Of a DNA stretch of 64,000 nt, positions 1-64,000 are shown one piece after another. The notes below the pieces were generated by a model. That model saw only the letters and a program-made list of their open reading frames with translations. It was not told the DNA's origin and ran no database searches. The number at the start of each line of letters is the position of its first letter. The first letter of the stretch is position 1. The translations under genes and the position numbers were made by a program. Origin of the DNA: Nitrososphaerota archaeon (lineage in GTDB: Archaea; Thermoproteota; Nitrososphaeria_A; Caldarchaeales; JAVZCJ01); the NCBI GenBank assembly GCA_038874475.1, contig JAVZCJ010000009.1:1-64000 (forward strand). The letters run 5' to 3'.

Positions 1-556
1 ATTCTTCATTCAATGGTGCTCCTCCAACAATTACTTTTACATTTTTCCTTAAGCTACTTTTCTCCAATTCTTTTATTACATTTTCCATTTCAATCATTGT
101 AGTTGTTAATAGTGCAGACATTCCTAATATATTTGGTTTATATTCTCTTACTGCTTCTATGAATTTTTCAGGTGGTACATCTATTCCAAGGTCAATAACA
201 TCAAAACCTGCAGCAGTCAAAAGAGTAGCTACAATATTTTTACCAATATCATGTAAATCCCCTCTAACTGTACCAATAACAACTTTTCCAATCTTTTTAA
301 TTTCACTTTCTTTCAAATATGGTTTAATTACTTCCATTGCTTCTTTCATTGTTTCTCCTGCCATTATAAGATCTGATAAAAAGAATTCTCCTTCTTCATA
401 TTTCTTACCAACAATGTCCATTCCTTTAGATAATGAATTTATTATTTTAAGAGGTGATATTCCTTTATCAATTGCTTCTTTGCATGCTTTCTTTAAATTT
501 TCAATATCAAAGTTTATAAGATAATTTTTTATTTCTTCTAATATTTCTTCTTTCAT
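1..556 (-). CDS. Corrinoid (cobalamin-binding) methyltransferase protein, 3' end cut by window
   Basis: Carries the methyl group on a corrinoid between two methyltransferases (MtbC/MtaC/MttC type). The reverse strand reads without a stop from the ATG at 554-556 to the window edge, about 185 codons. Residues 1-85 are the helical cap domain. The B12-binding Rossmann domain follows with the lower-ligand motif GDLHDIGKN, whose His is near residue 102, and then the GID-VPPE segment and a VGGAPLN stretch. Only about 25-30 residues seem to be missing, judged against the 214-residue paralogue at 28660. It is divergent from the creatininase-like gene at 682 across a 125 bp intergenic stretch. The cognate substrate methyltransferase is not visible here. 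Identification is secure; the substrate is unknown. Confidence 0.9.
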   Translation of the reverse strand, partial: MKEEILEEIKNYLINFDIENLKKACKEAIDKGISPLKIINSLSKGMDIVGKKYEEGEFFLSDLIMAGETMKEAMEVIKPYLKESEIKKIGKVVIGTVRGDLHDIGKNIVATLLTAAGFDVIDLGIDVPPEKFIEAVREYKPNILGMSALLTTTMIEMENVIKELEKSSLRKNVKVIVGGAPLNEE

Positions 557-644
557 ATTAACCACTCTTTATTTATTAATAAAAATTTAAAATTGAAATT
601 AATAAGTTTTTTGATTGAAGGGACAAAAAAATTTAATTAAAATC

Positions 645-660
645 ATAAAATTTAAATATA
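645..660 (+). promoter_or_regulatory. TATA-box promoter of the creatininase/IolG-like operon
   Basis: An A-rich BRE-like stretch followed by TTTAAATATA at 651-660 is centred about 27 nt before the ATG at 682. This is the archaeal spacing for a leaderless or nearly leaderless transcript. It is assigned by pattern only. Confidence 0.5.
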
Positions 661-681
661 ACATCCTAGAAATAAAAATTT

Positions 682-1770
682 ATGAAAAAGGTAAAAGAAA
701 TTCCACAAGATTTAGTTTTTGAAGAAACAAGTGTTGGTAGATTAGAAAAAGAAATATGGCTCGCGAGTGAAGAAGAGATAGATAAAATCTTAGAAGAATA
801 TGATATACCATCTCTTCCAGAATTAGCAAAACCAAATGTTTATATACAAACTACTCCTGGATATAAAATTGAAGAAAATTTAAAGAAAAATGATATTCTT
901 CTTATACCTGCAGGAAGCACGGAGTATCATGGAAAGCATTTACCATCAGGTGCAGATACGTTTTTTGTTACTCAAATTTGTGAAGCAGTAAGAAGATATA
1001 CTGAAAAGAAAGGAAGAGCAGTAAGCTTAGCTTGGCCTATAACTTATGGAGCCCATCCATGGCATCATTATGGGATGCCAGGTACTGTAATCATAGAAGA
1101 AGATCATCTTAAGAACTATACTTTAGATATGATGCTTGGATTTTGGAATATGGGATTTAGAAAACAAATACTTATTAATAATCATGGACACTTATGGGTT
1201 TTTGAATCGATTATTCAAGAATTTATGAAAAGATATCAATTGCCGGGAGTTTATAGAGTGATAGATTGGCATAGAGCTTCAAGAAAATTTTTCAGAACAA
1301 AAGAGAAAGGAGGAGAATTAGAAACATGGTTTGTACATGCAGATGAAGCAGAAACTTCTTTAGCTTTGCTTCTTATTCCTGAAATGGTTGAAATGAAATA
1401 TGCCGTTAATACAGAACCTAAACATTATTTGCCAAACGGACATATAGATAATGCAGTAGATGGATTAGGAAGACCATCCATGTGGAGTTCAGGACAAGGA
1501 CATATGCCTATTGAAATTGTATCAACTCCTGAAGGGGTAGTTGGAAAAGCTAAACTTGGAGAAGCAAGAAAAGTTAAAAGAGCAATTGCTTTCTTTTTAA
1601 AATATTTAACATTATTAATAGATGAAATACTTGAAGTTTTTCCACCTGGAAAAGTTCCACCAGTTGAAGAAGTTACATATAGAACAGAAGAAGAAATGAA
1701 ACCATATCTTTTACCTCCTGGAAGCAAAGGTTGGAAACCAGTTTATGCTTTATTTAAAAGAGTAGATTAA
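682..1770 (+). CDS. Creatininase-superfamily metal-dependent amidohydrolase (possible inositol-pathway hydrolase)
   Basis: A 362-residue creatininase-superfamily protein. The metal-site motif GSTEYHGKHLPSGAD puts ligands at E81, H83 and D92. It is followed by GAHPWHHYGMPGT, NNHGHLW and a HADEAETSLAL helix, the usual order in this family. It is about 100 residues longer than typical creatininases, with an N-terminal extension of roughly 65 residues and a C-terminal tail. The stop lies 3 nt before an inositol-dehydrogenase-like gene, so the two are co-transcribed. From memory, Thermotoga uses a creatininase-superfamily enzyme (IolN) to hydrolyse 3-dehydro-scyllo-inosose beside an IolG-type dehydrogenase. 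The pairing here suggests the same role, but this is inference; other amide or lactone substrates are possible. Confidence 0.8.
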   Translation: MKKVKEIPQDLVFEETSVGRLEKEIWLASEEEIDKILEEYDIPSLPELAKPNVYIQTTPGYKIEENLKKNDILLIPAGSTEYHGKHLPSGADTFFVTQICEAVRRYTEKKGRAVSLAWPITYGAHPWHHYGMPGTVIIEEDHLKNYTLDMMLGFWNMGFRKQILINNHGHLWVFESIIQEFMKRYQLPGVYRVIDWHRASRKFFRTKEKGGELETWFVHADEAETSLALLLIPEMVEMKYAVNTEPKHYLPNGHIDNAVDGLGRPSMWSSGQGHMPIEIVSTPEGVVGKAKLGEARKVKRAIAFFLKYLTLLIDEILEVFPPGKVPPVEEVTYRTEEEMKPYLLPPGSKGWKPVYALFKRVD

Positions 1771-1773
1771 ATT

Positions 1774-2760
1774 ATGAATAGAAATATTAATATAGGAATA
1801 ATAGGAGCAGGTAAAATAGGAGCCCTTCATGCAAAAAACATAGTATTATATACGAATGCAAAAGTTTTAGCTATAGCTGACATAAATAAAGAAGCTGCAG
1901 AAAATTTAGCAAAACAAATCGGAGCAAAGAAAGTTCATTCTTCCTATAAAGATTTAATAAAAGATAAAGATATAGATGCTGTTATTATTTCTTTACCAAA
2001 TAACTTGCATTATGAAGTATCTATTTCTGCTATTGAAGCTAACAAACATGTTTTTTGTGAAAAACCTTTATGTTTAAATATTAAAGAAGCTGAAGAAATA
2101 GTTAATAAAGTAGAAAAATACAAAGTGAAATATCAAGTAGGGTATAATAGAAGATTTGATCCTTCATATGAAAAAGCAAAAGAATTAATTGAAAAAGGTT
2201 ACTTAGGAAAGATCTTAATCGCTAATTCAAACACTTTTGATCCAGAGCCTCATTCAGGATGGGAAGCAAATGAAGACTTTAGTGGCGGAATACTTTTTAC
2301 AACTTGTAGTCATGATTTTGATTTATTATACTGGCTAATAAATTCAGAAGTAAATAGAGTATACGTTGAATCTAGAGGTAAATTTGGAAAAAATGAAAGC
2401 TTAATATGCTTTTTATCTTTCAAGAATGATGCTTTAGGAGTGGTAAGCACAATTGAAACATGCTCTTATGGACATGATGTAAAAACAGAAATAATAGGAG
2501 ATAAAGCAGCAATTAGAATAGAAAAACCATCTTCGACATTTATTAAAATTATGGATAAAAATGGCATACGTAATGATTATCCATATTGGTTTATAGAAAG
2601 ATTTGAAGAATCATATATTAAAGAAATGCAAGATTTTGTAAAATGCATCATTGAAGATAAAGAACCAAGAGTAAATGCAAAAGATGGAATGTATATTGTA
2701 AAAATATCTCAAGCTGCAAAGGAATCAAAACAAAAAGGAAAACCGATAATATTAGAATAA
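1774..2760 (+). CDS. Gfo/Idh/MocA oxidoreductase, inositol 2-dehydrogenase-like
   Basis: NAD(P)-dependent dehydrogenase of a cyclitol or sugar. The N-terminal Rossmann fold has GIIGAGKIGALHA (residues 8-20), then the family motif EKP at 96-98 with catalytic K97. GYNRRFD at 123-129 is characteristic of the inositol dehydrogenase branch. The catalytic H-x-x-D is H180/D183 in SHDFD. The length of 328 is normal for IolG. The start follows the upstream hydrolase stop by 3 nt. A broken iolB about 26 kb away and the adjoining hydrolase support a cyclitol substrate. Other Gfo/Idh/MocA sugars cannot be excluded without a phylogeny. Confidence 0.82.
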   Translation: MNRNINIGIIGAGKIGALHAKNIVLYTNAKVLAIADINKEAAENLAKQIGAKKVHSSYKDLIKDKDIDAVIISLPNNLHYEVSISAIEANKHVFCEKPLCLNIKEAEEIVNKVEKYKVKYQVGYNRRFDPSYEKAKELIEKGYLGKILIANSNTFDPEPHSGWEANEDFSGGILFTTCSHDFDLLYWLINSEVNRVYVESRGKFGKNESLICFLSFKNDALGVVSTIETCSYGHDVKTEIIGDKAAIRIEKPSSTFIKIMDKNGIRNDYPYWFIERFEESYIKEMQDFVKCIIEDKEPRVNAKDGMYIVKISQAAKESKQKGKPIILE

Positions 2761-2815
2761 TTTCATAAAGAATTAATCAGAATACTCATTTTGAAAAATA
2801 AAAAGATAAAAATTA

Positions 2816-3085
2816 CTATCCTCCACCTATTACTGGAAGTATAGTTAATGTAGAATCATTATTAATTACAGTTTCTAACCCATCAAGTAAATTTATACTT
2901 TTTCCATTAAGAAGTATGATTGCTTCATGTTTATTTTTTATAATGTCTTCAAATATTCTTCCATATTTTTCTGCTAAAATTTTAAATAATTCCTTAATTT
3001 TAATAGATGAAGGTAATTCTATTTCTTCATTCTTCTTTTTTGAATAATCTCTAAATAAACCATAATATTCTATAGTAACTCTCAT
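2816..3085 (-). CDS. MoaD/ThiS-family ubiquitin-like sulfur carrier
   Basis: An 89-residue beta-grasp protein ending in Gly-Gly-Gly, the C-terminus that is adenylated and thiocarboxylated in MoaD/ThiS/SAMP proteins. The core pattern (RVTIEYYGLFRDY, a long helix KELFKILAEKYG, LLNGKSINLLDG, LTILPVIGGG) fits MoaD. It would supply sulfur for the pterin cofactor needed by the tungsten-type aldehyde oxidoreductase at 51705, or act as a SAMP protein modifier. It sits alone on the minus strand, convergent with the IolG-like gene. Family confident; MoaD versus SAMP is undecided. Confidence 0.82.
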   Translation of the reverse strand: MRVTIEYYGLFRDYSKKKNEEIELPSSIKIKELFKILAEKYGRIFEDIIKNKHEAIILLNGKSINLLDGLETVINNDSTLTILPVIGGG

Positions 3086-3189
3086 TTTTCTTAGTTAATA
3101 TTTTTCATCTTGCTTTTAAATTTTATTCCTATTTTCTAAAATACAAAATTATTTATAATGCTTTTTTAAGAAATAATCTAGATTACGAT

Positions 3190-3843
3190 ATGAGTAAATA
3201 TCCGATACTTCAAGTTGCTTTAGATTTTAAAAATCTTAAAGATGCATTAAAAATAGCTAAAGAATGTTATAAAGCTGGTATTGAATGGATTGAAGCAGGT
3301 ACTCCATTAATAAAAAGCGTAGGTATTAAAGCTGTTAAAGAAATTAAGAAAAAATTTCCAAATGCTTACGTTATAGCTGATTTAAAAACTTTAGATGCTG
3401 GTGCTTTAGAAGTAGAAATTGCATCGGAAGCAGGTGCAAATATAATAACAATTTCAGGTTTAGCTAGTTCCCAAACAATTATTGAAGCATTAAATTCTGC
3501 TAAAAAATATAATTCAAAAATAATGATTGATTTAATGTATGTAAAAAATATTCATAAAAAATCAATTGAATATTCAAAAATAGGAGTTGATTTTTTATGC
3601 TTACATACTGGTTTAGATATACAAAAAACTGGTGCTTCAATAATTAATAAAGCTTCTTTATTGAAAAAAATTAAAGCTTCTGTAAAAATTCCTATAGCTA
3701 TTGCAGGAGGAATAAATTTAGGAAATTTAGATAATCTTTTAATTCTTAAACCAGATATTATAATAGTCGGTAGAGCTATAACTAATTCTAATAATCCATA
3801 TAAAGTCGCATTTGAATTTATTAAAAAAATAAAAAACCTTTAA
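3190..3843 (+). CDS. hps: 3-hexulose-6-phosphate synthase (HUMPS family)
   Basis: An orotidine-decarboxylase-fold aldolase joining formaldehyde to ribulose 5-phosphate, or in archaea running backwards to make ribulose 5-phosphate. LQVALDF near the N-terminus, EAGTPLIKS (residues 35-43) and DLKTLDAG (64-71), with the Asp-x-Lys-x-x-Asp catalytic array, are diagnostic of HPS. The C-terminal phosphate-binding part IAGGINLGNL and IIVGRAIT is present. The length of 217 is that of a stand-alone HPS, with no fused Fae or PHI domain and no PHI gene in the window. A TATA-like ATTTATAATG lies at 3151-3160. KGPDC-type family members are less likely given the motifs. Confidence 0.88.
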   Translation: MSKYPILQVALDFKNLKDALKIAKECYKAGIEWIEAGTPLIKSVGIKAVKEIKKKFPNAYVIADLKTLDAGALEVEIASEAGANIITISGLASSQTIIEALNSAKKYNSKIMIDLMYVKNIHKKSIEYSKIGVDFLCLHTGLDIQKTGASIINKASLLKKIKASVKIPIAIAGGINLGNLDNLLILKPDIIIVGRAITNSNNPYKVAFEFIKKIKNL

Positions 3844-3871
3844 ATTCTTAAAAAATTGATTATTTAAGGTA

Positions 3872-4234
3872 ATGGATATGTCTCATCCAATTATTAAAAT
3901 GTTAAGTTGGAAAACAAGACTTTTAAGTGAAGAAGAAATAATTCAAATCCTTGCAGCTATAGCAAATATTAATTTAAATGAATTTATGCTTAAAGATGTT
4001 ATTAATTTTCTTCCTGAAAAAATCTCAAATGATAAAAGAAAAAGAAGGAGTGTTTCTTCTTTCTTAGAAACTTTAGTAGAAATTGGTTATTTAAAAAAAC
4101 CATCTGAAAGGAAATGGACAAGAGTAGCAACTTCTTTAAGTCACTTTTTAAGTCCATTATTATTAGAATTAAGTGAATTAGAAAGAAAACCGATTAAAAG
4201 AGAAGAAGAAAAAAGAGTAATCAAGTTTTCTTAA
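3872..4234 (+). CDS. Conserved hypothetical protein, winged-helix-like
   Basis: A 120-residue, very basic protein that I do not recognise. Helical segments around residues 17-33 and 40-50 are followed by RRSVSSFLETLVEIGYLKKPSERKWTRVATSL, which looks like the recognition helix and wing of a small winged-helix domain. It starts 28 nt after hps, so it may be co-transcribed. Its 3' end overlaps the convergent hjc gene by 14 bp. Function unknown; DNA binding is inferred only from the fold impression and charge. Confidence 0.55.
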   Translation: MDMSHPIIKMLSWKTRLLSEEEIIQILAAIANINLNEFMLKDVINFLPEKISNDKRKRRSVSSFLETLVEIGYLKKPSERKWTRVATSLSHFLSPLLLELSELERKPIKREEEKRVIKFS

Positions 4235-4652
4235 TTTTTTTATTAGCTTTAATTATTAATGAATCTTCTAATTCCATTGGAATTTCTAAAAATTTCCATT
4301 CTCGATTAAGAAATCTTGCAGCTAAAACAGGTTTTGGAGAAAATTCTTTTCCACAATGGGGGCATTTTACAATGAATTTTTCACAAAATTCTTTTATACG
4401 CTTAATTTGTTCTTTATTTAGCATAATATAATCTTTACGAGTTGATTTTACTTCTATAGCAAGCAAATTCCCATTATCTACTGCTATTAAATCTGGTTTA
4501 GCCATTTTACCTGATCCACTTCCAGGGGTTCTAATAGCATAAAATCCAGCTTTTTCTATATTCAAGAACTTCTTTAATAAATAATATTCTCCTTCATATC
4601 CTACACGTGCTTTATATTTAGGAGAACCAATTTCTTTAGGCTTTCTAGGCAA
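4221..4652 (-). CDS. hjc: Holliday junction resolvase Hjc
   Basis: Archaeal structure-specific endonuclease cutting four-way junctions, with a PD-(D/E)xK core. Catalytic residues are visible: E22 in RVGYEGEYY, D54 in AKPDLIAV, and E67 and K69 in AIEVKSTRKDY. RTPGSGSG is the usual loop. At 143 residues it is slightly long because a CPHCGKEF segment is inserted just before the last strand (PVLAARFLNREWKFL), giving one CxxC pair not normal for Hjc. It is alone on the minus strand and overlaps the end of the upstream hypothetical gene. Assignment secure; the insert's role is unknown. Confidence 0.92.
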   Translation of the reverse strand: MPRKPKEIGSPKYKARVGYEGEYYLLKKFLNIEKAGFYAIRTPGSGSGKMAKPDLIAVDNGNLLAIEVKSTRKDYIMLNKEQIKRIKEFCEKFIVKCPHCGKEFSPKPVLAARFLNREWKFLEIPMELEDSLIIKANKKIKKT

Positions 4653-4742
4653 AACCCATCAAAGAAATATTGTTTTATAAGAATAAAAAAATTTAAAAAG
4701 AAATATTTATTTACTTCAATTTTTCTTTTTTTATTGCTAAAC

Positions 4743-4748
4743 GAGGAG
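4743..4748 (+). promoter_or_regulatory. Shine-Dalgarno site of alba
   Basis: GAGGAG ends 8 nt before the alba ATG at 4757. Alba is a highly expressed gene and is translated from a leader here, unlike many leaderless genes in the window. A TATA-like AAATATTTATTTA lies around 4700. Confidence 0.6.
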
Positions 4749-4756
4749 AAAACATT

Positions 4757-5056
4757 ATGGCAGAAGAAGCGGTAATACTTGTAGGTAAAAAACCTTTAAT
4801 GAACTATGTTCTTGCAGCAACAATGCCTCTTGCAGATGGAAAAAAAGTAGTTTTAAAAGCACGTGGGAGAGCTATTAGTAGAGCTGTTGATATCGCTGAA
4901 ATAATTAAAAGAAGATTTGTACAAAATGCTGTATATGAAAAAATCAATATAGGTACTGAAGAAGGAAGAGTTGGAACAGACAATCGTCCAAGAAACGTTA
5001 GTACTATAGAAATCGTTGTTTCTGCACCAGGCGAAAAATCTAAGAAATCTAAATAG
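4757..5056 (+). CDS. albA: DNA/RNA-binding chromatin protein Alba
   Basis: Small abundant nucleoid protein that coats DNA and RNA as dimers. The 99-residue sequence has the hallmark VGKKPLMNYVLA (residues 9-20), where K11/K12 match the acetylatable Lys16/17 pair of Sulfolobus Alba. The second motif KARGRAISRAVDIAE and the flexible beta-hairpin GTEEGRVGTDNRPRNVSTIEI follow. The C-terminus is a lysine/serine tail. Single-gene unit with its own Shine-Dalgarno site and a strong downstream hairpin. Confidence 0.96.
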   Translation: MAEEAVILVGKKPLMNYVLAATMPLADGKKVVLKARGRAISRAVDIAEIIKRRFVQNAVYEKINIGTEEGRVGTDNRPRNVSTIEIVVSAPGEKSKKSK

Positions 5057-5074
5057 CATTGAATTCCTATTAAA

Positions 5075-5116
5075 AGCTCACGCTGGGTTTTTCCTAGCGT
5101 TGAGCTATTTTTTTAT
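5075..5116 (+). terminator. Hairpin plus T-tract after alba
   Basis: AGCTCACGCTGGG and CCTAGCGTTGAGCT form a stem of about 12 pairs with single-base bulges and a short T loop. T-rich DNA follows from 5107. The stem is one of the few GC-rich spots in the window. It starts 18 nt after the alba stop and could be an intrinsic terminator or a 3'-UTR stability element. On the other strand it would also end the convergent GGR/translin operon. Confidence 0.65.
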
Positions 5117-5138
5117 TTTATGTAAAACTAAAATAAAT

Positions 5139-6332
5139 TTATAATATCATTTTTGCAAGTTTTAATGCAAATAATGGATGCTTCATAAGCTTCATAGCTA
5201 CTCTAGTTGTATTTATTCCATTTGCCAAATCTACTATATCTTGACCATCTAATATATCTGCAAGCATATTTAATTCTTCATCACTTAATTTTTCCAATGC
5301 TCTAAGTACTTTCAAGCTTTTATTAATTCTTTCACCCCAATAAACACTATATTCTTCAACATATTTTTTAAGAAAATTTTTCGAATAATTTTTCTCTTCA
5401 ATAGACATTGCAGCTATTTCTCCAGCTATTTTTCCAGCTGCAATACTTGAATGTATTCCTCCTCCTGTTACTGGAATAACTTGTCCAGCAGCATCACCAC
5501 ATAGCATTATATTGTCTGAAACTATTTCTTCAATCATTCCACTTATTGGAACTGGAGCTGCACCTATCTCTATTATTTTACTTTTTGAAAAGAAATTTTT
5601 ATGATTTTCAATAAACTTATCTAAATAATCTTTTGCATTTGCATTCCTAACCCCTATTCCAACATTTGCAATATTTTCACCTTTTGGAAATATCCACGCA
5701 TATCCAAGAGGGGCAACTTCTTTACCAAAATAAAAATAAATTTTATCATACTCAAGGTTTTCATAATTGGTAATTCTATATTGTAAGCAAGTAATTATTT
5801 CATAGTTCTCTCTTTTAAAGAATTTCTTTGCAACTATCGAATTTACCCCATCACACCCAATTAATATTTTTGTTGAAATAGTCATTTTCTTTCCTAAAAT
5901 AGATAATAATATTTCTACTTTATCTTTATCTCTTTTTATATCTTGTGCATTAGCACATATAGCAAATTCTGCTCCAGCTTTAACAGTTTTTGATGCTAAT
6001 TCTTCTAAAAAAGTAGGTTTATCTATTATTGCTCCCCCTTCTTTAGAATAACCAACTATATCTTTAAGAGAGAAAACAACTTTTTTATCTTCATTAGGTG
6101 CAAATATATATGCTCCATTAATCTTTTGTTTTATAAAACTTGAAGAAGGTTCTATCTCAGCTGTTTTAAATAATGAAAATGATACAGCTTCAGCACATGG
6201 TTTTTCTCCTAATCTTTTTTCTTTCTCTATTATAAGAGTTTTAGCTCCTCCTTCAGAAGCTTTTCTAGCAGCCATTAATCCTGCTGGCCCAGCTCCAATA
6301 ACTACTACATCATATTCTACATCTTTAAACAT
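5139..6332 (-). CDS. Geranylgeranyl reductase-family FAD oxidoreductase
   Basis: Flavoprotein that saturates isoprenoid chains, most likely the digeranylgeranylglycerophospholipid reductase of archaeal membrane lipid synthesis. The N-terminal FAD motif VVVIGAGPAGLMAARKA is followed by KPCAEAVS, the family Cys-containing segment. Then come GYAWIFPKGE and the second FAD motif GDAAGQVIPVTGGGIHSS. The length of 397 is normal. It follows the translin gene on the same strand by 32 nt. It acts on membrane lipids, but chlorophyll- or quinone-type reductases of the same family are possible alternatives. Confidence 0.88.
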   Translation of the reverse strand: MFKDVEYDVVVIGAGPAGLMAARKASEGGAKTLIIEKEKRLGEKPCAEAVSFSLFKTAEIEPSSSFIKQKINGAYIFAPNEDKKVVFSLKDIVGYSKEGGAIIDKPTFLEELASKTVKAGAEFAICANAQDIKRDKDKVEILLSILGKKMTISTKILIGCDGVNSIVAKKFFKRENYEIITCLQYRITNYENLEYDKIYFYFGKEVAPLGYAWIFPKGENIANVGIGVRNANAKDYLDKFIENHKNFFSKSKIIEIGAAPVPISGMIEEIVSDNIMLCGDAAGQVIPVTGGGIHSSIAAGKIAGEIAAMSIEEKNYSKNFLKKYVEEYSVYWGERINKSLKVLRALEKLSDEELNMLADILDGQDIVDLANGINTTRVAMKLMKHPLFALKLAKMIL

Positions 6333-6364
6333 GATATTTTTTACTTTTTAGAGAAATATATGTT

Positions 6365-7015
6365 TTATTTTCTTCCACTTATTTTCTCTTCAAATTTTTC
6401 CAAGCTCTTCTCTATTTCTACTCTTCTAATTTCAAATAATATATCGCTTTTTGTTTTTTCTATTAATGAGCGTGCAACATCGCATTTCCTTCTTAATCCA
6501 TGTATATTTGAAACTAAAAGTGTACTCATAAGTTCATAGTAAATATTTTCCATTAATTCAAGAATTTCTAAAGCATATTCTAATTTTTGTTCTTTTAAAC
6601 TTTCTATTGCTAATCTTCTTAATTCTCCTATAAAATCTGCTAAACTGGTTACATATGTTTCAGCTAATACTGGTGCTTCTCTATAATTAAGTAAACGTTT
6701 TTCTTCAATAAATGTTTTAAACAGCATTGCTTCACAAAATTCTTGAAATGCTACTAATACTTCTCCAGAATAAATGAATTCTTCATTTTTTAATAGCATT
6801 TCTTTAAGCATTTCTAAATATTTTTTTGCTTCTAAAAAATGCTTTTCAGATATGTTTCTCTCTCCTTTATGGAGCGATATTATTGATAAACCACTTTCCT
6901 GAACAATTTTCCTAGTTATTTTAATTATTTCTTCTTTTATTTCACTTTTTATTGCAAGTTTTTCACGTAATGCTTCCATATCTTTACGAAATTCTGTTAA
7001 ATCCATTATTCTCAA
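6365..7015 (-). CDS. Translin-family RNA/ssDNA-binding protein
   Basis: A 216-residue all-helical protein. DFIGELRRLAIESL and the C-terminal GLRRKCDVAR are the two signature segments of translin/TRAX. Archaeal translins form octameric nucleic-acid-binding shells, some with RNase activity. The acidic EFCEAMLFKTFIEE helix resembles the TRAX-type region where catalytic acidic residues lie, but I cannot say whether it is active. It is first gene of an apparent two-gene operon with the GGR-type reductase. A second in-frame Met is at residue 4. Confidence 0.85.
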   Translation of the reverse strand: MRIMDLTEFRKDMEALREKLAIKSEIKEEIIKITRKIVQESGLSIISLHKGERNISEKHFLEAKKYLEMLKEMLLKNEEFIYSGEVLVAFQEFCEAMLFKTFIEEKRLLNYREAPVLAETYVTSLADFIGELRRLAIESLKEQKLEYALEILELMENIYYELMSTLLVSNIHGLRRKCDVARSLIEKTKSDILFEIRRVEIEKSLEKFEEKISGRK

Positions 7016-7144
7016 CCTAATTCATATTGAAATTTATTAGTTTATTTAGTTTTGCTTTTATAAATTTAATAAATAAAGAAAAAATTTATATAATACTCTA
7101 AATAAGCATTGAAAAAGAAAACTTTTTAATTTAATGAGAAATTT

Positions 7145-8065
7145 ATGTTTGAAATTTCAGAAGAAGTTAAAAAGATTCTTTATAAAGAAGGCTATAGAAT
7201 AGTTGGTAAAAATCAGCATTCTGCAGTTAAAATTTGTCATTGGACAAAAGAAAGTTTAAGGAAAGGGAGAAATTGTTTTAAACGTTGGTATGGTGTTCAA
7301 AGCCATAAATGTTTACAATGTACTGTTTGGCTAGCTTGTATTAATCGTTGCCTTTATTGTTGGAGAAGTATTAGACATTCTGGACCAATTCCAAATGAAA
7401 AAGATGTGGATGAACCATTAGAATTATTAGAAGAATTAATAAAACAACAAAGGCTTTTATTATCTGGTTTTAAAGGTAATCCAAATGTTGATAAATCAAG
7501 ATGGGAAGAAGCACAAAATCCAAATAATGTTGCTTTAAGTCTTATTGGAGAAAGCATAATTTATCCAAAAATTTCTGAGCTTTTAGAAGAATTTCACAAA
7601 AGAGGTTTTACTTCTTTTTTAGTAACAAAAGGTACTTTGCCAAAACAATTAACATCACTAAAAGAAGAACCTACTAATCTCTATATATCTATTTCTGCAC
7701 CAGATAAAGAAACATATGAAATAATAGATAAACCATTAACAGAAAATAGTTGGGAAGCACAAATGGAAAGTTTAGAATTAATGAAGAGCTTCAATTGTAA
7801 TAAAGTTATAAGAATAACTTTAGTAAAAGGATTAAACATGAAAAATCCAGAAAAATATGCTAAATTAATAGAAAAAGCAGAACCTGATTTTTGCGAAGTT
7901 AAAAGTTATACATGGGTTGGTGAAAGTAGAAAAAGATTACCTAAAACAGCGATGTGTTCTATGGAAGATATTGAAAAATTCTCAATAGAATTATCAAAAA
8001 ATTTAGGATATAAGATTAAAGATAAAGATATACCTAGTCGAGTTATTTTGCTCTCTAAAAAATAA
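7145..8065 (+). CDS. taw1: 4-demethylwyosine synthase Taw1 (radical SAM)
   Basis: Converts N1-methylguanosine-37 of tRNA-Phe to 4-demethylwyosine with pyruvate. The radical-SAM Cx3Cx2C motif is C65-INR-C69-LY-C72, followed by the Taw1-specific WRSIRH. The extra cysteines for the second 4Fe-4S cluster are C31, C44 and C56. LIGESIIYPKI and LVTKGT match the conserved core. The length of 306 fits archaeal Taw1, which lacks the flavodoxin domain of eukaryotic TYW1. A TATA-like region lies near 7087. Monocistronic. Confidence 0.93.
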   Translation: MFEISEEVKKILYKEGYRIVGKNQHSAVKICHWTKESLRKGRNCFKRWYGVQSHKCLQCTVWLACINRCLYCWRSIRHSGPIPNEKDVDEPLELLEELIKQQRLLLSGFKGNPNVDKSRWEEAQNPNNVALSLIGESIIYPKISELLEEFHKRGFTSFLVTKGTLPKQLTSLKEEPTNLYISISAPDKETYEIIDKPLTENSWEAQMESLELMKSFNCNKVIRITLVKGLNMKNPEKYAKLIEKAEPDFCEVKSYTWVGESRKRLPKTAMCSMEDIEKFSIELSKNLGYKIKDKDIPSRVILLSKK

Positions 8066-8099
8066 ATTTAATATTTTACAAAAATTGTATTTGCTTCAT

Positions 8100-8705
8100 T
8101 TATAATCTGATTGTTTCATTAATTTCTAATCCTTTTGAAGTGAAAACTAATATATCTATACCATTACCACTTGCAGCATCTCTTGAAATTGAAGCTTTTA
8201 TTGCTTTAATTGCTAAATCATATAATTCTTTTGGCTTCATATCCTTTCTATATTCTGCTTCTATTATTCCTATCGCTATTGCTGCTCCTGAACCTACACT
8301 TGCATAATCATCTTCTATTATTGACCCTAAAGGATCTAAAACAAATATATGTGCACCTTCGTCATCTATTCCTCCTATTATTGTTTCAGTTAAATAAGGG
8401 AAAAATCTGCTATTAAATAAATGATTAGATAAAATTTTGCTTACAGTTTGAACACTAGGTTCTCTACCTATTTCAAGTTTATACAAATTTATTAAAGCTA
8501 TCGCGTCTCTAATCAATATTTGCATATCCCCAATCATTCCTGCACAAGCAGCTCCAATTTTATCAGTTATTTGAAAAACTTTCTTTGCTTCTTTACTTAT
8601 AACAAAATATCCATAAGATACTCTTTTCTCTGATGCTAATACAACGCAATTTTCTCCTTTAATTCCAACTGTAGTTGCTCCTGGATAAGGATATTGAGTT
8701 GTCAA
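8100..8705 (-). CDS. psmB: Proteasome beta subunit, probably the non-catalytic type
   Basis: Beta subunit of the archaeal 20S proteasome. The N-terminus ends YPYPGATTVGIKG. Aligned on the VG pair, the position of catalytic Thr1 (G-TTT-VG in catalytic subunits) is Ala10. The other active-site residues are kept: E in LASEKR, K in EAKKVFQI and the SGNGID loop. From memory, Sulfolobus PsmB1 has a similar PATAIG start and is a structural, uncleaved subunit, so this is probably the PsmB1-like partner of a catalytic subunit elsewhere. The start is TTG, set by a strong Shine-Dalgarno site. Confidence 0.9.
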   Translation of the reverse strand: MTTQYPYPGATTVGIKGENCVVLASEKRVSYGYFVISKEAKKVFQITDKIGAACAGMIGDMQILIRDAIALINLYKLEIGREPSVQTVSKILSNHLFNSRFFPYLTETIIGGIDDEGAHIFVLDPLGSIIEDDYASVGSGAAIAIGIIEAEYRKDMKPKELYDLAIKAIKASISRDAASGNGIDILVFTSKGLEINETIRL

Positions 8706-8712
8706 ATTTATT

Positions 8713-8718
8713 ACCTCC
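8713..8718 (-). promoter_or_regulatory. Shine-Dalgarno site fixing the psmB TTG start
   Basis: On the minus strand, GGAGGT lies 7 nt before the TTG at 8703-8705 and supports this unusual start codon. It makes the pro-region only nine residues long. Confidence 0.6.
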
Positions 8719-8856
8719 TTTTATAAACTCTATTCCTTTTTATCTAGTTTTATTTCCATATTCCTTGATAATAAACATTACTCTTTTTTAAAATTATTAT
8801 TAATTTTTTAAAAAAATTAATATTCGTTTTTTATAATTTATGTTTTAATTTAGATA

Positions 8857-9681
8857 ATGAAGGGGCTTCTTTTGAATAATGGGCTTAATTTAATCGTTCT
8901 TATAAAGCAAGTTCCTGAAATAGATAAAGTAAAATTTGATATTGAAAAAGGTAGAATAGATAGAAGTTCTGCTAAAGGTGTAATAAATCCATTCGATTTA
9001 AATGCTATTGAAACTGCGGTTCAAATTAAGGAAAAAATTGGAGGTAATATAACAGCTATTAGTATGGGGCCTCCACAAGCAATATCTTCATTAAGAGAAG
9101 CTATTGCAAGAGGTGTTGATAAAGCTATTCTTCTTTCAGATAATAAATTTGCAGGTGCTGATACTTTAGCTACATCTTATACATTAGCATATGCTATTAA
9201 AAAAATTAGAAATTTTGATATTATAATATGCGGAGAAAAAACTGTAGATGGAGATACTGGTCAAGTTGGCGCTGAAGTTGCCGAACATCTTAATATTCCT
9301 CATGCTTCATATGTTTCTAAAATAATTGAATATAGTAAAGAAAATGTAATCGTTTTATCTGAAATGGGTTTATACAATTATATTATAAAACTTAAATTTC
9401 CATGTTTAATTTCTGTTACTAAAGATATTAATACACCAAGACTTCCAACTTTTAAAGATTTGATGAAAGCAAGAAAAGCTGAAATAGAAATATGGGATTC
9501 TAATTTTCTTTCAGATATCGCTGATATTAATAAATTTGGTATAGAAGGTTCGCCTACACGTGTTTTTAAAATTTCTATACCAAAAGAAGAAATTGGAAAA
9601 TGTAGAATATTTAGAGGAGAAACCGATGAAATTATCTCAGCTTTAATTGAAGAATTGGGAGGTATTCTTAAATTATGGTAA
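8857..9681 (+). CDS. etfB: Electron transfer flavoprotein beta subunit
   Basis: EtfB/FixA-family subunit. LNLIVLIKQVPE, NPFDLNAIETAV, SMGPPQA and the nucleotide-binding DGDTGQVGAEVAEHL are the family motifs. The 274 residues fit. With the overlapping etfA and the FAD-linked dehydrogenase that follows, it forms a three-gene operon in the order EtfB-EtfA-dehydrogenase, as in the flavin-bifurcating lactate dehydrogenase complex LctBCD of Acetobacterium (from memory). The first residues before LNLIV are longer than usual, so translation may begin a little downstream. It overlaps etfA by 7 nt. Confidence 0.92.
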   Translation: MKGLLLNNGLNLIVLIKQVPEIDKVKFDIEKGRIDRSSAKGVINPFDLNAIETAVQIKEKIGGNITAISMGPPQAISSLREAIARGVDKAILLSDNKFAGADTLATSYTLAYAIKKIRNFDIIICGEKTVDGDTGQVGAEVAEHLNIPHASYVSKIIEYSKENVIVLSEMGLYNYIIKLKFPCLISVTKDINTPRLPTFKDLMKARKAEIEIWDSNFLSDIADINKFGIEGSPTRVFKISIPKEEIGKCRIFRGETDEIISALIEELGGILKLW

Positions 9682-10679
9682 AAAATAATAGTATCTTTGT
9701 TTTATCAGAATTAATTGATGAAAAAATTCATCCAATTACTTATGAACTCTTAGGTAAAGGAAGAGAAATTGCTAATAAGCTTAATACGCATCTTTCTTCA
9801 ATTATTTTAGGTTATAATATTAAAGAATTAGCTAAAGAACTTATATATTATGGTTCTGATAAAGTATATGTATACGATCATCCTTTATTAAAAAATTTTA
9901 ATATTTTATTGTATAAACATAATATAGTTAAACTTATTTTAGAAGAAAAACCAAGTATTTTTTTAATTGGTGCAACACCTTTTGGTAGGTCTCTTGGTCC
10001 AAGAATTGCAGCAGCTCTTAATACTGGATTAACTGCTGATTGTATTGATCTTGATATAGATGATGAGGGAAATCTTATACAAATTAGGCCTGCTTTTAGT
10101 GGAAATATTATTGCTCATATAAAAACTAGTACTAAGCCACAAATGTGTACTATTAGATATAAAACTATGAAACCTGCGATTAAAGATAATAAAAGAATTG
10201 GAGAAATTATTAATAAAAATGTAGAAGTTTTAAATGATAATCGTATAGAAATTTTAGATATTAAAAAAGCTAGAGAAATTAATATATCTGATGCTGAAGT
10301 TATTGTTTCTGCTGGTAGAGGATTGAAAAAACCTGAAGATTTTTCAATGATAAAAGAACTTGCTGATTTATTAGGAGGAGTAGTAGGATCAAGTAGGCCT
10401 CTTGTTGATGAAGGATGGATATCAAAAGAACATCAAGTAGGTTTTAGTGGAAATACTGTTAAACCAAAGTTATATATTGCATGTGGAATATCCGGTTCTC
10501 CTCAGCATCTTTTTGGTATGAGAGATTCTGAAATTATTATAGCTATAAATATAGATCCTTCTGCACCAATATTTAGAATCGCAGATTATGGAATAATTGG
10601 AGATATATACAAGATTATTCCAAAATTAATTGAAGAAATTAAAAGGAGGTTAAAATCAAAGAATGAAAAATATAATTAA
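9675..10679 (+). CDS. etfA: Electron transfer flavoprotein alpha subunit
   Basis: EtfA/FixB-family FAD-carrying subunit. The C-terminal FAD domain is clear: GGVVGSSRPLVDEGW, HQVGFSGNTVKPKLYIACG, ISGSPQH and AINIDPSAPIF. The N-terminal domain has the TGLTADCIDL segment. At 334 residues there is no room for the N-terminal ferredoxin domain found in the Acetobacterium LctC subunit. The gene overlaps etfB by 7 nt and the dehydrogenase by 17 nt, indicating translational coupling and fixed stoichiometry. Confidence 0.93.
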   Translation: MVKNNSIFVLSELIDEKIHPITYELLGKGREIANKLNTHLSSIILGYNIKELAKELIYYGSDKVYVYDHPLLKNFNILLYKHNIVKLILEEKPSIFLIGATPFGRSLGPRIAAALNTGLTADCIDLDIDDEGNLIQIRPAFSGNIIAHIKTSTKPQMCTIRYKTMKPAIKDNKRIGEIINKNVEVLNDNRIEILDIKKAREINISDAEVIVSAGRGLKKPEDFSMIKELADLLGGVVGSSRPLVDEGWISKEHQVGFSGNTVKPKLYIACGISGSPQHLFGMRDSEIIIAINIDPSAPIFRIADYGIIGDIYKIIPKLIEEIKRRLKSKNEKYN

Positions 10680-12042
10680 AGAAATTGAAAAAATTGTTGG
10701 TAATGAATGGGTTATTAAAGAAAAAGAGAAAATGCTTAATTATATTTTTGATGAAACACCTTTACCAATCAGACCGAAACCATCTGAAAATATAATTCTT
10801 GTTAAACCTAAAAGTACAGAAGAAATTTCTCAAATTCTTAAATTAGCTAATCAAGAAAAAATTCCAGTTTATCCTAGAGGAGGAGGTACTGGTCTTGTTG
10901 GAGGATGTATCCCAACTAAAGATGGAATAATTTTATCTCTTGAAAGAATGGATAATATTGAAATAGATAAAGATAATCTTATGGCAATAGCAGAAGCTGG
11001 AGCAACTCTTGGAAAACTTTTATCAATTAGTGAATCCTCTGGATTATTTTTTCCACCTCATCCAGGAGATGAAGGAGCTCAAATAGGTGGATTGATAGCT
11101 TGTAATGCAGCAGGTGCAAGAACTGTAAAATACGGTCCAATAAGAAATTTTGTAAAAGGGATAGAAGTTGTATTACCTAGTGGTGAAGTATTAAAAATCG
11201 GTGGTAAACTTCTTAAGAATAATTTTAGTTACGATTTAATGGATTTAATAATTGGAAGTGAAGGAACATTAGCAATTATTACAAAAGCAATAATAAGACT
11301 TTATCCTCCACCTAAAGCTATTTTAACTCTTATTGTTCCATATGAAAATAGGCATGATGCTATAAATTCTGTTCCTAAAATATTACAAGAAGGGATAATT
11401 CCTCTTGCTATAGAATATGTTGAAAAAGATGTTATAGAAATTTCTGCTAAGCATATAAATAAGAAATGGCCTATTGAAGAAGGGATGGCTTATTTAATAA
11501 TAATTGTTGATGGAATGAGTGAAGAAGAAGTTTATGGAGAATGTGAAAAAATAGTTGAAATATGCAAAAGCTTTAATTCACTTGAACCAATTGTAGCAAC
11601 ATCTAAAGAAGAACAAAAAAATATTCTTGATATAAGAAGCAATATATATACTGCTTTAAAACCAAATACTGCAGACATACTTGATGTTACTGTTCCACCA
11701 TCTAGCATAGGTAAATTGATGGATATTGTTGATAATATTGCTAAAAAATTTTCTACATACTTGCCTACTTTTGGGCATGCTGCTGATGGTAATCTTCATG
11801 TGCATATTATGATGGATAAAATTGATGAAATAGATAATATTAGAAATGAAATATATATTGCTACATTAGAGCTAGAAGGAACAATAACTGGAGAACATGG
11901 AATTGGTGAAGCTAGAATAAAATATATTCATAATTTTATGGATAAAAAACAATATGAAATTATGCTTAAAATAAAGGAGATATTCGACCCAAATAATATT
12001 TTAAATCCAGGAAAAAGAATCCCCCTTTTCAGACAATCTTAA
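10663..12042 (+). CDS. FAD-linked oxidase, glycolate oxidase GlcD / D-lactate dehydrogenase type
   Basis: Oxidises a 2-hydroxy acid, most likely D-lactate or glycolate, passing electrons to the adjacent Etf. The VAO-fold FAD-binding loop is PRGGGTGLVGGC, then HPGDEGAQIGGLIACNAAGA. The C-terminal substrate domain carries GHAADGNLHVHIM and the GEHGIGEARIKYI motif, ending in the usual FDPNNILNPGK. The length of 459 is typical. It starts inside etfA. Alternatives are D-2-hydroxyglutarate or other 2-hydroxyacid dehydrogenases of the same family. Confidence 0.9.
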   Translation: MKNIIKEIEKIVGNEWVIKEKEKMLNYIFDETPLPIRPKPSENIILVKPKSTEEISQILKLANQEKIPVYPRGGGTGLVGGCIPTKDGIILSLERMDNIEIDKDNLMAIAEAGATLGKLLSISESSGLFFPPHPGDEGAQIGGLIACNAAGARTVKYGPIRNFVKGIEVVLPSGEVLKIGGKLLKNNFSYDLMDLIIGSEGTLAIITKAIIRLYPPPKAILTLIVPYENRHDAINSVPKILQEGIIPLAIEYVEKDVIEISAKHINKKWPIEEGMAYLIIIVDGMSEEEVYGECEKIVEICKSFNSLEPIVATSKEEQKNILDIRSNIYTALKPNTADILDVTVPPSSIGKLMDIVDNIAKKFSTYLPTFGHAADGNLHVHIMMDKIDEIDNIRNEIYIATLELEGTITGEHGIGEARIKYIHNFMDKKQYEIMLKIKEIFDPNNILNPGKRIPLFRQS

Positions 12043-12057
12043 ACATAAAAATAAGCG

Positions 12058-12076
12058 TAAGACCTTTTAAGTCTTA
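12058..12076 (+). terminator. Short hairpin after the etf-glcD operon
   Basis: TAAGAC and GTCTTA form a 6 bp stem with a 7 nt loop, 16 nt after the glcD stop, followed by AT-rich sequence. It is weak and could be chance in such AT-rich DNA. Confidence 0.3.
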
Positions 12077-12138
12077 AAGTTTATAATCTTAATAGAAATA
12101 TATATATAAAATAAAGTATATTATATTGTACGGTTTTA

Positions 12139-13098
12139 GTGTTGGAAAAAAAATCTAAAGGAAAAATAAGTCCTTCCTTAATTATTGCTATTATTATTAT
12201 AATAATTCTATTAGCTATTTTAGTATATTATGAAATCCTTCCTATACCCTTACCCAGAGCAACTACAACTGTTATAACTACTGTTCCAGCAACTGAAACT
12301 ACAGCTCTAACTACTACTCCAACTATTGAAACTACTACAACACCAACTACAACTATTCCAGCTACAGAAACTACTACAGTTTCTACTACTGAAACTGCAT
12401 CTCCAACTACTGTTGTAACTCCAGTTCCTACCATTGAAACTACTGAAACTACAGTTCCAATTACAGAATCTACTGTTGAGACAACATCTCCAACTCCCAC
12501 ACCTACTACTACAACTATTGAAACTACACCTACAATTACAATACCTACTCCACGTATTACTCTTCCAACCATAGTTATCGATACTGAATTAAAAATTATT
12601 CATGCAGTCGTTACTAGATATAAAACTAGTACTTTTTATGGCACAGGTGTTACTATTATAACAGCCCCTACTAAAACTATCACTAGAACTAATGCTAGAA
12701 CTACTGTTACTAAATTTACAACCATCGATAAAACTACTGTTACTAAATTTTTCTGGCTTGCTTCGCCTACTACTACCACCATAACTACCACTACAACTAC
12801 TACCACATTTACTACTGTTACTGTTCCAACTAATGTGGTAATTATTACTACTACAATTTCAACTACTAGAATTTCAACTATTATTACTACTGCTACAACT
12901 ATAAGAATTTATACTACAACTATTACTTCCACTTCTATCCCGTACATATTTAGGGATAAAACGATCGATAAAATTACTATTACTAAAACTACTGCTAAAA
13001 CTACCACCACTATGTCTCTTCCAGAAATTTTTACAACCACCACTACTAAAATAATTATTACTACTACAACTACTACTCGCACTAGGTTTGTTCATTAA
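12139..13098 (+). CDS. Membrane-anchored, threonine-rich mucin-like surface protein
   Basis: Residues 1-12 are basic, then comes a strongly hydrophobic segment (about residues 13-32, SLIIAIIIIIILLAILVYY). The remaining 285 residues are dominated by threonine, with Pro, Ile, Val and Ser. Charge is split: from about residue 45 to 150 the only frequent charged residue is Glu, mostly in ET units; from about 165 to the end it is Lys and Arg (TKT, TRT, IDKT units). No globular domain is seen. Such stalks are usually heavily O-glycosylated outside the cell. The start is GTG. The next gene also encodes a secreted protein with a Thr-rich stalk. Confidence 0.75.
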   Translation: MLEKKSKGKISPSLIIAIIIIIILLAILVYYEILPIPLPRATTTVITTVPATETTALTTTPTIETTTTPTTTIPATETTTVSTTETASPTTVVTPVPTIETTETTVPITESTVETTSPTPTPTTTTIETTPTITIPTPRITLPTIVIDTELKIIHAVVTRYKTSTFYGTGVTIITAPTKTITRTNARTTVTKFTTIDKTTVTKFFWLASPTTTTITTTTTTTTFTTVTVPTNVVIITTTISTTRISTIITTATTIRIYTTTITSTSIPYIFRDKTIDKITITKTTAKTTTTMSLPEIFTTTTTKIIITTTTTTRTRFVH

Positions 13099-13242
13099 AA
13101 ATTAAATATTGCTTCCAAAGAATACGTATAAATTTAAAAATTTAGATAATGTTAAATAGAGGAAATATTCGATCCAGAAAAATTTTCTTTTTTAATAATA
13201 TAAATAAAAATTTAAATTCTAAGATTATTTTTTTAATTTAAA

Positions 13243-14361
13243 ATGTATGAGAAGAAAATATTATTCTTAATTTCGTTAATTCTTATTGTACTATCCTTTT
13301 ACATAGAAGTAAGTATTGCTGCTTTTTCTGAACCAATCTATTATAAACTCCCTTCTTCGGAATATTCTCCAAGCAATATTTATGCTTTTAATGATGAAAA
13401 AATATGGATGATAATACCTAGAATTTCAAAAATTGGTTGCTTAAATCCTAAATTAAGTAGTATTTCACTATATGATTTATTAAAAGATTCCATTCCAAAC
13501 GATATCACAATAGTTGGAGAAAATATGTTCTTAATTTTTTCAGGAAAAACTTTCTTAACATTATTTTCTCTTAATAAATTTAATTTTTCTTTTTATGAGC
13601 TTAATTATGAACCAATAGATTTAGCTTCATATAAAGATGGAGTATGGATTACTTTACCAGATATAAATGAAATAGTATTTTTCTCTCTTTCTTCAAAAGA
13701 AATTTCTAAAAGAATTAAATGCTCAACTTTATCAACTAAGAATGTTTTAACTATAAGCTCAAATTATTTATGGGCTATATTAGATACAAGATATCAAATA
13801 GCTAGAATTTCTCTTAATTCCTATGAAATAAAAATTTTAAATTTAAGCAGTAATGCTTTACTTTTATCTTCATCAATAAATGATGAAATATGGATTTTTA
13901 ATGAAAAAAATGAAATATTAAAAATTGATCAAAATGGAAAAATTGTTTATAAAACATTTTTGGGAGAAGGAGCAATTTTAATTAATGAATTAGCTTCTTC
14001 TCAAGATGGTTCATTATGGTATATAGATATTGGAAGAAAAAGAATAGGACATATAACTAATGATGGAAAAAAGGAAGAAATGCTTGTTAAGGATATTTCT
14101 ATAAGAGCTTTTTCTTTAAGTCCAAGCAATAAATTATGGTTTATAGATGAAAAAAATAATCAAATTGGATTTGTAGAATATATCAAAGAATCTATTAGTG
14201 AAACTACTTCAATAATTACTGAAGAACAAACAACTTTTACAAGTGTAACTACTACTTCTATTTCTCCAATGATTTTTACAGAATTGCTTTTTGGAATTTT
14301 ATTAATATTTCCAATAGTTATATTATTAATTAAAAAATTTTCTAAAAAAAGAAGAAGATAA
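13243..14361 (+). CDS. Secreted, C-terminally anchored beta-propeller-like protein
   Basis: Signal peptide or N-terminal anchor at residues 4-28, then about 280 residues of repeated four-stranded units with patterns such as IWMIIPRISKIGCL, VWITLPDINEIVFF, LWYIDIGRKRIGHI and LWFIDEKNNQIGFVE. These resemble the blades of virginiamycin-B-lyase/NHL-type propellers. A Ser/Thr-rich linker (about 315-335) leads to a transmembrane helix and a KKFSKKRRR tail, so the protein faces outward and is membrane-held. The catalytic role is unknown; ligand or partner binding is more likely than enzymatic activity. It follows the Thr-rich protein after a 144 bp gap. Confidence 0.7.
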   Translation: MYEKKILFLISLILIVLSFYIEVSIAAFSEPIYYKLPSSEYSPSNIYAFNDEKIWMIIPRISKIGCLNPKLSSISLYDLLKDSIPNDITIVGENMFLIFSGKTFLTLFSLNKFNFSFYELNYEPIDLASYKDGVWITLPDINEIVFFSLSSKEISKRIKCSTLSTKNVLTISSNYLWAILDTRYQIARISLNSYEIKILNLSSNALLLSSSINDEIWIFNEKNEILKIDQNGKIVYKTFLGEGAILINELASSQDGSLWYIDIGRKRIGHITNDGKKEEMLVKDISIRAFSLSPSNKLWFIDEKNNQIGFVEYIKESISETTSIITEEQTTFTSVTTTSISPMIFTELLFGILLIFPIVILLIKKFSKKRRR

Positions 14362-14408
14362 ATTTTTGAATAAAGAATATAAATTATTAGATCTTTATTT
14401 AAATAAAA

Positions 14409-15023
14409 ATGAATGACTTTGAAATAAAGAAAATTAAACAAAAATTAAGAGAAGAAATATGGAAAAAAATGGAAAAAAATGGTATAGCAATATTCCCAGG
14501 TGCTTATGGCAGAATTCCTAATTTTATTGGAAGTGATAAAGCTGCTGAAAAAGTTCGTGAATTGGAAGAATGGAAAAAAGCAAAAATTGTATTTTCAAAT
14601 CCAGATTCAGCTCAAAAAAAGATTAGAGAATTTGCATTAAAAGATGGAAAATTGTTAATAATGGCTTCACCTAGATTAAAACATGGTTATATAAAAATTG
14701 ATCCTAATAAAGTAAAAGGAAAAGAAAGTTTTGCTTCTACAATAAAAGGAGCTTTTAAATATGGTGAAATCTTAAAAGAATTACAAAAACCTGATTTAAT
14801 TATTACTGGTTGTGTAGCTGTTGATCCATTAACTGGCTATAGATTAGGAAAAGGACATGCTTATGGAGATAAAGAAATAAGAATAATGAAAGACAATTTT
14901 GGAGAATTGCCAGTAATTACAACTGTACATGATATGCAAATTGTCAATTCAATTCCTTATGAAAAACATGATGAAAAAGTTAGTATAATAGTAACGCCCA
15001 CAAGAATAATTAGGATCAAATAG
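14409..15023 (+). CDS. 5-formyltetrahydrofolate cyclo-ligase family protein
   Basis: The N-terminus LREEIWKKMEKNGIAIFPG, with GRIPNFIGSDKAAEKV and later ASPRL and the C-terminal TGCVAVDPLTGYRLGKGHAYGD, matches the archaeal branch of the 5-formyl-THF cyclo-ligase family, including the glycine-rich GKGxGYGD-type ATP-binding motif (here GKGHAYGD). It would convert 5-formyl- to 5,10-methenyl-tetrahydro(methano)pterin or folate using ATP. The length of 204 is usual. A TATA-like element precedes it and the upstream gene ends 47 nt before. Assignment to the family is good; the pterin substrate in this organism is uncertain. Confidence 0.83.
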   Translation: MNDFEIKKIKQKLREEIWKKMEKNGIAIFPGAYGRIPNFIGSDKAAEKVRELEEWKKAKIVFSNPDSAQKKIREFALKDGKLLIMASPRLKHGYIKIDPNKVKGKESFASTIKGAFKYGEILKELQKPDLIITGCVAVDPLTGYRLGKGHAYGDKEIRIMKDNFGELPVITTVHDMQIVNSIPYEKHDEKVSIIVTPTRIIRIK

Positions 15024-15057
15024 TAAAATTTTAATTTTATTTATTTTTAAAATTCTT

Positions 15058-15663
15058 TTATTCATAAGATATTCCTTTATATTCATCAATTGTTATTAAT
15101 CCACTTTTATAAAATTCCTTGATAACTTTCTTACTTGTAGTTAAACTATGTAAATTCACATTTATTTTCTCTAAATTTCTTTTTGCACTTTCTTCTCTAT
15201 CTATTAAAACTAAAGCATCAGTAACTATTCCACCTTCAGACCTTATAATTTCTGTTGTTGAAATTAATGTATTTCCAGTTGATGAAAAATCATCTATTAA
15301 TAACACACTTGAACCTGCTTTTAATATTCCTTCTATAATCCTTTCTCTATCATGTCTTTCTTTCTTTTTAATATATATAAGTGGTTTATTTAATTTATAT
15401 GCACATACTGATGCAAATGTTAAACCAGCTAAAGGTATTCCGCATAAATATTTTTGTTCTAATAATTTTTTATTTCTTTTTATTAATTCAATGAGTATTT
15501 CTATAATTTTTGAAAAAGAAGATGGATCACTTAAAACTAAGTTTATATCTATATAATATGGAGAAAGCATTCCAGATGAAAGTTTAAATGTACCAATTTT
15601 TAAAGCATTTAGCTTCATTAATATTTTAATGAAAGCATCTTCTATATCTCCCTTTTCAAACAT
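15058..15663 (-). CDS. pyrE: Orotate phosphoribosyltransferase
   Basis: Adds the ribose-phosphate of PRPP to orotate in de novo UMP synthesis. FKLSSGMLSPYYIDI near the N-terminus is the orotate-binding start. CGIPLAGLTFAS and KKKERHDRERIIEG form the catalytic loop. VLLIDDFSSTGNTL is the PRPP-binding signature. The 201 residues fit. It is convergent with the cyclo-ligase gene and divergent from the LarA-like gene. No other pyrimidine genes lie nearby. Confidence 0.92.
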   Translation of the reverse strand: MFEKGDIEDAFIKILMKLNALKIGTFKLSSGMLSPYYIDINLVLSDPSSFSKIIEILIELIKRNKKLLEQKYLCGIPLAGLTFASVCAYKLNKPLIYIKKKERHDRERIIEGILKAGSSVLLIDDFSSTGNTLISTTEIIRSEGGIVTDALVLIDREESAKRNLEKINVNLHSLTTSKKVIKEFYKSGLITIDEYKGISYE

Positions 15664-15761
15664 ATGCTTTTAATATAAAAAAATACTTATTTAAACCTTA
15701 TTAAAAATCTCTTTAATTGTAAATTTAAAAACTAGTTCTTTATTTTCTTTTTGATAAATGC

Positions 15762-16991
15762 ATGGTTGAAATCTGGTTAAAATATGGAAATACAGAAATA
15801 TTTTTTGAATCAGAAAATTTCCAAGTTTTTCAACCTAAAAACTACCCACCTTTACCGAATATGAATGAAGCTTTTCAAGAAATTATTAAAAAATTGATAG
15901 ATGATTACCTTTTAAAAAAAGATGAAAAAATCGTATTTGTTATTGATGATAAAGGTTTCCCTGAATCAATAAAACTTTTTGTAAATCGTTTAATTGAAGA
16001 ATTGCGTTCATTAAAATTAAATGATAAAAATATAATTTTTTTAATTGCTTCTAGAAATGGAAAAGAATTAAAAAGTAAAGATTTATACAATATATTTAAT
16101 AAAGAAGCAATTAATAATTATAAAATAATATGTCACAATCCTTTAAAGAATGAATTTGAATTTATTGGAAAAACAAGTTTTGGAACAAATGTTTATTTAA
16201 ATAAAATATTTACTGAAGCAGATATAAAGATTCTTTTAGGTAATATTTTAATTAATCCACTTATTGGATATTCTAGTATTGGAGAAACAATAATTCCTGG
16301 AATAGCTAAAGAAGAAACTATAAAACAAAATTTTTCATTAATATTAGAAAATAAAGAATCAAAAAAATTTAGTGAATATTCAATACATAAAGATTCTTTA
16401 GAAGCTGCAAAATTTTCCGGGATAGACTTTTCAATTTATTTTTTGTTAAATTCAAATAATGAAATTTCAGCAATATTTTCAGGAAGTATAGAAGATATTA
16501 GTGAAAAATCAATAAATTTATTAAATGAAATTTATAATTTAAAAATTAATGAAAAAGCAGATATAGTTGTAGCTTCTTTAGGAGGCTTTCCATATGATAA
16601 AACTTTTGAAAATGCATGTAATTGCTTAATTAATTTATTAAATATTCTTTCTGAAAAAGGAGTTTTAATAATTGTTTCAGAATGTAGAAAAGGCTTAGGA
16701 AGTATAGTTTTTTCTTCTTTCTTAGAAAAAGATTCTAAAGAAATTTATGAAAAATTAAAACAAGAACCTAGGATTGAAATATATAGAGCATATATATTAA
16801 AGAAATTTTTAGAGGATTTTAAAATGGCAATTATTTCCATTATACCAAAATCTATTATTTCTGAATTATTAAAAATAAAATCTTATGATAATATTTCAGA
16901 AGCATTAACTTATGCTTTTAGAATTGTTGGGAAAAACTCTAAATTATTTGTAATCCCTGAGTGTTATAAAACAATTTTTAAAGAAGTATAG
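15762..16991 (+). CDS. LarA-like (DUF2088) protein lacking lactate-racemase cofactor residues
   Basis: A 409-residue protein with the layout of nickel-pincer lactate racemase LarA: an N-terminal DD-x-x-x-P segment (IDDKGFPES, where LarA has D-x-TRP), a HN motif at 125, then GYSSIGETIIPGI at 169-181. In LarA this last segment reads GxSGGxK-x-x-PGI after a PH pair. Here the cofactor-anchoring Lys is Glu175, the GG is missing and the preceding His is lost. It is therefore probably not a lactate racemase. It may be a divergent or repurposed member, or bind another cofactor. Its 3' end overlaps the convergent protease gene by 14 bp. Confidence 0.6.
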   Translation: MVEIWLKYGNTEIFFESENFQVFQPKNYPPLPNMNEAFQEIIKKLIDDYLLKKDEKIVFVIDDKGFPESIKLFVNRLIEELRSLKLNDKNIIFLIASRNGKELKSKDLYNIFNKEAINNYKIICHNPLKNEFEFIGKTSFGTNVYLNKIFTEADIKILLGNILINPLIGYSSIGETIIPGIAKEETIKQNFSLILENKESKKFSEYSIHKDSLEAAKFSGIDFSIYFLLNSNNEISAIFSGSIEDISEKSINLLNEIYNLKINEKADIVVASLGGFPYDKTFENACNCLINLLNILSEKGVLIIVSECRKGLGSIVFSSFLEKDSKEIYEKLKQEPRIEIYRAYILKKFLEDFKMAIISIIPKSIISELLKIKSYDNISEALTYAFRIVGKNSKLFVIPECYKTIFKEV

Positions 16992-18081
16992 AATAGAGAG
17001 GAACAAATGTTAATATTAAAATAAGAATAACTATACTTAATGCCATTTTCCTACTTTTAGAAAGAGGGGAATATTCATCTAAAGGTGGTATATCTATTGT
17101 TTGTGGCATTAAAAATAATAATAATAAAGCCATAAACCAATACCCTGTTATACTCATAAATATTATTGATACATAAGAAGCTATTTTATGTTTCTTTCTT
17201 GATAAAAAAGATCTAAATATTCTTCCACCATCTAATTGCCATATTGGAAGAAGATTTAATGCTGTAACAATCGATCCAAGCCATGCTGCAAATCCTATTG
17301 GTGTAAAAATTAATCCTTCAAAATTTTTCATAAATGGCTCTAATATTATTTCTAATAAATTGAATAATAGTGGCATTGGCAATCTTCCTACATATCCTAA
17401 TTTTTCCCATTCTGCTATTTGTGGTAAAGATGCTGGAAGCGCTGTGAGAAATGCAAATATTCCAACAATGATTGTCATTAAAAAACTTACTATTGGTCCA
17501 CTAAAACCCATATCAAATAAATCATCTCTATTTGTAGCTGGTTCTGTTGAAATTATTATCGCCCCAAAAGTTGGCATAACTCCTGGTATGCCTGGTATAA
17601 AATATGGTAAACTTGTATCTATTTTATCTTTTTTAGAAGAATATTTATGGCTTAATTCATGTAAACCAAAAATAGATAATACAGCTATAGTGAATATTGC
17701 AGCTTCACTAGCTATTTTAAAAGGTGTAAGTGGTCCAATAAGTTCTTCATAAACTGGAGATATAGATTTTAGTGTTCCATCTATGAATACTGTTAAAATT
17801 GTTACAACAAATAATATGTATGGCGTTTTTGTCTTTTTTATTGGTTGTCTAATAAATTGATTTATCTTTAGAATTAATTTTTCTCCATTTTTTCTCATTA
17901 TAGGAATTAAATTCATTTCTTTTAAATCTTCTACAAGTTTTTTAAATTCTTCTTTATAATTTCCTTCAGATAATACAAATGTTAATACTCCATATTCATA
18001 GTATAGATCTTCTACTTTAAATCTAGAATTAACTATAGCTTTTACTTTTTCAAGCTTATCTTCGTATATATATGAACACAT
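16978..18081 (-). CDS. Site-2-type intramembrane zinc metalloprotease (M50)
   Basis: Integral membrane protease. An N-terminal soluble domain of about 85 residues precedes six or so hydrophobic segments. The zinc motif HELSH is at 141-145 and the third ligand region NLLPIWQLDGGRI lies near residue 285. PGVMPTFGAII and FDMGFSGPIVSF are family-typical. The length of 367 matches archaeal and plant EGY-like members. Likely role is cleaving membrane-anchored regulators; the substrate is unknown. It overlaps the LarA-like gene end. Confidence 0.88.
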   Translation of the reverse strand: MCSYIYEDKLEKVKAIVNSRFKVEDLYYEYGVLTFVLSEGNYKEEFKKLVEDLKEMNLIPIMRKNGEKLILKINQFIRQPIKKTKTPYILFVVTILTVFIDGTLKSISPVYEELIGPLTPFKIASEAAIFTIAVLSIFGLHELSHKYSSKKDKIDTSLPYFIPGIPGVMPTFGAIIISTEPATNRDDLFDMGFSGPIVSFLMTIIVGIFAFLTALPASLPQIAEWEKLGYVGRLPMPLLFNLLEIILEPFMKNFEGLIFTPIGFAAWLGSIVTALNLLPIWQLDGGRIFRSFLSRKKHKIASYVSIIFMSITGYWFMALLLLFLMPQTIDIPPLDEYSPLSKSRKMALSIVILILILTFVPLYSILL

Positions 18082-18206
18082 TTTCTTTATTGTCTAAAAT
18101 ATTTATTGATTAAAAAACTTTTATTCAATGATTTTTATATTAAAGTAAAAATTTATCTATTTTAATTAAAATTCTATAATTAGAAAATTAGAGAGGGCTA
18201 AAAGGA

Positions 18207-18731
18207 TTGTTTTATACTTTATTAAGCTTATTATCAATATTTTTAAATGAAGGGAATTTTATTAATATAAGGAATGCTGAAAAAAAAGATTTAATAAAAG
18301 TTATTGAAATAAATAGACGTTGTCTTCCAGAAAATTATTCTTATACATTTTTTGAAGCTATTTTAAAAGATTATCCAAAATCTTTCTTTGTAGCAGAAAC
18401 TTATGAAGGAGAAATCGTAGGATATGTTATGTGTAGAGTTGAAAGAGTATTATCCAAAATTAGTTCCTTTAGAATTAAAAAGAGTGGGCATATAATTTCT
18501 ATAGCAGTTATACCAGAATATAGAGGAATAGGTATAGGAAAAATGCTTATGCTAAATGCTTTAAAATCTCTTAAAGAAGAATATGGATGTGAAGAAAGCT
18601 TTTTAGAAGTAAGAGTTTCTAATAAAATTGCTATAAAACTTTATTTGGAATTAGGCTATAAAATAGTAGATGTTCTTAAATCATATTACGTTGATGGAGA
18701 AGATGCTTATATGATGGTAAAAGCTTTATAA
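18207..18731 (+). CDS. rimI: N-alpha-acetyltransferase (RimI/Ard1 family GNAT)
   Basis: Archaeal N-terminal protein acetyltransferase using acetyl-CoA. ISIAVIPEYRGIGIGKML is the CoA-binding motif A, followed by SFLEVRVSNKIAIKLYLELGY and YYVDGEDAYMM, characteristic of archaeal Ard1/NatA-like enzymes. The only usable start in frame is TTG at 18207, preceded by GAGAGG at 18191-18196. This gives about 20 extra hydrophobic residues before the usual domain start. It is followed 38 nt later by galK. Confidence 0.88.
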   Translation: MFYTLLSLLSIFLNEGNFINIRNAEKKDLIKVIEINRRCLPENYSYTFFEAILKDYPKSFFVAETYEGEIVGYVMCRVERVLSKISSFRIKKSGHIISIAVIPEYRGIGIGKMLMLNALKSLKEEYGCEESFLEVRVSNKIAIKLYLELGYKIVDVLKSYYVDGEDAYMMVKAL

Positions 18732-18769
18732 AAATAAATTTATCTTTTAGTTTTTTTATTTTTATCATA

Positions 18770-19954
18770 ATGATTAATGAAAGAATTGAAACAATTAAAG
18801 CTAATTCTTTTTTATTTTCTTCTGCGCCTGCTAGAGCAGATTTTTTAAATACTCATCAAGACTATAAAGGCTTGCCAGTTGTTCCTATTGCTGTAAATCT
18901 TAGAACATATTTTTTTGCAATAAATGAAATTAATGGAAAATTTAAAATAATTAGTTTAAATTTAAAAAGGCAAGGAGTAGATTATATCGATACATTTAGC
19001 ATTCCTAAAGTAAATTTAAAACCTGGAAAATGGTTTGGAAATTATTTAAGAAGCGTGGTTATTGCTTTACAAAAAACTATTAGAAAAAAATTCAATAAAG
19101 GTCTTGAAATATTAATTGAAAGTGAAATTCCAGTAGCAAGTGGATTAGCTAGTAGTGCTGCTTTGGAAGTTGCTTTTACTAAATTGTTAAGTGAATATTA
19201 TAATTTAAATTTATCTCTTGAAGAAATTGCTGAAATTAGTTTTATAGCTGAAAATAAAATTTTTGGAATCCCTTGTGGAAGATTAGATCAATATGGTTCA
19301 TCTTTTGGCAAAGCTATAGTATTATATCCAAAGCCCCCAGTAAAAGTAGAGACATTACCAATAAGCGATATAGATATAATTGTTGTAGATTCTGGTATTA
19401 GGCATAGTGTAGCAGATATTCATCCTAAAAGACAAGAAGAAATTAATATAGGTTTAAAACAATTAATGGAATCTTCTATTGTTCCCAAAAATCTTAAAGA
19501 AAAACTTGGATATAGATTTGATGAACCTAAATGGGATAAAATAAAAATAGAGGAAATTGAAAAATATTTAGAATTAATAAATAATATTTCAGCTAAACGT
19601 ATTCTATATACTATAAAAACTCATGAATCAACATTAAAAGCAATTGAAATAATTAAATCAGGTATGATAAAAAATAAATTGGAAGAATTAGGAAAAATAA
19701 TGAATGAACAACATGAATTTATGAAAGATTTATATGATTTAAGCCTTCCAAAAATAGAAGAAATAAGAAATGAAATGTTAAATGCTGGAGCATTAGGAGT
19801 TAAAATAAGTGGTGCAGGTTTAGGCGGCTGTCTTATAGGAATTGTAAAAGAAAAAGAAGAAGGAAATAAAATAGTTGAATCAGCAATAAAAGCTGGTGCT
19901 ACAAATGGATGGATATTAAAAATAGATGAAGGTGTTAAAGCAGAATGGAGGTAA
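18770..19954 (+). CDS. galK: Galactokinase-like GHMP kinase
   Basis: Phosphorylates galactose at C1 (Leloir route). FSSAPARADFLNTHQDYKG replaces the canonical GEHxDY substrate signature with NTHQDY but keeps the His-x-Asp-Tyr. The ATP loop is PVASGLASSAALEVA, and the third GHMP motif is VKISGAGLGGCLIG. The length of 394 fits. galT follows after 6 nt, so both act in one pathway. The Glu-to-Asn change leaves a related sugar (for example N-acetylgalactosamine or glucuronate) possible. Confidence 0.85.
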   Translation: MINERIETIKANSFLFSSAPARADFLNTHQDYKGLPVVPIAVNLRTYFFAINEINGKFKIISLNLKRQGVDYIDTFSIPKVNLKPGKWFGNYLRSVVIALQKTIRKKFNKGLEILIESEIPVASGLASSAALEVAFTKLLSEYYNLNLSLEEIAEISFIAENKIFGIPCGRLDQYGSSFGKAIVLYPKPPVKVETLPISDIDIIVVDSGIRHSVADIHPKRQEEINIGLKQLMESSIVPKNLKEKLGYRFDEPKWDKIKIEEIEKYLELINNISAKRILYTIKTHESTLKAIEIIKSGMIKNKLEELGKIMNEQHEFMKDLYDLSLPKIEEIRNEMLNAGALGVKISGAGLGGCLIGIVKEKEEGNKIVESAIKAGATNGWILKIDEGVKAEWR

Positions 19955-19960
19955 AGAATA

Positions 19961-20959
19961 TTGAGTAATGAATTAAGATGGAATCCTTTATTAGGCACAT
20001 GGATAATAGTATCTAGTAAACGTAAAATTAGACCTTGGAGAATTGAAGAATGCCCTTTTTGTCCAGGGACTCCTGAAACAGGATATAATTGGCAAACACT
20101 TATTTTAGATAATCTTTATCCAACTTTAAGAATAGATCCTGAAACTTCTAGAGAAAGCTTTGATATTTATAAAATTAAGCCTGGATATGGATATTGTAAA
20201 ATAGTTATAGAAGTTCCTGAACATACTGGCGATTTGGATAGTATTCCATTTGAAAATTTAATTAATTATCTTAAAGATTTGAAAGAAGAAAATATTAAAC
20301 TTTGTAATGATAAAAAAATACGCTATGTAGCTTGTTTTCGTAATAAAGGTGAAATAATAGGTGTATCTCTTACGCATCCACATTCACAAATTTATGCTCT
20401 TCCATTTATTCCTCCTAGAATAAGAATAGAATTAAAGAATGCAAAAAAATTTTATAAAGAAAAAAATAAATGCCTTTTTTGTCATATAATCGAATTAGAG
20501 AAAAAAGAATTTAATCGATTATTATATTCAAATAAATCTTTCATAAGCTTCTTACCATTTTTTGCTATGTGGCCTTATGAAGTTCATATATATTCTAAGA
20601 AACATATAGGAAATATTATTGAATTAAATAATGAAGAAATAGAAGATTTAGCAGATATGATTAAAATAATTGTTGCAATGTATAATTCCCTTTTTGATTT
20701 TAGTTTGCCATATATTATGTTTATTCATAATTCTCCATGTAGAAAAAATTATCCGTATTATCATTTTCATATAGAATTTTATCCAATCCATAGGTCAAAA
20801 GATAAATTAAAATATGCTGCTGGAATAGAATGGGGTGCATGGGTATTTACATATGATGATATTCCAGAGAATAAAGCTAAAGAATTAAAAGAAGCTTTAA
20901 ATAAAGCTTTAAAGAAATTAGAGAATGAAGAATATAGAGCTAAAGGTACTATTTTTTAA
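19961..20959 (+). CDS. galT: Galactose-1-phosphate uridylyltransferase
   Basis: Exchanges UMP between UDP-glucose and galactose-1-phosphate. ELRWNPLLGTWIIVS is the typical start, CPFCPGTPE provides zinc ligands, and the active site is HPHSQIYALPF, with the nucleophilic second His. A second CxxC (CLFCH) and the C-terminal HIHSK/HFHIEFYP region follow. The start is TTG, 6 nt after galK. No galE is visible in the window. Confidence 0.9.
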   Translation: MSNELRWNPLLGTWIIVSSKRKIRPWRIEECPFCPGTPETGYNWQTLILDNLYPTLRIDPETSRESFDIYKIKPGYGYCKIVIEVPEHTGDLDSIPFENLINYLKDLKEENIKLCNDKKIRYVACFRNKGEIIGVSLTHPHSQIYALPFIPPRIRIELKNAKKFYKEKNKCLFCHIIELEKKEFNRLLYSNKSFISFLPFFAMWPYEVHIYSKKHIGNIIELNNEEIEDLADMIKIIVAMYNSLFDFSLPYIMFIHNSPCRKNYPYYHFHIEFYPIHRSKDKLKYAAGIEWGAWVFTYDDIPENKAKELKEALNKALKKLENEEYRAKGTIF

Positions 20960-20997
20960 TAAAAAATAGAATTAATGAAGATTTTAAATTAAATTCT

Positions 20998-21318
20998 TCA
21001 TTCTAATTCTAAATTATGAGAAATAACATTTATTATTGGGATGCTTAGCGTATTTGGATCGAGTGAAATATTATCGCCAAAACTTATTTTTCCAGTAGTT
21101 CTATTAAAATAAACAAATTTATTCTTTATAGGTTCTGCTATTTTAGTATAGAAAATAACTGGTATATTGCTTGGAACTATTTCAAAAAATACAAATGCTA
21201 TATTTTCATTTTCTTCTTTTTTAAAAATATTTATGAATGATATTGGTAATGAAGAAGCTAAAACTACTATTTCATCAAAACTTTTTATTTCTATTAAAAT
21301 ATTCTTTTTCCTTTCCAT
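20998..21318 (-). CDS. Hypothetical protein
   Basis: 106 residues, no recognised domain. Alternating hydrophobic strands (IEIKSFDEIVVLASSLP, IAFVFFEIVPSNIPVIFY) suggest a small alpha/beta or beta-sandwich fold. It has an ATG start and coherent codon use. It is convergent with galT and lies 40 nt from the sRNA, whose minus-strand transcript would start upstream of it. Function unknown. Confidence 0.5.
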   Translation of the reverse strand: MERKKNILIEIKSFDEIVVLASSLPISFINIFKKEENENIAFVFFEIVPSNIPVIFYTKIAEPIKNKFVYFNRTTGKISFGDNISLDPNTLSIPIINVISHNLELE

Positions 21319-21357
21319 TTTAAATAAAAAATATATTGGAAGCTTTTAAATTTTTAT

Positions 21358-21426
21358 TTTTCGCCCTCAGAAACCCTGTGCTTTCATCATCTTTTCTCTA
21401 GTGAGCTGGTTTCATCATTGAGCAAA
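21358..21426 (-). ncRNA. Box C/D methylation guide sRNA
   Basis: On the minus strand: box C ATGATGA (21412-21418), a guide segment, C' GATGATGA (21384-21391), a 13 nt guide AAGCACAGGGTTT and box D CTGA (21367-21370). The D' box is degenerate (CTAG region). The flanks TTTGCTC and GGGCGAAA can pair as a terminal stem with one bulge. This is the archaeal layout and one of the few GC-rich spots in the window. The first guide contains CCAGCTCAC, complementary to GUGAGCUGG, close to the conserved sequence beside the 23S peptidyl-transferase loop (recalled, not searched). Confidence 0.8.
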
Positions 21427-21456
21427 TATTATTTTAAAAAAGTATTATTTTAATTT

Positions 21457-22170
21457 TTAAATTGCTTTTATTTTATTTATATCTATTTTTGAACCTAAAA
21501 ATATTGTAATATGAGGTAAATTATAAAATTCTACATTAATTTTTTCAAGAAAATCTTTTAATGCTCTTACATAAAGTATTGTACAATATTCATTCGAATG
21601 AATTTTCGTTTCATATAAAGATAATATTATTGGTAAAATGATTATTTTTATAGAACCTTTATTATAAATTTTTTCTAATATTTTTTCTAAAACTTTTGCT
21701 CTAAAATATTGTTTTTCACTTATAATTTCTAAATTCTTTCCTGTTAATGGCTTATTCCATCTTTTACAATCAAATAATAATATTAAATTTTCTTTTATTG
21801 CTAAAATGTCTATTTCTATTCTTTTTCTATTTTCTTTAATTCTAAAATTTTCAGCAATATCGTATCCATAAATATATAATATTTTTGAAGAAAATTTCTC
21901 AAAATCTTTCCAATTTAAGAATTTAGCTAATTCCTCTATATTTACTCCAGAAGCTAATGCTTCAAAAGCAATGGATAATTTTTCACTTTCATTTATTGAA
22001 ATTTCTTGATTTATTTTTAAATTAATATTTTTCAAAACTTCTTCCAATACATTTTTCGAAACATTTGAATATTCCATTAATTCTTTAAAAGAAAATTTTT
22101 CCTTATTCTTAATAAGTTTAAGTATGTTTAATAATATTCTTTGTTTAACTTCAGTTTTTATACTAGACAA
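21457..22170 (-). CDS. Putative PD-(D/E)xK nuclease-fold protein with N-terminal HTH
   Basis: 237 residues. Residues 1-55 look like a helix-turn-helix (FKELMEYSNVSKNVLEEVLK). The central part has RIEIDILAIKENLILLFDCKRW, the Mrr/RecB-like pattern of Asp, a hydrophobic strand, then D-C-K in place of the usual E-x-K, which may keep metal binding. No methyltransferase gene is next to it, so a stand-alone restriction system is unlikely; a repair or house-cleaning nuclease or an inactive member is possible. A short leader gap separates it from the Cys-rich gene upstream on the same strand. Confidence 0.55.
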   Translation of the reverse strand: MSSIKTEVKQRILLNILKLIKNKEKFSFKELMEYSNVSKNVLEEVLKNINLKINQEISINESEKLSIAFEALASGVNIEELAKFLNWKDFEKFSSKILYIYGYDIAENFRIKENRKRIEIDILAIKENLILLFDCKRWNKPLTGKNLEIISEKQYFRAKVLEKILEKIYNKGSIKIIILPIILSLYETKIHSNEYCTILYVRALKDFLEKINVEFYNLPHITIFLGSKIDINKIKAI

Positions 22171-22215
22171 TTTATTTACTTTTATTGATTATATTGTATT
22201 TAAATATATCTACTT

Positions 22216-22518
22216 TTAAATTCCTAATTTTTCAAGTTTTTTCTTTGCTTTAGCTATAGCTTCAGCTTTCATTAAAGATACTTCTTCAGGTGAAACTTCT
22301 TCAATTGTTTTTCTTTTAATTTTTAAAGCGCATATTCCATTTGGTAATAGTTTTCTTTGTAAACATACAGCATATTTGCATTTACCACCTATGCATATAT
22401 CGTTGGCCCATTTACATATGTATTTTTTAGACCTAGCATCTAAAGATTTTTGAGCGCAACGAAAAAATCTGCAAGAGGGCTTACAAAATTTTTCCTCAGA
22501 ATTAGCCAAATTTTTCAC
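22216..22518 (-). CDS. Small cysteine-rich protein
   Basis: 100 residues with eight Cys in the first 65 (spacings of roughly C-x3-C-x4-C and C-x4-C-x4-C) and a lysine-rich helical tail EAIAKAKKKLEKLG. The cysteines could hold one or two zinc ions or an Fe-S cluster. I do not recognise the family by name. It is first in a two-gene minus-strand unit with the nuclease-like protein. Confidence 0.6.
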   Translation of the reverse strand: MKNLANSEEKFCKPSCRFFRCAQKSLDARSKKYICKWANDICIGGKCKYAVCLQRKLLPNGICALKIKRKTIEEVSPEEVSLMKAEAIAKAKKKLEKLGI

Positions 22519-22621
22519 GCCCTAAAATTTTTTCAACCTTTTAACCTAAATTTAATATTTTATTTTATGCTATATAAATATTTAAATTTTTTAATTCTTA
22601 AACCTCATTTAAGACTTATTT

Positions 22622-24337
22622 TTATTTCCTTATCAGTCTTTTCTTTCTTGTTATAATTGGATAAAGATATATTAAAAATATTATGAAAAATGATATACTT
22701 ATTAAAAATATTATAAGAATATCCATCTTTATTATTGAATTGAAAATTTTAACTATGGGTTTTAAAATAATATTTTTAATAAGTGGGCCTTCAATATAGA
22801 ATGTATCTGTATAATATTCTTCATTATTTATGAAAATGCTTATTTTAACTTTTCCTGGATAAGGAATTATAATTTTTAAAGAATTATTCATCATTTTATT
22901 AGAAAAAATATTTTCTTCATTAAAATCTATTTTTACATATGCTTCTTCTAAATTATTTCCAAGAAAATCTTTAATAAATATTTCAATTGGAATATTCAAA
23001 TTAACATTTTCTATGATTTTTTCTGGATTATCTATTTTTATTTTTTCTTGAAATACTGTAATATTGTTTTTTATAATTATTATATCATATCCACCGTACA
23101 GAAGTTTTAATATAGTTGTACCATCGCTATTAGTAATGCTTTCATAAATTCTATCGATATCTGCTTTATCTGTCAATTTTATTTTAGCATTTTCAATAGG
23201 TTTCCCAATTCTATCAAGAATAGTAATTTTAACTTCTTTTAATGGAACAATTATTTTCTTTACTTCTTCATGCGAAGCTAATGTAAGATTAGCTTCAATT
23301 ATTTCTTCTCCACCTCTTAAAACTTTCACAAAATATTCTCCAACATTTTTTGATAATGGCATTTCTTCTATTTTTGCTTCCCCATTAATATCTGTATTTA
23401 TTCTTTTAAAATTTGATAAATATCTATGAGAAAAAACTAATGTTACATTTTTTAATGGTTTTTGATCAGAATCTACTACTTTTGTTATTATCCTTCCTAC
23501 TTCACATATAGCATTTAAACTAATACTTTTATCTACGATTTTTGTTTCATTATAAACAATTCCTCCATTAACTTCTACATTTATTCTATATTCTCCAACA
23601 TTTTCTATGCTTGATGAAGGTATTTGCTCAAAACTTACTTTTCCATCAACACTTAATAATGTTCTGCTTACATTCTTCCCTTTATTATAGATCATTACTT
23701 TTGCTTTATCAATAGGTCGCCCTTCTAAATTCACAACAGAAATATTTATATTTACAAGATTTGCTGTAAGCTTAATTGGTCCAACTGGTATATACAATTC
23801 TCTTGAAGCTACTAAATATCCTTCATTATAAACTTCTAAAACATATTTATCTATTCTTTCTAAAATTGAATATGGCAATTTCTCAAAAACAATAATTCCT
23901 GAACTATTTGTTTCTCCTTTTTTAGTAAAATTACCTAATGGGCATTTTAAAGTAACTTCTCTATTTTTTAGAGGTTTTCCATCAAGATCTACTATTGTAA
24001 CAGTTAAACTTCCAAATGGAACAATTAATACTACTTCATTTTTTTCAGGAAAAGAAACTTCTGTAGTATTTAATCTTAACCCTTCATATAAAACAGATAT
24101 GTTATATTTCCCTTTTCCTATATCTTTAAATTCTGCCCATCCAGAAGAATTTGTTAAAAATCTATGTACATAAGTTTTATTTTCTAATAAAACATCCATA
24201 TTTCCTTGAGGTATTCCATTTTGATCTATAACTAAGACTTTTAAGCTTAAACTATTTTCTTCAGCATTAGCAATATGTAAATTTAATATTAAAAATAAAG
24301 AAAAAATTGTTAATAAAATTAATGTTTTTTTCTGCAT
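22622..24337 (-). CDS. Surface protein with about six Ig-like/CarboxypepD-regulatory repeats
   Basis: Signal peptide (residues 1-25, cleavage near ANAEEN), then six repeats of roughly 85 residues. Each begins with a strand like VLVIDQNGIPQGNMDVLL, VTIVDLDGKPLKNREVTL, ISVVNLEGRPIDKAKVMI, TKVVDSDQKPLKNVTLVF, ITILDRIGKPIENAKIKL or IKDFLGNNLEEAYVKI, followed by a G-x-A/I-x-F strand. These are transthyretin-like beta-sandwich domains. A C-terminal transmembrane helix (about 540-560) and a KKRLIRK tail anchor it. Many N-x-S/T sites suggest N-glycosylation. It is likely an outward-facing stalk or adhesion protein. Monocistronic. Confidence 0.75.
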   Translation of the reverse strand: MQKKTLILLTIFSLFLILNLHIANAEENSLSLKVLVIDQNGIPQGNMDVLLENKTYVHRFLTNSSGWAEFKDIGKGKYNISVLYEGLRLNTTEVSFPEKNEVVLIVPFGSLTVTIVDLDGKPLKNREVTLKCPLGNFTKKGETNSSGIIVFEKLPYSILERIDKYVLEVYNEGYLVASRELYIPVGPIKLTANLVNINISVVNLEGRPIDKAKVMIYNKGKNVSRTLLSVDGKVSFEQIPSSSIENVGEYRINVEVNGGIVYNETKIVDKSISLNAICEVGRIITKVVDSDQKPLKNVTLVFSHRYLSNFKRINTDINGEAKIEEMPLSKNVGEYFVKVLRGGEEIIEANLTLASHEEVKKIIVPLKEVKITILDRIGKPIENAKIKLTDKADIDRIYESITNSDGTTILKLLYGGYDIIIIKNNITVFQEKIKIDNPEKIIENVNLNIPIEIFIKDFLGNNLEEAYVKIDFNEENIFSNKMMNNSLKIIIPYPGKVKISIFINNEEYYTDTFYIEGPLIKNIILKPIVKIFNSIIKMDILIIFLISISFFIIFLIYLYPIITRKKRLIRK

Positions 24338-24525
24338 CTTTCTTCACTCTTCTCTAAGTTTCTTTTATCAATTTAATTCTAATATAAAAGTTTATTTTCA
24401 TTTTTCTTTTTTTAAAAAGAAAAATCATTGTTTCATTTTGAAAAAAACAAGAATAACTAAAGGATTAAAAAGATAATTTAAAGGAAATTACATTATAAAA
24501 GCCTAAATTGTTATTATTTTTTATC

Positions 24526-25572
24526 TTACGTATTTTTAAATTTTTCTCTCCATTTTATAATCGCTTGCGGATTAAGTGTTGTTTCAGGTACTTGTCCTCT
24601 TAATGCTTTAATGCAACAATTAACTTGTGCTAGTGTTAATGCTCTTTCCATTTCAGGAGTTAATCCGGAAACATGGGGAGAAAATACCAATTTATCATAA
24701 ATTTCTGGAGATAATAATGGAGAATTTATTGGAGGTTCTTTTTCAAAAACATCTAATGCAGCTCCAGCAATCCATCCTTCTTTTAATGCTTTTGCTAAAG
24801 CATTTTCATCTATTATTGCTCCTCTTGCAGTGTTAATAATGTATGCATTATTCTTCATCTTTTTTAATATTTCTTCATTAATCATATGCTTAGTTTCAGT
24901 TGTTAAAATTGTATGAATACATAAAAAGTCAGATTCTCTAATCAATGTATCAAAATCTACCATATTAACATCAAGTAGCAATTCTTTCTCTCTTGAAACA
25001 TATGGATCATATACAATTATCTTAACTCCCCAAGGTTTCATTAATTTTGCAACATAAGAGCCAATCCTTCCAAATCCAAGTATACCAATAGTTTTTCCTC
25101 TTATATAAACTCCTCTTAATTTATCATAATTGCTTAACCATTTATTTTCTTTAACATTCCTATCACATATTAAAATTCTTTTTGCTATAGCTAATAATCT
25201 TGCAACAGTGCCTTCTGCTACACCAATATAATCTTCTGGAACTGGCGTGTTTGCTACTATTACACCATATTTTGTAGCTCCTTCAATATCAATATTATCA
25301 ACACCTACTCCTGCTTTAACTACAATTTTCAATCTTGGTAAATTTGCAAAAATTCTTTCAGTAAGTCTTTCTCTTGCAATTAATAATATAGCATCAAAAT
25401 CTTTTCCTTTATCAATTATTTCATCTTCAGAATAGGGTTTATCTGCTTCTGTTTGAAGTCTGCCAATTTCAACACTAATACCTTTCTTTTCAAGAATTTC
25501 TTTACCTTCTAAATAAATATCTGGCATTGGTTCGATCCACCATACGCTTTTATCTTTTAATTCAGAATTCAT
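24526..25572 (-). CDS. D-isomer-specific 2-hydroxyacid dehydrogenase (SerA-like)
   Basis: NAD-dependent 2-hydroxyacid dehydrogenase. The nucleotide motif is GILGFGRIGSYVAKLM. The catalytic Arg is in NTARGAIIDE, the Glu in DVFEKEPP and the His in SPHVSGLT. At 348 residues it lacks the C-terminal ACT domain of long SerA proteins. It could be phosphoglycerate dehydrogenase or act on glyoxylate, hydroxypyruvate or a sugar acid. A long degraded intergenic region lies upstream. Confidence 0.87.
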   Translation of the reverse strand: MNSELKDKSVWWIEPMPDIYLEGKEILEKKGISVEIGRLQTEADKPYSEDEIIDKGKDFDAILLIARERLTERIFANLPRLKIVVKAGVGVDNIDIEGATKYGVIVANTPVPEDYIGVAEGTVARLLAIAKRILICDRNVKENKWLSNYDKLRGVYIRGKTIGILGFGRIGSYVAKLMKPWGVKIIVYDPYVSREKELLLDVNMVDFDTLIRESDFLCIHTILTTETKHMINEEILKKMKNNAYIINTARGAIIDENALAKALKEGWIAGAALDVFEKEPPINSPLLSPEIYDKLVFSPHVSGLTPEMERALTLAQVNCCIKALRGQVPETTLNPQAIIKWREKFKNT

Positions 25573-26319
25573 TCTTATTCCTCCTTTATTCTATAATAAC
25601 TTGATAATATTCAATTTAAAGATTTAAAACTTTTCACACATGCTTTGATTAACTTAATCATTTTTTATTTTTAATTACAAAATTCATTTTCAAATCTTTA
25701 GGTATATTAATAGAATTAAGGATTTCGGAAAATAGATTTTTAAAAAAATAGTTAAAGAAATTGAAATAAAATGCTCCCCTGTGCTAATTCCTGCTTATGC
25801 TATTACATTTTTAACATTTGCTTCAACTTTAGCAATGTATAAAAGAAAAAGCTGGGAAGAGGTGGGAATAAGGGAGTTCCATGAGTAAAATTATTTCTTC
25901 TTTTAACAGCCACCTTTGAGTAGCTGATTTTAGAATAGAGGAGAGTCTCTATGACATGTAAAAGAAATATATATTCAAAATGGATAGAAAAGAAGAAAGA
26001 AAGGTTTGAAAAATATATTGAAAAAAGTATAAAAAATATTTTTAAAAACAAGAAGAAAATTTAGAAAGAATATTAATAAAGAATGAATTGAAGAATATTC
26101 AAAAATATTTGATTATAAAGAGGGGGAAGTAGTAGCAATAGAGAAAGGAATATTTATTGAAGAAGGAGAAGTTATTTATAGTCCAAAGTATGTTTCTCCA
26201 ATAATAAAGAAAATATTGTTATCTTTACAGTGGCTTTAAAAATTTAATATTTATTATTCATTTAATAACTAAGAAAGAAAAATTTAATATTTTTAAATCT
26301 TACATAAAAATGATAAAAT
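25573..26319. other. 747 bp gene-poor stretch with remnants of coding sequence
   Basis: No intact gene. Two plus-strand open pieces look like relics: 25739-25888, whose frame has a hydrophobic run and ends KRKSWEEVGIREFHE, and about 26093-26239, ending IIKKILLSLQWL. Both lack a plausible start, and stops separate them. A lysine-rich stretch between them is interrupted by stops. The last 60 bp hold a TATA-like TTTTTAAATC for the gene at 26320. I do not recognise the parent genes. Confidence 0.45.
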
Positions 26320-27393
26320 ATGGGGAAATCATTAGAACGTTTTTATCAATCAATTATGCATAAAGAGCCTGATCAAGTTCCAGTATACATTGTTTCTTCC
26401 GAGCCTACATATGCAACATTTTGTGGAATAAAATTAATAGAGCTTTATAAAGATCCAGCAAAAATGCTTAAATGCCAATTATCATTCATAAAAAGATTTC
26501 CAAATGCATTATTTAGTATATTAAATTTATGGCCAAGATTAAGTGGTCCTGGGGATGGAATAACAACAGCATTTGGAGCTGAATTAGTTTGGTCAGAAAA
26601 TAATGCTCCTTGGACAAAACCAATTATTAAAGACCCAAAAGATATAGATAATCTTAAAACTCCAGATCCTTATAAAGATGGAAGATTACCAATTCAACTT
26701 GAAGGATTAAGATATTATATGGAAAAGGTTCCTATTGAAATTAGAGAAAAATATGGTTTATTAGATAATAATGCATATTGTCCTGGAGGAGTTGAATATG
26801 CAGCTCTTCTTATTGGTTATGATAAATTCCTTTTAGGTTTTCATAAATATCCTGAAAAAATACATAAACTTATAGAAATAATAACAGATTTATCAATAGA
26901 TTATGTAAAAGCACAAGAAAAAATTGTTGGAAAAATTACAAAAATATTTTTATCTGATCATTCTGCAACATTTATGTCAAGAAAAGAATTTGAAACATTT
27001 TGTGTACCATATTTAAAGAAAATAACAAATGCTTTTAAAAATGCTATAATAATTTATCATAATGAAGGTAATGTAAAACATCTTATAGATTTAATTCCAA
27101 AAATAGGAATAGATTGTTGGCATTTAGGTGAAAATATAGATTTGCTAAATACAAAGAAAATTATTGGAGATAAAATATGTCTTATTGGGAATATAGATCC
27201 AATTAATATTATGCTAAGAGGAGATCCTGAAAAAGTTGATGAAGCATGTAAAGATGCTATTAAAAAAGCAGCTCATAATGGAGGATATATATTAGCTCCA
27301 GGTGGTGGTTTTGTTGCTAATACTCCTCCAGAAAATATAGATGCTATGATAAAAGCAGCAGAAAAATATGGAAAATATCCTATTTTAGGATAA
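26320..27393 (+). CDS. Uroporphyrinogen decarboxylase-superfamily methyltransferase (MtaA/MtbA-like)
   Basis: TIM-barrel methyltransferase family that moves methyl groups to or from corrinoid proteins. SLERFYQSIMHKEPDQVPVY is the usual start, and the C-terminal LAPGGGFVANTPPENIDAM is a UroD-family motif. The position of the H-x-C zinc motif of MtaA reads YHNEGN, so the canonical zinc Cys is absent. The length of 357 fits. Monocistronic, flanked by decayed DNA on both sides, and about 1.27 kb upstream of the corrinoid-UroD operon. True heme-pathway UroD is unlikely given the sequence and context. Confidence 0.82.
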   Translation: MGKSLERFYQSIMHKEPDQVPVYIVSSEPTYATFCGIKLIELYKDPAKMLKCQLSFIKRFPNALFSILNLWPRLSGPGDGITTAFGAELVWSENNAPWTKPIIKDPKDIDNLKTPDPYKDGRLPIQLEGLRYYMEKVPIEIREKYGLLDNNAYCPGGVEYAALLIGYDKFLLGFHKYPEKIHKLIEIITDLSIDYVKAQEKIVGKITKIFLSDHSATFMSRKEFETFCVPYLKKITNAFKNAIIIYHNEGNVKHLIDLIPKIGIDCWHLGENIDLLNTKKIIGDKICLIGNIDPINIMLRGDPEKVDEACKDAIKKAAHNGGYILAPGGGFVANTPPENIDAMIKAAEKYGKYPILG

Positions 27394-27424
27394 TCGACTA
27401 AAATGAAGTGTTATACTCTGATTT

Positions 27425-28010
27425 TTAAGTTTTATATTAAAAAGCTATCAACTTAAGGCTATCCATGCTTTTATTCATTTTCCTGAAACTCTTAATTTAT
27501 AATTGGTAAACAAATATTAAATTGTTTTATTCTTCTTTTTAATTCACTAAATCATAATTCTATAGAATTCCTTATTCCAAATTTTTTTCTCCTATATTTT
27601 ACTTTTAGAAATTTTATTGGCAAAATAGTCCCTTATCAGTATAAATAATAGGAATTTTTAAGCATAAATCTTTAATTTTCTCTAAGAATGTTAAACATTC
27701 TCCAATACCGCATTCCTTTGTTACTTGAATTTTGATTAATTCTTCATTTTAATTCCTATTACATTCCATAAATAAGCCTTTTTTCTTAAATTCCAAATTA
27801 TAGTTTCATCTAAAGCTATAAATCCTCTTTTTTAATAATAATTCGCTAGCTTTAAAAAATTTTCTTATAGGTTCATAACTTATTTTATATCCTAATTCAT
27901 TTAATATCTTACTTACTTTTCTTAAGCTTAGTCCTTCTATGTATGCTTTTACTGAAATTGCTTTAATAAAAGCTGAAATTCTATTTCTAGAAAAAATTTT
28001 CTATTAGAAA
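27425..28010 (-). pseudogene. Decayed DDE transposase (insertion sequence remnant)
   Basis: Reverse-strand translation in shifting frames gives an archaeal IS transposase: ISVKAYIEGLSLRKVSKILN, then the PIIYTDKGLF strand carrying the second acidic residue, then FGIRNSIE and FSELKRRIKQFNICLP near the C-terminus. Several stops and frameshifts interrupt it and the N-terminal part is missing. It abuts the 5' side of the broken iolB, so insertion or its excision may have truncated that gene. A similar short fragment (TATCCATGCTTT) recurs near 39003. No intact terminal repeats were found. Confidence 0.7.
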
Positions 28011-28023
28011 ATAATAGTAAAAA

Positions 28024-28590
28024 TTGGCTCATAGTTATTCCAAATGCTCACAATCTTATTATTGCTTTAAGGTAAAAATAACAACTGATTATTTAAATTA
28101 TTCTATTGAACTAAATGAAAAAGATGTTTGTTATTTACCGGTACAGATTTCATTTGAAATTAATAAAGCTTCCCAAGAAGCATTTATTATTATAGCCGAA
28201 GCTTTTATGGATAAATATTTTTCACCTTATGTAAAAAGATTTAGAGAAATACCTCATTTTAAATCAGGTTACCCTTCTTATCAACGTATGGTATATGTAG
28301 CTATTGGAGAACAAGATAAGGCGAATCATTTCCTTGTCGGTTATACTGAAGGATTAAAAGGTAATTGAACGAGTTGGCCACCACATAAACATGATGATAA
28401 ACCGGAAGTATTCATGTATTATGGAATGAATGAAGGCTATGAATTGCAAATGCTTGTTACAAGGGAAGTATACAAAGTCGAAAATGAAGATGCATTAATA
28501 ATAGAAGGGATATCATCAAAATGTTGCTATTTCATCCTGTGGTATAAACTATTTATGGATAATTTATGCTGAAAAAAGTTTCTATTGGAA
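28024..28590 (+). pseudogene. iolB: Broken iolB (5-deoxy-glucuronate isomerase) remnant
   Basis: The IolB/KduI cupin hallmark GN-W-(S/T)SWPPHKHD is split by a stop: GN, TGA at 28366-28368, then TSWPPHKHDDKPEVF. The frame continues to about 28510, where a one-base shift is needed to recover GYHQNVAISSCGINYLWIIYAE, the IolB C-terminal GYHP...YYLW-type end. Upstream, VGYTEGLKGN and the FEINKASQEAF region match the first cupin half, but the N-terminal 50-100 residues are absent where the transposase relic begins. IolB normally isomerises 5-deoxy-glucuronate in inositol catabolism. The gene is certainly non-functional as read. Confidence 0.82.
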
Positions 28591-28659
28591 AAACACACAT
28601 GTGGTTAAGTCGATAGAAAAATTTTTATACTTATTTTATCTTAATATTAAGAGAGATGT

Positions 28660-29304
28660 ATGTTGTCCAAAGACATTTTAAAGCGGATTACTGACGGTAT
28701 AGTAAATCTTGAGTATGAAAACGTTAAGAAGCTGATTAATTCAGCCCTCGAGAAAGATATAAAACCTCTAGAGATATTGGAAGCTTTAAGAAAAGGTTTA
28801 GAAAAAGTTGGAGAAAAATTTGAGAAACAAGAGTATTTTCTTTCCGAGCTAATTATGGCTGGAGAGATTATGAAAGATTTATTAAATACTCTAAAGCCGT
28901 ACTTGTTTTCGGGAATTACTAAAGTAAAAGGGAAAATTGTACTGGGAACAATTTTAGGCGATTTGCATGATATAGGCAAAGATATAATTAAAACTCTGTT
29001 AATATCATCAGGGTTTGAGGTTTATGATTTAGGTATTGATGTGCCACCTGAACAATTTGTTAAAAAAGCTGAAGAGGTACATGCTGATATTATAGGAATT
29101 TCAGCTTTGCTTTCAACAACAGTACCTATCACAGCTGAAGTTGTTAAATATCTTGAAGAAGCCAATTTAAGAAAGAAAGTTAAAGTAATTATTGGAGGAG
29201 CAGCGGTTAGGAAAGAACATATTAAAAAATATGGTGTTGATGCTGCAGTAAATGATGCTATCGAGGGATTAAACATAATAAAAACATGGATGGGAATAAA
29301 ATGA
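28660..29304 (+). CDS. Corrinoid (cobalamin-binding) methyltransferase protein
   Basis: 214-residue methyl carrier, paralogue of the partial gene at 1-556. Residues 1-85 form the helical cap (EYFLSELIMAGEIM). The B12 domain has D101-L-H103-D-I-G in GTILGDLHDIGKD, where H103 is the cobalt ligand, then GIDVPPEQF, SALLSTTV and IIGGAAV. It is first in a plus-strand operon with two UroD-superfamily methyltransferases; its stop overlaps the next ATG (ATGA). A TATA-like TTTTTATACT lies at 28622-28631. The natural partners are the overlapping MtaA-like genes. Confidence 0.94.
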   Translation: MLSKDILKRITDGIVNLEYENVKKLINSALEKDIKPLEILEALRKGLEKVGEKFEKQEYFLSELIMAGEIMKDLLNTLKPYLFSGITKVKGKIVLGTILGDLHDIGKDIIKTLLISSGFEVYDLGIDVPPEQFVKKAEEVHADIIGISALLSTTVPITAEVVKYLEEANLRKKVKVIIGGAAVRKEHIKKYGVDAAVNDAIEGLNIIKTWMGIK

Positions 29305-30398
29305 AGTCACGAGAACGTGTTATAAAAGCTATTCAACATGAAGAACCAGATTATGTACCTTTAGATGGACAATTTAGAACAGAACAATTATATAATCTAA
29401 AAAAATATTTTGGTGTAAATGAAGATGAAGAAGTACTAATAAAACTTGGAATAGATTTAAGAACTGTTTTTATGGAACCATCAAATGAATTTAAAAGAAA
29501 AGCATTTCCATTAAGACAATATCCTGAACGATGGGTCATAAAAAGACCCGATGGTTTACTCGAGGACGAATGGGGTATAAGATATAGCGAGGGTGCAACA
29601 GGTGTTTATATACATTGGGTTTACCATCCACTTCAAGAGAAAGATATTTCAGAATACGAATTTCCTGATATTAATGCAGAAGGACGTTTTGAAAACGCTG
29701 AAAAAAACATTAAAAAATGGATGAATACTTATGCAACCGCAGCTAGCGTAGAAATGACTTTATTTGAACAGGCTTGGTACTTATGTGGCTATCGTAATTT
29801 TATTAAACAGCTTTATGAGAATCCTAATTATGTGAACAAACTATTAGATAAGTTACAATTATTTCGTGAGGAACAAATCAAAAGATTCATAGACATGGGT
29901 GTAGATATAATTAAATTAGGTGATGACATTGGTATGCAAACAAATATGATACTTTCACCAAACATATGGCGAAAATTTTTTAAACATCGCATTGAACAAC
30001 TGATTAACACAGCTAAAAAACATGGAGATGTATTTATATTTTATCATAGTGATGGCTACATAGAACCCGTGATATATGATTTAATTGAAATAGGCGTAGA
30101 TATTTTAGATCCTATTCAACCCGAATGCATGGATCCTGCTAAGATAAAAGAAAAATATGGAGATAAAATAACGTTACATGGCACAATTTCAATACAGGAA
30201 ACTTTACCATTCGGATCTATTGATGATGTAAAAAATGAAGTTTTAAATAGGATTAGAAAATGTGCATCAGGGGGAGGGTTAATACTAGGACCTGCGCATA
30301 AAATACAGATAGATACCCCTCTTGAGAACATTCTAGCATTGTATAAAGTGGCAAAGAAGTATGGTAAATACCCGATAAGGGGGTTGAAAAATTTATAA
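29301..30398 (+). CDS. Uroporphyrinogen decarboxylase-superfamily methyltransferase
   Basis: I choose the ATG at 29301 (MKSRERVIKAIQHEEPDYV) because it matches the family N-terminus and overlaps the upstream stop as ATGA; an ATG at 29286 is also in frame. Motifs: DIIKLGDDIGMQTNMILSP, then YHSDGYIEPVIYDL where MtaA has its H-x-C zinc site (here H-S-D), then GVDILDPIQPE and LGPAHKIQIDTP. Translationally coupled to the corrinoid protein, so likely its methyl donor- or acceptor-side enzyme. Substrate unknown. Confidence 0.85.
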   Translation: MKSRERVIKAIQHEEPDYVPLDGQFRTEQLYNLKKYFGVNEDEEVLIKLGIDLRTVFMEPSNEFKRKAFPLRQYPERWVIKRPDGLLEDEWGIRYSEGATGVYIHWVYHPLQEKDISEYEFPDINAEGRFENAEKNIKKWMNTYATAASVEMTLFEQAWYLCGYRNFIKQLYENPNYVNKLLDKLQLFREEQIKRFIDMGVDIIKLGDDIGMQTNMILSPNIWRKFFKHRIEQLINTAKKHGDVFIFYHSDGYIEPVIYDLIEIGVDILDPIQPECMDPAKIKEKYGDKITLHGTISIQETLPFGSIDDVKNEVLNRIRKCASGGGLILGPAHKIQIDTPLENILALYKVAKKYGKYPIRGLKNL

Positions 30399-30435
30399 AA
30401 AATGTAGTAAATATAATAAAAGAAGGTTTTTAAAA

Positions 30436-31557
30436 GTGATACAGGAATGGATTAAAAAAATAGGGGATATTATTAACCTGCAAAAAATAGAGGAAGCAAA
30501 AGAACTTCAAATAGCTGCATGGAACTTTAAATCAGTCGATTACCCTCCACTTATTATAGATTTTTCTTCTCCAATACAATGGCCTGCATTTAGTTACGAA
30601 GAAATTTTTAATAATAAAGATAAAATGTTGATACAGCAATTAGGAATAGTATACCCCCATTGCTTAATACAGGATGATTCTGTCCCGGGTATCCGGGCTA
30701 ATTATGGCTTAGTAGTAATTCCATCAGCTTTTGGTTGCGAAATAGAAATACCAAGGGAAGGCATGCCCTGGATTAAAAAGCGGCCACTCGAAGAAGAGCC
30801 ACTAAATTTAGATAAAATAGCATATCCAATGATCAATGAAGGATTAATGAAAAAAGTTTTAGAAACAAACGAGTATTTCTCTAAAATACTTAATAATACA
30901 GGTGTACGAGTATTTTTATCAGATACGCAAGGTCCATTAAATATAGCTTATTCCCTTATGGGTAATAAATTATTTACTTCATTTTATAAGAATTCCGAAT
31001 TCTTAAAGAAACTTCTTGATATAATTTCAGATGTTTATATCGAATTTTCATTAGCACAGAAAGAAATTATCAAAGAACCAATTACACAAGGAGTACATGG
31101 GTGGGATGGAGATGAGGGCCCATTTGGCATATGGATGGATAAAGGCGGAGTACGTATAGCCGATGATGTAGCAGTTATGGTTTCTCCAAAAATATATAAA
31201 GAATTTGTTATTCCTTATATTAGAAAATGCTTAAGACCATTCGATGGAGGAATGTTACATATATGTGGAAATGCAAATCACCTTCTTCATGAAATTGTTT
31301 CAATCCCAGAAGTTAAAGCTGTGCACTTTGGTAATCCAGAAATGTTTAATCTAAAAAATTTAATAGATCTTTTTCATAAAAAAGCCTGTATAATCTGGAC
31401 TGATAAACCAAAGAGAAAAAAACTTGATGTTTGGGTTAAAGAGATTGTAAATATTCTTGGTGGCTGTACAACAGGAATAATTTTCTCAACAAAAGTTTCA
31501 AATTATAAAGATGCTAAAGAACTTTTAAGTAAATGGAAGTTGGAATTTAGAAGATAA
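30436..31557 (+). CDS. UroD-superfamily methyltransferase with canonical zinc motif
   Basis: A 373-residue divergent member. It keeps the zinc-site pattern of MtaA/MtbA: H-I-C in GMLHICGNANHLL and a later Cys in ILGGCTTGI. These normally bind the thiol acceptor (coenzyme M in methanogens). Other landmarks are DTQGPLNIAYSLMG and WDGDEGPFGIW. The start is GTG, 37 nt after the previous gene, third in the corrinoid operon. It is convergent with the minus-strand methyltransferase, 15 nt apart. It may be the enzyme passing methyl from the corrinoid to a thiol or pterin, or act on the substrate. Confidence 0.75.
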   Translation: MIQEWIKKIGDIINLQKIEEAKELQIAAWNFKSVDYPPLIIDFSSPIQWPAFSYEEIFNNKDKMLIQQLGIVYPHCLIQDDSVPGIRANYGLVVIPSAFGCEIEIPREGMPWIKKRPLEEEPLNLDKIAYPMINEGLMKKVLETNEYFSKILNNTGVRVFLSDTQGPLNIAYSLMGNKLFTSFYKNSEFLKKLLDIISDVYIEFSLAQKEIIKEPITQGVHGWDGDEGPFGIWMDKGGVRIADDVAVMVSPKIYKEFVIPYIRKCLRPFDGGMLHICGNANHLLHEIVSIPEVKAVHFGNPEMFNLKNLIDLFHKKACIIWTDKPKRKKLDVWVKEIVNILGGCTTGIIFSTKVSNYKDAKELLSKWKLEFRR

Positions 31558-31572
31558 TTTGACCATTTAATA

Positions 31573-32661
31573 TTAAATCGGATATCTTCCATATTTTTTA
31601 GCAGTTTCATACATTAATACTGCATTTTCAACAGGGATGCCAGAATGAATTTCACTACTTGATCCAATAAAGAAACCTGATCCTGGGGCTGCAGCATTAA
31701 TACAATCTATAGTTGCTTTTATGATTTCTTTTGAGGTACCATGTGACAAAAGTTGAGTACAATCTATGTTTCCTATGAGTATTATTTTATCTCCATATTT
31801 TTCTTTTATTTCAGCAATATTCATACCTGCCGTTGGTTCAATAGGATTTAAACCATCAATTCCAGCTTCTACAAGATTATCTAATATGCGATTTAAGTTA
31901 CCATCACTATGAAAAAGAACTTTTATATTTTTCTTTTTTAATGGTTGCATTATTTTTCTTAGTCTTGGCAGAAATTCATTTTTAAGAAAACTTGGAGAGA
32001 ACATTAATCCGCCTCTATGAGCTATATCATCGCATATCATAAATGCCGGGCCTAATTCAAATTCTGCATAAATTTTTGTTATAATTGTAATAAATTTTGT
32101 GAATAGATCTAGTAAGTACTTAAGAATATTGGGGGCTAAATAAATTATTTTAGAAAAGAGCTGCAAACCAGTAAATGTATATGCTTCAGTAAGACATCCT
32201 TCTGTTGCGCCAATAAAAATTGTATGGGGCCAAAGAATATCGTGATATTTTTTAAATTCATCTAAATACCATTGAACCACTTCATCTTCGATAGGATACT
32301 TAGGTAAATTAGTCTCTAATTCCTCAATAGTAGTAAAAGGTCTACTTTTAATAAATTTTGTTGTTTGAGTGATATCAAATTGTGTTTCCCATCCTTCTCT
32401 GGGTATATCTAAAAATTTGAACCATGATTCAATTTTAAGATCTAGCCAATGTTTATTTTTCTTATTGTAAGGTAAGAGATGTAAACGTCTAGTAGCATCT
32501 ATGCCTAAAGCTTTATGGGTCTTTGATGCAACAATTAATGGGTCTCCTTGTCCACCAAACTTCTTAAATAGAATTTCATTATTAAGCTTATCCCATATGG
32601 GAACTCTATCAGGTTCCTCAAAATTTAATGCTCTAACGACTCTTTCATATGCATTTAACAT
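31573..32661 (-). CDS. UroD-superfamily methyltransferase, last gene of the ABC-importer operon
   Basis: A 362-residue member: AYERVVRALNFEEPDRVPIWD start, ICDDIAHRGGLMFSP, then LFHSDGNLNRILDNL (H-S-D at the zinc position, like 29301), GIDGLNPIEPTAGM and FIGSSSEIHSGIPVENA. It lies 40 nt downstream of the MalG-type permease on the same strand, so it is expressed with the importer and probably acts on the imported compound or its methyl group. This is the strongest physical link between transport and methyl transfer in the region. Confidence 0.85.
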   Translation of the reverse strand: MLNAYERVVRALNFEEPDRVPIWDKLNNEILFKKFGGQGDPLIVASKTHKALGIDATRRLHLLPYNKKNKHWLDLKIESWFKFLDIPREGWETQFDITQTTKFIKSRPFTTIEELETNLPKYPIEDEVVQWYLDEFKKYHDILWPHTIFIGATEGCLTEAYTFTGLQLFSKIIYLAPNILKYLLDLFTKFITIITKIYAEFELGPAFMICDDIAHRGGLMFSPSFLKNEFLPRLRKIMQPLKKKNIKVLFHSDGNLNRILDNLVEAGIDGLNPIEPTAGMNIAEIKEKYGDKIILIGNIDCTQLLSHGTSKEIIKATIDCINAAAPGSGFFIGSSSEIHSGIPVENAVLMYETAKKYGRYPI

Positions 32662-32701
32662 AACTTTATGTCTCCTAAATTATATTTAAGATTATTGCTA
32701 A

Positions 32702-33595
32702 TTATCCCCTTATAGCTCCCATCGTAAGACCTTTAACTAAATATCTTTGGATATAAAATGAAAATATAATCATTGGTATAATTGCAATTACACCTCCCGC
32801 CGCCGCAGGACCCCAAGTAGTTCCCCGCTCTACTTGAGACGTAAAAACAGTAGTATATACTGGTAATGTTTGTGCAACTTGTGTTGTTGTTAATGCTGTT
32901 GCTAAAAGTAATTCATTCCAGCACGTAATAAAACAAATTATAGAAGCTGCAACTAAACCTGGTAATGAAAGAGGTAAAACAATCTTTAAAAAAGAGTTTA
33001 CTCTATTACATCCATCAATTAAAGCAGCTTCATCTAACTCTTTTGGAATATCATTAAAGAAACCAACCAATACTAATGTAGCAAATGGAATATTAGTGAT
33101 TAAATATGCTATAATCAATGCCCACCACGTATTAACTAACTTCATATAATAAAATATAATAAAAATCGGTATAACAATTACAGCAGGGGGGATCATCCTT
33201 AAACCTAAGAGCCATGTAAATAAATTTTTCCCACCAAACTTAAGTCTTGCTATCGAGTAAGCTAACAATGCTCCTAAAAAAACAGATATCATCGTAGTTA
33301 AAAAAGAAACTATAGTACTATTTAATAGAAATGGAATTATACTTTGATATCTATATATAGCACCTGCTTCTGCCCATATGCCCCTCACATATCCTAAAAT
33401 TAATAGATAGTTATCTGGAATTAATTTAGAGGGCACCCATACAGGTGGAGAAGTAAAAACTTCTGACGGTGTCTTAAAAGAAGTTATTGTAAGCCAGTAT
33501 AAAGGGAAAAGATAAAATATTAATGTAAAAAACAACATGGTATAAATTACGATCCCTTTTATTTTTTCCCATTTAACAATTTTCATGTTTGCCAC
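32702..33595 (-). CDS. Carbohydrate-type ABC transporter permease (MalG family)
   Basis: Inner permease of a CUT1-type importer: six hydrophobic segments over 297 residues. The EAA loop is ELDEAALIDGCNRVNSFLKIVLPLSLPGL. The N-terminal FPLYWLTITSFKTPSEVF and the C-terminal KGLTMGAIRG are typical of MalG homologues. It overlaps the upstream permease by 13 nt. No ATPase gene is present, so a shared ATPase (MsmK/MalK type) encoded elsewhere must energise it. Confidence 0.92.
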   Translation of the reverse strand: MANMKIVKWEKIKGIVIYTMLFFTLIFYLFPLYWLTITSFKTPSEVFTSPPVWVPSKLIPDNYLLILGYVRGIWAEAGAIYRYQSIIPFLLNSTIVSFLTTMISVFLGALLAYSIARLKFGGKNLFTWLLGLRMIPPAVIVIPIFIIFYYMKLVNTWWALIIAYLITNIPFATLVLVGFFNDIPKELDEAALIDGCNRVNSFLKIVLPLSLPGLVAASIICFITCWNELLLATALTTTQVAQTLPVYTTVFTSQVERGTTWGPAAAGGVIAIIPMIIFSFYIQRYLVKGLTMGAIRG

Positions 33596-34491
33596 CCCAA
33601 TCTTCTTTCTAACTTTGTTATCCTTAATAATATTAAAGTAATTATTGTAAGTATTAGCAACATTATATATGAAAGAGAAGATGCATATCCCATATCTCCA
33701 AACCTAAAAGCCATTCTATATATGTAAAGTGATAAAACCTCTGTAGAAAATGCAGGTCCACCATAAGTAATTACATATACCGTATCAAAAATCTTAAAAG
33801 CTTCTATAATCCTTAGTGTTAATGCGATAGAGATAGCTGGTATAAGCATAGGCCATGTAATATGCTTAAAAATTTGTAATGGAGAAGCGCCATCAACTTT
33901 TGCAGCATCATATAACTCGATAGGAATTGCTTGAAGACCTGCTAATAATATTATAAACATAAATGGTGAAGACTTCCATACCTCAGTGATTATAATAGAA
34001 ATTTTAGCTAGTACAGGGTTCCCTATCAAATCTATATCTCTAAATCCAATAATATTAAGAATATAGGTTAATGGTCCAAATTTATCGTAAAGTAATCTCC
34101 ACGTAAGTCCACTTATAATTGGGGGGATCATCATAGGTATAATAAATAATAATTGAAGTATCCTTTTACCTTTAATTTTCTCATTTAATATTAGTGCTAA
34201 TGATAATCCTAAAATAAACTCTAAAATAATGCTACTAATAACCATTATGAATGTATTTATAAGAGATCCCCAAAAATATTTATCAGAAGATATTCTTATA
34301 AAATTTCCTAAACCAATAATTTCAGGCTGGCTCATTGACGTAAGATCAAAGCGTGAGAAAGCTAAGTATATCAAGTAAATAGTTGGAAATGCTATTAATG
34401 GAATTAAAATCATAAGAGATGGAAGAGAAAAAATAATTCTTGCATATTTATCAATTGATAATGAAGCCCTTAATAATTTTCCTTTTTTCAT
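33583..34491 (-). CDS. Carbohydrate-type ABC transporter permease (MalF/UgpA family)
   Basis: 302 residues with six predicted membrane spans. The EAA loop is IELYDAAKVDGASPLQIFKHITWPMLIPAI. GLGNFIRISSDKYFWGSLINT near residue 75 is the characteristic MalF/UgpA segment. Second gene in the importer operon, 38 nt after the binding-protein gene with a hairpin between, and overlapping the next permease. Confidence 0.92.
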   Translation of the reverse strand: MKKGKLLRASLSIDKYARIIFSLPSLMILIPLIAFPTIYLIYLAFSRFDLTSMSQPEIIGLGNFIRISSDKYFWGSLINTFIMVISSIILEFILGLSLALILNEKIKGKRILQLLFIIPMMIPPIISGLTWRLLYDKFGPLTYILNIIGFRDIDLIGNPVLAKISIIITEVWKSSPFMFIILLAGLQAIPIELYDAAKVDGASPLQIFKHITWPMLIPAISIALTLRIIEAFKIFDTVYVITYGGPAFSTEVLSLYIYRMAFRFGDMGYASSLSYIMLLILTIITLILLRITKLERRLGWQT

Positions 34492-34497
34492 ACATTA

Positions 34498-34524
34498 ACC
34501 CTTTTTTTAAAAAAAAGAAGGGGG
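34498..34524 (-). terminator. Hairpin between binding-protein and permease genes
   Basis: On the minus strand CCCCCTTCTTTTTTTT and AAAAAAAGGG form an imperfect stem, starting a few nt after the binding-protein stop. Such hairpins commonly cause partial termination or protect the 3' end, giving more binding protein than permease. Pattern-based only. Confidence 0.45.
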
Positions 34525-34529
34525 AAGTT

Positions 34530-36056
34530 TTAAGAAAGCCCTGCTTCTTTAATAATTCTTATCCATTCATCAGAACAAGCTATTAAAGCATCTTCTGCTT
34601 TGGCTTGACCTACAAATGCTGGGCTTAAAGTAGCTCCCATACTATACTCAAGTTTTGGTAAAACAGGTATCTTTGGTCTGGTCGTGACTTTGCCTGTTTT
34701 AAAGGAGGCACCTAAAACCCAATGATCTGGATGCTTTTCCTTCAAAACTGGGTCTTCAAATGTAGACCAACGATATGGTGTTTCCGTAAATGTCTCATAT
34801 AGATATTTACAATTTTCCTTATTTGTCATAAATTCTATGAACATATATGCTTCTTTTTTATGCTTAGAATCATTATTTATAGCAACATTCCATCCTCCTA
34901 GATGTGGTGCAGGTAGCATACACACAGCAACTTTTCCTCTAATCGGAGAGTCTGCTCCTGTAAGATAAGGCCAGTATCCACCCCATCCAAAAAACATAGC
35001 AGTTGTACCAGCTCTAAATGGATCACAACTAGTAACCCAATCTAAGTCAACAGCAGCAGGTGCAAACTTCGTCATTTCAATATATTCATTTAAAGCTTTT
35101 ACACCTAAATCACTTATTCTTGGATCAAAAGCGGGTTTATGATCACTTGTAAAGTAATCTCCCCAATCTGGATCGATAGGACCAAATACTTTTAATCCTT
35201 CAGGAGACCTACGATAATATCCGAAATAACAGCAGTAAGTAGAAAGTAAAGGATCACCAACTTTTGCTGGTATAGAAACACCATATTGTTCTCCTTCTCG
35301 CCATTTAACTTTATTTGTAAAGAATTCTGCGTAGTCTCTTAGCATCTTCCAATCTAATTCAAATAATTCTTTATCTGTTGGCATTTTAAGCTCATAACCA
35401 TAGAGCTCCTTAAATTTTGCTTTATATTCAGGGTTTTCAAATAGATCTGTTCTATAGAATAAAGTTAAACATCCATCAACGAATGGTAAGCCAATATTCT
35501 TACCCTTCCAGAAGCAATATGTATTACGTAATATTTCTGGTACATCATCCCAATCATAAAGTGGATTTACTATTTCAGGATATGCCTTCCTAATTTCATC
35601 AAGATCTGTAAGATACATGCCTACTGTTCCAATCCAATGGTAAGCTATAGAGGCAATATCATAAGTAGCAGCATGTGTAGAAAAATCTGTTAATAACTTA
35701 TCTAAAAGAATATCAAAACCTATTGGAATAACTTCTATTTCTATTTCAGGATGCAATTGCATAAATCTTTTTGCAGCATCTTCAGCACTATCCGACATAC
35801 CATGAGCACTCATAATGGCTGCTGTTATTTTTACCTTTGTTGGGGGGGCTATCCCTGTTGCTGTAACTGTTTTTGTAGCAGTCTCTGTCTTTGTTACAGT
35901 TGCAGCTCCGACAGTTTCAGTTTTTGTAACTGTTTTTTCTACTACTTCTGCTGGTTTAGCTAAATAACCTAAAGCTCCGCCAACAACCAAACCACCAATT
36001 GCAGCACCTGTATATTTAAGATAATCTCTTCTATTAATCTTTTTTTCTTCTCCCAT
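34530..36056 (-). CDS. ABC transporter substrate-binding protein with Tat-like signal
   Basis: Extracellular solute-binding protein family 1. NRRDYLKYTGAAIGGLVVGGALGYL (residues 8-32, shown only to mark the region) is a twin-arginine-like signal. It is followed by a Thr/Val/Lys linker (about 37-68, TVTKTETV units) tethering the domain to the membrane. The mature part has FMQLHPEIEIEVI, LLTDFSTHAATYDIA and WGGYWPYLTGADSP, typical of sugar-binding proteins. The length of 508 is normal for archaeal CUT1 binding proteins. First gene of the operon binding protein-permease-permease-methyltransferase. The ligand is not predictable by eye. Confidence 0.88.
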   Translation of the reverse strand: MGEEKKINRRDYLKYTGAAIGGLVVGGALGYLAKPAEVVEKTVTKTETVGAATVTKTETATKTVTATGIAPPTKVKITAAIMSAHGMSDSAEDAAKRFMQLHPEIEIEVIPIGFDILLDKLLTDFSTHAATYDIASIAYHWIGTVGMYLTDLDEIRKAYPEIVNPLYDWDDVPEILRNTYCFWKGKNIGLPFVDGCLTLFYRTDLFENPEYKAKFKELYGYELKMPTDKELFELDWKMLRDYAEFFTNKVKWREGEQYGVSIPAKVGDPLLSTYCCYFGYYRRSPEGLKVFGPIDPDWGDYFTSDHKPAFDPRISDLGVKALNEYIEMTKFAPAAVDLDWVTSCDPFRAGTTAMFFGWGGYWPYLTGADSPIRGKVAVCMLPAPHLGGWNVAINNDSKHKKEAYMFIEFMTNKENCKYLYETFTETPYRWSTFEDPVLKEKHPDHWVLGASFKTGKVTTRPKIPVLPKLEYSMGATLSPAFVGQAKAEDALIACSDEWIRIIKEAGLS

Positions 36057-36564
36057 AATTCATCATATTTAACTAGTAATCGAAAAGTATTTAAATTTTT
36101 CTTTTTTAAAAAAGCTCTGTAAAATTAAGTATTATCTTTATAGCTAACTTATATAAGCTTTTTATGATTATTTTTAAGCATAAAAGAACTCCTTTAGAAA
36201 TTATTTTCTATGGTATATTTATATATCTAGATCAAAATCTTCTAGACTTTCATCTGAAATACTAAAAAACTTTTATAAAAAGAAGCTGTAGAGCAATTCT
36301 TTATTGTAACATAGATGTAAAATTTCTCTGAAAGAATACGTGCTTTAATGATAAATGTAACTGTAAACATATAAAAGGAAAAAAAAAAATACACAGTTCT
36401 ATTAAAAATCCTTCTTTAGGGAAAAGCTTTAAAAAAGGAAATCATGTATAAATACTTGAAAAGAAGAATATTGGAAGTAGCAATTTATATGTAATACCTA
36501 ATTTCACAGGGCTACTCCCGGTATCGAAAAACTTATATATTTTCAATTTTACATTAATAATTCG
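36057..36564. other. 508 bp divergent intergenic region
   Basis: Lies between the importer operon and the divergent hydrolase. It holds the two promoters at its ends: AATTTAAATAC on the minus strand near 36090 and ACTTATATAT on the plus strand at 36531-36540. A small GC-rich patch, CACAGGGCTACTCCCGGTAT (36507-36526), sits just upstream of the latter and could be an operator. No open frame, tRNA or clear sRNA is seen. Its length for such packed DNA suggests regulation. Confidence 0.45.
36531..36540 (+). promoter_or_regulatory. TATA box of the tandem hydrolase gene
   Basis: ACTTATATAT is centred about 29 nt before the ATG at 36565, suggesting a leaderless transcript. The GC-rich patch directly upstream is where a BRE or regulator site would lie. 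Confidence 0.5.
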
Positions 36565-38916
36565 ATGTTAATGTTAAAAAAAGAATTAGGTGATTGGCTT
36601 CAAATTCAGCATGAAATGATGCTTTCTATAGATTCCCCGACATTTAGACTCATGATGTTGGATTTTATTGAAAATTACACTGAAAATTTAGTTAGAAAAT
36701 CCTTGCCAAAAAATATAGAAGAATGGAAATGTATGAAAGATAATATAAAAGAGAAACTTCTAAAATCTCTTGGTTTACTGCCTCTTCCAGAAAGGAAGGA
36801 GCTGAAAATCGAAAAAACAGGTATTTTAAAAAAAGATGATTACCATATTGAAAAAATAGTTTTTGAAGCTTGGCCTAAAATTAAAGTAACTGGTCATTTA
36901 TATGTGCCAGAAAAAGCCTCTTTTCCTGCACCAGCTATACTTTATGCTTGTGGACATTGGCTTGAAAATGGAAAATTTGAGCCTGATATACAAGCTTGTT
37001 GTATAGGTTTAGCTAAACTTGGTTTTGTAGTTTTTGTAATAGACCCCATAGGCCAAGGAGAGAGAGGGCCTAGATGGTATGATCATGGACATTTAGAAAT
37101 ACTTTTGGTAGGTTTGTCGCAAGCTGGTTTTAGTGTATGGGAACATATTCGAGCAATAGATTTACTTTCTTCTTTAGATATAGTAGATCCAAATAAAATA
37201 GGTATGACCGGTGCTTCTGGTGGTGGATTATATACTCTTTATACTTCAGCCATAGATGAACGTATTAAAGTGAGTGTTCCAGTTTGTTATATAACCTCAT
37301 TTTTACCATTTTTAAAATCTATGAGAGGTGCGAATTGGAACGGAGGAATAGATCTTTGTAATCAGGTTCCAAATATAATATCTTATGCTGATACTTATGA
37401 GACTGTCGGACTCTTAGCTCCTCGTCCATGTATGATAATTACTGCTTCAAAAGATCCACAATTCACTCCTCAAGCTGCTAAAGATGTTTACGATAAAGCG
37501 TCAATGATATATGACCTATATAAGGAAAAAAATAAGATCGCATTGGTAGAGGTGGATTCGGTTCATGGATATTGTAAAGAAATGCGTGAAGCAGCATATG
37601 GCTGGTTCATGAAATGGCTTATGGGTAAAGGAAATGGTTCTCCTATTTCAGAACCTATCTTTACGGTAGAAGATCCACTTTCATCAGAAATAAGATGCCT
37701 ACCTACACCCCTCCTCCAAGGTTCATTAATAACTCAACTTGTGGAAGAATTAGATAAAAAAAATATTTATAAACTTCCTAAAGACAAAAATGAGTTAATT
37801 GAATATCAAAATTTTGTAAGAGCTAAACTAATAGAGATCTTAGGCAACTTCCCTGAAAAAAGTGATTTAAATGAAAGGGTTACGTCTATAGGTAAATTTA
37901 AAGATTTTGTGATAGAACGTGTTTTATTCTCAAGTGAACATGGTATCCAAGTACCTTCTTTCTTAATATTACCTAATAAAGTAGATTTAAAGTCTTTCAT
38001 AATATATTTGGATGATAAGGGAAAAGAACAATGTTTAAAAAATATGTTATCTGACTTCTTTATTAAGCAGAAAATACCTATTTTTGCTATAGATGTCCGT
38101 GGAATCGGAGATACAAAATATGCTGAAGAATTTGAAATTGCTACAGACTCATTGATGATAGGTAGAAGTCTTTTAGGACAAAGAGTTTGGGATATTATAA
38201 GAGCCGTTGACTATCTTTATAAAAGGTTTTCTTCAACTCATGTTAAAATAATTGGTAATGGTTATATGTCAGGATTATTAGCTTTATTAGCGGCAAGTTT
38301 AGATGAAAGGTTAGAAAATGTTTTCGTGAATTATACTTTATATTCCTTCAGATCTCTTATCAGAGAGAAACAAATATTCCCCGCTTCAGTATTTCTATTC
38401 AATATATTAAGATACTTTGATTTACCACAAATTATTTCTTCTATTGCACCTAGATATTTGACACTTAGTAATCTTGTAGATGGTTTAGGTTATCCAGTAC
38501 CTATGGAATATATAAAAAAAGAATATTCCTTTTTATTAAATGTCTACAAACTTTTAGAGGCGAAAAACAACATTCAAATTTCAGCTATTCCTTCAAAAAT
38601 TCTGATAAAAAATTTACAAAAATGGTTTAGGGAACAATTAGGTTTAACAACTTTAGCAGCAAAAATTTATGCTCAAAATATTAATCAGAAAGTAGTAACA
38701 TTCGAATCTCTTATGAAAAATACTGATTTTAATAAAAAACGTTTAAGAAAAGCCTTCACCGAATTACTTAAAAAAGAAATTTTAAAACCGAGTTATTCTT
38801 ATACGGAGAAATATACTTTAATTCCTTTACCAGAAGTTTTTAAAAAAATTAATATTTCTTTAGAAAATGATTTTAATGAGAAAATGTTTATCCCCTTTAA
38901 AAAAATAATCAAGTAA
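36565..38916 (+). CDS. Tandem alpha/beta hydrolase (acetyl-xylan-esterase-like) with winged-helix-like C-terminus
   Basis: 783 residues, three parts. Residues about 1-350: an active-looking esterase domain with the nucleophile elbow GASGG (S218), acid in ITASKDPQF and His in EVDSVHGYCKE. VTGHLYVP and DPIGQGER resemble acetyl xylan/glucuronoyl-type esterases. Residues about 385-680: a second hydrolase fold in which the elbow reads GNGYMSG, so the nucleophile is displaced; probably inactive. Residues about 690-760: helices with TFESLMKNTDFNKKRLRKAFTELLKKE, winged-helix-like. Divergent from the importer, probably deacylating or demethylesterifying its substrate. Cytoplasmic; no signal peptide. 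Confidence 0.78.
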   Translation: MLMLKKELGDWLQIQHEMMLSIDSPTFRLMMLDFIENYTENLVRKSLPKNIEEWKCMKDNIKEKLLKSLGLLPLPERKELKIEKTGILKKDDYHIEKIVFEAWPKIKVTGHLYVPEKASFPAPAILYACGHWLENGKFEPDIQACCIGLAKLGFVVFVIDPIGQGERGPRWYDHGHLEILLVGLSQAGFSVWEHIRAIDLLSSLDIVDPNKIGMTGASGGGLYTLYTSAIDERIKVSVPVCYITSFLPFLKSMRGANWNGGIDLCNQVPNIISYADTYETVGLLAPRPCMIITASKDPQFTPQAAKDVYDKASMIYDLYKEKNKIALVEVDSVHGYCKEMREAAYGWFMKWLMGKGNGSPISEPIFTVEDPLSSEIRCLPTPLLQGSLITQLVEELDKKNIYKLPKDKNELIEYQNFVRAKLIEILGNFPEKSDLNERVTSIGKFKDFVIERVLFSSEHGIQVPSFLILPNKVDLKSFIIYLDDKGKEQCLKNMLSDFFIKQKIPIFAIDVRGIGDTKYAEEFEIATDSLMIGRSLLGQRVWDIIRAVDYLYKRFSSTHVKIIGNGYMSGLLALLAASLDERLENVFVNYTLYSFRSLIREKQIFPASVFLFNILRYFDLPQIISSIAPRYLTLSNLVDGLGYPVPMEYIKKEYSFLLNVYKLLEAKNNIQISAIPSKILIKNLQKWFREQLGLTTLAAKIYAQNINQKVVTFESLMKNTDFNKKRLRKAFTELLKKEILKPSYSYTEKYTLIPLPEVFKKINISLENDFNEKMFIPFKKIIK

Positions 38917-39071
38917 GCTTTATAGAAAGAATATGGGAAAAACCTTTAAATTTCATAAAGAAGAAACATTTAGCGTAACAACTTATATTTTTAATAAGGG
39001 TTATCCATGCTTTAAATCCTAATCGTTCATCTTTCAATTAAAGATTGTAAAGAAATTTTTTCAGAAGAATT

Positions 39072-39629
39072 TTATCTCTTAAAAATTCCATATAAATGAA
39101 TTTCTTTATTTAATGGAGAAACTTTTAATATTTTCCTATTTTTTCTTATATATTCTAAATTTTCATTTTTAATGGAAAGTCTTACTTCTTCATTTAAATA
39201 TGGAATTCTTAAAATTTTATCTCTTTTATAATATTCGACAATAGCATCTGGCTGTGTAATAGATTTTGTTACTTTTGGTTCAATTAATTCTTCTATTTTT
39301 TCAGCTTCATTTTCTTCACGTTCAAGGATTTTAAAATCACATCCATAATCTCTTATTAGCCATTTTCCTTTTGTTATTTCAGAATGTTCAGTATCTATAC
39401 TTATATTTCTTATTGATTGATCTGATGGATCTTTTGATGATATAAGATATCCAAAACCCTCAAAGCCTTTCTTTTCTTCAAAACCTATTGACCACCATCC
39501 ATTCTTTAGTCTTATACCTATACCTCCTATTTCAGATTTCCAATCTCTTTCATAAAATACCTCTGCCATACGAGTTCCTAGTCTTATATATTTTATTATC
39601 GAATCTCCATTCCAGTCTATTATTTTCAT
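39072..39629 (-). CDS. Hypothetical protein
   Basis: 185 residues, beta-rich and charged, no family recognised. WNGDSIIKYIRLGTRMAEVFYERDW and GGIGIRLKNGWWSIGFEEKKGFEGFGYL look like stacked beta strands of an open sandwich or barrel. The C-terminal third (KILRIPYLNEEVRLSI) is also strand-rich. ATG start, native codon use, single gene, divergent from cysS. Function unknown. Confidence 0.55.
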   Translation of the reverse strand: MKIIDWNGDSIIKYIRLGTRMAEVFYERDWKSEIGGIGIRLKNGWWSIGFEEKKGFEGFGYLISSKDPSDQSIRNISIDTEHSEITKGKWLIRDYGCDFKILEREENEAEKIEELIEPKVTKSITQPDAIVEYYKRDKILRIPYLNEEVRLSIKNENLEYIRKNRKILKVSPLNKEIHLYGIFKR

Positions 39630-39728
39630 TCTTCTTTCTTAAATAAAATGATTCTCTAAAATATAACTTTTTTTATCTATTTAACTAAAAAATATTTATT
39701 TAACACTTATATGAAGGAAATGTTAGAA

Positions 39729-41135
39729 ATGGCACTATATCTCTACAATACTTTATCAAGAAAAATTGAAGAATTTAAGCCGCTTAAAGATAAAATAATT
39801 ACTATTTATTCTTGTGGTCCAACAGTTTACGATTCGCCACATATTGGGCATGGAAGACATGAAATAATCATGGATTCTTTTACAAGATTTTTGGAATATA
39901 TTGGCTATGAAGTTAGGTATGTTGAAAATATTACAGATATTGATGATAAAATTATTGCAAAAGCAGAGAAAATGGGTTTAACTCCAGGAGAAGTAGCTTT
40001 AATTTTCACATTAGATTATTTTGAACAAATGGAAAAATTAGGTGTTAGAAGAGCTTGGAGGCATCCTCAAGCAACAAATCACATTCAAGAAATGATTGAA
40101 ATGATTAAAAGTTTAATTGAGAAAGGGTATGCATATGAAGTTGATGGAGATGTGTATTTTTCAGTTAATAAATTTAAAGAATATGGAAAATTATCTAAAC
40201 AAGATATAAATTCTTTAAGAAAAGGTGCTAGAGTAGAAATTGATGAAAGAAAAAAAGATCCAATAGATTTTGCTTTATGGAAAAAGTCCAAACCAAATGA
40301 GCCTGCTTGGTCAAGTCCATGGGGCATGGGTAGATGTGGTTGGCATATAGAGTGCTCTGTAATGTCGATTAAATATTTGGGAGAAACGATAGACATTCAT
40401 GCAGGTGGTGAGGAACTCATCTTCCCACATCATGAAAATGAAATTGCACAAAGTGAGGCATATACTGGAAAACCTTTTGTAAGATATTGGATGCATCATG
40501 GATTAATAACAATAAAAGCAGAAAAAATGGCTAAATCTATTGGAAATGTTATTCTCATAAATGAGTTACTAGAACGCTATGATGCGGATACTTTTAGATA
40601 TTTTGTTCTTTCAGCTCATTATAGAAATCCATTAGAATATTCAGAAGAATCAATGATAGCAGCTCAAAATACAATGAATAATGTAAAAAGAGCAATTAAG
40701 AAAATCGAATATGCTTTATCTTATCCTTCTAAAGAAATAAAAGAGGAAATTAATATAGAAATTGAAAAATTCAAAGAAGAAATTATTAAAGAGCTTTCTT
40801 ATGATTTTAATACTCCAAAAGCTTTAGCTTTGCTTATAGAATTAACTTATAAAATAGCAGATAATGCTAATAAAATAAATTCTGAAGATTTAAAAGAATT
40901 TTTAAAAACTATTAAAGAACTATGGAATGCGCTTGGTTTCTTTCAAGAAAAGAAATTAGATAAAAAAGAAATTCTCATAAAAGATTTATTAAAAATCATA
41001 CTAGAAATTAGAGAAATTGAAAGAGAAAAGAAAAATTATGAATTATCAGATTTTATAAGAGAAAAATTGAGAAAATTGGGTATTGAAATAGAAGATACTC
41101 CATATGGAACTTTTTGGTTTTTAAATAGGAGCTAA
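39729..41135 (+). CDS. cysS: Cysteinyl-tRNA synthetase
   Basis: Class I synthetase. The HIGH motif is SPHIGHGRH after the zinc Cys in YSCGPTVYD. The remaining zinc ligands are in WHIECSVMS and FPHHENEIAQ. The KMSKS loop is EKMAKSIGN. I start at the third in-frame Met (39729, MALYLYNTLSR) because it matches the family N-terminus. ATGs at 39711 and 39720 are also in frame, and the TATA-like AATATTTATT at 39691-39700 fits 39720 or 39729. The next gene starts 2 nt after the stop. Confidence 0.95.
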   Translation: MALYLYNTLSRKIEEFKPLKDKIITIYSCGPTVYDSPHIGHGRHEIIMDSFTRFLEYIGYEVRYVENITDIDDKIIAKAEKMGLTPGEVALIFTLDYFEQMEKLGVRRAWRHPQATNHIQEMIEMIKSLIEKGYAYEVDGDVYFSVNKFKEYGKLSKQDINSLRKGARVEIDERKKDPIDFALWKKSKPNEPAWSSPWGMGRCGWHIECSVMSIKYLGETIDIHAGGEELIFPHHENEIAQSEAYTGKPFVRYWMHHGLITIKAEKMAKSIGNVILINELLERYDADTFRYFVLSAHYRNPLEYSEESMIAAQNTMNNVKRAIKKIEYALSYPSKEIKEEINIEIEKFKEEIIKELSYDFNTPKALALLIELTYKIADNANKINSEDLKEFLKTIKELWNALGFFQEKKLDKKEILIKDLLKIILEIREIEREKKNYELSDFIREKLRKLGIEIEDTPYGTFWFLNRS

Positions 41136-41137
41136 AA

Positions 41138-42781
41138 ATGTTCAATAATAAATTTAAAAATTTAATCGATATAGCCCTTAAAGCATCTGAAAAAATTATT
41201 AATAAAAATCTCATAGTAGCATTATGCATTTATGGTTCACATGTAAGTGGATATGCTTCTCCTGAAAGTGATTTGGATGTTATTTTAATTGCTAAAGATT
41301 TTAATCAAAAAATAAAATATTTTTATGTAAGAGATTTTACACCTATTGTTTCTATTTTAGTTATTGATGAAAAATTATTTGAACAAGATGTTGAACAAGC
41401 ATATCTTGGAGAATTTGTTGCTGGTAGATTATTTACTCCATATTATATTGTTAGTGGAAAAGAATATATAAATGAAATGGATTTAAGATTAAAAAGAAGA
41501 ACAGTTCTCGAGCTTACAGAAAACTTAATTTTAGAAAGGAAACTTTTATCAACAGAATTATTAATAAAACCAGAATATTTCCTTTTCGAAAAACTTAGAA
41601 GGAGAGCAGCTGCATATCCTCCAGCAAAATATAGTTATTTAAAAATTCTTTATGGAATAAATGGTGAGAAAAATTTAGAATCTATGTTAAATGGTTTTAG
41701 ATTAGCTTTAGATAAATTAGTTTCAGAAAATCTTTTTGAAAAAATAAATGATTTTTATTCTCCAAGAAAAGAATTAGTTTTAAAAATGCTAAAGGATTTA
41801 AAAACTCCAATAAAAACTATGGAAGAAGGTGAAAGAATAATTAAAATGTATTTAACACATGGTTTTGCAGGAAGATTAAATCCAAGGCTTATACTTGAAG
41901 AAGCATATTCTAAGATTAAAAGAAGTATTAAAATTGGATTCGAAAAAGATTTACCTGATCCAGAAAATTATTTATTCATTAATACTGATATAGGCTCTCA
42001 ACCAGCTGGAATAGAATGGTCTATAACAGAATTTGCTAATAAATTCTATGGAATAAGTAAAAAAGATTTTAAAATAGAGAAAATTGGTTCTTTATTCAAT
42101 TCAACTTATTTATTAAATATTCCAATTAAAAATAAAAAAATTTTTGTTAAAAAATATTTGAATTGGACAGATTTTAAATGGATTGTAGCATGGATATGGA
42201 CAATAGGTGTTAGAAACTTTAATGTTCTTGCTAGTGATAGAATGGCTAATGAAATTCATTTTATTAATACTCTTAAAAAGGAAGAGTTTAATGTTCCAAA
42301 TATACTCCATATTAATTGGAAAAGAAAGCTTTTATTTGAAGAATACATTCCAAGCATAGATTTATTATCTTTATGGAAAAATTATGATAGAAATTCAAAA
42401 GAATGTGAAGAAGCAGCTTTTAAAACTGGTTTAAATATTGCTAAAGTACATAAATTAAATATTGCTATTGGAGATTGTAAAGCTGAAAATTTCTTATTAA
42501 GTAATAATAAAATATATTTAACAGATTTGGAACAAGCAGAATTTAATGGAGATAAAGCATGGGATTTAGCTGAAATGCTTTTTTATCCAGGGCATTATTT
42601 AGGAACTAAAAAAAGCATAATTTTTGCTTCAAGTATAGTGGATGGATATTTAAAAGAAGGGAATGAAGAAATATTAGCTTCTTCTATGAAATTAAGTTAT
42701 AGTAGATTATTAGTTCCTTGGACTCCTCCTTGGATTATAAAAGAAGTACAAAATATTGTTTATGAAAAAATTAAAAAATAA
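41138..42781 (+). CDS. Nucleotidyltransferase-protein kinase-like fusion
   Basis: 547 residues. The N-terminal MNT/Pol-beta-type nucleotidyltransferase has GSHVSGYASPESDLDV (GS at 33-34, D45 and D47). A helical middle of about 120 residues resembles the HEPN/substrate-binding helices of such enzymes. The C-terminal half is a Bud32/RIO-like kinase: FVKKYL as the Lys strand, LLFEEYIPSIDLL hinge, catalytic IGDCKAENFLL and metal-binding LTDLEQAE in place of DFG. It follows cysS by 2 nt. The fusion suggests adenylylation plus phosphorylation of the same target (protein, tRNA or antibiotic-like molecule). Target unknown. Confidence 0.75.
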   Translation: MFNNKFKNLIDIALKASEKIINKNLIVALCIYGSHVSGYASPESDLDVILIAKDFNQKIKYFYVRDFTPIVSILVIDEKLFEQDVEQAYLGEFVAGRLFTPYYIVSGKEYINEMDLRLKRRTVLELTENLILERKLLSTELLIKPEYFLFEKLRRRAAAYPPAKYSYLKILYGINGEKNLESMLNGFRLALDKLVSENLFEKINDFYSPRKELVLKMLKDLKTPIKTMEEGERIIKMYLTHGFAGRLNPRLILEEAYSKIKRSIKIGFEKDLPDPENYLFINTDIGSQPAGIEWSITEFANKFYGISKKDFKIEKIGSLFNSTYLLNIPIKNKKIFVKKYLNWTDFKWIVAWIWTIGVRNFNVLASDRMANEIHFINTLKKEEFNVPNILHINWKRKLLFEEYIPSIDLLSLWKNYDRNSKECEEAAFKTGLNIAKVHKLNIAIGDCKAENFLLSNNKIYLTDLEQAEFNGDKAWDLAEMLFYPGHYLGTKKSIIFASSIVDGYLKEGNEEILASSMKLSYSRLLVPWTPPWIIKEVQNIVYEKIKK

Positions 42782-42833
42782 TCTTTTATAAAAAGAAAAA
42801 ACTTAATTATAGCGTTTTTATAAAATATTTTCT

Positions 42834-43148
42834 ATGAATGGATTAATTGAAGCATTAGCAGAAATTCTTTCTATTCCACAAACAACAATTTTATTAATAA
42901 TCATCTTTTTTGTAGGATTATTAATAGGTTATGCTTTAGCAAAATTATTGAAAGTTTTATTAATACTTTTTATAGCATTTTTCATTGCTTCTTATTTTGG
43001 AATAATAAATTTGAATATTCCTGATTTTAAAACAATAATTGAAAAATATGGTATGGAAATTGCTTCTATTGCAGCTGCTCTTTTATCATCAACAGCTTTT
43101 GTAATTGGTGCAATCATAGGATTTTTAATAGGATTATTTAAATCATAG
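42834..43148 (+). CDS. Small membrane protein
   Basis: 104 residues with two or three hydrophobic helices: about 18-56 (IIIFFVGLLIGYALAKLL and LLILFIAFFIASYFG) and 75-102 (ending GAIIGFLIGLFKS). FUN14-like small proteins have similar layout, but I cannot assign a family. Starts 52 nt after the fusion gene and ends 2 nt before amzA, so it belongs to the downstream three-gene unit. Confidence 0.6.
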   Translation: MNGLIEALAEILSIPQTTILLIIIFFVGLLIGYALAKLLKVLLILFIAFFIASYFGIINLNIPDFKTIIEKYGMEIASIAAALLSSTAFVIGAIIGFLIGLFKS

Positions 43149-43150
43149 AA

Positions 43151-43687
43151 ATGATTAAAATGGAAAAAATTTTAAAAATTGTTCCATTAGAAAATGAATT
43201 AAAAGATTTATGTAATATAATTTCTGAAAAAATAAAAGAAACATATTTAATGGAAAATAAAATAGAATATGTTGATATAAATATTCCAGATTTTTCTTAT
43301 GATAAAAATAGGAAACAATACAATGCTTTTTTAATGTTATCTTCCTTTTCAAATATTTTTTCTGAGTATACTCTTTTTATTACAAATAAAGATATTTATG
43401 TTCCTCGAATGAATTTTATTTTTGGACTTGCATGGAAAAGATTAGCAATAATTTCTATAGCACGACTTTTACCTACTTTTTATGGAGAAAAAATGGATTA
43501 TAATATTTTCATTTCTAGAGTTATTAAAGAAGCAATTCATGAAATTGGTCATTTATTAAGTTTATCCCATTGTCCAAATTCTAAATGCGTTATGCATTTT
43601 AGCAATTCAATATATGATACAGATTATAAAAATGAAAAACCATGTCAAAAATGTTATTCCATTTTAAAAAATAAAGGAATAATTTAA
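43151..43687 (+). CDS. amzA: Archaemetzincin (M54 zinc metalloprotease)
   Basis: Short soluble zinc peptidase. The zinc motif is HEIGHLLSLSH, with the first two His and the third His present. The glycine usual at the eighth position (HExxHxxGxxH) is Ser here. The family-specific tail CPNSKCVMHFSNSIYDTD and CQKC gives the four-Cys zinc site that defines archaemetzincins. The 178 residues fit. Lies between the small membrane protein and a methyltransferase, with 1-2 nt gaps. The start at 43151 gives MIKMEK; 43160 is an alternative. Confidence 0.9.
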   Translation: MIKMEKILKIVPLENELKDLCNIISEKIKETYLMENKIEYVDINIPDFSYDKNRKQYNAFLMLSSFSNIFSEYTLFITNKDIYVPRMNFIFGLAWKRLAIISIARLLPTFYGEKMDYNIFISRVIKEAIHEIGHLLSLSHCPNSKCVMHFSNSIYDTDYKNEKPCQKCYSILKNKGII

Positions 43688-43688
43688 A

Positions 43689-44381
43689 ATGTTTTCTAAA
43701 GAAAAATTAATCAAAATGGATTTATCTGGAACAGAAATTATATTAAAATTAAATAAGCATGTATATTCTCCATCAAAGGTATCTTATTTAATAGCTAAAA
43801 ATCTTATAATAAATAAGAATGATATAGTTTTAGATATTGGAACTGGAATAGGAATTCTTGCAATAATTGCTTCTAAATTAGGTGCTGAGAAAGTTTTTGC
43901 TATAGAAATTTCTTTTAAAGCTTTAAAAAATGCTAAAGAAAATATTATTCTTAATAAAATATTTAATATAGAATTAATAAACGGTTCATTGTATAATCCA
44001 TTGAAGAAAAAAGAATTTTTTGATTTAATTGTATGCAATCCGCCTATGACTCCTTCTCCTAAACCTGTCTCAATATATACTTGGGGTGGATACGATGGAA
44101 GAAAAATTCTTGATGAAGTTATAAAAAATGCAAGTAATTATTTAAAAAAGAATGGTAGATTGATTATTCCAACAATATCTGTTTGTAATATTGAAAAAAC
44201 AAAACTTATGATTAAAGAATTAAATTTTTCTTTAAAAATAATTGCAGAAGATTTATTTCCATTTAGTAAAATTATGATAAAATTAATCGACCATATAAAA
44301 TCTCTTCCTCGTGCTGAAATATTTTACAAAGATAATATCCCACATTTTAAAGCAATTATTTTTGAAGCTATTAAAAATTAA
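43689..44381 (+). CDS. SAM-dependent methyltransferase (HemK/MTS-type)
   Basis: 230 residues. SAM motif VLDIGTGIGILAIIASKLG; motif IV VCNPPMTPSP, the NPP-type catalytic signature of N-methyltransferases acting on Gln or adenine/guanine amino groups (HemK, RlmG/RsmC relatives). The usual fourth residue Tyr is Met. WGGYDGRKILDEVI follows as in that family. Third gene of the small operon. Target (protein or RNA) unknown. Confidence 0.8.
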   Translation: MFSKEKLIKMDLSGTEIILKLNKHVYSPSKVSYLIAKNLIINKNDIVLDIGTGIGILAIIASKLGAEKVFAIEISFKALKNAKENIILNKIFNIELINGSLYNPLKKKEFFDLIVCNPPMTPSPKPVSIYTWGGYDGRKILDEVIKNASNYLKKNGRLIIPTISVCNIEKTKLMIKELNFSLKIIAEDLFPFSKIMIKLIDHIKSLPRAEIFYKDNIPHFKAIIFEAIKN

Positions 44382-45575
44382 TTATTTCATTAATTCATTT
44401 ACTGCTTTTCCTAATAATCTTATTCCATTAATTATATTTTCTTCCGAAGTTGCAAAGCATATTCTAATATATCCTTCTCCATATTTTCCTAATGAAGAAC
44501 CATGAAGAACTGCAACTCCATAATTTTCCATTAAATATTCAACAAATTTTTCAGAATTCATTTTTCTTTTTTCCAATGGCTTTTTCACATTTATCCATCC
44601 ATAGAAAGCTCCTCTTGGTTTAAATAAATAAGCATTTTCTATTTTCTCAAATTCAGAAATCATTATTTTTCTCCTTTCATCATATTTTTTAACCATTTCA
44701 TTTACTGCTTCCATTGAACCTTTTAAAGCAGCTATTCCAGCTTTTTGTATAAATGCTCCCATACAAGATGTTATTACATTAACAAGTTTTATTACTCTTT
44801 TTGTCACTTCTTCAGGAGCTATAACATATCCACATCTCCATCCTGTCATTGCATAGCTTTTAGATAATCCATCAATAATGATTGTATTTTCCAATCCTTT
44901 TCCAAAACATGCTGCTGAATAATGCTTTAATCCATCGAATATAATGTGCTTATATATTTCATCTGATATAAGATATAGATCATGATCTTCAGCTATTTCA
45001 GCTATTCCTTTAACATCTTCTTTTTTAAGAACGGAGCCGCAAGGATTATGAGGAGAATTTAAAATAATTGCTTTAGTTTTGTTTGTAATCAATTCATTTA
45101 CTTTTTCAGGAATCATTCTAAATTCATTTTCTTCTTCAAGTATTACAGGGATAGGTTTTGCTCCTGAAAATAGAATTGTAGATTCATAAGCTGGAAAACC
45201 AGGATTTGGATATAATACTTCATCTCCTTCATTTAAAATTGTTGTTAATGAAGTAAAAATTGCTTGTTTAGCTCCAGTAGTTACTACTACATTCTTTTTC
45301 CAATCAATATCTATTCCTCGTTCTTCTTTAGCTTTTTCAGCTATTGCTTGCCTTAATTCTGGAAGACCAGCTGAAGGTGTATAATGAGTTTCTCCTTTTA
45401 ATAAACTTTCTATAGCTGCATCTTTAATATATTTTGGAGTATCAAAATCTGGTTCTCCTATTTCTAAATGGATAATCTTTTTTCCGATTGCTTCAAGTTC
45501 TTTAGCTTTACTTAATACAAAAAAGGCTGCTTCAGCGCTTACTAATTCTGCTCTGGAAGAAATGCTTTTAACCAT
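44382..45575 (-). CDS. Class I aminotransferase (aspartate aminotransferase-like)
   Basis: PLP enzyme of fold type I. Residue landmarks: LEIGEPDFDTPKYI, HYTPSAGLPELRQAIA, NSPHNPCGS, DEIYKHIIFDG, the PLP-Lys region DGLSKSYAMTGWRCGY and the C-terminal RICFATSEENI. The 397 residues fit archaeal AspC/AlaT relatives. Substrate range (aspartate, alanine or aromatic) cannot be decided. Convergent with the methyltransferase, with end codons adjoining. Confidence 0.9.
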   Translation of the reverse strand: MVKSISSRAELVSAEAAFFVLSKAKELEAIGKKIIHLEIGEPDFDTPKYIKDAAIESLLKGETHYTPSAGLPELRQAIAEKAKEERGIDIDWKKNVVVTTGAKQAIFTSLTTILNEGDEVLYPNPGFPAYESTILFSGAKPIPVILEEENEFRMIPEKVNELITNKTKAIILNSPHNPCGSVLKKEDVKGIAEIAEDHDLYLISDEIYKHIIFDGLKHYSAACFGKGLENTIIIDGLSKSYAMTGWRCGYVIAPEEVTKRVIKLVNVITSCMGAFIQKAGIAALKGSMEAVNEMVKKYDERRKIMISEFEKIENAYLFKPRGAFYGWINVKKPLEKRKMNSEKFVEYLMENYGVAVLHGSSLGKYGEGYIRICFATSEENIINGIRLLGKAVNELMK

Positions 45576-45716
45576 TCTACCACCTATTTTTATTTAAATT
45601 TTATTTATTGAATAATTATAAATGTTTTGATATGGAAAATTATTCATTTTATTTTTTTAAAACTATATTAGATAATAAATTTATATTTTTTATAATATTT
45701 CAAAAAGTGTGAAAAA

Positions 45717-46430
45717 ATGTATATTCCAAAAATTAATGAATTAGCTTCTAAAATAGATTTAACTCTTCTTAAACCCGATGCTACTATTAATGATATAGAA
45801 AACCTTTGTAAAAATGCTATTAAATATAAATTTTGGGCAGTTTGTATAAATCCATTCTTTGTAAAATTTGTATCTGAAAAATTAAAAAAACATAATATAT
45901 ATACATGTACAGTTATAGGTTTTCCTCTTGGTTCAACAACTACTTCTACAAAATTATTTGAAGCATGTGAAGCTTTAGAAAATGGAGCAAATGAAATTGA
46001 TATGGTAATGAATATAAGCGCTTTCAAATCAAGAAACTATGAATATGTTAAAAATGAAATAAAAAATATTGTTGAAGAATCTAAAAGAAGAAAACCAGAA
46101 TCTATAATTAAAGTAATAATAGAAACTTGTTTATTAAATAATGAAGAAAAAAATATTGCATGCAATATAATTATTTCAGCTGGTGCTGATTTTGTAAAAA
46201 CTTCAACAGGTTTCTCTAAAAGTGGAGCAACAATAGAAGATGTGAAATTATTAAAAAGCATTGTTAATGGAAAATTAAAAATAAAAGCATCAGGAGGGAT
46301 TAGAAATTTAAAACAAGCCTTGGATATGATTGAAGCAGGAGCTGATAGGATAGGTACTTCTCATGGAATTGAAATTATTGAAGAACTTTTAAATATTTCC
46401 AAAAAAAAGTTCAATAGTGAAATGAAATGA
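45717..46430 (+). CDS. deoC: Deoxyribose-phosphate aldolase
   Basis: Class I aldolase interconverting deoxyribose 5-phosphate with acetaldehyde and glyceraldehyde 3-phosphate. Catalytic features: IDLTLLKPDAT at the start, VIGFPLGS, EIDMVMNI, the Schiff-base Lys in FVKTSTGF and the proton-relay Lys in IKASGGIRN. The 237 residues fit. Its last four bases overlap the gatD start (ATGA), so it is translationally coupled to the amidotransferase genes, an unusual neighbour. Confidence 0.93.
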   Translation: MYIPKINELASKIDLTLLKPDATINDIENLCKNAIKYKFWAVCINPFFVKFVSEKLKKHNIYTCTVIGFPLGSTTTSTKLFEACEALENGANEIDMVMNISAFKSRNYEYVKNEIKNIVEESKRRKPESIIKVIIETCLLNNEEKNIACNIIISAGADFVKTSTGFSKSGATIEDVKLLKSIVNGKLKIKASGGIRNLKQALDMIEAGADRIGTSHGIEIIEELLNISKKKFNSEMK

Positions 46431-47752
46431 GTATTTCAGGATATAGAGGTTATGTGAAAAAAATACTTGAAGAAAATGGATTAAAAATAGGAGATTATAT
46501 TCAAGTAAAATTAGAAGATTATGTTTATGAAGGAATACTTATGCCAAGGTATGAATTGGCTGATGATGAACATATTGTATTAAAACTTAATAATGGATAT
46601 AACATAGGTATAAGAATTAAAAATGTAAAATTTCTTAAGAAAATTTCTGAAGCTACTCCTCCAAAATATGAAATTCCACCTTTATCTCTTTTTAAAGAAG
46701 AAATGCCAATTGTAGCTATAATAGGTACTGGAGGAACTATTGCAAGTAGAATAGATTATAGAACAGGAGCTGTTAGACCAGCTTTAACAGCAGAAGAAAT
46801 ATGTTCAATAGTTCCAGAATTGATTAATATAGCTTCTATAAAAGCTGAGGTTCTATTTAGTATCTATAGCGAAGATATTACAATATTTCATTGGAAAAAA
46901 ATAGCTGAAAGGATAAATGAATTAATAAAAGAGAAAGTTAATGGAATAGTTATTACACATGGTACAGACACAATGGGTTATTCTGCAGCTGCTTTAAGTT
47001 TTGCTATACAAAAACCTCCAATTCCAATAGTTTTTGTTGGTTCTCAAAGGTCTTCTGATAGACCAAGTAGTGATTCAGCAACAAACTTAATTTCAGCTGT
47101 AAAAATTGCTGCTGAAGCGCCATTTGGAGAAGTTGTTGTAGCAATGCATTCATGGCATTCTGATGATAGAATAGCAATTCATAGAGGAACAAAAGTTATG
47201 AAGCTTCATACAAGTAGTAGGAATGCTTTCAATTCTATAAATATAGATCCAATTGCATATGTTTTTCAAGATAAAATAGAAATGAATATAGAAGACTTTA
47301 ATCCTAGAGGAAATTATAACGAATATTCTTATTATCCTAATTTTAGTGATAAAGCTACATTAATAAAATTCTATCCAAATTTTAATCCAGAAATAATTGA
47401 TTGGTTTATAGATAAAGGATATAAAGGGATAATCTTAGAAGGGACAGGTTTAGGGCATGTATCGAAAAATTCAATAAAAAATATTAAAAAAGCAATAGAT
47501 AAAAATGTATTCATTGGAATGACTTCACAATGTATTTGGGGAACAGTTGATATGTTCGTATATGAAACTGGAAGAGATTTATTGGCTGCAGGAGTAACTC
47601 CTTTAGGAGACATGCTTCCAAATACTGCATTAGTTAAACTTATGTGGGTTTTAGGTCAAACAAGTGATATAGAAAAAATAAAAGAAATGATGTTAACTAA
47701 TATAGCTGGTGAATATAGTGATAAAAGAGGACCTTTTAAAATCAATGCTTGA
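46427..47752 (+). CDS. gatD: Glutamyl-tRNA(Gln) amidotransferase subunit D
   Basis: Asparaginase-like subunit that frees ammonia from amino-acid amides for transamidation of Glu-tRNA(Gln). An N-terminal domain of about 85 residues is followed by the L-asparaginase core: AIIGTGGTIASRIDYRTGAV with the catalytic Thr, and VITHGTDTMGYSA with the second Thr-Asp pair. The 441 residues fit. This archaeal-only enzyme pairs with gatE, which starts inside its last codons. Confidence 0.95.
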   Translation: MSISGYRGYVKKILEENGLKIGDYIQVKLEDYVYEGILMPRYELADDEHIVLKLNNGYNIGIRIKNVKFLKKISEATPPKYEIPPLSLFKEEMPIVAIIGTGGTIASRIDYRTGAVRPALTAEEICSIVPELINIASIKAEVLFSIYSEDITIFHWKKIAERINELIKEKVNGIVITHGTDTMGYSAAALSFAIQKPPIPIVFVGSQRSSDRPSSDSATNLISAVKIAAEAPFGEVVVAMHSWHSDDRIAIHRGTKVMKLHTSSRNAFNSINIDPIAYVFQDKIEMNIEDFNPRGNYNEYSYYPNFSDKATLIKFYPNFNPEIIDWFIDKGYKGIILEGTGLGHVSKNSIKNIKKAIDKNVFIGMTSQCIWGTVDMFVYETGRDLLAAGVTPLGDMLPNTALVKLMWVLGQTSDIEKIKEMMLTNIAGEYSDKRGPFKINA

Positions 47753-49658
47753 AAAAATTGATTATAAAGAAATAGGCTTAAAAGTAGGATTGGAAATACA
47801 TAGACAATTGAATACAAAGCATAAATTATTTTGTAAATGTCCAACAATTGAAATTGAAGGGAAAGAAACAATTTTTATTAGAAAATTAAGACCAACTATT
47901 AGTGAATTAGGCGAAGTAGATCAAGCAGCTTTATTTGAAGCTGAAAGACATAGGACTATAGTATATCATGCTAAAGAAGGGAATACATGTCTTGTTGAAA
48001 TGGATGAGGAACCGCCACATCCAATAAATCAAGAAGCAGTTGAAATAGGTTTAACAATTGCTTTAATGCTTGGAATGAAGATTGTTAATGAAATACATGT
48101 AATGAGAAAAATTGTTATAGATGGATCAAATACTTGTGGCTTTCAAAGAACATGCATTTTAGCTACTGGAGGGAAAATAATAATTGAAGGAAAAGAAATC
48201 CCTATTAATACTTTATGTTTAGAAGAAGATGCTGCTACATTAATAGGAAGAGAAGATGATATAGTTCATTATGATTTATCAAGATTGGGTATACCATTAG
48301 TAGAAATATCTACAGCTCCATCAATTAATTCTCCTGAAGAAGCTAGAAAAGTTGCTTTAGCTATAGGCAATATTCTAAGATCTACTTCTAAAGTAAAAAG
48401 AGGGATAGGTTCAATAAGACAAGATATAAATATTTCGATTAAGAATGGAGCATTAGTTGAAATTAAAGGAGTTCAAGAACTTGACCTTATACCAAAAGTA
48501 ATAGAAAATGAAGTTAAAAGGCAAATCCTTTTATTATATATTAAAGAAGAACTTAATAAAAGGAATATTAAAAAATCCGATTTAAAATTTGAAATATTCG
48601 ATATAACTAAAATTTTTGAAAATACAAAATGCAAATTAATTAAAGATTCTATTGGAAAAGGGAATAAAGTATATGCTTTAAAATTGAATGGTTTTGGAGG
48701 ATTACTTAATATAGAAGCTGGACCAAATATAAGATTTGGAGCTGAACTTAATAACATTGCTAAAGCATGGACTGGAATAAGAGGGATTTTTCATACAGAT
48801 GAAATGCCTGCTTATGGGATTTCAGAAAATGAAATTAATTCTTTAAAAGAAATGCTTAATGCTTCAAATAATGATGCTATTGTTTTTATTGTAGAAAAAG
48901 AAGATAAAGCTGAAAAGGCACTTGAAAAAATTTATCAAAGAGCTTTAGAAGCAATTGAGAAAATTCCTGAAGAAACTAGAGCTGCACAATCAGATGGAAC
49001 AACGATTTATTCTAGACCAAGACCAGGTTCTGCAAGAATGTATCCAGAAACTGACATTCCACCTTTAAAAATTAATGAAGAATTATTAGAGAAAATTAAA
49101 TCAAATTTACCTGAACCTATTGAAATAAAAATTAAAAGGATTATAGAAAAATATAAATTAAGTAAGCAACTTGCAAACTCGCTTATTGATATGGATAAAA
49201 TTGAAATTTTTGAAGAATTGACTCAATATTCTAATGTAGCTCCAAGTTTTATAGCTTCAATTTTAACTGAAGCAATTATTAATTTAAGAAGAGAAGGATA
49301 TGATATTTCAAATATTAAAGATGTACATTTTAAAGAAATAATTAAAATGATTAATGAAAAGAAAATAGCTAAAGAATCTAGTATAGAAATTCTTAAATAT
49401 ATATGCAAAAATCCAAAATCAAAAATTGAAGAAGCAATAAAGGAACTTTCTTTAGAATATTTAAGTATTGATGAAGCAAAATCTATTGTTGAAAAAATCG
49501 TAAAAGATAATTTATTAGAAATAAAAAATGATCCTTTAAAAGCTGAAAAAAAGCTTATGGGTATATTAATGAAATCTCTTAGAGGAAAAATAGATGGAAA
49601 AATTCTTAATGAAATTTTAAAAGAAAAAATTAATGAAATAATTAAAAAGGATAATTAG
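47745..49658 (+). CDS. gatE: Glutamyl-tRNA(Gln) amidotransferase subunit E
   Basis: tRNA-binding kinase/amidotransferase subunit of GatDE, making Gln-tRNA in archaea that lack glutaminyl-tRNA synthetase. Motifs GLKVGLEIHRQLNTK, VEMDEEPPHPIN, IDGSNTCGFQRT and SRPRPGSARMYPETD, followed by an AspRS-like insertion and a C-terminal GatB-type helical tail. I choose the ATG at 47745 (MLEKIDYKEIGLKVGLEIH), which matches the family start and overlaps the gatD stop; an upstream ATG at 47709 would add 12 residues lying within gatD. Confidence 0.95.
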   Translation: MLEKIDYKEIGLKVGLEIHRQLNTKHKLFCKCPTIEIEGKETIFIRKLRPTISELGEVDQAALFEAERHRTIVYHAKEGNTCLVEMDEEPPHPINQEAVEIGLTIALMLGMKIVNEIHVMRKIVIDGSNTCGFQRTCILATGGKIIIEGKEIPINTLCLEEDAATLIGREDDIVHYDLSRLGIPLVEISTAPSINSPEEARKVALAIGNILRSTSKVKRGIGSIRQDINISIKNGALVEIKGVQELDLIPKVIENEVKRQILLLYIKEELNKRNIKKSDLKFEIFDITKIFENTKCKLIKDSIGKGNKVYALKLNGFGGLLNIEAGPNIRFGAELNNIAKAWTGIRGIFHTDEMPAYGISENEINSLKEMLNASNNDAIVFIVEKEDKAEKALEKIYQRALEAIEKIPEETRAAQSDGTTIYSRPRPGSARMYPETDIPPLKINEELLEKIKSNLPEPIEIKIKRIIEKYKLSKQLANSLIDMDKIEIFEELTQYSNVAPSFIASILTEAIINLRREGYDISNIKDVHFKEIIKMINEKKIAKESSIEILKYICKNPKSKIEEAIKELSLEYLSIDEAKSIVEKIVKDNLLEIKNDPLKAEKKLMGILMKSLRGKIDGKILNEILKEKINEIIKKDN

Positions 49659-49711
49659 GATTAAACTTAATTGAAAATTTATAAGCTTTTTAATATTAAT
49701 TTTATTCGAAA

Positions 49712-50113
49712 ATGTCGCAATCAATATATCTTATTAAGGCGAAAAAAGGAGATATGGAAATAGAAGCTCAAGCTCCAACATCATCTGAAGCTTTAGAATT
49801 ATTAAACAAAGCTATTGAGTTACTTGAAAAATTATCCATTGAAAAGCATGAATTAGTAAGTAGTAAAACAATTGAAGAAAAAACATCTATTGATGCGTTT
49901 GAAAAAACTTCTACTGGGAGAATAAAATATTTAATTGCAACTGGCTTTTTTAATACTGAACGTTCTCTTTCAGATACTTATGAAGAACTTTCTAGATTGG
50001 GCTATCCTTATGATGTAAAATCTATTGATAAATCTCTTAGACAATTAACACGTAAAGGTTTACTTAGAAGGCTTGGGACTAGAAGAAACTATAGATATAT
50101 TGCAGTAAAATAA
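49712..50113 (+). CDS. Winged-helix protein, paralogue family member 1
   Basis: 133 residues. The N-terminal beta-alpha unit (IYLIKAKKGDMEIEAQAP then a helix) precedes a C-terminal winged helix GFFNTERSLSDTYEEL...LLRRLGTRRNYRYI. The C-terminal half is closely similar to that of the minus-strand gene at 53585 (ERSLS, GY-Y, LxRxGLLxR and RNYRYI shared). Probably a small DNA-binding regulator with a ligand or dimerisation part. First of three tandem plus-strand genes in this family, 9 nt before the next. Confidence 0.65.
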   Translation: MSQSIYLIKAKKGDMEIEAQAPTSSEALELLNKAIELLEKLSIEKHELVSSKTIEEKTSIDAFEKTSTGRIKYLIATGFFNTERSLSDTYEELSRLGYPYDVKSIDKSLRQLTRKGLLRRLGTRRNYRYIAVK

Positions 50114-50122
50114 GGTGAAAAA

Positions 50123-50611
50123 ATGGAAAAAGAAAAAACTGAATTAAAAGTAATAATCGAATATAATAATACTCGTGTAGAATTTAAAGGAGATTTTTAT
50201 GATGTTTGGAATAGTATTAATAAATACTTTTCAACAATTTTTCCATCATTTGAAGCAATTAAAAAAATAGTTGGAAAAATAGATATAAATACATTATCTG
50301 AAATGATATCAGATGAAGTTAAAATAATAGATGGTAAAATAATAGTTTATGGAGAAAATGATGCAAAAAGAAAAATAGTATTAGCTTTAGCAGGTGCTTA
50401 TATTGGAGCAACAACGGGTTTAATTCAAAATGATTTTCTTACTCCTCAACAAATTTCTGAAGCTACTGGAATAGATAGTAAAATTGTAAGAGCTAGATTA
50501 AGTGAAATGGTTAAATCTAATCTTGTATTTAAAATTGATGAAGGAAAATATAAATATTCTCCAATCGGAGAAAAATTAATTAAAATGAAGAAAATTAAAA
50601 AGGAGTTGTAA
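50123..50611 (+). CDS. Winged-helix protein, paralogue family member 2
   Basis: 162 residues. N-terminal KVIIEYNNTRVEFKGDFYDVWNSI is a beta hairpin plus helix, matching the next gene (INISYKDLSATFEGNPEQVY). The C-terminal helix-turn-helix LTPQQISEATGIDSKIVRARLSEM is followed by a short wing and GEKLIKM. A clear Shine-Dalgarno GGTGA stands 6 nt before the ATG. Predicted transcriptional regulator; ligand and target unknown. Confidence 0.65.
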   Translation: MEKEKTELKVIIEYNNTRVEFKGDFYDVWNSINKYFSTIFPSFEAIKKIVGKIDINTLSEMISDEVKIIDGKIIVYGENDAKRKIVLALAGAYIGATTGLIQNDFLTPQQISEATGIDSKIVRARLSEMVKSNLVFKIDEGKYKYSPIGEKLIKMKKIKKEL

Positions 50612-50620
50612 AAGAATAGA

Positions 50621-51118
50621 ATGTCTGAAAAGAGTGAAACCCTTAAAATTAATATTTCTTATAAAGATTTATCTGCTACATTTGAGGGTAATCCAGAACA
50701 AGTTTATAGATCGGTTGTAGCTTTTTTAGAAAAAGTTATTCCAGCATATTCTTTAGCATCAAGAATAAGTTATTCAATTAATATACAAGAAATACTTGAA
50801 AAAGCTAATAAAATATTAGCTTATAATCAAAATGAAGGAATTTTCTTTTTAAACCCAATTAATAATTATTCTTTAAATGATGGAATAATGCTATTTTTAT
50901 TAAAATTATACATAGAGCATTCTGTTGGTTTAAGAGATTCTCCTGAAGCATCTTTATTAGAAATAAGTAATTCTCTTAATAAATCTCAAAAATCTATTTC
51001 TGGAAAGCTTAGTAATCTTATTAAAAATGGTTATGTTAGAAGATTATCAAGAGGCAGTTACGTTTTAACAATAACTGGTTTAAAACATTTAATTGAAAAT
51101 ATTATTCCAAAAATTTAA
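50621..51118 (+). CDS. Winged-helix protein, paralogue family member 3
   Basis: 165 residues with the same plan as the preceding gene: N-terminal KINISYKDLSATFEGNPEQVYRSVVAFLEKVIP, a variable middle, then a helix-turn-helix (LLEISNSLNKSQKSISGKLSNLIKNG) with wing RRLSRGSYVLTITGLKHLI. Starts 9 nt after gene 2 and ends 57 nt before the ferredoxin/AOR pair. A natural candidate regulator for that pair. Confidence 0.65.
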   Translation: MSEKSETLKINISYKDLSATFEGNPEQVYRSVVAFLEKVIPAYSLASRISYSINIQEILEKANKILAYNQNEGIFFLNPINNYSLNDGIMLFLLKLYIEHSVGLRDSPEASLLEISNSLNKSQKSISGKLSNLIKNGYVRRLSRGSYVLTITGLKHLIENIIPKI

Positions 51119-51175
51119 TTTTTTAATATAGAAAAATTAATATATTTTAACTTAACTCATTTTTTATGATATAAA

Positions 51176-51703
51176 ATGAAGCAAATATGGATTGCAAGAG
51201 ATTATTCTAAATGTAGTGGATGTAGAAGATGTGAAATTGCTTGCTCACTTAAACATGAAGGAGAAATATGGCCTGAAGCATCTAGAATAAGAATTTTTAT
51301 GCTTATTCCAGGCATTGAAGTGCCACATCTTTGTGTTCAATGTCCAGATTATCCATGTGTGGAAGCATGTCCTACAAATGCTTTATCAATAAATAAAGAA
51401 ACAAGTGCTGTAGAAGTTGATAAAGAAAAATGTATTGCGTGTGGAAAATGTATAGATGCATGTCCAGGGAAAATTCCACATATGCATCCAACAAAGAAAC
51501 ATATAATTATATGCAATCTATGTAATGGAGATCCAGAATGTGTAAAAGTTTGCCAAGAAGGTAGATGGAATGCTTTATGGACAGCTCCTAGACCTAGTGG
51601 TAGCTTGCTTTCAATAAAACTTTATGCAAGAACACCTCAAGAAATAACTAAAGATCTTGCTAGAAATATTTATGGAGAAGAATTTGAAAAAGAGGTGAAA
51701 TAA
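51176..51703 (+). CDS. Polyferredoxin subunit of the aldehyde oxidoreductase
   Basis: 175-residue electron-transfer protein with 16 Cys in four 4Fe-4S motifs: C13-x2-C16-x2-C19-x3-C23, then CVQCPDYPCVEAC, CIACGKCIDAC and CNLC-x-C-x3-C. This HycB/DmsB-like type accompanies two-subunit AOR-family enzymes. It ends 1 nt before the AOR gene, whose Shine-Dalgarno GAGGTGA lies within its last codons. It carries electrons between the tungsten-pterin subunit and a soluble or further acceptor. Confidence 0.9.
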   Translation: MKQIWIARDYSKCSGCRRCEIACSLKHEGEIWPEASRIRIFMLIPGIEVPHLCVQCPDYPCVEACPTNALSINKETSAVEVDKEKCIACGKCIDACPGKIPHMHPTKKHIIICNLCNGDPECVKVCQEGRWNALWTAPRPSGSLLSIKLYARTPQEITKDLARNIYGEEFEKEVK

Positions 51704-51704
51704 A

Positions 51705-53588
51705 ATGTTATATGGATATAATGGAAAATTTATTGAAGTGGATTTATCAAATGAAAAAATTTCTATAGAAAAAATCGATGAACAAATTTTAAGAGAATAC
51801 ATAGGTGGAAGAGCTTTAGCATCCAAAATTTTATGGGATAGGCTTGGGAATAAATGGGAAGAAGTAGATCCTTTAGGTCCTGAAAATCTTTTATTATTCT
51901 TAACTGGGCCATTAACAGGATATTTTCCAGGAGCAAGAATATGTGTTTCTGGAAAATCTCCTCAAAGTAATGGAATAGTTGGCTCTACTGTTGGCGGGAA
52001 TTTTGCAATGGAACTTAGATGTGCTGGATACGATGGAATAATTGTAAGTGGAGAAGCAAAAAAGCCAGTTTATTTATTCATAAAAGATGATTTTATAGAA
52101 ATAAAAGATGCAAGTCATATTTGGGGCAAAAGAGGAATAGATACGATAAAAATTTTAATCAATGAAACATTAAAAGATTTATCAAATAAATGGTCTTGGA
52201 AAGGATTATGGAAAGATCCTGGAATACTTTACATTGGTCCAGCTGGAGAAAATAAATCTAGAATAGCTGCTGTAATGTCAAAATGGTCTCATGCTGCAGG
52301 GTATGGAGGATATGGAGGAGTAATGGGTTCAAAAAAGCTTAAAGCAGTAGTTGTTAAAGGATCAAATAGCCTTCCACCTGTAGCTAATAAGGAAAAAGTT
52401 TTAAGCTTGATAGCAGAAGTTTGTAGAGTTTCTATTCAAGAAAAAGATGATTGGAGAAGATGGGGCACTGGCTATGGAGGATATGGAGTCGGTGCAGATA
52501 CTAGCTCTGAACCTATTAGAAATTGGCAAGAAGAATGGCATGACAATAAAAGCTTTGGAGTTGATAAATTTGAAGAAAGAGTTTGGATAAAAAGATATTG
52601 GGGAGATGATGGATGCCCAACTACTTGTCTTAAACTTTCAGCAATAAAAGATGGAGAATTTAAAGGAGCTATAACAGATAATCCAGATTATGAATTACAA
52701 GCATATCTTGGTACAAATTTAGGGATATTTACTCCTGAAGGAAATGTTTATGTAGCCTCAGTAGTAGATGATTTAGGTCTATGTGGCATACAAGGAGGAA
52801 ATGTTCTTGGTTTTGCAGCTGAATTATATCAAAGAGGAATTTTAACAAAGAAAGATTTAGGCATTGAATTAGAATGGGGTAATCCAAAAGCATTTGCAAA
52901 ATTGGCTGAAAAAATAGCATATAGAAAAGGTATAGGAAATATTTTAGCTGAAGGAACTTATAGAGCTGCTTTAAAATTATCTAAGAGGAAGAAAATTGAT
53001 TTAATGAAATATGCTGTGCAAAGTAAAGGTATAGCAATTGGAGCGCATGGAATAAGAAGTGGATTGGATTATCCACCAATAATTGCTTATGCATGTTCTG
53101 TACAAGGAGGAGATCATACATCTGTAGCTGGATTAATACGTGAAGAATTATGGAAATGCGAATTATCAATGTTATTTGCAGATAGTGGTGTAGTATGTTC
53201 ATTTAATGTTTTCAAATTAGATTGGCTATGGGATTTCTTAGAAGCTGTAACTGGATGGAATATAACTAAAGAAGAATGGTATGAAAAAATTGCTGCTAGA
53301 GTATTAGCTATCCAACGTGCACTTTTATTACTTGGTGGACCAGATATTTATTGGGATCCTAGAATTCATGATGAAAATCCTGAAAGGTTTTATGAACCTC
53401 TTCCTTCTGGCCCAAAGAAAGGAAAGGCTACAGATAAAGAAGATTTTCTTAAAACAAAGAGTGAATATTATAAAACTTTAGGATGGGATGAATACGGCAT
53501 TCCTACTTCAGAAACATTGAATAAACTTGGCTTAAAAGATGTAGATAATGTTCTTCAAAAAATAAGAAATAAAATATATTCTAGTTAA
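51705..53588 (+). CDS. Aldehyde ferredoxin oxidoreductase family, tungsten-pterin subunit
   Basis: 627 residues. N-terminal GGRALASKILWDRLG and TVGGNFAMELRCAGYDG are AOR-family pterin-binding segments. GYGGYGVGADT and AIGAHGIRSGLDY also match. The 4Fe-4S site is unusual: the C-x2-C-x3-C block appears as DDGCPTTC with the first Cys missing, while the distal Cys is in DSGVVCSFN. It oxidises an aldehyde or reduces an acid; with its own polyferredoxin subunit it resembles WOR5/AorAB-type two-subunit enzymes. The exact substrate is not deducible. The MoaD-like protein at 2816 could serve its cofactor. Confidence 0.9.
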   Translation: MLYGYNGKFIEVDLSNEKISIEKIDEQILREYIGGRALASKILWDRLGNKWEEVDPLGPENLLLFLTGPLTGYFPGARICVSGKSPQSNGIVGSTVGGNFAMELRCAGYDGIIVSGEAKKPVYLFIKDDFIEIKDASHIWGKRGIDTIKILINETLKDLSNKWSWKGLWKDPGILYIGPAGENKSRIAAVMSKWSHAAGYGGYGGVMGSKKLKAVVVKGSNSLPPVANKEKVLSLIAEVCRVSIQEKDDWRRWGTGYGGYGVGADTSSEPIRNWQEEWHDNKSFGVDKFEERVWIKRYWGDDGCPTTCLKLSAIKDGEFKGAITDNPDYELQAYLGTNLGIFTPEGNVYVASVVDDLGLCGIQGGNVLGFAAELYQRGILTKKDLGIELEWGNPKAFAKLAEKIAYRKGIGNILAEGTYRAALKLSKRKKIDLMKYAVQSKGIAIGAHGIRSGLDYPPIIAYACSVQGGDHTSVAGLIREELWKCELSMLFADSGVVCSFNVFKLDWLWDFLEAVTGWNITKEEWYEKIAARVLAIQRALLLLGGPDIYWDPRIHDENPERFYEPLPSGPKKGKATDKEDFLKTKSEYYKTLGWDEYGIPTSETLNKLGLKDVDNVLQKIRNKIYSS

Positions 53589-54082
53589 ACCATAGAATTC
53601 TTTATACTTATATTATTTACTTTAACTTCCTCTATTTTTTTATTGGAAATTGTATTTTCTTCTTTTTTAGAAATCGAAATTTTAGAAATATATCTATAAT
53701 TTCTAGGTTTCCCCTTTCTTTCTAATAGTCCTTGTCTTACTAAATCAAGTAATACATGAGATACTGCTGTTGAATTATAATTATATCCTCTTCTAGCTAC
53801 TTCTTCAACTACACTTGATAAACTTCTTTCTTCAGAAAACCATCCTTCTTTATAAATTGTTTCTATTAAATCTCTACAAGTTAAATTATCTGGCTTTCTT
53901 TTTTGAATTATTTCACTTTTTATTTCTTGCTCTTTTTCTATTATAGCTTTTTCTTCTAAATTGCTTTTAAATGCTGAAACAACATTTTTAATAGCTTTTT
54001 CAAGGTCTTTTTGAGGGCATTCAAGTTCTACTTCTATAGAACCTATTTTTAATCTTACTTTTACAGGGTTTTCATTACTCAT
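53585..54082 (-). CDS. Winged-helix protein, paralogue family member 4
   Basis: 165 residues. N-terminal KVRLKIGSIEVELECPQKD hairpin and helix, a charged linker, then the winged helix GWFSEERSLSSVVEEVARRGYNYNS...LLERKGKPRNYRYI, very close to the gene at 49712. The tail is Lys/Asn-rich. Transcribed towards the AOR gene and overlapping its stop by 4 nt. It shares a divergent promoter region with nurA, so it could control nurA-herA or itself. Confidence 0.65.
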   Translation of the reverse strand: MSNENPVKVRLKIGSIEVELECPQKDLEKAIKNVVSAFKSNLEEKAIIEKEQEIKSEIIQKRKPDNLTCRDLIETIYKEGWFSEERSLSSVVEEVARRGYNYNSTAVSHVLLDLVRQGLLERKGKPRNYRYISKISISKKEENTISNKKIEEVKVNNISIKNSMV

Positions 54083-54156
54083 ATTTTTTCACCAATTGAT
54101 CAAATTGAGCAACATTTATAAGCACGGAAATATTATTATTTAATGGTTGAAAAGCG
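54083..54156. promoter_or_regulatory. Divergent promoter region of winged-helix gene 4 and nurA
   Basis: 74 bp. An 8 bp palindrome TTGATCAA (54096-54103) lies close to the minus-strand start, and a TATA-like ATTTATAAG at about 54114-54122 serves nurA. The palindrome could be an operator for the adjacent winged-helix protein; this is conjecture. Confidence 0.35.
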
Positions 54157-55221
54157 GTGCAAAGCAAACAAGAAAGTTTAATACCTTTAAACAAAACCTC
54201 TTTACACCTAGATATAATTAATAGTACTTATTTAAAAGCTTTTTCTAATCTGGGATTAATCTCTTTAAATAAAATAAATAATAATGAATACTTTTTTCCT
54301 GTGCTAGAGAAAAATATTAATGATGATGATCAAAATGAAGATATCTTGATAATAGATATTAAACAAGGAAAACCTATTTCTTTTTCAATAAAGCCTATTG
54401 AAATTAAAAAACCTATAATTGCTATAGATACTTCATCTATTAAAATAGCAGAAAATAGTGAAGGTTTTATAATCGCTATAAGAGGTGCAATAATACATCG
54501 TTTTTTAAATAAAGCCTCAGCTTATTTAATAGGGCCTTTTCCATTCTATGTTTGTGAAGAAAATTCTCATTTAATTTATAATAGGCTTAGAAATATATTT
54601 TTTGGATTAAAAGAAAATGTTAACCCGCCATTACTTGAGCATATTTCTAAAAGAATAGGAAATTTATTTGACCGTTGGCTTCAAATTTATGTTGCTGAAA
54701 AATTTTCAGATTCTATTCTTCTTTTTGATGGTTCTCTTACAGCCGGAACAATAGATAGTCCAATTTCTATTATGAAATACATAATTGAAACTGCTCAAAA
54801 AAATAATAATATAATCATGGCTTTTTCAAAAATGACTAGATTAAGAATTCATGGTATAAGAATAACAGAAATTCAAAGTAAAGAACCATATCCATACGTA
54901 GTTAATATTGATAATTGTTTAAAACAAATGAAGTATAAATGTTTTGGAAATATTTATGTTGCACGTTTATCTCCTTTTCCATTTTCTTATAGATTAGATA
55001 TTGCGCCATTTTCAAAAGATAAGCATATAGAAGCATTAGGAATATTATTAAATAATGATGCTATAATTTATGGATATCCTGAAACTCTATTATTAGCTCA
55101 TGTTTTATCAACTTTTAATAAAATAGATGTTATTGGATTTCAAAGATTGCTTGCAAGCGAATTTAATTTTCCAATATATGAAAATGAAGATATTAGAGAA
55201 ACTTTATTTCAACCATTTTAA
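54157..55221 (+). CDS. nurA: NurA 5'-3' nuclease
   Basis: End-resection nuclease that works inside or beside the HerA hexamer. Catalytic acids: PIIAIDTSSIKIAE and ILLFDGSLTAG, the two conserved Asp motifs of the NurA RNase-H-like fold. The 354 residues fit. The start is GTG; the ATG 16 nt upstream is out of frame. herA follows after 15 nt. mre11 and rad50, often adjacent in archaea, are not next to it here. Confidence 0.87.
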   Translation: MQSKQESLIPLNKTSLHLDIINSTYLKAFSNLGLISLNKINNNEYFFPVLEKNINDDDQNEDILIIDIKQGKPISFSIKPIEIKKPIIAIDTSSIKIAENSEGFIIAIRGAIIHRFLNKASAYLIGPFPFYVCEENSHLIYNRLRNIFFGLKENVNPPLLEHISKRIGNLFDRWLQIYVAEKFSDSILLFDGSLTAGTIDSPISIMKYIIETAQKNNNIIMAFSKMTRLRIHGIRITEIQSKEPYPYVVNIDNCLKQMKYKCFGNIYVARLSPFPFSYRLDIAPFSKDKHIEALGILLNNDAIIYGYPETLLLAHVLSTFNKIDVIGFQRLLASEFNFPIYENEDIRETLFQPF

Positions 55222-55236
55222 AAAAAGTGATTTAAA

Positions 55237-56712
55237 ATGAAAATATTAAAGAAAGAGAAAAATTCAATACAAATAATATGTTTTCCAGAAGATGTTGAAG
55301 TACAGAAAGGAGATTATCTAATTGCTGAAGAAGAAAATGGAAAATATGCATTATTACAAGTAATAGATGTAAATTATGCTCAAACACCTGGAATACTTGA
55401 AGATTTACTTAGAACAATGTCTCTTGAAAAAATAGATACGAATTTTATAGACCCTTTTGATACAAATTCTTTTACACTTTTAATAAAAGATGCTAGAATT
55501 GTTTCAACAAAAATACGTGCAATTGCTGAAGGAGAAAATCTTATTTTTGGGAGTTCTTGGTTACCATCTAGATTTAAATCTTTTATAAGGAAAGCAGATA
55601 TTAATACTCTTTATAGATTAATTAAAGTAGATGGATATAGAAAAATAAATATTGGAAAAGTTTCTGGACAAGATTTTTACATAAATGCTGAAGCATTTGA
55701 TGGAAGATTAACAATCATAACTGGAAAGAAAGAAACTGGAAAATCCCATATAGCAAAAATAATAATTTCTTCACTTATTGAATATGGAGCAAAATGTATA
55801 GTATTTGATATTAATGGAGAATATGTAAATTTAAATAAGAATAAGCTAGGAGAGCCAAGTAAATTAGCTAATAAAATTAAAATCCTGATTCCTGGAGAAA
55901 ACTTTAAAGTAACAATAAAAGATGCTGGATTGAAAGTATTGCTCGATGTTCTTGAGTATGTATATAATACTCCTGGAACAAGTTGTAGAGAATTTGCAAG
56001 AATTTGGCATACAATTGAGCATAAAAAGATGTCTTTAACCATTGAAGAGTTAATAGAATTCATACAAAGGGCATCTATTCATGAATCTGTTAGAGACGCA
56101 TTAATTTCTAGAATGCTTGCATTAAAATCTTCTCGCTTTTTTACGAATAATGAAAATGAAGCTACATCTCTAATGGATGAAATAAATTCTATTGATGATG
56201 GAACATTAATTATAATCGATATGAAAAGTCTTATTCCTATAACTAGAAAAATAGTTGTTGAATACATATTAAGCAAGCTTGGAAGTCTCCTTAAAGATGA
56301 TAGAATTCCTCCTATTTTCTTATTAGCTGAAGAAGCACATTTGTATATTAGAAATACTTATTGGGATGATTTAGTAACTAGAATGAGACATTTTGGTTTA
56401 TTCCCTATTTTTGTTACAAATCAACCAGATTCTATACCAGAAACAATCTATAGACAAGCAGATAATATATTTTTATTTAATTTCACAAATGAAAATGATT
56501 TAGACTTTATTTCCAAAGCTTCTAGAATAGATTCTGAAAGTATAAAATCTATTGTAAACCAGCTTCCTCCAAAACATTGTTTTATACTTGGCTATATTGT
56601 AGGAGATTTACCAATTGTAGTTAAGGTTAGAGATATGGATATTCAAACTATGGGCATGACTAAAAAATTCTTTAAAGAAAGAAAATCAATTCTAATTCAA
56701 AGAATGCTTTAA
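55237..56712 (+). CDS. herA: HerA bipolar DNA translocase/helicase
   Basis: Hexameric FtsK-HerA ATPase driving end resection with NurA. An N-terminal HAS-barrel of about 130 residues precedes the RecA-like domain. Walker A is GKKETGKS (163-170), Walker B IFLLAEEAH, and the arginine/sensor segment is FVTNQPDSIPETIYRQADN. The 491 residues fit. Coupled to nurA. Confidence 0.92.
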   Translation: MKILKKEKNSIQIICFPEDVEVQKGDYLIAEEENGKYALLQVIDVNYAQTPGILEDLLRTMSLEKIDTNFIDPFDTNSFTLLIKDARIVSTKIRAIAEGENLIFGSSWLPSRFKSFIRKADINTLYRLIKVDGYRKINIGKVSGQDFYINAEAFDGRLTIITGKKETGKSHIAKIIISSLIEYGAKCIVFDINGEYVNLNKNKLGEPSKLANKIKILIPGENFKVTIKDAGLKVLLDVLEYVYNTPGTSCREFARIWHTIEHKKMSLTIEELIEFIQRASIHESVRDALISRMLALKSSRFFTNNENEATSLMDEINSIDDGTLIIIDMKSLIPITRKIVVEYILSKLGSLLKDDRIPPIFLLAEEAHLYIRNTYWDDLVTRMRHFGLFPIFVTNQPDSIPETIYRQADNIFLFNFTNENDLDFISKASRIDSESIKSIVNQLPPKHCFILGYIVGDLPIVVKVRDMDIQTMGMTKKFFKERKSILIQRML

Positions 56713-56800
56713 ATAATTATTTCTTAAATTTCCCTTTATTGTATTCTTCCATAAACAAAAAGTTTATAATTTTTCCTTTTTATTTAAAATATGATAATAC

Positions 56801-57343
56801 ATGGATGTATTTGAAGCTATTAAAAGTAGGAGAAGTATAAGAGCTTTTCAAGAAAAAGAAATTCCAGAAGAATTTATTGAAAAAATTTTAGATTCTGCTA
56901 GATGGGCTCCTTCAGCAGGAAATACTCAACCATGGGAATTTATAATAGTTAAAGATAAAGAATTAAAAATGAAATTAGCTGAAGCAGCTTATGGGCAATA
57001 CTTTATAGTTGAAGCTCCTTTAGTAATAGTTGTTTGTACAAATATTAGAAAGTCTAGTTCAAGATATGGATCAAGAGGAGAAACACTTTATTCAATCCAA
57101 GATGCTGCAGCTGCAACTCAAAATATTCTTTTAAGTATTCATGCTCTTGGATTAGGAGCATGTTGGATTGGTGCATTCTCTGAAGAAAAAGTTAGTCTTA
57201 TTTTAAATATTCCAAAATATGTAAGACCCGTTGCTATATTGCCAATTGGATATCCTGCAGAAAAACCAAGTCCACCATCTAAAAGAAGAATAGATGAGAT
57301 TACATTCTTTGAAAAATATGGTTTGAAGTATGTTAAAAAATAA
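56801..57343 (+). CDS. Nitroreductase-family flavoprotein
   Basis: FMN-dependent oxidoreductase, 180 residues. AIKSRRSIRAFQ is the FMN-phosphate binding start, SARWAPSAGNTQPW the second motif, and GLGACWIGAFSEEKV and PIGYPAEKP the C-terminal FMN loop. Physiological substrate unknown (quinone, flavin or nitro compound). Single gene, convergent with the tiny basic protein gene. Confidence 0.9.
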   Translation: MDVFEAIKSRRSIRAFQEKEIPEEFIEKILDSARWAPSAGNTQPWEFIIVKDKELKMKLAEAAYGQYFIVEAPLVIVVCTNIRKSSSRYGSRGETLYSIQDAAAATQNILLSIHALGLGACWIGAFSEEKVSLILNIPKYVRPVAILPIGYPAEKPSPPSKRRIDEITFFEKYGLKYVKK

Positions 57344-57353
57344 AAAAGGAATT

Positions 57354-57413
57354 TTATTTCTTTGTTACCTTTTTCTTAACTTTCTTTGTAGCCTTCTTAC
57401 CACATTTAGACAT
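57354..57413 (-). CDS. 19-residue basic micro-protein
   Basis: ATG at 57411-57413 opens a 19-codon frame reading MSKCGKKA then T, K and V residues to the end, with 10 Lys, one Cys, and a TAA stop. It has the best-placed Shine-Dalgarno for its size: GGGTGA (57418-57423) 4 nt before the ATG. Upstream on the minus strand is an AATTATATATGATA promoter-like stretch near 57460. Too short for homology by eye; possibly a nucleic-acid-binding or ribosome-associated peptide. Convergent with the nitroreductase gene. Confidence 0.6.
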   Translation of the reverse strand: MSKCGKKATKKVKKKVTKK

Positions 57414-57566
57414 TCTTTCACCCTATTATACTATAATAAATATTGTTTTTATCATATATAATTGTTTCGTTTTTTAATAGGATAAAAAAATTTCATTTAA
57501 AATTTGGTTGCATTCAGAGAAAAATTTACATATAGGTATTAAATAAAATTCTACAAGTATTCAAGA

Positions 57567-59852
57567 ATGGAAAAAGAAAAAATTAGAGCCAGAATTAAAG
57601 TTTCAGGTATAGTTCAAGGAGTAGGTTTTAGACCATTTGTATATAGATTAGCTACTTCTCTAAAACTTAATGGTTTTGTAAAAAATATGGTTACAGGTGT
57701 TTTAATAGAAATTGAAGGCTCAAAAAAATCTATAGAAATATTTTTAAAACGTATTAAAGAAGATAAGCCATCTATTTCAAAGATAGAGAATATTCAAGTA
57801 GCTTTCCTTTCACCAATTGGTTATAAAAATTTTGAAATAAGTAAAAGTTCAGAAGATTTAGGGGAAGTATCTCTTGTTTCTCCAGATATAGCTATTTGTA
57901 ATGAATGCATAGAAGATATTTTAGATACAAATAATAGGAGATATAGATATCCGTTTACAAATTGTACACAATGTGGTCCAAGGTTTACAATAATAAAAGC
58001 TCTTCCATATGATAGAATTAATACTACGATGAGAAAATTTAAAATGTGTAAAGAATGTGAAGAAGAATACAATAATATTTTTGATAGACGCTATCATGCT
58101 CAACCAAACGCATGCCATTTATGTGGTCCAAAAATATGGTTTGAAGAGAAAAATAATAAAAATAAATTTTTTAATGAAGAAGCTATCGAGAAAACAATAG
58201 AAGCTATTCGTGAAGGGAAAATAATTGCTATAAAAGGTTTAGGAGGGTTTCATTTAGCATGCGATGCAACAAATGAATTGATTGTTAAAGAGCTTCGTAA
58301 AAGGAAGAATAGAATGTTTAAACCTTTTGCAATAATGAGTTTTAGTATTGATAAAATAAAAAATTTCTGTTATGTAAATGAATTTGAAGAAAGTATTTTA
58401 TCTTCAAATGAAAGACCAATAGTTCTACTTAGAAAAAAAGATGTAAATATCATAGCTGAAAGTGTCTCTCCTAATAATAATTACCTTGGTGTAATGCTTC
58501 CATATACTCCTTTACATTATTTAATTCTTAAAGAATTGAATAATATTGAAGCACTTGTAATGACAAGTGGGAATATAAAAGATGAACCTATAGTTACTAA
58601 AAATAAAATTGCTAGAATTAAACTTTCTAGATTAGCTGATGCTTTTTTAATGCATAATCGAGATATATATAATAGATGTGATGATTCTGTTGTTACTTTA
58701 ATTAATAATAAACCTTTATTTATAAGAAGAGCACGTGGATATGTTCCTTTACCAATAGAGATTCCTATAGAATCAAAAAAAGTAATTCTTGCATGTGGAG
58801 CAGAATTGAAAAATACTTTTTGTTTATTAATTGGTAAAAAAGCTTATTTAAGTCAACATATAGGTGATTTGGAAAATATTGAAACATTCAATTTCTTTAA
58901 AAATGCTATTAAGCATTTTACTAAATTATTTAGAGCTAATCCTGAAATAGTTGCTCATGATCTTCATCCAATGTATTTATCAACTGAATATGCTCTTAAT
59001 TTTGATGGAGAAAAAATTGCTATTCAACATCATCATGCTCATATTGCTAGTGTTTTAGCTGAACATAATATTAATGAATCTGTAATTGGTTTTTCATGCG
59101 ATGGTTTAGGATTAGGTTTAGATAATACTATATGGGGTGGAGAATTACTTTTATTAAATGGAATTGAAAAATTTGATAGGATTGGTTTCTTTGAACAAGT
59201 TTGTATGCCTGGAGGGGATTTAGCATCTAAGGAACCTCGTAGAATGGCTTTAAGCTATATGGCTAATGCTTTAGGGATTGATAATGAAATTGTTATAAAT
59301 TTTGCAGAAAAAGTTTTTAATGAAAATATAGAAATAATCCTTAAACAAATAAAGAATAAAATAAATTCTCCTATGACTTCTTCTCTTGGAAGACTTTTTG
59401 ATGCTGTTTCTTCAATGATTAGGCTTGTAGATATTAATGAATTTGAAGGGCATGCAGCAATAATGTTAGAACATATAGCAAATGAGAGTGTTAAAGATTT
59501 CTACAATTATAATATAAAAGGTAGTAAAAATTTAATTTTTGAAACAAAAAATATAATTTTAGAAATATTAGAAGATTTAAGAAAAAATATAGATCCATTT
59601 ATTATTTCAGCAAAGTTTCATAATACTATTGCAAAAATAATTATTGAAGCTATTTCTTTAGCTTCTAATGAATATGGAATAAATAAAATTGCTTTTAGTG
59701 GAGGAGTTTTTCAAAATATTTACCTTTTAAAAAGAATAAAAGAAAATCTTAAAGGAAATAATTTAGAAATTTTAATTAATGAGTTAGTTCCGCCAAATGA
59801 TGGTAATATATCTCTTGGCCAAGCTTATATTGCAGCTAAAATGTTAGATTAA
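57567..59852 (+). CDS. hypF: Carbamoyltransferase HypF
   Basis: Makes the cyanide ligands of NiFe-hydrogenase from carbamoyl phosphate. Domains in order: acylphosphatase (VQGVGFRPFVYR, about 14-25), two zinc fingers (CNECIEDI...CTQC and CKECEEEY...CHLC), the YrdC-like domain (about 205-390) and the Kae1-like domain with HHHAHIASVLAEH and a GHAA motif. The full-length 761 residues imply a NiFe-hydrogenase elsewhere in the genome. No other hyp gene is nearby. Its end overlaps the convergent peptidase gene by 9 bp. Confidence 0.95.
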   Translation: MEKEKIRARIKVSGIVQGVGFRPFVYRLATSLKLNGFVKNMVTGVLIEIEGSKKSIEIFLKRIKEDKPSISKIENIQVAFLSPIGYKNFEISKSSEDLGEVSLVSPDIAICNECIEDILDTNNRRYRYPFTNCTQCGPRFTIIKALPYDRINTTMRKFKMCKECEEEYNNIFDRRYHAQPNACHLCGPKIWFEEKNNKNKFFNEEAIEKTIEAIREGKIIAIKGLGGFHLACDATNELIVKELRKRKNRMFKPFAIMSFSIDKIKNFCYVNEFEESILSSNERPIVLLRKKDVNIIAESVSPNNNYLGVMLPYTPLHYLILKELNNIEALVMTSGNIKDEPIVTKNKIARIKLSRLADAFLMHNRDIYNRCDDSVVTLINNKPLFIRRARGYVPLPIEIPIESKKVILACGAELKNTFCLLIGKKAYLSQHIGDLENIETFNFFKNAIKHFTKLFRANPEIVAHDLHPMYLSTEYALNFDGEKIAIQHHHAHIASVLAEHNINESVIGFSCDGLGLGLDNTIWGGELLLLNGIEKFDRIGFFEQVCMPGGDLASKEPRRMALSYMANALGIDNEIVINFAEKVFNENIEIILKQIKNKINSPMTSSLGRLFDAVSSMIRLVDINEFEGHAAIMLEHIANESVKDFYNYNIKGSKNLIFETKNIILEILEDLRKNIDPFIISAKFHNTIAKIIIEAISLASNEYGINKIAFSGGVFQNIYLLKRIKENLKGNNLEILINELVPPNDGNISLGQAYIAAKMLD

Positions 59853-60998
59853 TATTTTTCCATTTTCCATTATTGTTATTTTTTCTCCATTCTTCTTTTC
59901 AATTTCCAATGTAATTTTTGGAGAAGTAACAAAATCCCAATGGAGTGAAGATGCTATATTCCCTCCATATCCTCTATTTTCTCCTATAGCAACATGTATT
60001 GAACCTTCAATTTTTTCATCAGTTAAAATATATCCTATAGCTTTTTTAATATGTGGATTTAAACCTATTCCCAATTCACAAATATTATTTGCTCCTATTT
60101 TTGAATATCTTTTTTCATCAATTTTCATACATTTCTCTACAGTATCTTTCAAATGATCAAAATTTTTCTTTGCATTGCTTTCTTCTAAAACAATTTTTCC
60201 ATTTTTGAAAACTAATAAAGCATCTTTAATAATTTTACCTGTAAATCTATCTCTTGTTAATGGACAAAATAAAGTTCCTTCTCCATATTCTTCAATAGGA
60301 GCAATAAATACTTCTCCTGCTGGAAGATTTGCTCCTACTTCTCCAATAGAAATATCTTCATCACTTATAATTCCATCATCTAAATTTATTCTTCTACCAT
60401 TTATTTTTAAATATAAATTAGTTCCTTTATTATCTATCGCATGAATTTTTACAGTTTCTTTAAATGCATTAGCAATTTTCATGCATTTTTCATTAAGCTT
60501 ATTATAATCTATTAATATTCCATTTATTATTATATCTTCTAATTTTCTAAGAGATATTTTAAAATATTTTGCTGCTTCAGGAGTTGGCCAACCTAAATAT
60601 AACCATTTCTTCCCCTTTTCATAAATGATATCTCTAATGGGTTGATTTGCTTCAGTATGTGCTTCAATTTTATCTCTTGGAATTTTAGTAGCTGTTATAG
60701 GGTCTTTGAAAAAGTCCATATTTATTATTATATCTGTTTTTTCTGTCATTCCTAATAAATGTTGTGGTGTTTTCCTAATGTATTCTATAGGTACTGATTC
60801 ATAATATCTTTTAAGGTAATTATCGCTTTGAGTTGAAAAATAAGGTATTCCTCCATTTTTAGCTATTTCTAAAGCTATTTCTTCAATAATATTTTGAAAA
60901 TAATTATTTCCACGAATTAAAACATTTTCTCCAATTTTTAAATTTATACATTTTACAACTATTTCAGCAACTTTTTTAATTTTTATTTTACTAACCAT
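59844..60998 (-). CDS. M29-family metallo-aminopeptidase
   Basis: 384-residue thermophilic aminopeptidase (AmpS/PepS type). Metal-binding regions: NLPAGEVFIAP with the first Glu, ELGIGLNPHIKKAIGY with the second, and the C-terminal HVAIGENRGYGG and SLHWDFV with the H-x-D ligands. HTEANQPIRD matches a conserved internal motif. Shine-Dalgarno GGAGTGA precedes the ATG. Role: cytosolic peptide turnover. Confidence 0.9.
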   Translation of the reverse strand: MVSKIKIKKVAEIVVKCINLKIGENVLIRGNNYFQNIIEEIALEIAKNGGIPYFSTQSDNYLKRYYESVPIEYIRKTPQHLLGMTEKTDIIINMDFFKDPITATKIPRDKIEAHTEANQPIRDIIYEKGKKWLYLGWPTPEAAKYFKISLRKLEDIIINGILIDYNKLNEKCMKIANAFKETVKIHAIDNKGTNLYLKINGRRINLDDGIISDEDISIGEVGANLPAGEVFIAPIEEYGEGTLFCPLTRDRFTGKIIKDALLVFKNGKIVLEESNAKKNFDHLKDTVEKCMKIDEKRYSKIGANNICELGIGLNPHIKKAIGYILTDEKIEGSIHVAIGENRGYGGNIASSLHWDFVTSPKITLEIEKKNGEKITIMENGKILI

Positions 60999-61085
60999 TC
61001 TTTATCACTCCTGCTTCTATTTTTTATTTTTTTAAAAATAAATTTAAACTTAAATATTTAAAAGATAAGAGTCAAAGATCTAACT

Positions 61086-61628
61086 TTAAATTAGCATGTC
61101 TCCATAAAGAGTATGTATCATATAAGGATTTCTTACTAGATATTCAATTATTGCTGAAAATTCATCACATATATCTTTAGGAGGAGCATACTGTTCTCTA
61201 ATTTTCTTTGCTTCTTCATCATTACGATAGTATTTATTGTGAATCTCTACTGGAACTAAAAGAACCCAATAGATAGTTGGAAGTCTTTCTATATCCATAT
61301 CTAAAAAAAGATAGTTCCCTTTGTATTTTAAAAAATGCCCATAATAAGGAAAATTTAATTTAAGATAATGTCTTTCATTTCCAAAATAATATACCATTCT
61401 AGCACTTGCACAAAATGCATAATAGAGTGGAAATTCTGGTACTTTAACTTCTTTTATTTTCTCTATTAACAATTCATGACCTTTATCTAAAATTTTCTCT
61501 AATTTCTCAATTTCTTCCTCACTAAGTTTTTCTATTTTTACTTCTTCTCCATTTATTTTTGCTATTATATATTTTTTGCTAGGGTCTCTTTCAATGATTT
61601 TTACTTCATATTCTTTTCCTTTTTCCAT
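61086..61628 (-). CDS. Hypothetical protein downstream of the toxin-like gene (candidate immunity protein)
   Basis: 180 residues, no family recognised. The first 60 residues form a beta-rich OB-like start (KEYEVKIIERDPSKKYIIAKINGEEVKIEKL) and a charged helix. The rest is aromatic- and Tyr-rich with an acidic balance (FPLYYAFCASARMVYYFGNE, YLFLDMDIE). GAGGTGA (61633-61639) precedes the ATG. It lies 45 bp downstream of the large nuclease-like gene on the same strand, the usual position of an immunity gene. That role is inference from position alone. Confidence 0.55.
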   Translation of the reverse strand: MEKGKEYEVKIIERDPSKKYIIAKINGEEVKIEKLSEEEIEKLEKILDKGHELLIEKIKEVKVPEFPLYYAFCASARMVYYFGNERHYLKLNFPYYGHFLKYKGNYLFLDMDIERLPTIYWVLLVPVEIHNKYYRNDEEAKKIREQYAPPKDICDEFSAIIEYLVRNPYMIHTLYGDMLI

Positions 61629-61673
61629 AACTTCACCTCTTGTATTTTTAAGAACTTAAATTTTAATTTTTAT

Positions 61674-64000
61674 TTAATCTTGAGGATATTCATTCCTTAT
61701 GAAATTCTCAAAATTATAATTACCATTACAAATTGTTAACCAACTTATATTTCCATTAAATGCATTCTTTAGTGCTTCTTTTACTCTATTCAAAGCTTCA
61801 TCACTAAGCTGTTTATAGAAAGTCAATACTATCTTCTTCCCATTTTCGTATTTTTCTTCATTATACTTTATGTAATACTCCTTTAATTCTTTTATTAGTT
61901 CTTTTATATCCTTTTCATATTTTGTCGTTTCATCTTCCCAATATTTTACTTCTATAAGATGCTTTGTAGTTTCAATATCAATTTTACCATCATCGATACG
62001 AACATCTATTATAGTGCCTTTAGGTGTATTTTCTAATATTATTTGACAAATTCTATATTCTCCTAAAAGCCCTTTTTCTGGGTCACTTGTAACATCGCAC
62101 TCTCTTAATCCCATTACACTTCCATATGCTCTCGATATTTTTTCAATAGCTTCATAATCCTTAATATTTTCCATTTTTACAAAATCAAAAATAACTATAA
62201 CAGTACTATGTGGAGCTACACCTTTATTTTTACAATTATCTGAACCTAATCCTATTCTAATTGTTAATAGATCTGGTTTAAAGAAAACATATCTGGTTGT
62301 TACTATTGTTTCATCTAGTTTAACTATTGTTGCTATAAGAACTGCTCTTTCCTCTATAAGTTTCTTCCAATCTACATTCAATACTCCCTCTTCTAACTTC
62401 ACATATTTTGAATATTGTTGTGAAAGAGAAAGAGCTTTTTTAGTCCACATAAGAAAAGAAACTCTATATTCACTTTCTACCATTACAGGAGCAAATATTT
62501 TACCATTACCAGTATCCGTAGAAATAATTAGGAAACCCTCTTCTCCTGGAATATATTTAATACTTTTGAGAAACTCTGCAACTTCAACTGGAACACGCGT
62601 CATCCCCTCACTACTTTTTATTAATGGTACATATCCATTTAACTCACTCTCTCTAATTTTTATTGGAACTTTTAAACCGAAAAATGCAGTATTCTTACCT
62701 GCAACTTCTGTATCAATATATGTATGGTACCATCCTACACTCTTTTCCTCTTTCATAAATGTTAGGAAATCATTTTTATTACATGATACTTTTAATGCTT
62801 TGTTTATCCAATCATTAAATAGATTCCAATCTATCCCAACAATATTGCCTTCCTTTCCCACTAAAGTATACTTATGAAGTAGGTCATTAAGATGTAAAAA
62901 TCTTGTATATACAAGTTTAACATCATTAACATCTCTCAAATTGTAAACGTTTCTAAAGTTATTTATTATCGAATTTATTTTTCCTAATGTAGTATCATCT
63001 AAACTTTTAATATATTCTAAATTCCAATAATCTAAGAATTCTGTCATATGATCAAGCAATGTAACACGCATTTTACTAGAAGTGATAGATTTTCTAAGTT
63101 CATATGTCCAATCAAATGTATTAGATAAAAGTAAAACTTTTGATTGTTTTCCACTATCAATATAATCGTTAAGAATGTTATTTAGTTTTATTCTTTTTTC
63201 ATAACTCCCATAACTTCCTAGAGATGTCTCCCAACCAATAAAGCCCTTAAATAATCTTTTATAATCTTCTCCTCCTTTTAATATTCTCCACCCTTCCTTA
63301 AAAATTTCAAGATTTTTATCGTTACTCAAATAATCTTTAGCTATCTTAACAGGATCAGGAACCCCTACTTCCTTTGGAATGTTATCTAATGCTTCAAAAG
63401 TATCTTTTGTAAATTCTATACTTCCAGTTTTTCCATAAATATCTCCAGCTAATTTGAAAAGTTCTCCAGAAAGCCCTTTAAGAAGATCTTTATTATATTC
63501 TCCTTCTCTTTTTCCTGCAATTTCAATAATTTCATTTGCAAGAGAATAAAATTGATAAGTCTTCTTTCCTACAGGATCTAATAAAGATAGATCTTTTGTT
63601 ATTTTATCTTCTGTTAAATCTTTAATGAGTGGCTCTAAATCTGCTTTTAATCTATATTGTGTTTTCTCACTTTTGCTACTTAATAATCCAGCTGCAGCAA
63701 TCCCCTCTAAAATATTCTCAACTTTACTTGAGTATGTTTTTCCAATTGAAGCAACATTTTTTACAGATCCTTTTATCATTACTGTAAAATCCATAATGTT
63801 TGGACTGAGCCATTCTTTTAATGAGTCTTTTACAGCACTCCATAATGAAATCTTATTACCTAAATTCTCATCTAATTTTTTAATAGATGCTGCTACTGCA
63901 ACATATGAAGCAACATTTATAATTGAAGCTACTACATCTCCAGTAGCATAACCTTTTTCATATTCATTTCTTGCTTTTTCTATTCCAAGTGCTATTTTTA
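61674..64000 (-). CDS. Large protein, 5' end beyond window; possible polymorphic-toxin-like with C-terminal nuclease-fold domain
   Basis: The reverse frame is open from the window edge to the stop at 61674, at least 775 residues. Its visible N-terminal part has YEKGYATGDVVASIINVASYVAVAAS, like the glycine/alanine helical pre-toxin segments of secreted polymorphic toxins. The last 110 residues contain DVRIDDGKIDIE, then HLIEVKYWEDE, a D...E-x-K pattern of the PD-(D/E)xK fold, and an Arg/Lys-rich helix. The middle is alpha/beta with no recognised domain. ATG at 63794 is internal, not the start. No immunity protein or secretion gene is certain. Confidence 0.6.
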   Translation of the reverse strand, partial: KIALGIEKARNEYEKGYATGDVVASIINVASYVAVAASIKKLDENLGNKISLWSAVKDSLKEWLSPNIMDFTVMIKGSVKNVASIGKTYSSKVENILEGIAAAGLLSSKSEKTQYRLKADLEPLIKDLTEDKITKDLSLLDPVGKKTYQFYSLANEIIEIAGKREGEYNKDLLKGLSGELFKLAGDIYGKTGSIEFTKDTFEALDNIPKEVGVPDPVKIAKDYLSNDKNLEIFKEGWRILKGGEDYKRLFKGFIGWETSLGSYGSYEKRIKLNNILNDYIDSGKQSKVLLLSNTFDWTYELRKSITSSKMRVTLLDHMTEFLDYWNLEYIKSLDDTTLGKINSIINNFRNVYNLRDVNDVKLVYTRFLHLNDLLHKYTLVGKEGNIVGIDWNLFNDWINKALKVSCNKNDFLTFMKEEKSVGWYHTYIDTEVAGKNTAFFGLKVPIKIRESELNGYVPLIKSSEGMTRVPVEVAEFLKSIKYIPGEEGFLIISTDTGNGKIFAPVMVESEYRVSFLMWTKKALSLSQQYSKYVKLEEGVLNVDWKKLIEERAVLIATIVKLDETIVTTRYVFFKPDLLTIRIGLGSDNCKNKGVAPHSTVIVIFDFVKMENIKDYEAIEKISRAYGSVMGLRECDVTSDPEKGLLGEYRICQIILENTPKGTIIDVRIDDGKIDIETTKHLIEVKYWEDETTKYEKDIKELIKELKEYYIKYNEEKYENGKKIVLTFYKQLSDEALNRVKEALKNAFNGNISWLTICNGNYNFENFIRNEYPQD

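Follow-up and report, generated by a model that had tools for sequence, protein, structure and literature searches.

An accessory block of approximately 14.0 kb in the window (the whole 64,000-nucleotide stretch of DNA that was analysed) probably allows the archaeon that carries it to remove methyl groups from an imported sugar of plant origin, judging from its gene content (Table 1). With somewhat less than even confidence, the block is interpreted as a catabolic island, gained or lost in recent times, of an archaeon that lives anaerobically and has a C1 pathway based on tetrahydromethanopterin; UroD-type proteins would serve as methyltransferase I, demethylating an imported O-methylated carbohydrate in a corrinoid-dependent manner. 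All parts belong to known kinds, and UroD-type O-demethylases have already been described; the combination of these parts in one system is putative, as is the sugar substrate.

Table 1. Features of the accessory block, with positions in the window
Feature	Coordinates	Strand	Matches and remarks
Accessory block	25599..39667	.	~14.0 kb, absent in sister species G001
UroD#1	26320..27393	+	PF01208 1.8e-56; motif H-x-E...G; CdmB-side clade; relocated resident gene
IolB (5-deoxy-glucuronate isomerase)-like pseudogene	~28024..28615	+	Between UroD#1 and corrinoid gene
Methyltransferase corrinoid protein	28660..29304	+	B12-binding_2 PF02607 2.6e-17; B12-binding PF02310 3e-24
UroD#2	29286-30398, conserved start 29301	+	PF01208 6.3e-27; motif H-x-D...H
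UroD#3	30436..31557	+	PF01208 1.5e-17; motif H-x-C without a third ligand; third gene of corrinoid-UroD#2 operon
UroD#4	31573..32661	-	PF01208 4.7e-23; motif H-x-D...S; last gene of importer operon
ABC permease, MalG/UgpE/GlcU-like, sugar-type	32702..33595	-	PF00528 6e-20; NCBIfam GlcU/MalG below cut-off
ABC permease, MalF/UgpA/GlcT-like, sugar-type	33583..34491	-	PF00528 1.5e-18; NCBIfam MalF/UgpA below cut-off
Extracellular solute-binding protein (SBP)	34530..36056	-	PF01547 3.5e-24; Tat-like N-terminus RRDYLKYTGAAIGG
Two-domain alpha/beta-hydrolase, esterase-like	36565..38916	+	PF00326/AXE1/GCE_fung; extra C-terminal stretch
185-aa protein, unknown family	39072..39629	-	Inside block; no Pfam match

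Gene content and accessory status of the block

The gene set reported in the preliminary description was verified in full: four divergent members of the UroD superfamily, a corrinoid protein gene whose stop overlaps the start of UroD#2 as ATGA (29301-29304), a CUT1-type importer operon that ends in a UroD gene, and a two-domain serine-esterase-like protein. Gene order indicates that the corrinoid and importer operons are convergent, separate transcripts. The sister species G001 has approximately 125 bp in place of the block: its locus L159, compared with the window by blastn, aligns at 12375-16981 with 20972-25598 (90%) and at 17106-19900 with 39668-42460 (96%), with nothing between, so that window position 25598 joins 39668. 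The G+C content is about 30-34% inside the block vs about 21-28% in its flanks; neither terminal repeats nor a tRNA site was found at the block ends. The accessory nature of the block had been overlooked in the preliminary description. The island is compact, and the close sister species that lacks it is a natural negative control.

Three-frame translations of the IolB-like pseudogene revealed an in-frame TGA (28366-28368) followed by a frameshift near 28505. PF04962 matches it over the cut-off with one TGA inside, and the fragment with X at the stop has TIGR04378 (IolB) as its best match (1.6e-9). As this sole KduI/IolB match in the genome is a pseudogene and has no relative at any fetched locus, an inositol route was rejected; the cyclitol substrate proposed earlier, which would rest on the same dead gene, is weakened. 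UroD#1 is 94% identical to a gene in locus L078 of G001 that sits by an orotate phosphoribosyltransferase-like gene, and just a 75-bp remnant is left at its home locus in the genome under study (C2:404950-405122); on these comparisons, UroD#1 is a resident gene that has moved and originally lay outside the block. The pseudogene, the origin of UroD#1 elsewhere, the position of UroD#2 among bacterial sequences, the higher G+C content and the absence from the sister species would all fit a transferred island of mixed origin whose decaying cargo has no common pathway, but apart from the IolB-like pseudogene all genes of the block are intact with operon-like spacing, and the corrinoid DxHxxG motif and the esterase triad are retained, so that decaying cargo is an improbable explanation.

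The importer operon (minus strand) encodes the SBP, the two permeases and UroD#4 in closely spaced or overlapping genes. An SBP_bac_1 protein together with two MalF/MalG-like permeases identifies it as a CUT1-type carbohydrate importer, and among solved structures sugar-binding proteins are nearest to the SBP (5iai at 1.8e-19, followed by maltose- and trehalose-binding proteins); no ATPase gene for the importer is present in the block. The corrinoid protein has the features of the MtaC/MtbC/MtgC type, namely a B12-binding_2 cap, a B12-binding domain and a DxHxxG motif (DLHDIG, residue 101), and is pyl_corrinoid/MtbC/MtgC-like with scores below the equivalog cut-offs.

The N-terminal domain of the esterase-like protein matches the pectin methylesterase BT1017 (6goc, 4e-11), and its Ser218, Asp297 and His334, invariant in family A2, align with the BT1017 triad. 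This likeness to BT1017 (PMC7939467) is distant and covers one domain; the window protein differs from BT1017 by an additional hydrolase-like domain and an extension at its C-terminus, and it has no Pfam match to the DUF3826 domain of BT1017. An earlier suggestion of a methyl-ester substrate, based on this likeness, is weakened, as methanol would result and MtaB is absent from the genome; the feeding of MtaB by esterase-released methanol was rejected on the same ground. Relatives of the esterase-like protein occur in G051, G072, G079 and G058, some beside a fucose isomerase or an apiosidase-like protein; among these loci, a UroD gene (about 5 kb away) was seen only in G058.

Identities of the UroD-superfamily proteins

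In trees with E. coli HemE, partial MtaA and partial CdmB as references, each of the four UroD proteins falls in a clade of its own, and E. coli HemE belongs to none of these. The hemE model scores UroD#1 at 82.9 bits and UroD#2 at 30.7 bits, with no match listed for UroD#3 and UroD#4, whereas its equivalog cut-off is 303 bits. Model scores (83 bits or less) and trees thus agree in rejecting HemE function for all four, and the clustering with heme-pathway UroD that the preliminary description had named as evidence against its proposal was not observed. An MtaA/MtbA-like coenzyme M (CoM) or thiol methyltransferase function was likewise rejected for all four by the zinc-ligand motif. At the H/C/C zinc positions of MtaA (HICG and APGCG in MtaA itself), the residues are H/E/G in UroD#1, H/D/H in UroD#2, H/C/- in UroD#3 and H/D/S in UroD#4; the MtaA zinc triad (HxC...C) is complete in none of the four, which are therefore not thiol-side enzymes. 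In the same genome, HCC is kept only by the UroDs of loci L001 (beside MttB) and L008. The four proteins have the UroD superfamily in common with soluble MtaA, MtbA and MtsA and with the Mlps of type 1 mlp gene clusters (PMC10418091), but differ from MtaA/MtbA/MtsA in the incomplete triad and in scores of 37-124 bits on the MtaA/CmuA subfamily model, far under its cut-off of 235 bits.

UroD#1 groups with the partial CdmB (SH-aLRT 86, long branch), and its best PDB match is CdmB (9rui, 1.9e-17). The nearest relatives of UroD#2, which the tree places among bacterial sequences, are encoded at locus L006 of the same genome (52%) and in bacterial MAGs (31-44%); its AlphaFold model (pLDDT 86.5) has the corrinoid:CoM methyltransferase MtaA (4ay8/4ay7) as the nearest PDB fold, ahead of UroD, and phmmer gave no match between UroD#2 and CdmB. 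Close relatives of UroD#3 were found only in archaeal family f16 (40-42%), and relatives of UroD#4 at loci L008/L082 (46%) and, beside an importer, in a spirochaete (L038, 3598-4662; 30%). The presence of four different UroDs in one block suggests mixed roles, with UroD#2 the candidate methyltransferase I.

It had been proposed that, in the absence of an MtgB-, MttB- or MtaB-type protein, a UroD-like protein may carry out the substrate step. No such protein is encoded in the block, although homologues of MttB and MtmB are encoded elsewhere in the genome, and the substrate step by UroD-superfamily proteins is established biochemistry for MtvB, OdmB, VdmB, MtoB and CdmB; the known methyltransferase I enzymes of this superfamily act on methyl ethers, including methoxy-aromatics, and on haloalkanes (PMC13222342). 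The block appears to share with these systems (PMC13222342, PMC8359953) the UroD fold and a candidate substrate-side methyltransferase with a separate corrinoid protein, and the genome has in common with them an activator of the RACo type and a second methyltransferase of the MtrH/MtgA type. UroD#1 tentatively groups with CdmB, whereas UroD#2-4 belong to other clades; also unlike these systems, the transporter in the window is a CUT1 sugar importer, and the second methyltransferase and the activator are encoded away from the block. Brockarchaeota (PMC8065059) are archaea that likewise combine corrinoid methyltransferase systems with the use of plant polysaccharides, but their methylotrophy was deduced from MtaB and MttB, whereas the genome under study lacks MtaB and has an expanded set of UroD-type proteins.

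Proposed pathway and nature of the methyl donor

In the proposed pathway, the importer would bring in a methoxylated carbohydrate (an O-methylated sugar, uronate or polyol) and the esterase-like enzyme would strip ester decoration from it. At least one UroD-fold protein, most likely UroD#2 and possibly UroD#4 and UroD#3, would then act as methyltransferase I, the O-methyl group being accepted by the corrinoid protein, in its Co(I) state, whose gene is coupled to that of UroD#2. RACo would keep the corrinoid reduced, an MtrH-type enzyme would pass the methyl group to tetrahydromethanopterin, and methyl-tetrahydromethanopterin would be oxidised via Mtd, Mch and Fwd. Genes for RACo, an MtrH-type methyltransferase, Mtd, Mch and FwdABCD are clustered elsewhere in the genome (C2:183-200 kb), all called by family models except FwdD, which scored below the cut-off; no methylene-H4MPT reductase was identified in the genome. 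Plant material commonly contains O-methyl sugars (4-O-methylglucuronate, for example) and methylated cyclitols; the literature searched yielded no corrinoid route by which they would be demethylated anaerobically.

Sugar-type permeases lie near 5 of the 12 UroD loci in the genome, vs 1.1 expected (P=0.003), and near 4 of 11 without the window (P=0.013), as computed from family positions found in searches. Locus L006 additionally has a ribose-type importer, and sugar genes at other UroD loci include a GH4 alpha-glucosidase-like gene, a weak UxaC match and GH38. In spirochaete locus L038, genes for a UroD#4-like protein, an SBP, two permeases, MttB and a UroD#2-like protein occur in a row; MttB-type proteins in this set could be the true methyltransferase I there. 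The complete gene set, whose recurrence had been suggested as a check, was found in no relative or bacterial locus read, where pieces alone recur, and an SBP-based search gave distant matches only. The earlier claim that the methyl group of an imported carbohydrate enters a corrinoid pathway thus gains from the downstream C1 genes and the above-chance association of UroDs with importers, and loses from the failure of the full set to recur and from UroD#1 not being an original member. Another explanation is that the corrinoid operon demethylates a non-carbohydrate donor (an aromatic with methoxy groups, or a methylated amine or sulfur compound) and adjoins an unrelated sugar transporter. The substrates of known UroD-type methyltransferase I enzymes, the MttB and MtmB homologues and the convergence of the two operons are consistent with such a donor; however, UroD#4 lies inside the importer operon, the association of UroDs with sugar importers persists without this locus, and in Archaeoglobus the transporters that accompany the archaeal aromatic system are of the MFS type, not a CUT1 importer (PMC8359953). 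A non-carbohydrate donor is considered unlikely.

Across the 54 UroD regions of more distant relatives, sugar-type permeases were not enriched (1 vs 0), and enrichment of sugar genes was weak or absent except for xylose-isomerase-like TIM barrels (modest; 23 genes vs 2, P=0.014 before correction for 11 tests) and a DUF6785/6784 membrane protein (19 genes, at 17 of the 54 loci, vs 0 of 18 controls). Several distant archaeal relatives have at least 20 UroDs and a single methyltransferase corrinoid protein; not every UroD need therefore have a corrinoid partner of its own. The same disproportion, the frequent location of these relatives' UroDs by DUF6785/6784 genes and sugar isomerase-like ones, in most cases with no corrinoid gene, and the high variability of the metal-ligand positions might instead mean that some or all UroD-like proteins use the UroD fold for a so far undescribed modification of sugars or acids and are not methyltransferases, the corrinoid protein serving UroD#2 alone. 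This is judged quite unlikely, as the genome under study encodes 10 corrinoid proteins alongside about 18 UroDs, several of them coupled, one corrinoid protein could in principle serve many methyltransferases, and the single corrinoid gene clusters with RACo, UroD and GH4 genes in G064 and lies near a UroD gene in G051.

More broadly, UroD-fold proteins with HxD/HxE motifs may have diversified into a large class of corrinoid-dependent O-demethylases that act on methylated carbohydrates. Every member would link a transporter of its own, whether an ABC importer, an MFS or a DUF6785/6784 protein, together with sugar genes, to one C1 pathway, and in several archaeal lineages a single corrinoid protein would be the hub for at least 20 of them; so broad a class is conceivable, if somewhat unlikely. 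Demethylation of methylated carbohydrates by UroD-type proteins would give a function to a large, poorly annotated expansion in these archaea and several bacterial phyla, and would provide an additional methyl source for anaerobic C1 metabolism. Homologues of the 185-aa protein of the block are encoded near two other UroD loci, L003 and L007 (phmmer 1e-40 and 4e-34).

Layout and history of the accessory block

The window is contig C9 of a genome of 1.92 Mb that is 97.5% complete and archaeal by gene content (a proteasome-type subunit in the window, the H4MPT pathway and MtrH). All nine genes named in the preliminary description were found, and all are intact. There are two convergent operons, their ends separated by 16 bp; UroD#1, one of four UroD-superfamily (PF01208) proteins, is encoded upstream of the corrinoid-UroD operon, and the genes for the esterase-like protein and the solute-binding protein (SBP) are divergently oriented. 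The reported ATGA coupling is present, the stop codon of the corrinoid protein gene overlapping the conserved start of UroD#2 (29301-29304), whose methionine corresponds to residue 6 in the ORF as listed.

Features of the block and of related loci (window positions unless a contig or locus is named)
Feature	Position	Strand	Remark
Accessory block	25599-39667		~14.0 kb
UroD#1	26320-27393	+	
IolB-like pseudogene	28024-28615	+	TGA stop and frameshift
Corrinoid protein	28660-29304	+	plus-strand operon
UroD#2	29301-30398	+	plus-strand operon
UroD#3	30436-31557	+	plus-strand operon
UroD#4	31573-32661	-	minus-strand operon
Permease	32702-33595	-	minus-strand operon
Permease	33583-34491	-	minus-strand operon
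SBP	34530-36056	-	minus-strand operon; Tat-like N-terminus
Esterase-like	36565-38916	+	
185-aa family	39072-39629; L003 1-600; L007 1400-2023		no Pfam match
Probable former home of UroD#1	C2 403164-406536		
UroD#1 remnant	G000:C2:405015-405089		75 bp
Second indel	18735-20971		
Third indel	12030-13145		Thr-rich ORF 12139-13098
Truncated corrinoid gene	2-565		copy at C8:38123-38692 (L012 9572-10270)
SBPs of other importers	L002 4202-5764; L006 7479-8585		Tat-like N-terminus
MtmB homologue	L013 8534-9910		full length, no in-frame amber codons
MttB homologue	L001 4077-5534		full length, no in-frame amber codons

The block is accessory; its flanks are 90-96% identical in DNA to G001, a sister species of the same genus and the nearest relative compared, in which window positions 25598 and 39668 are separated by only ~125 bp. 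The G+C content is ~31% within the block versus ~25% around it, and neither terminal repeats nor a tRNA were found at its ends. No close relative of the SBP was found in G001, where the esterase has a weak match only (4.7e-6). In G001 (L078), UroD#1 is matched by a gene of 94% identity, flanked on one side by an orotate phosphoribosyltransferase-like gene and on the other by a carbamoyltransferase-like gene (both named by eye). The equivalent neighbourhood on contig C2 of the archaeon's own genome is without UroD#1 except for a remnant that matches the C-terminal coding end of the gene (80% identity), and a 37% identical relative in another genome (G051, L131) also adjoins an orotate phosphoribosyltransferase-like gene. 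UroD#1 was thus most likely resident in the genome and has since been relocated. The IolB-like pseudogene lies between UroD#1 and the corrinoid gene.

Two other indels relative to G001 contain, respectively, genes that resemble galactokinase and galactose-1-phosphate uridylyltransferase (identified by eye) and a repetitive Thr-rich ORF. At the contig end, the start of a truncated corrinoid protein gene is near-identical to a copy on contig C8; a recent duplicate or a repeat may therefore form the end of the window contig.

The UroD and esterase-like proteins

The assumption that these are not heme-pathway UroD proteins held in two trees (73 rows, and 63 rows without long branches), in which the four window proteins fall into four clades, none joining HemE. 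UroD#1 groups on the CdmB side (SH-aLRT 86), the CdmB sequence being partial and its branch long. UroD#2 clusters with a paralogue at L006 and with sequences of bacterial MAGs (Poribacteria, Spirochaetales, KSB1, Latescibacterota, Atribacterota and Armatimonadota; 31-44% identity); close kin of UroD#3 are confined to archaeal family f16, and the kin of UroD#4 are at L008/L082 and, distantly, spirochaete locus L038. None of the four reaches the cut-off for identification as hemE or as MtaA/CmuA.

The structures closest to an AlphaFold model of UroD#2 (pLDDT 86.5) are those of MtaA (4ay8, 4ay7), followed by UroD structures. At the positions aligned with the MtaA ligands, which bind zinc, the residues are HEG in UroD#1, HDH in UroD#2, HC- in UroD#3 and HDS in UroD#4; a full HCC is present in the genome only at L001, beside the MttB gene, and at L008. 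With the thiol-binding ligand set lost, a role on the CoM side is disfavoured. The HxD or HxE motif, combined with His, Gly or Ser, might bind a metal that coordinates an oxygen ligand, or might bind no metal, as in CdmB, where no zinc was seen (PMC13222342).

The N-terminal domain of the esterase-like protein is related (4e-11) to BT1017 (6goc), an alpha/beta-hydrolase pectin methylesterase (PMC7939467), and Ser218, Asp297 and His334, which align with the BT1017 triad, are invariant in five family members. Archaeal relatives (~30-32%) have L-fucose isomerase or an apiosidase-like protein as a direct neighbour, which fits plant polysaccharide use.

A putative demethylation route

The best-supported route, by inference, is that a decorated carbohydrate would be imported and its ester removed, a UroD-type methyltransferase I would move an ether methyl group to the corrinoid protein, and an MtrH-type enzyme would then move it to H4MPT. 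UroD#2 is the first candidate for methyltransferase I because it is translationally coupled to the corrinoid gene. 4-O-methylglucuronate, suggested by locus L002 and the type of esterase, is an attractive guess for the substrate. UroD-superfamily O-demethylases of aromatics (MtvB, OdmB, VdmB, MtoB) and dehalogenases of haloalkanes (CdmB, CmuA) have been described (PMC13222342), so the system would be of a known kind, with a putative sugar substrate; no UroD or corrinoid demethylation of sugars was found among the papers listed by searches of the open-access literature.

The genome encodes ~18 PF01208 genes and 10-11 corrinoid proteins. Five of 12 UroD loci lie within 4 kb of one of 15 sugar-type permease loci (1.1 expected, P=0.003), as do 4 of 11 without the window locus (P=0.013); when every PF00528 permease is considered, the figure is 6 of 12 (P=0.002), but one of the six is not sugar-type. 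L006 has a ribose-type importer, and L002 combines an importer, a weakly UxaC-like isomerase, UroD, PIG-L, MFS and a GH4 glycosidase, most of this set being present also in G001 (L079). RACo, Mch, FwdA, B, C and D, Mtd, UroD and an MtrH-type methyltransferase are encoded together at L005 (C2:183-203 kb). MtaB is absent from the genome; the MttB and MtmB homologues are uninterrupted ORFs and probably non-pyrrolysine types, because in-frame amber codons are absent.

The SBPs of the window, L002 and L006 share a Tat-like N-terminal region (~60 residues, 75-80% identical) in importers that otherwise differ, as if signal regions had been copied between loci. A member of the 185-aa family is encoded close to each of three UroD loci in the archaeon.

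Recurrence in other genomes

The complete gene set, whose recurrence the preliminary description had made a test, was not found in other genomes; only pieces recur. The gene order at L038, in a Spirochaetales MAG, is UroD#4-like, SBP, permease, permease, MttB-family, UroD#2-like, with lactate-racemase-like and epimerase-like genes around it. Across the archaeon and a spirochaete, lactate-racemase (LarA)-like genes are found close to UroD loci L001, L009, L038 and L077.

The UroD family is strongly expanded in archaeal families f10, f12, f16 and f19, with 10-22 scored matches in most genomes (up to 38 first-look candidates, 22 of them scored). PF01208 genes number at least 16 in most of G049, G051, G053, G057, G064, G072, G078 and G079 (10 in G064, 7 in G053). 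Most of the UroD-expanded genomes encode exactly one B12-binding_2 (PF02607) methyltransferase corrinoid protein. Either this protein is a hub shared by numerous UroDs, or a large part of the UroDs are non-corrinoid enzymes.

Around 54 UroD regions of distant archaea, compared with 18 control regions, sugar-type permeases are not enriched. Of 11 tests, one showed xylose-isomerase-like genes to be commoner near the UroDs (23 versus 2, P=0.014). A recurrent direct UroD neighbour, and a candidate transporter, is a membrane protein of ~670 aa with DUF6785/DUF6784 domains, names under which no paper was found: 19 such genes occur in 17 of the 54 UroD regions versus none of the 18 controls (loci include L117:555-2579, L083, L084, L091, L121, L122, L124, L125, L126 and L136), and seven of these genes share the strand of a UroD gene that is no more than 100 bp away.
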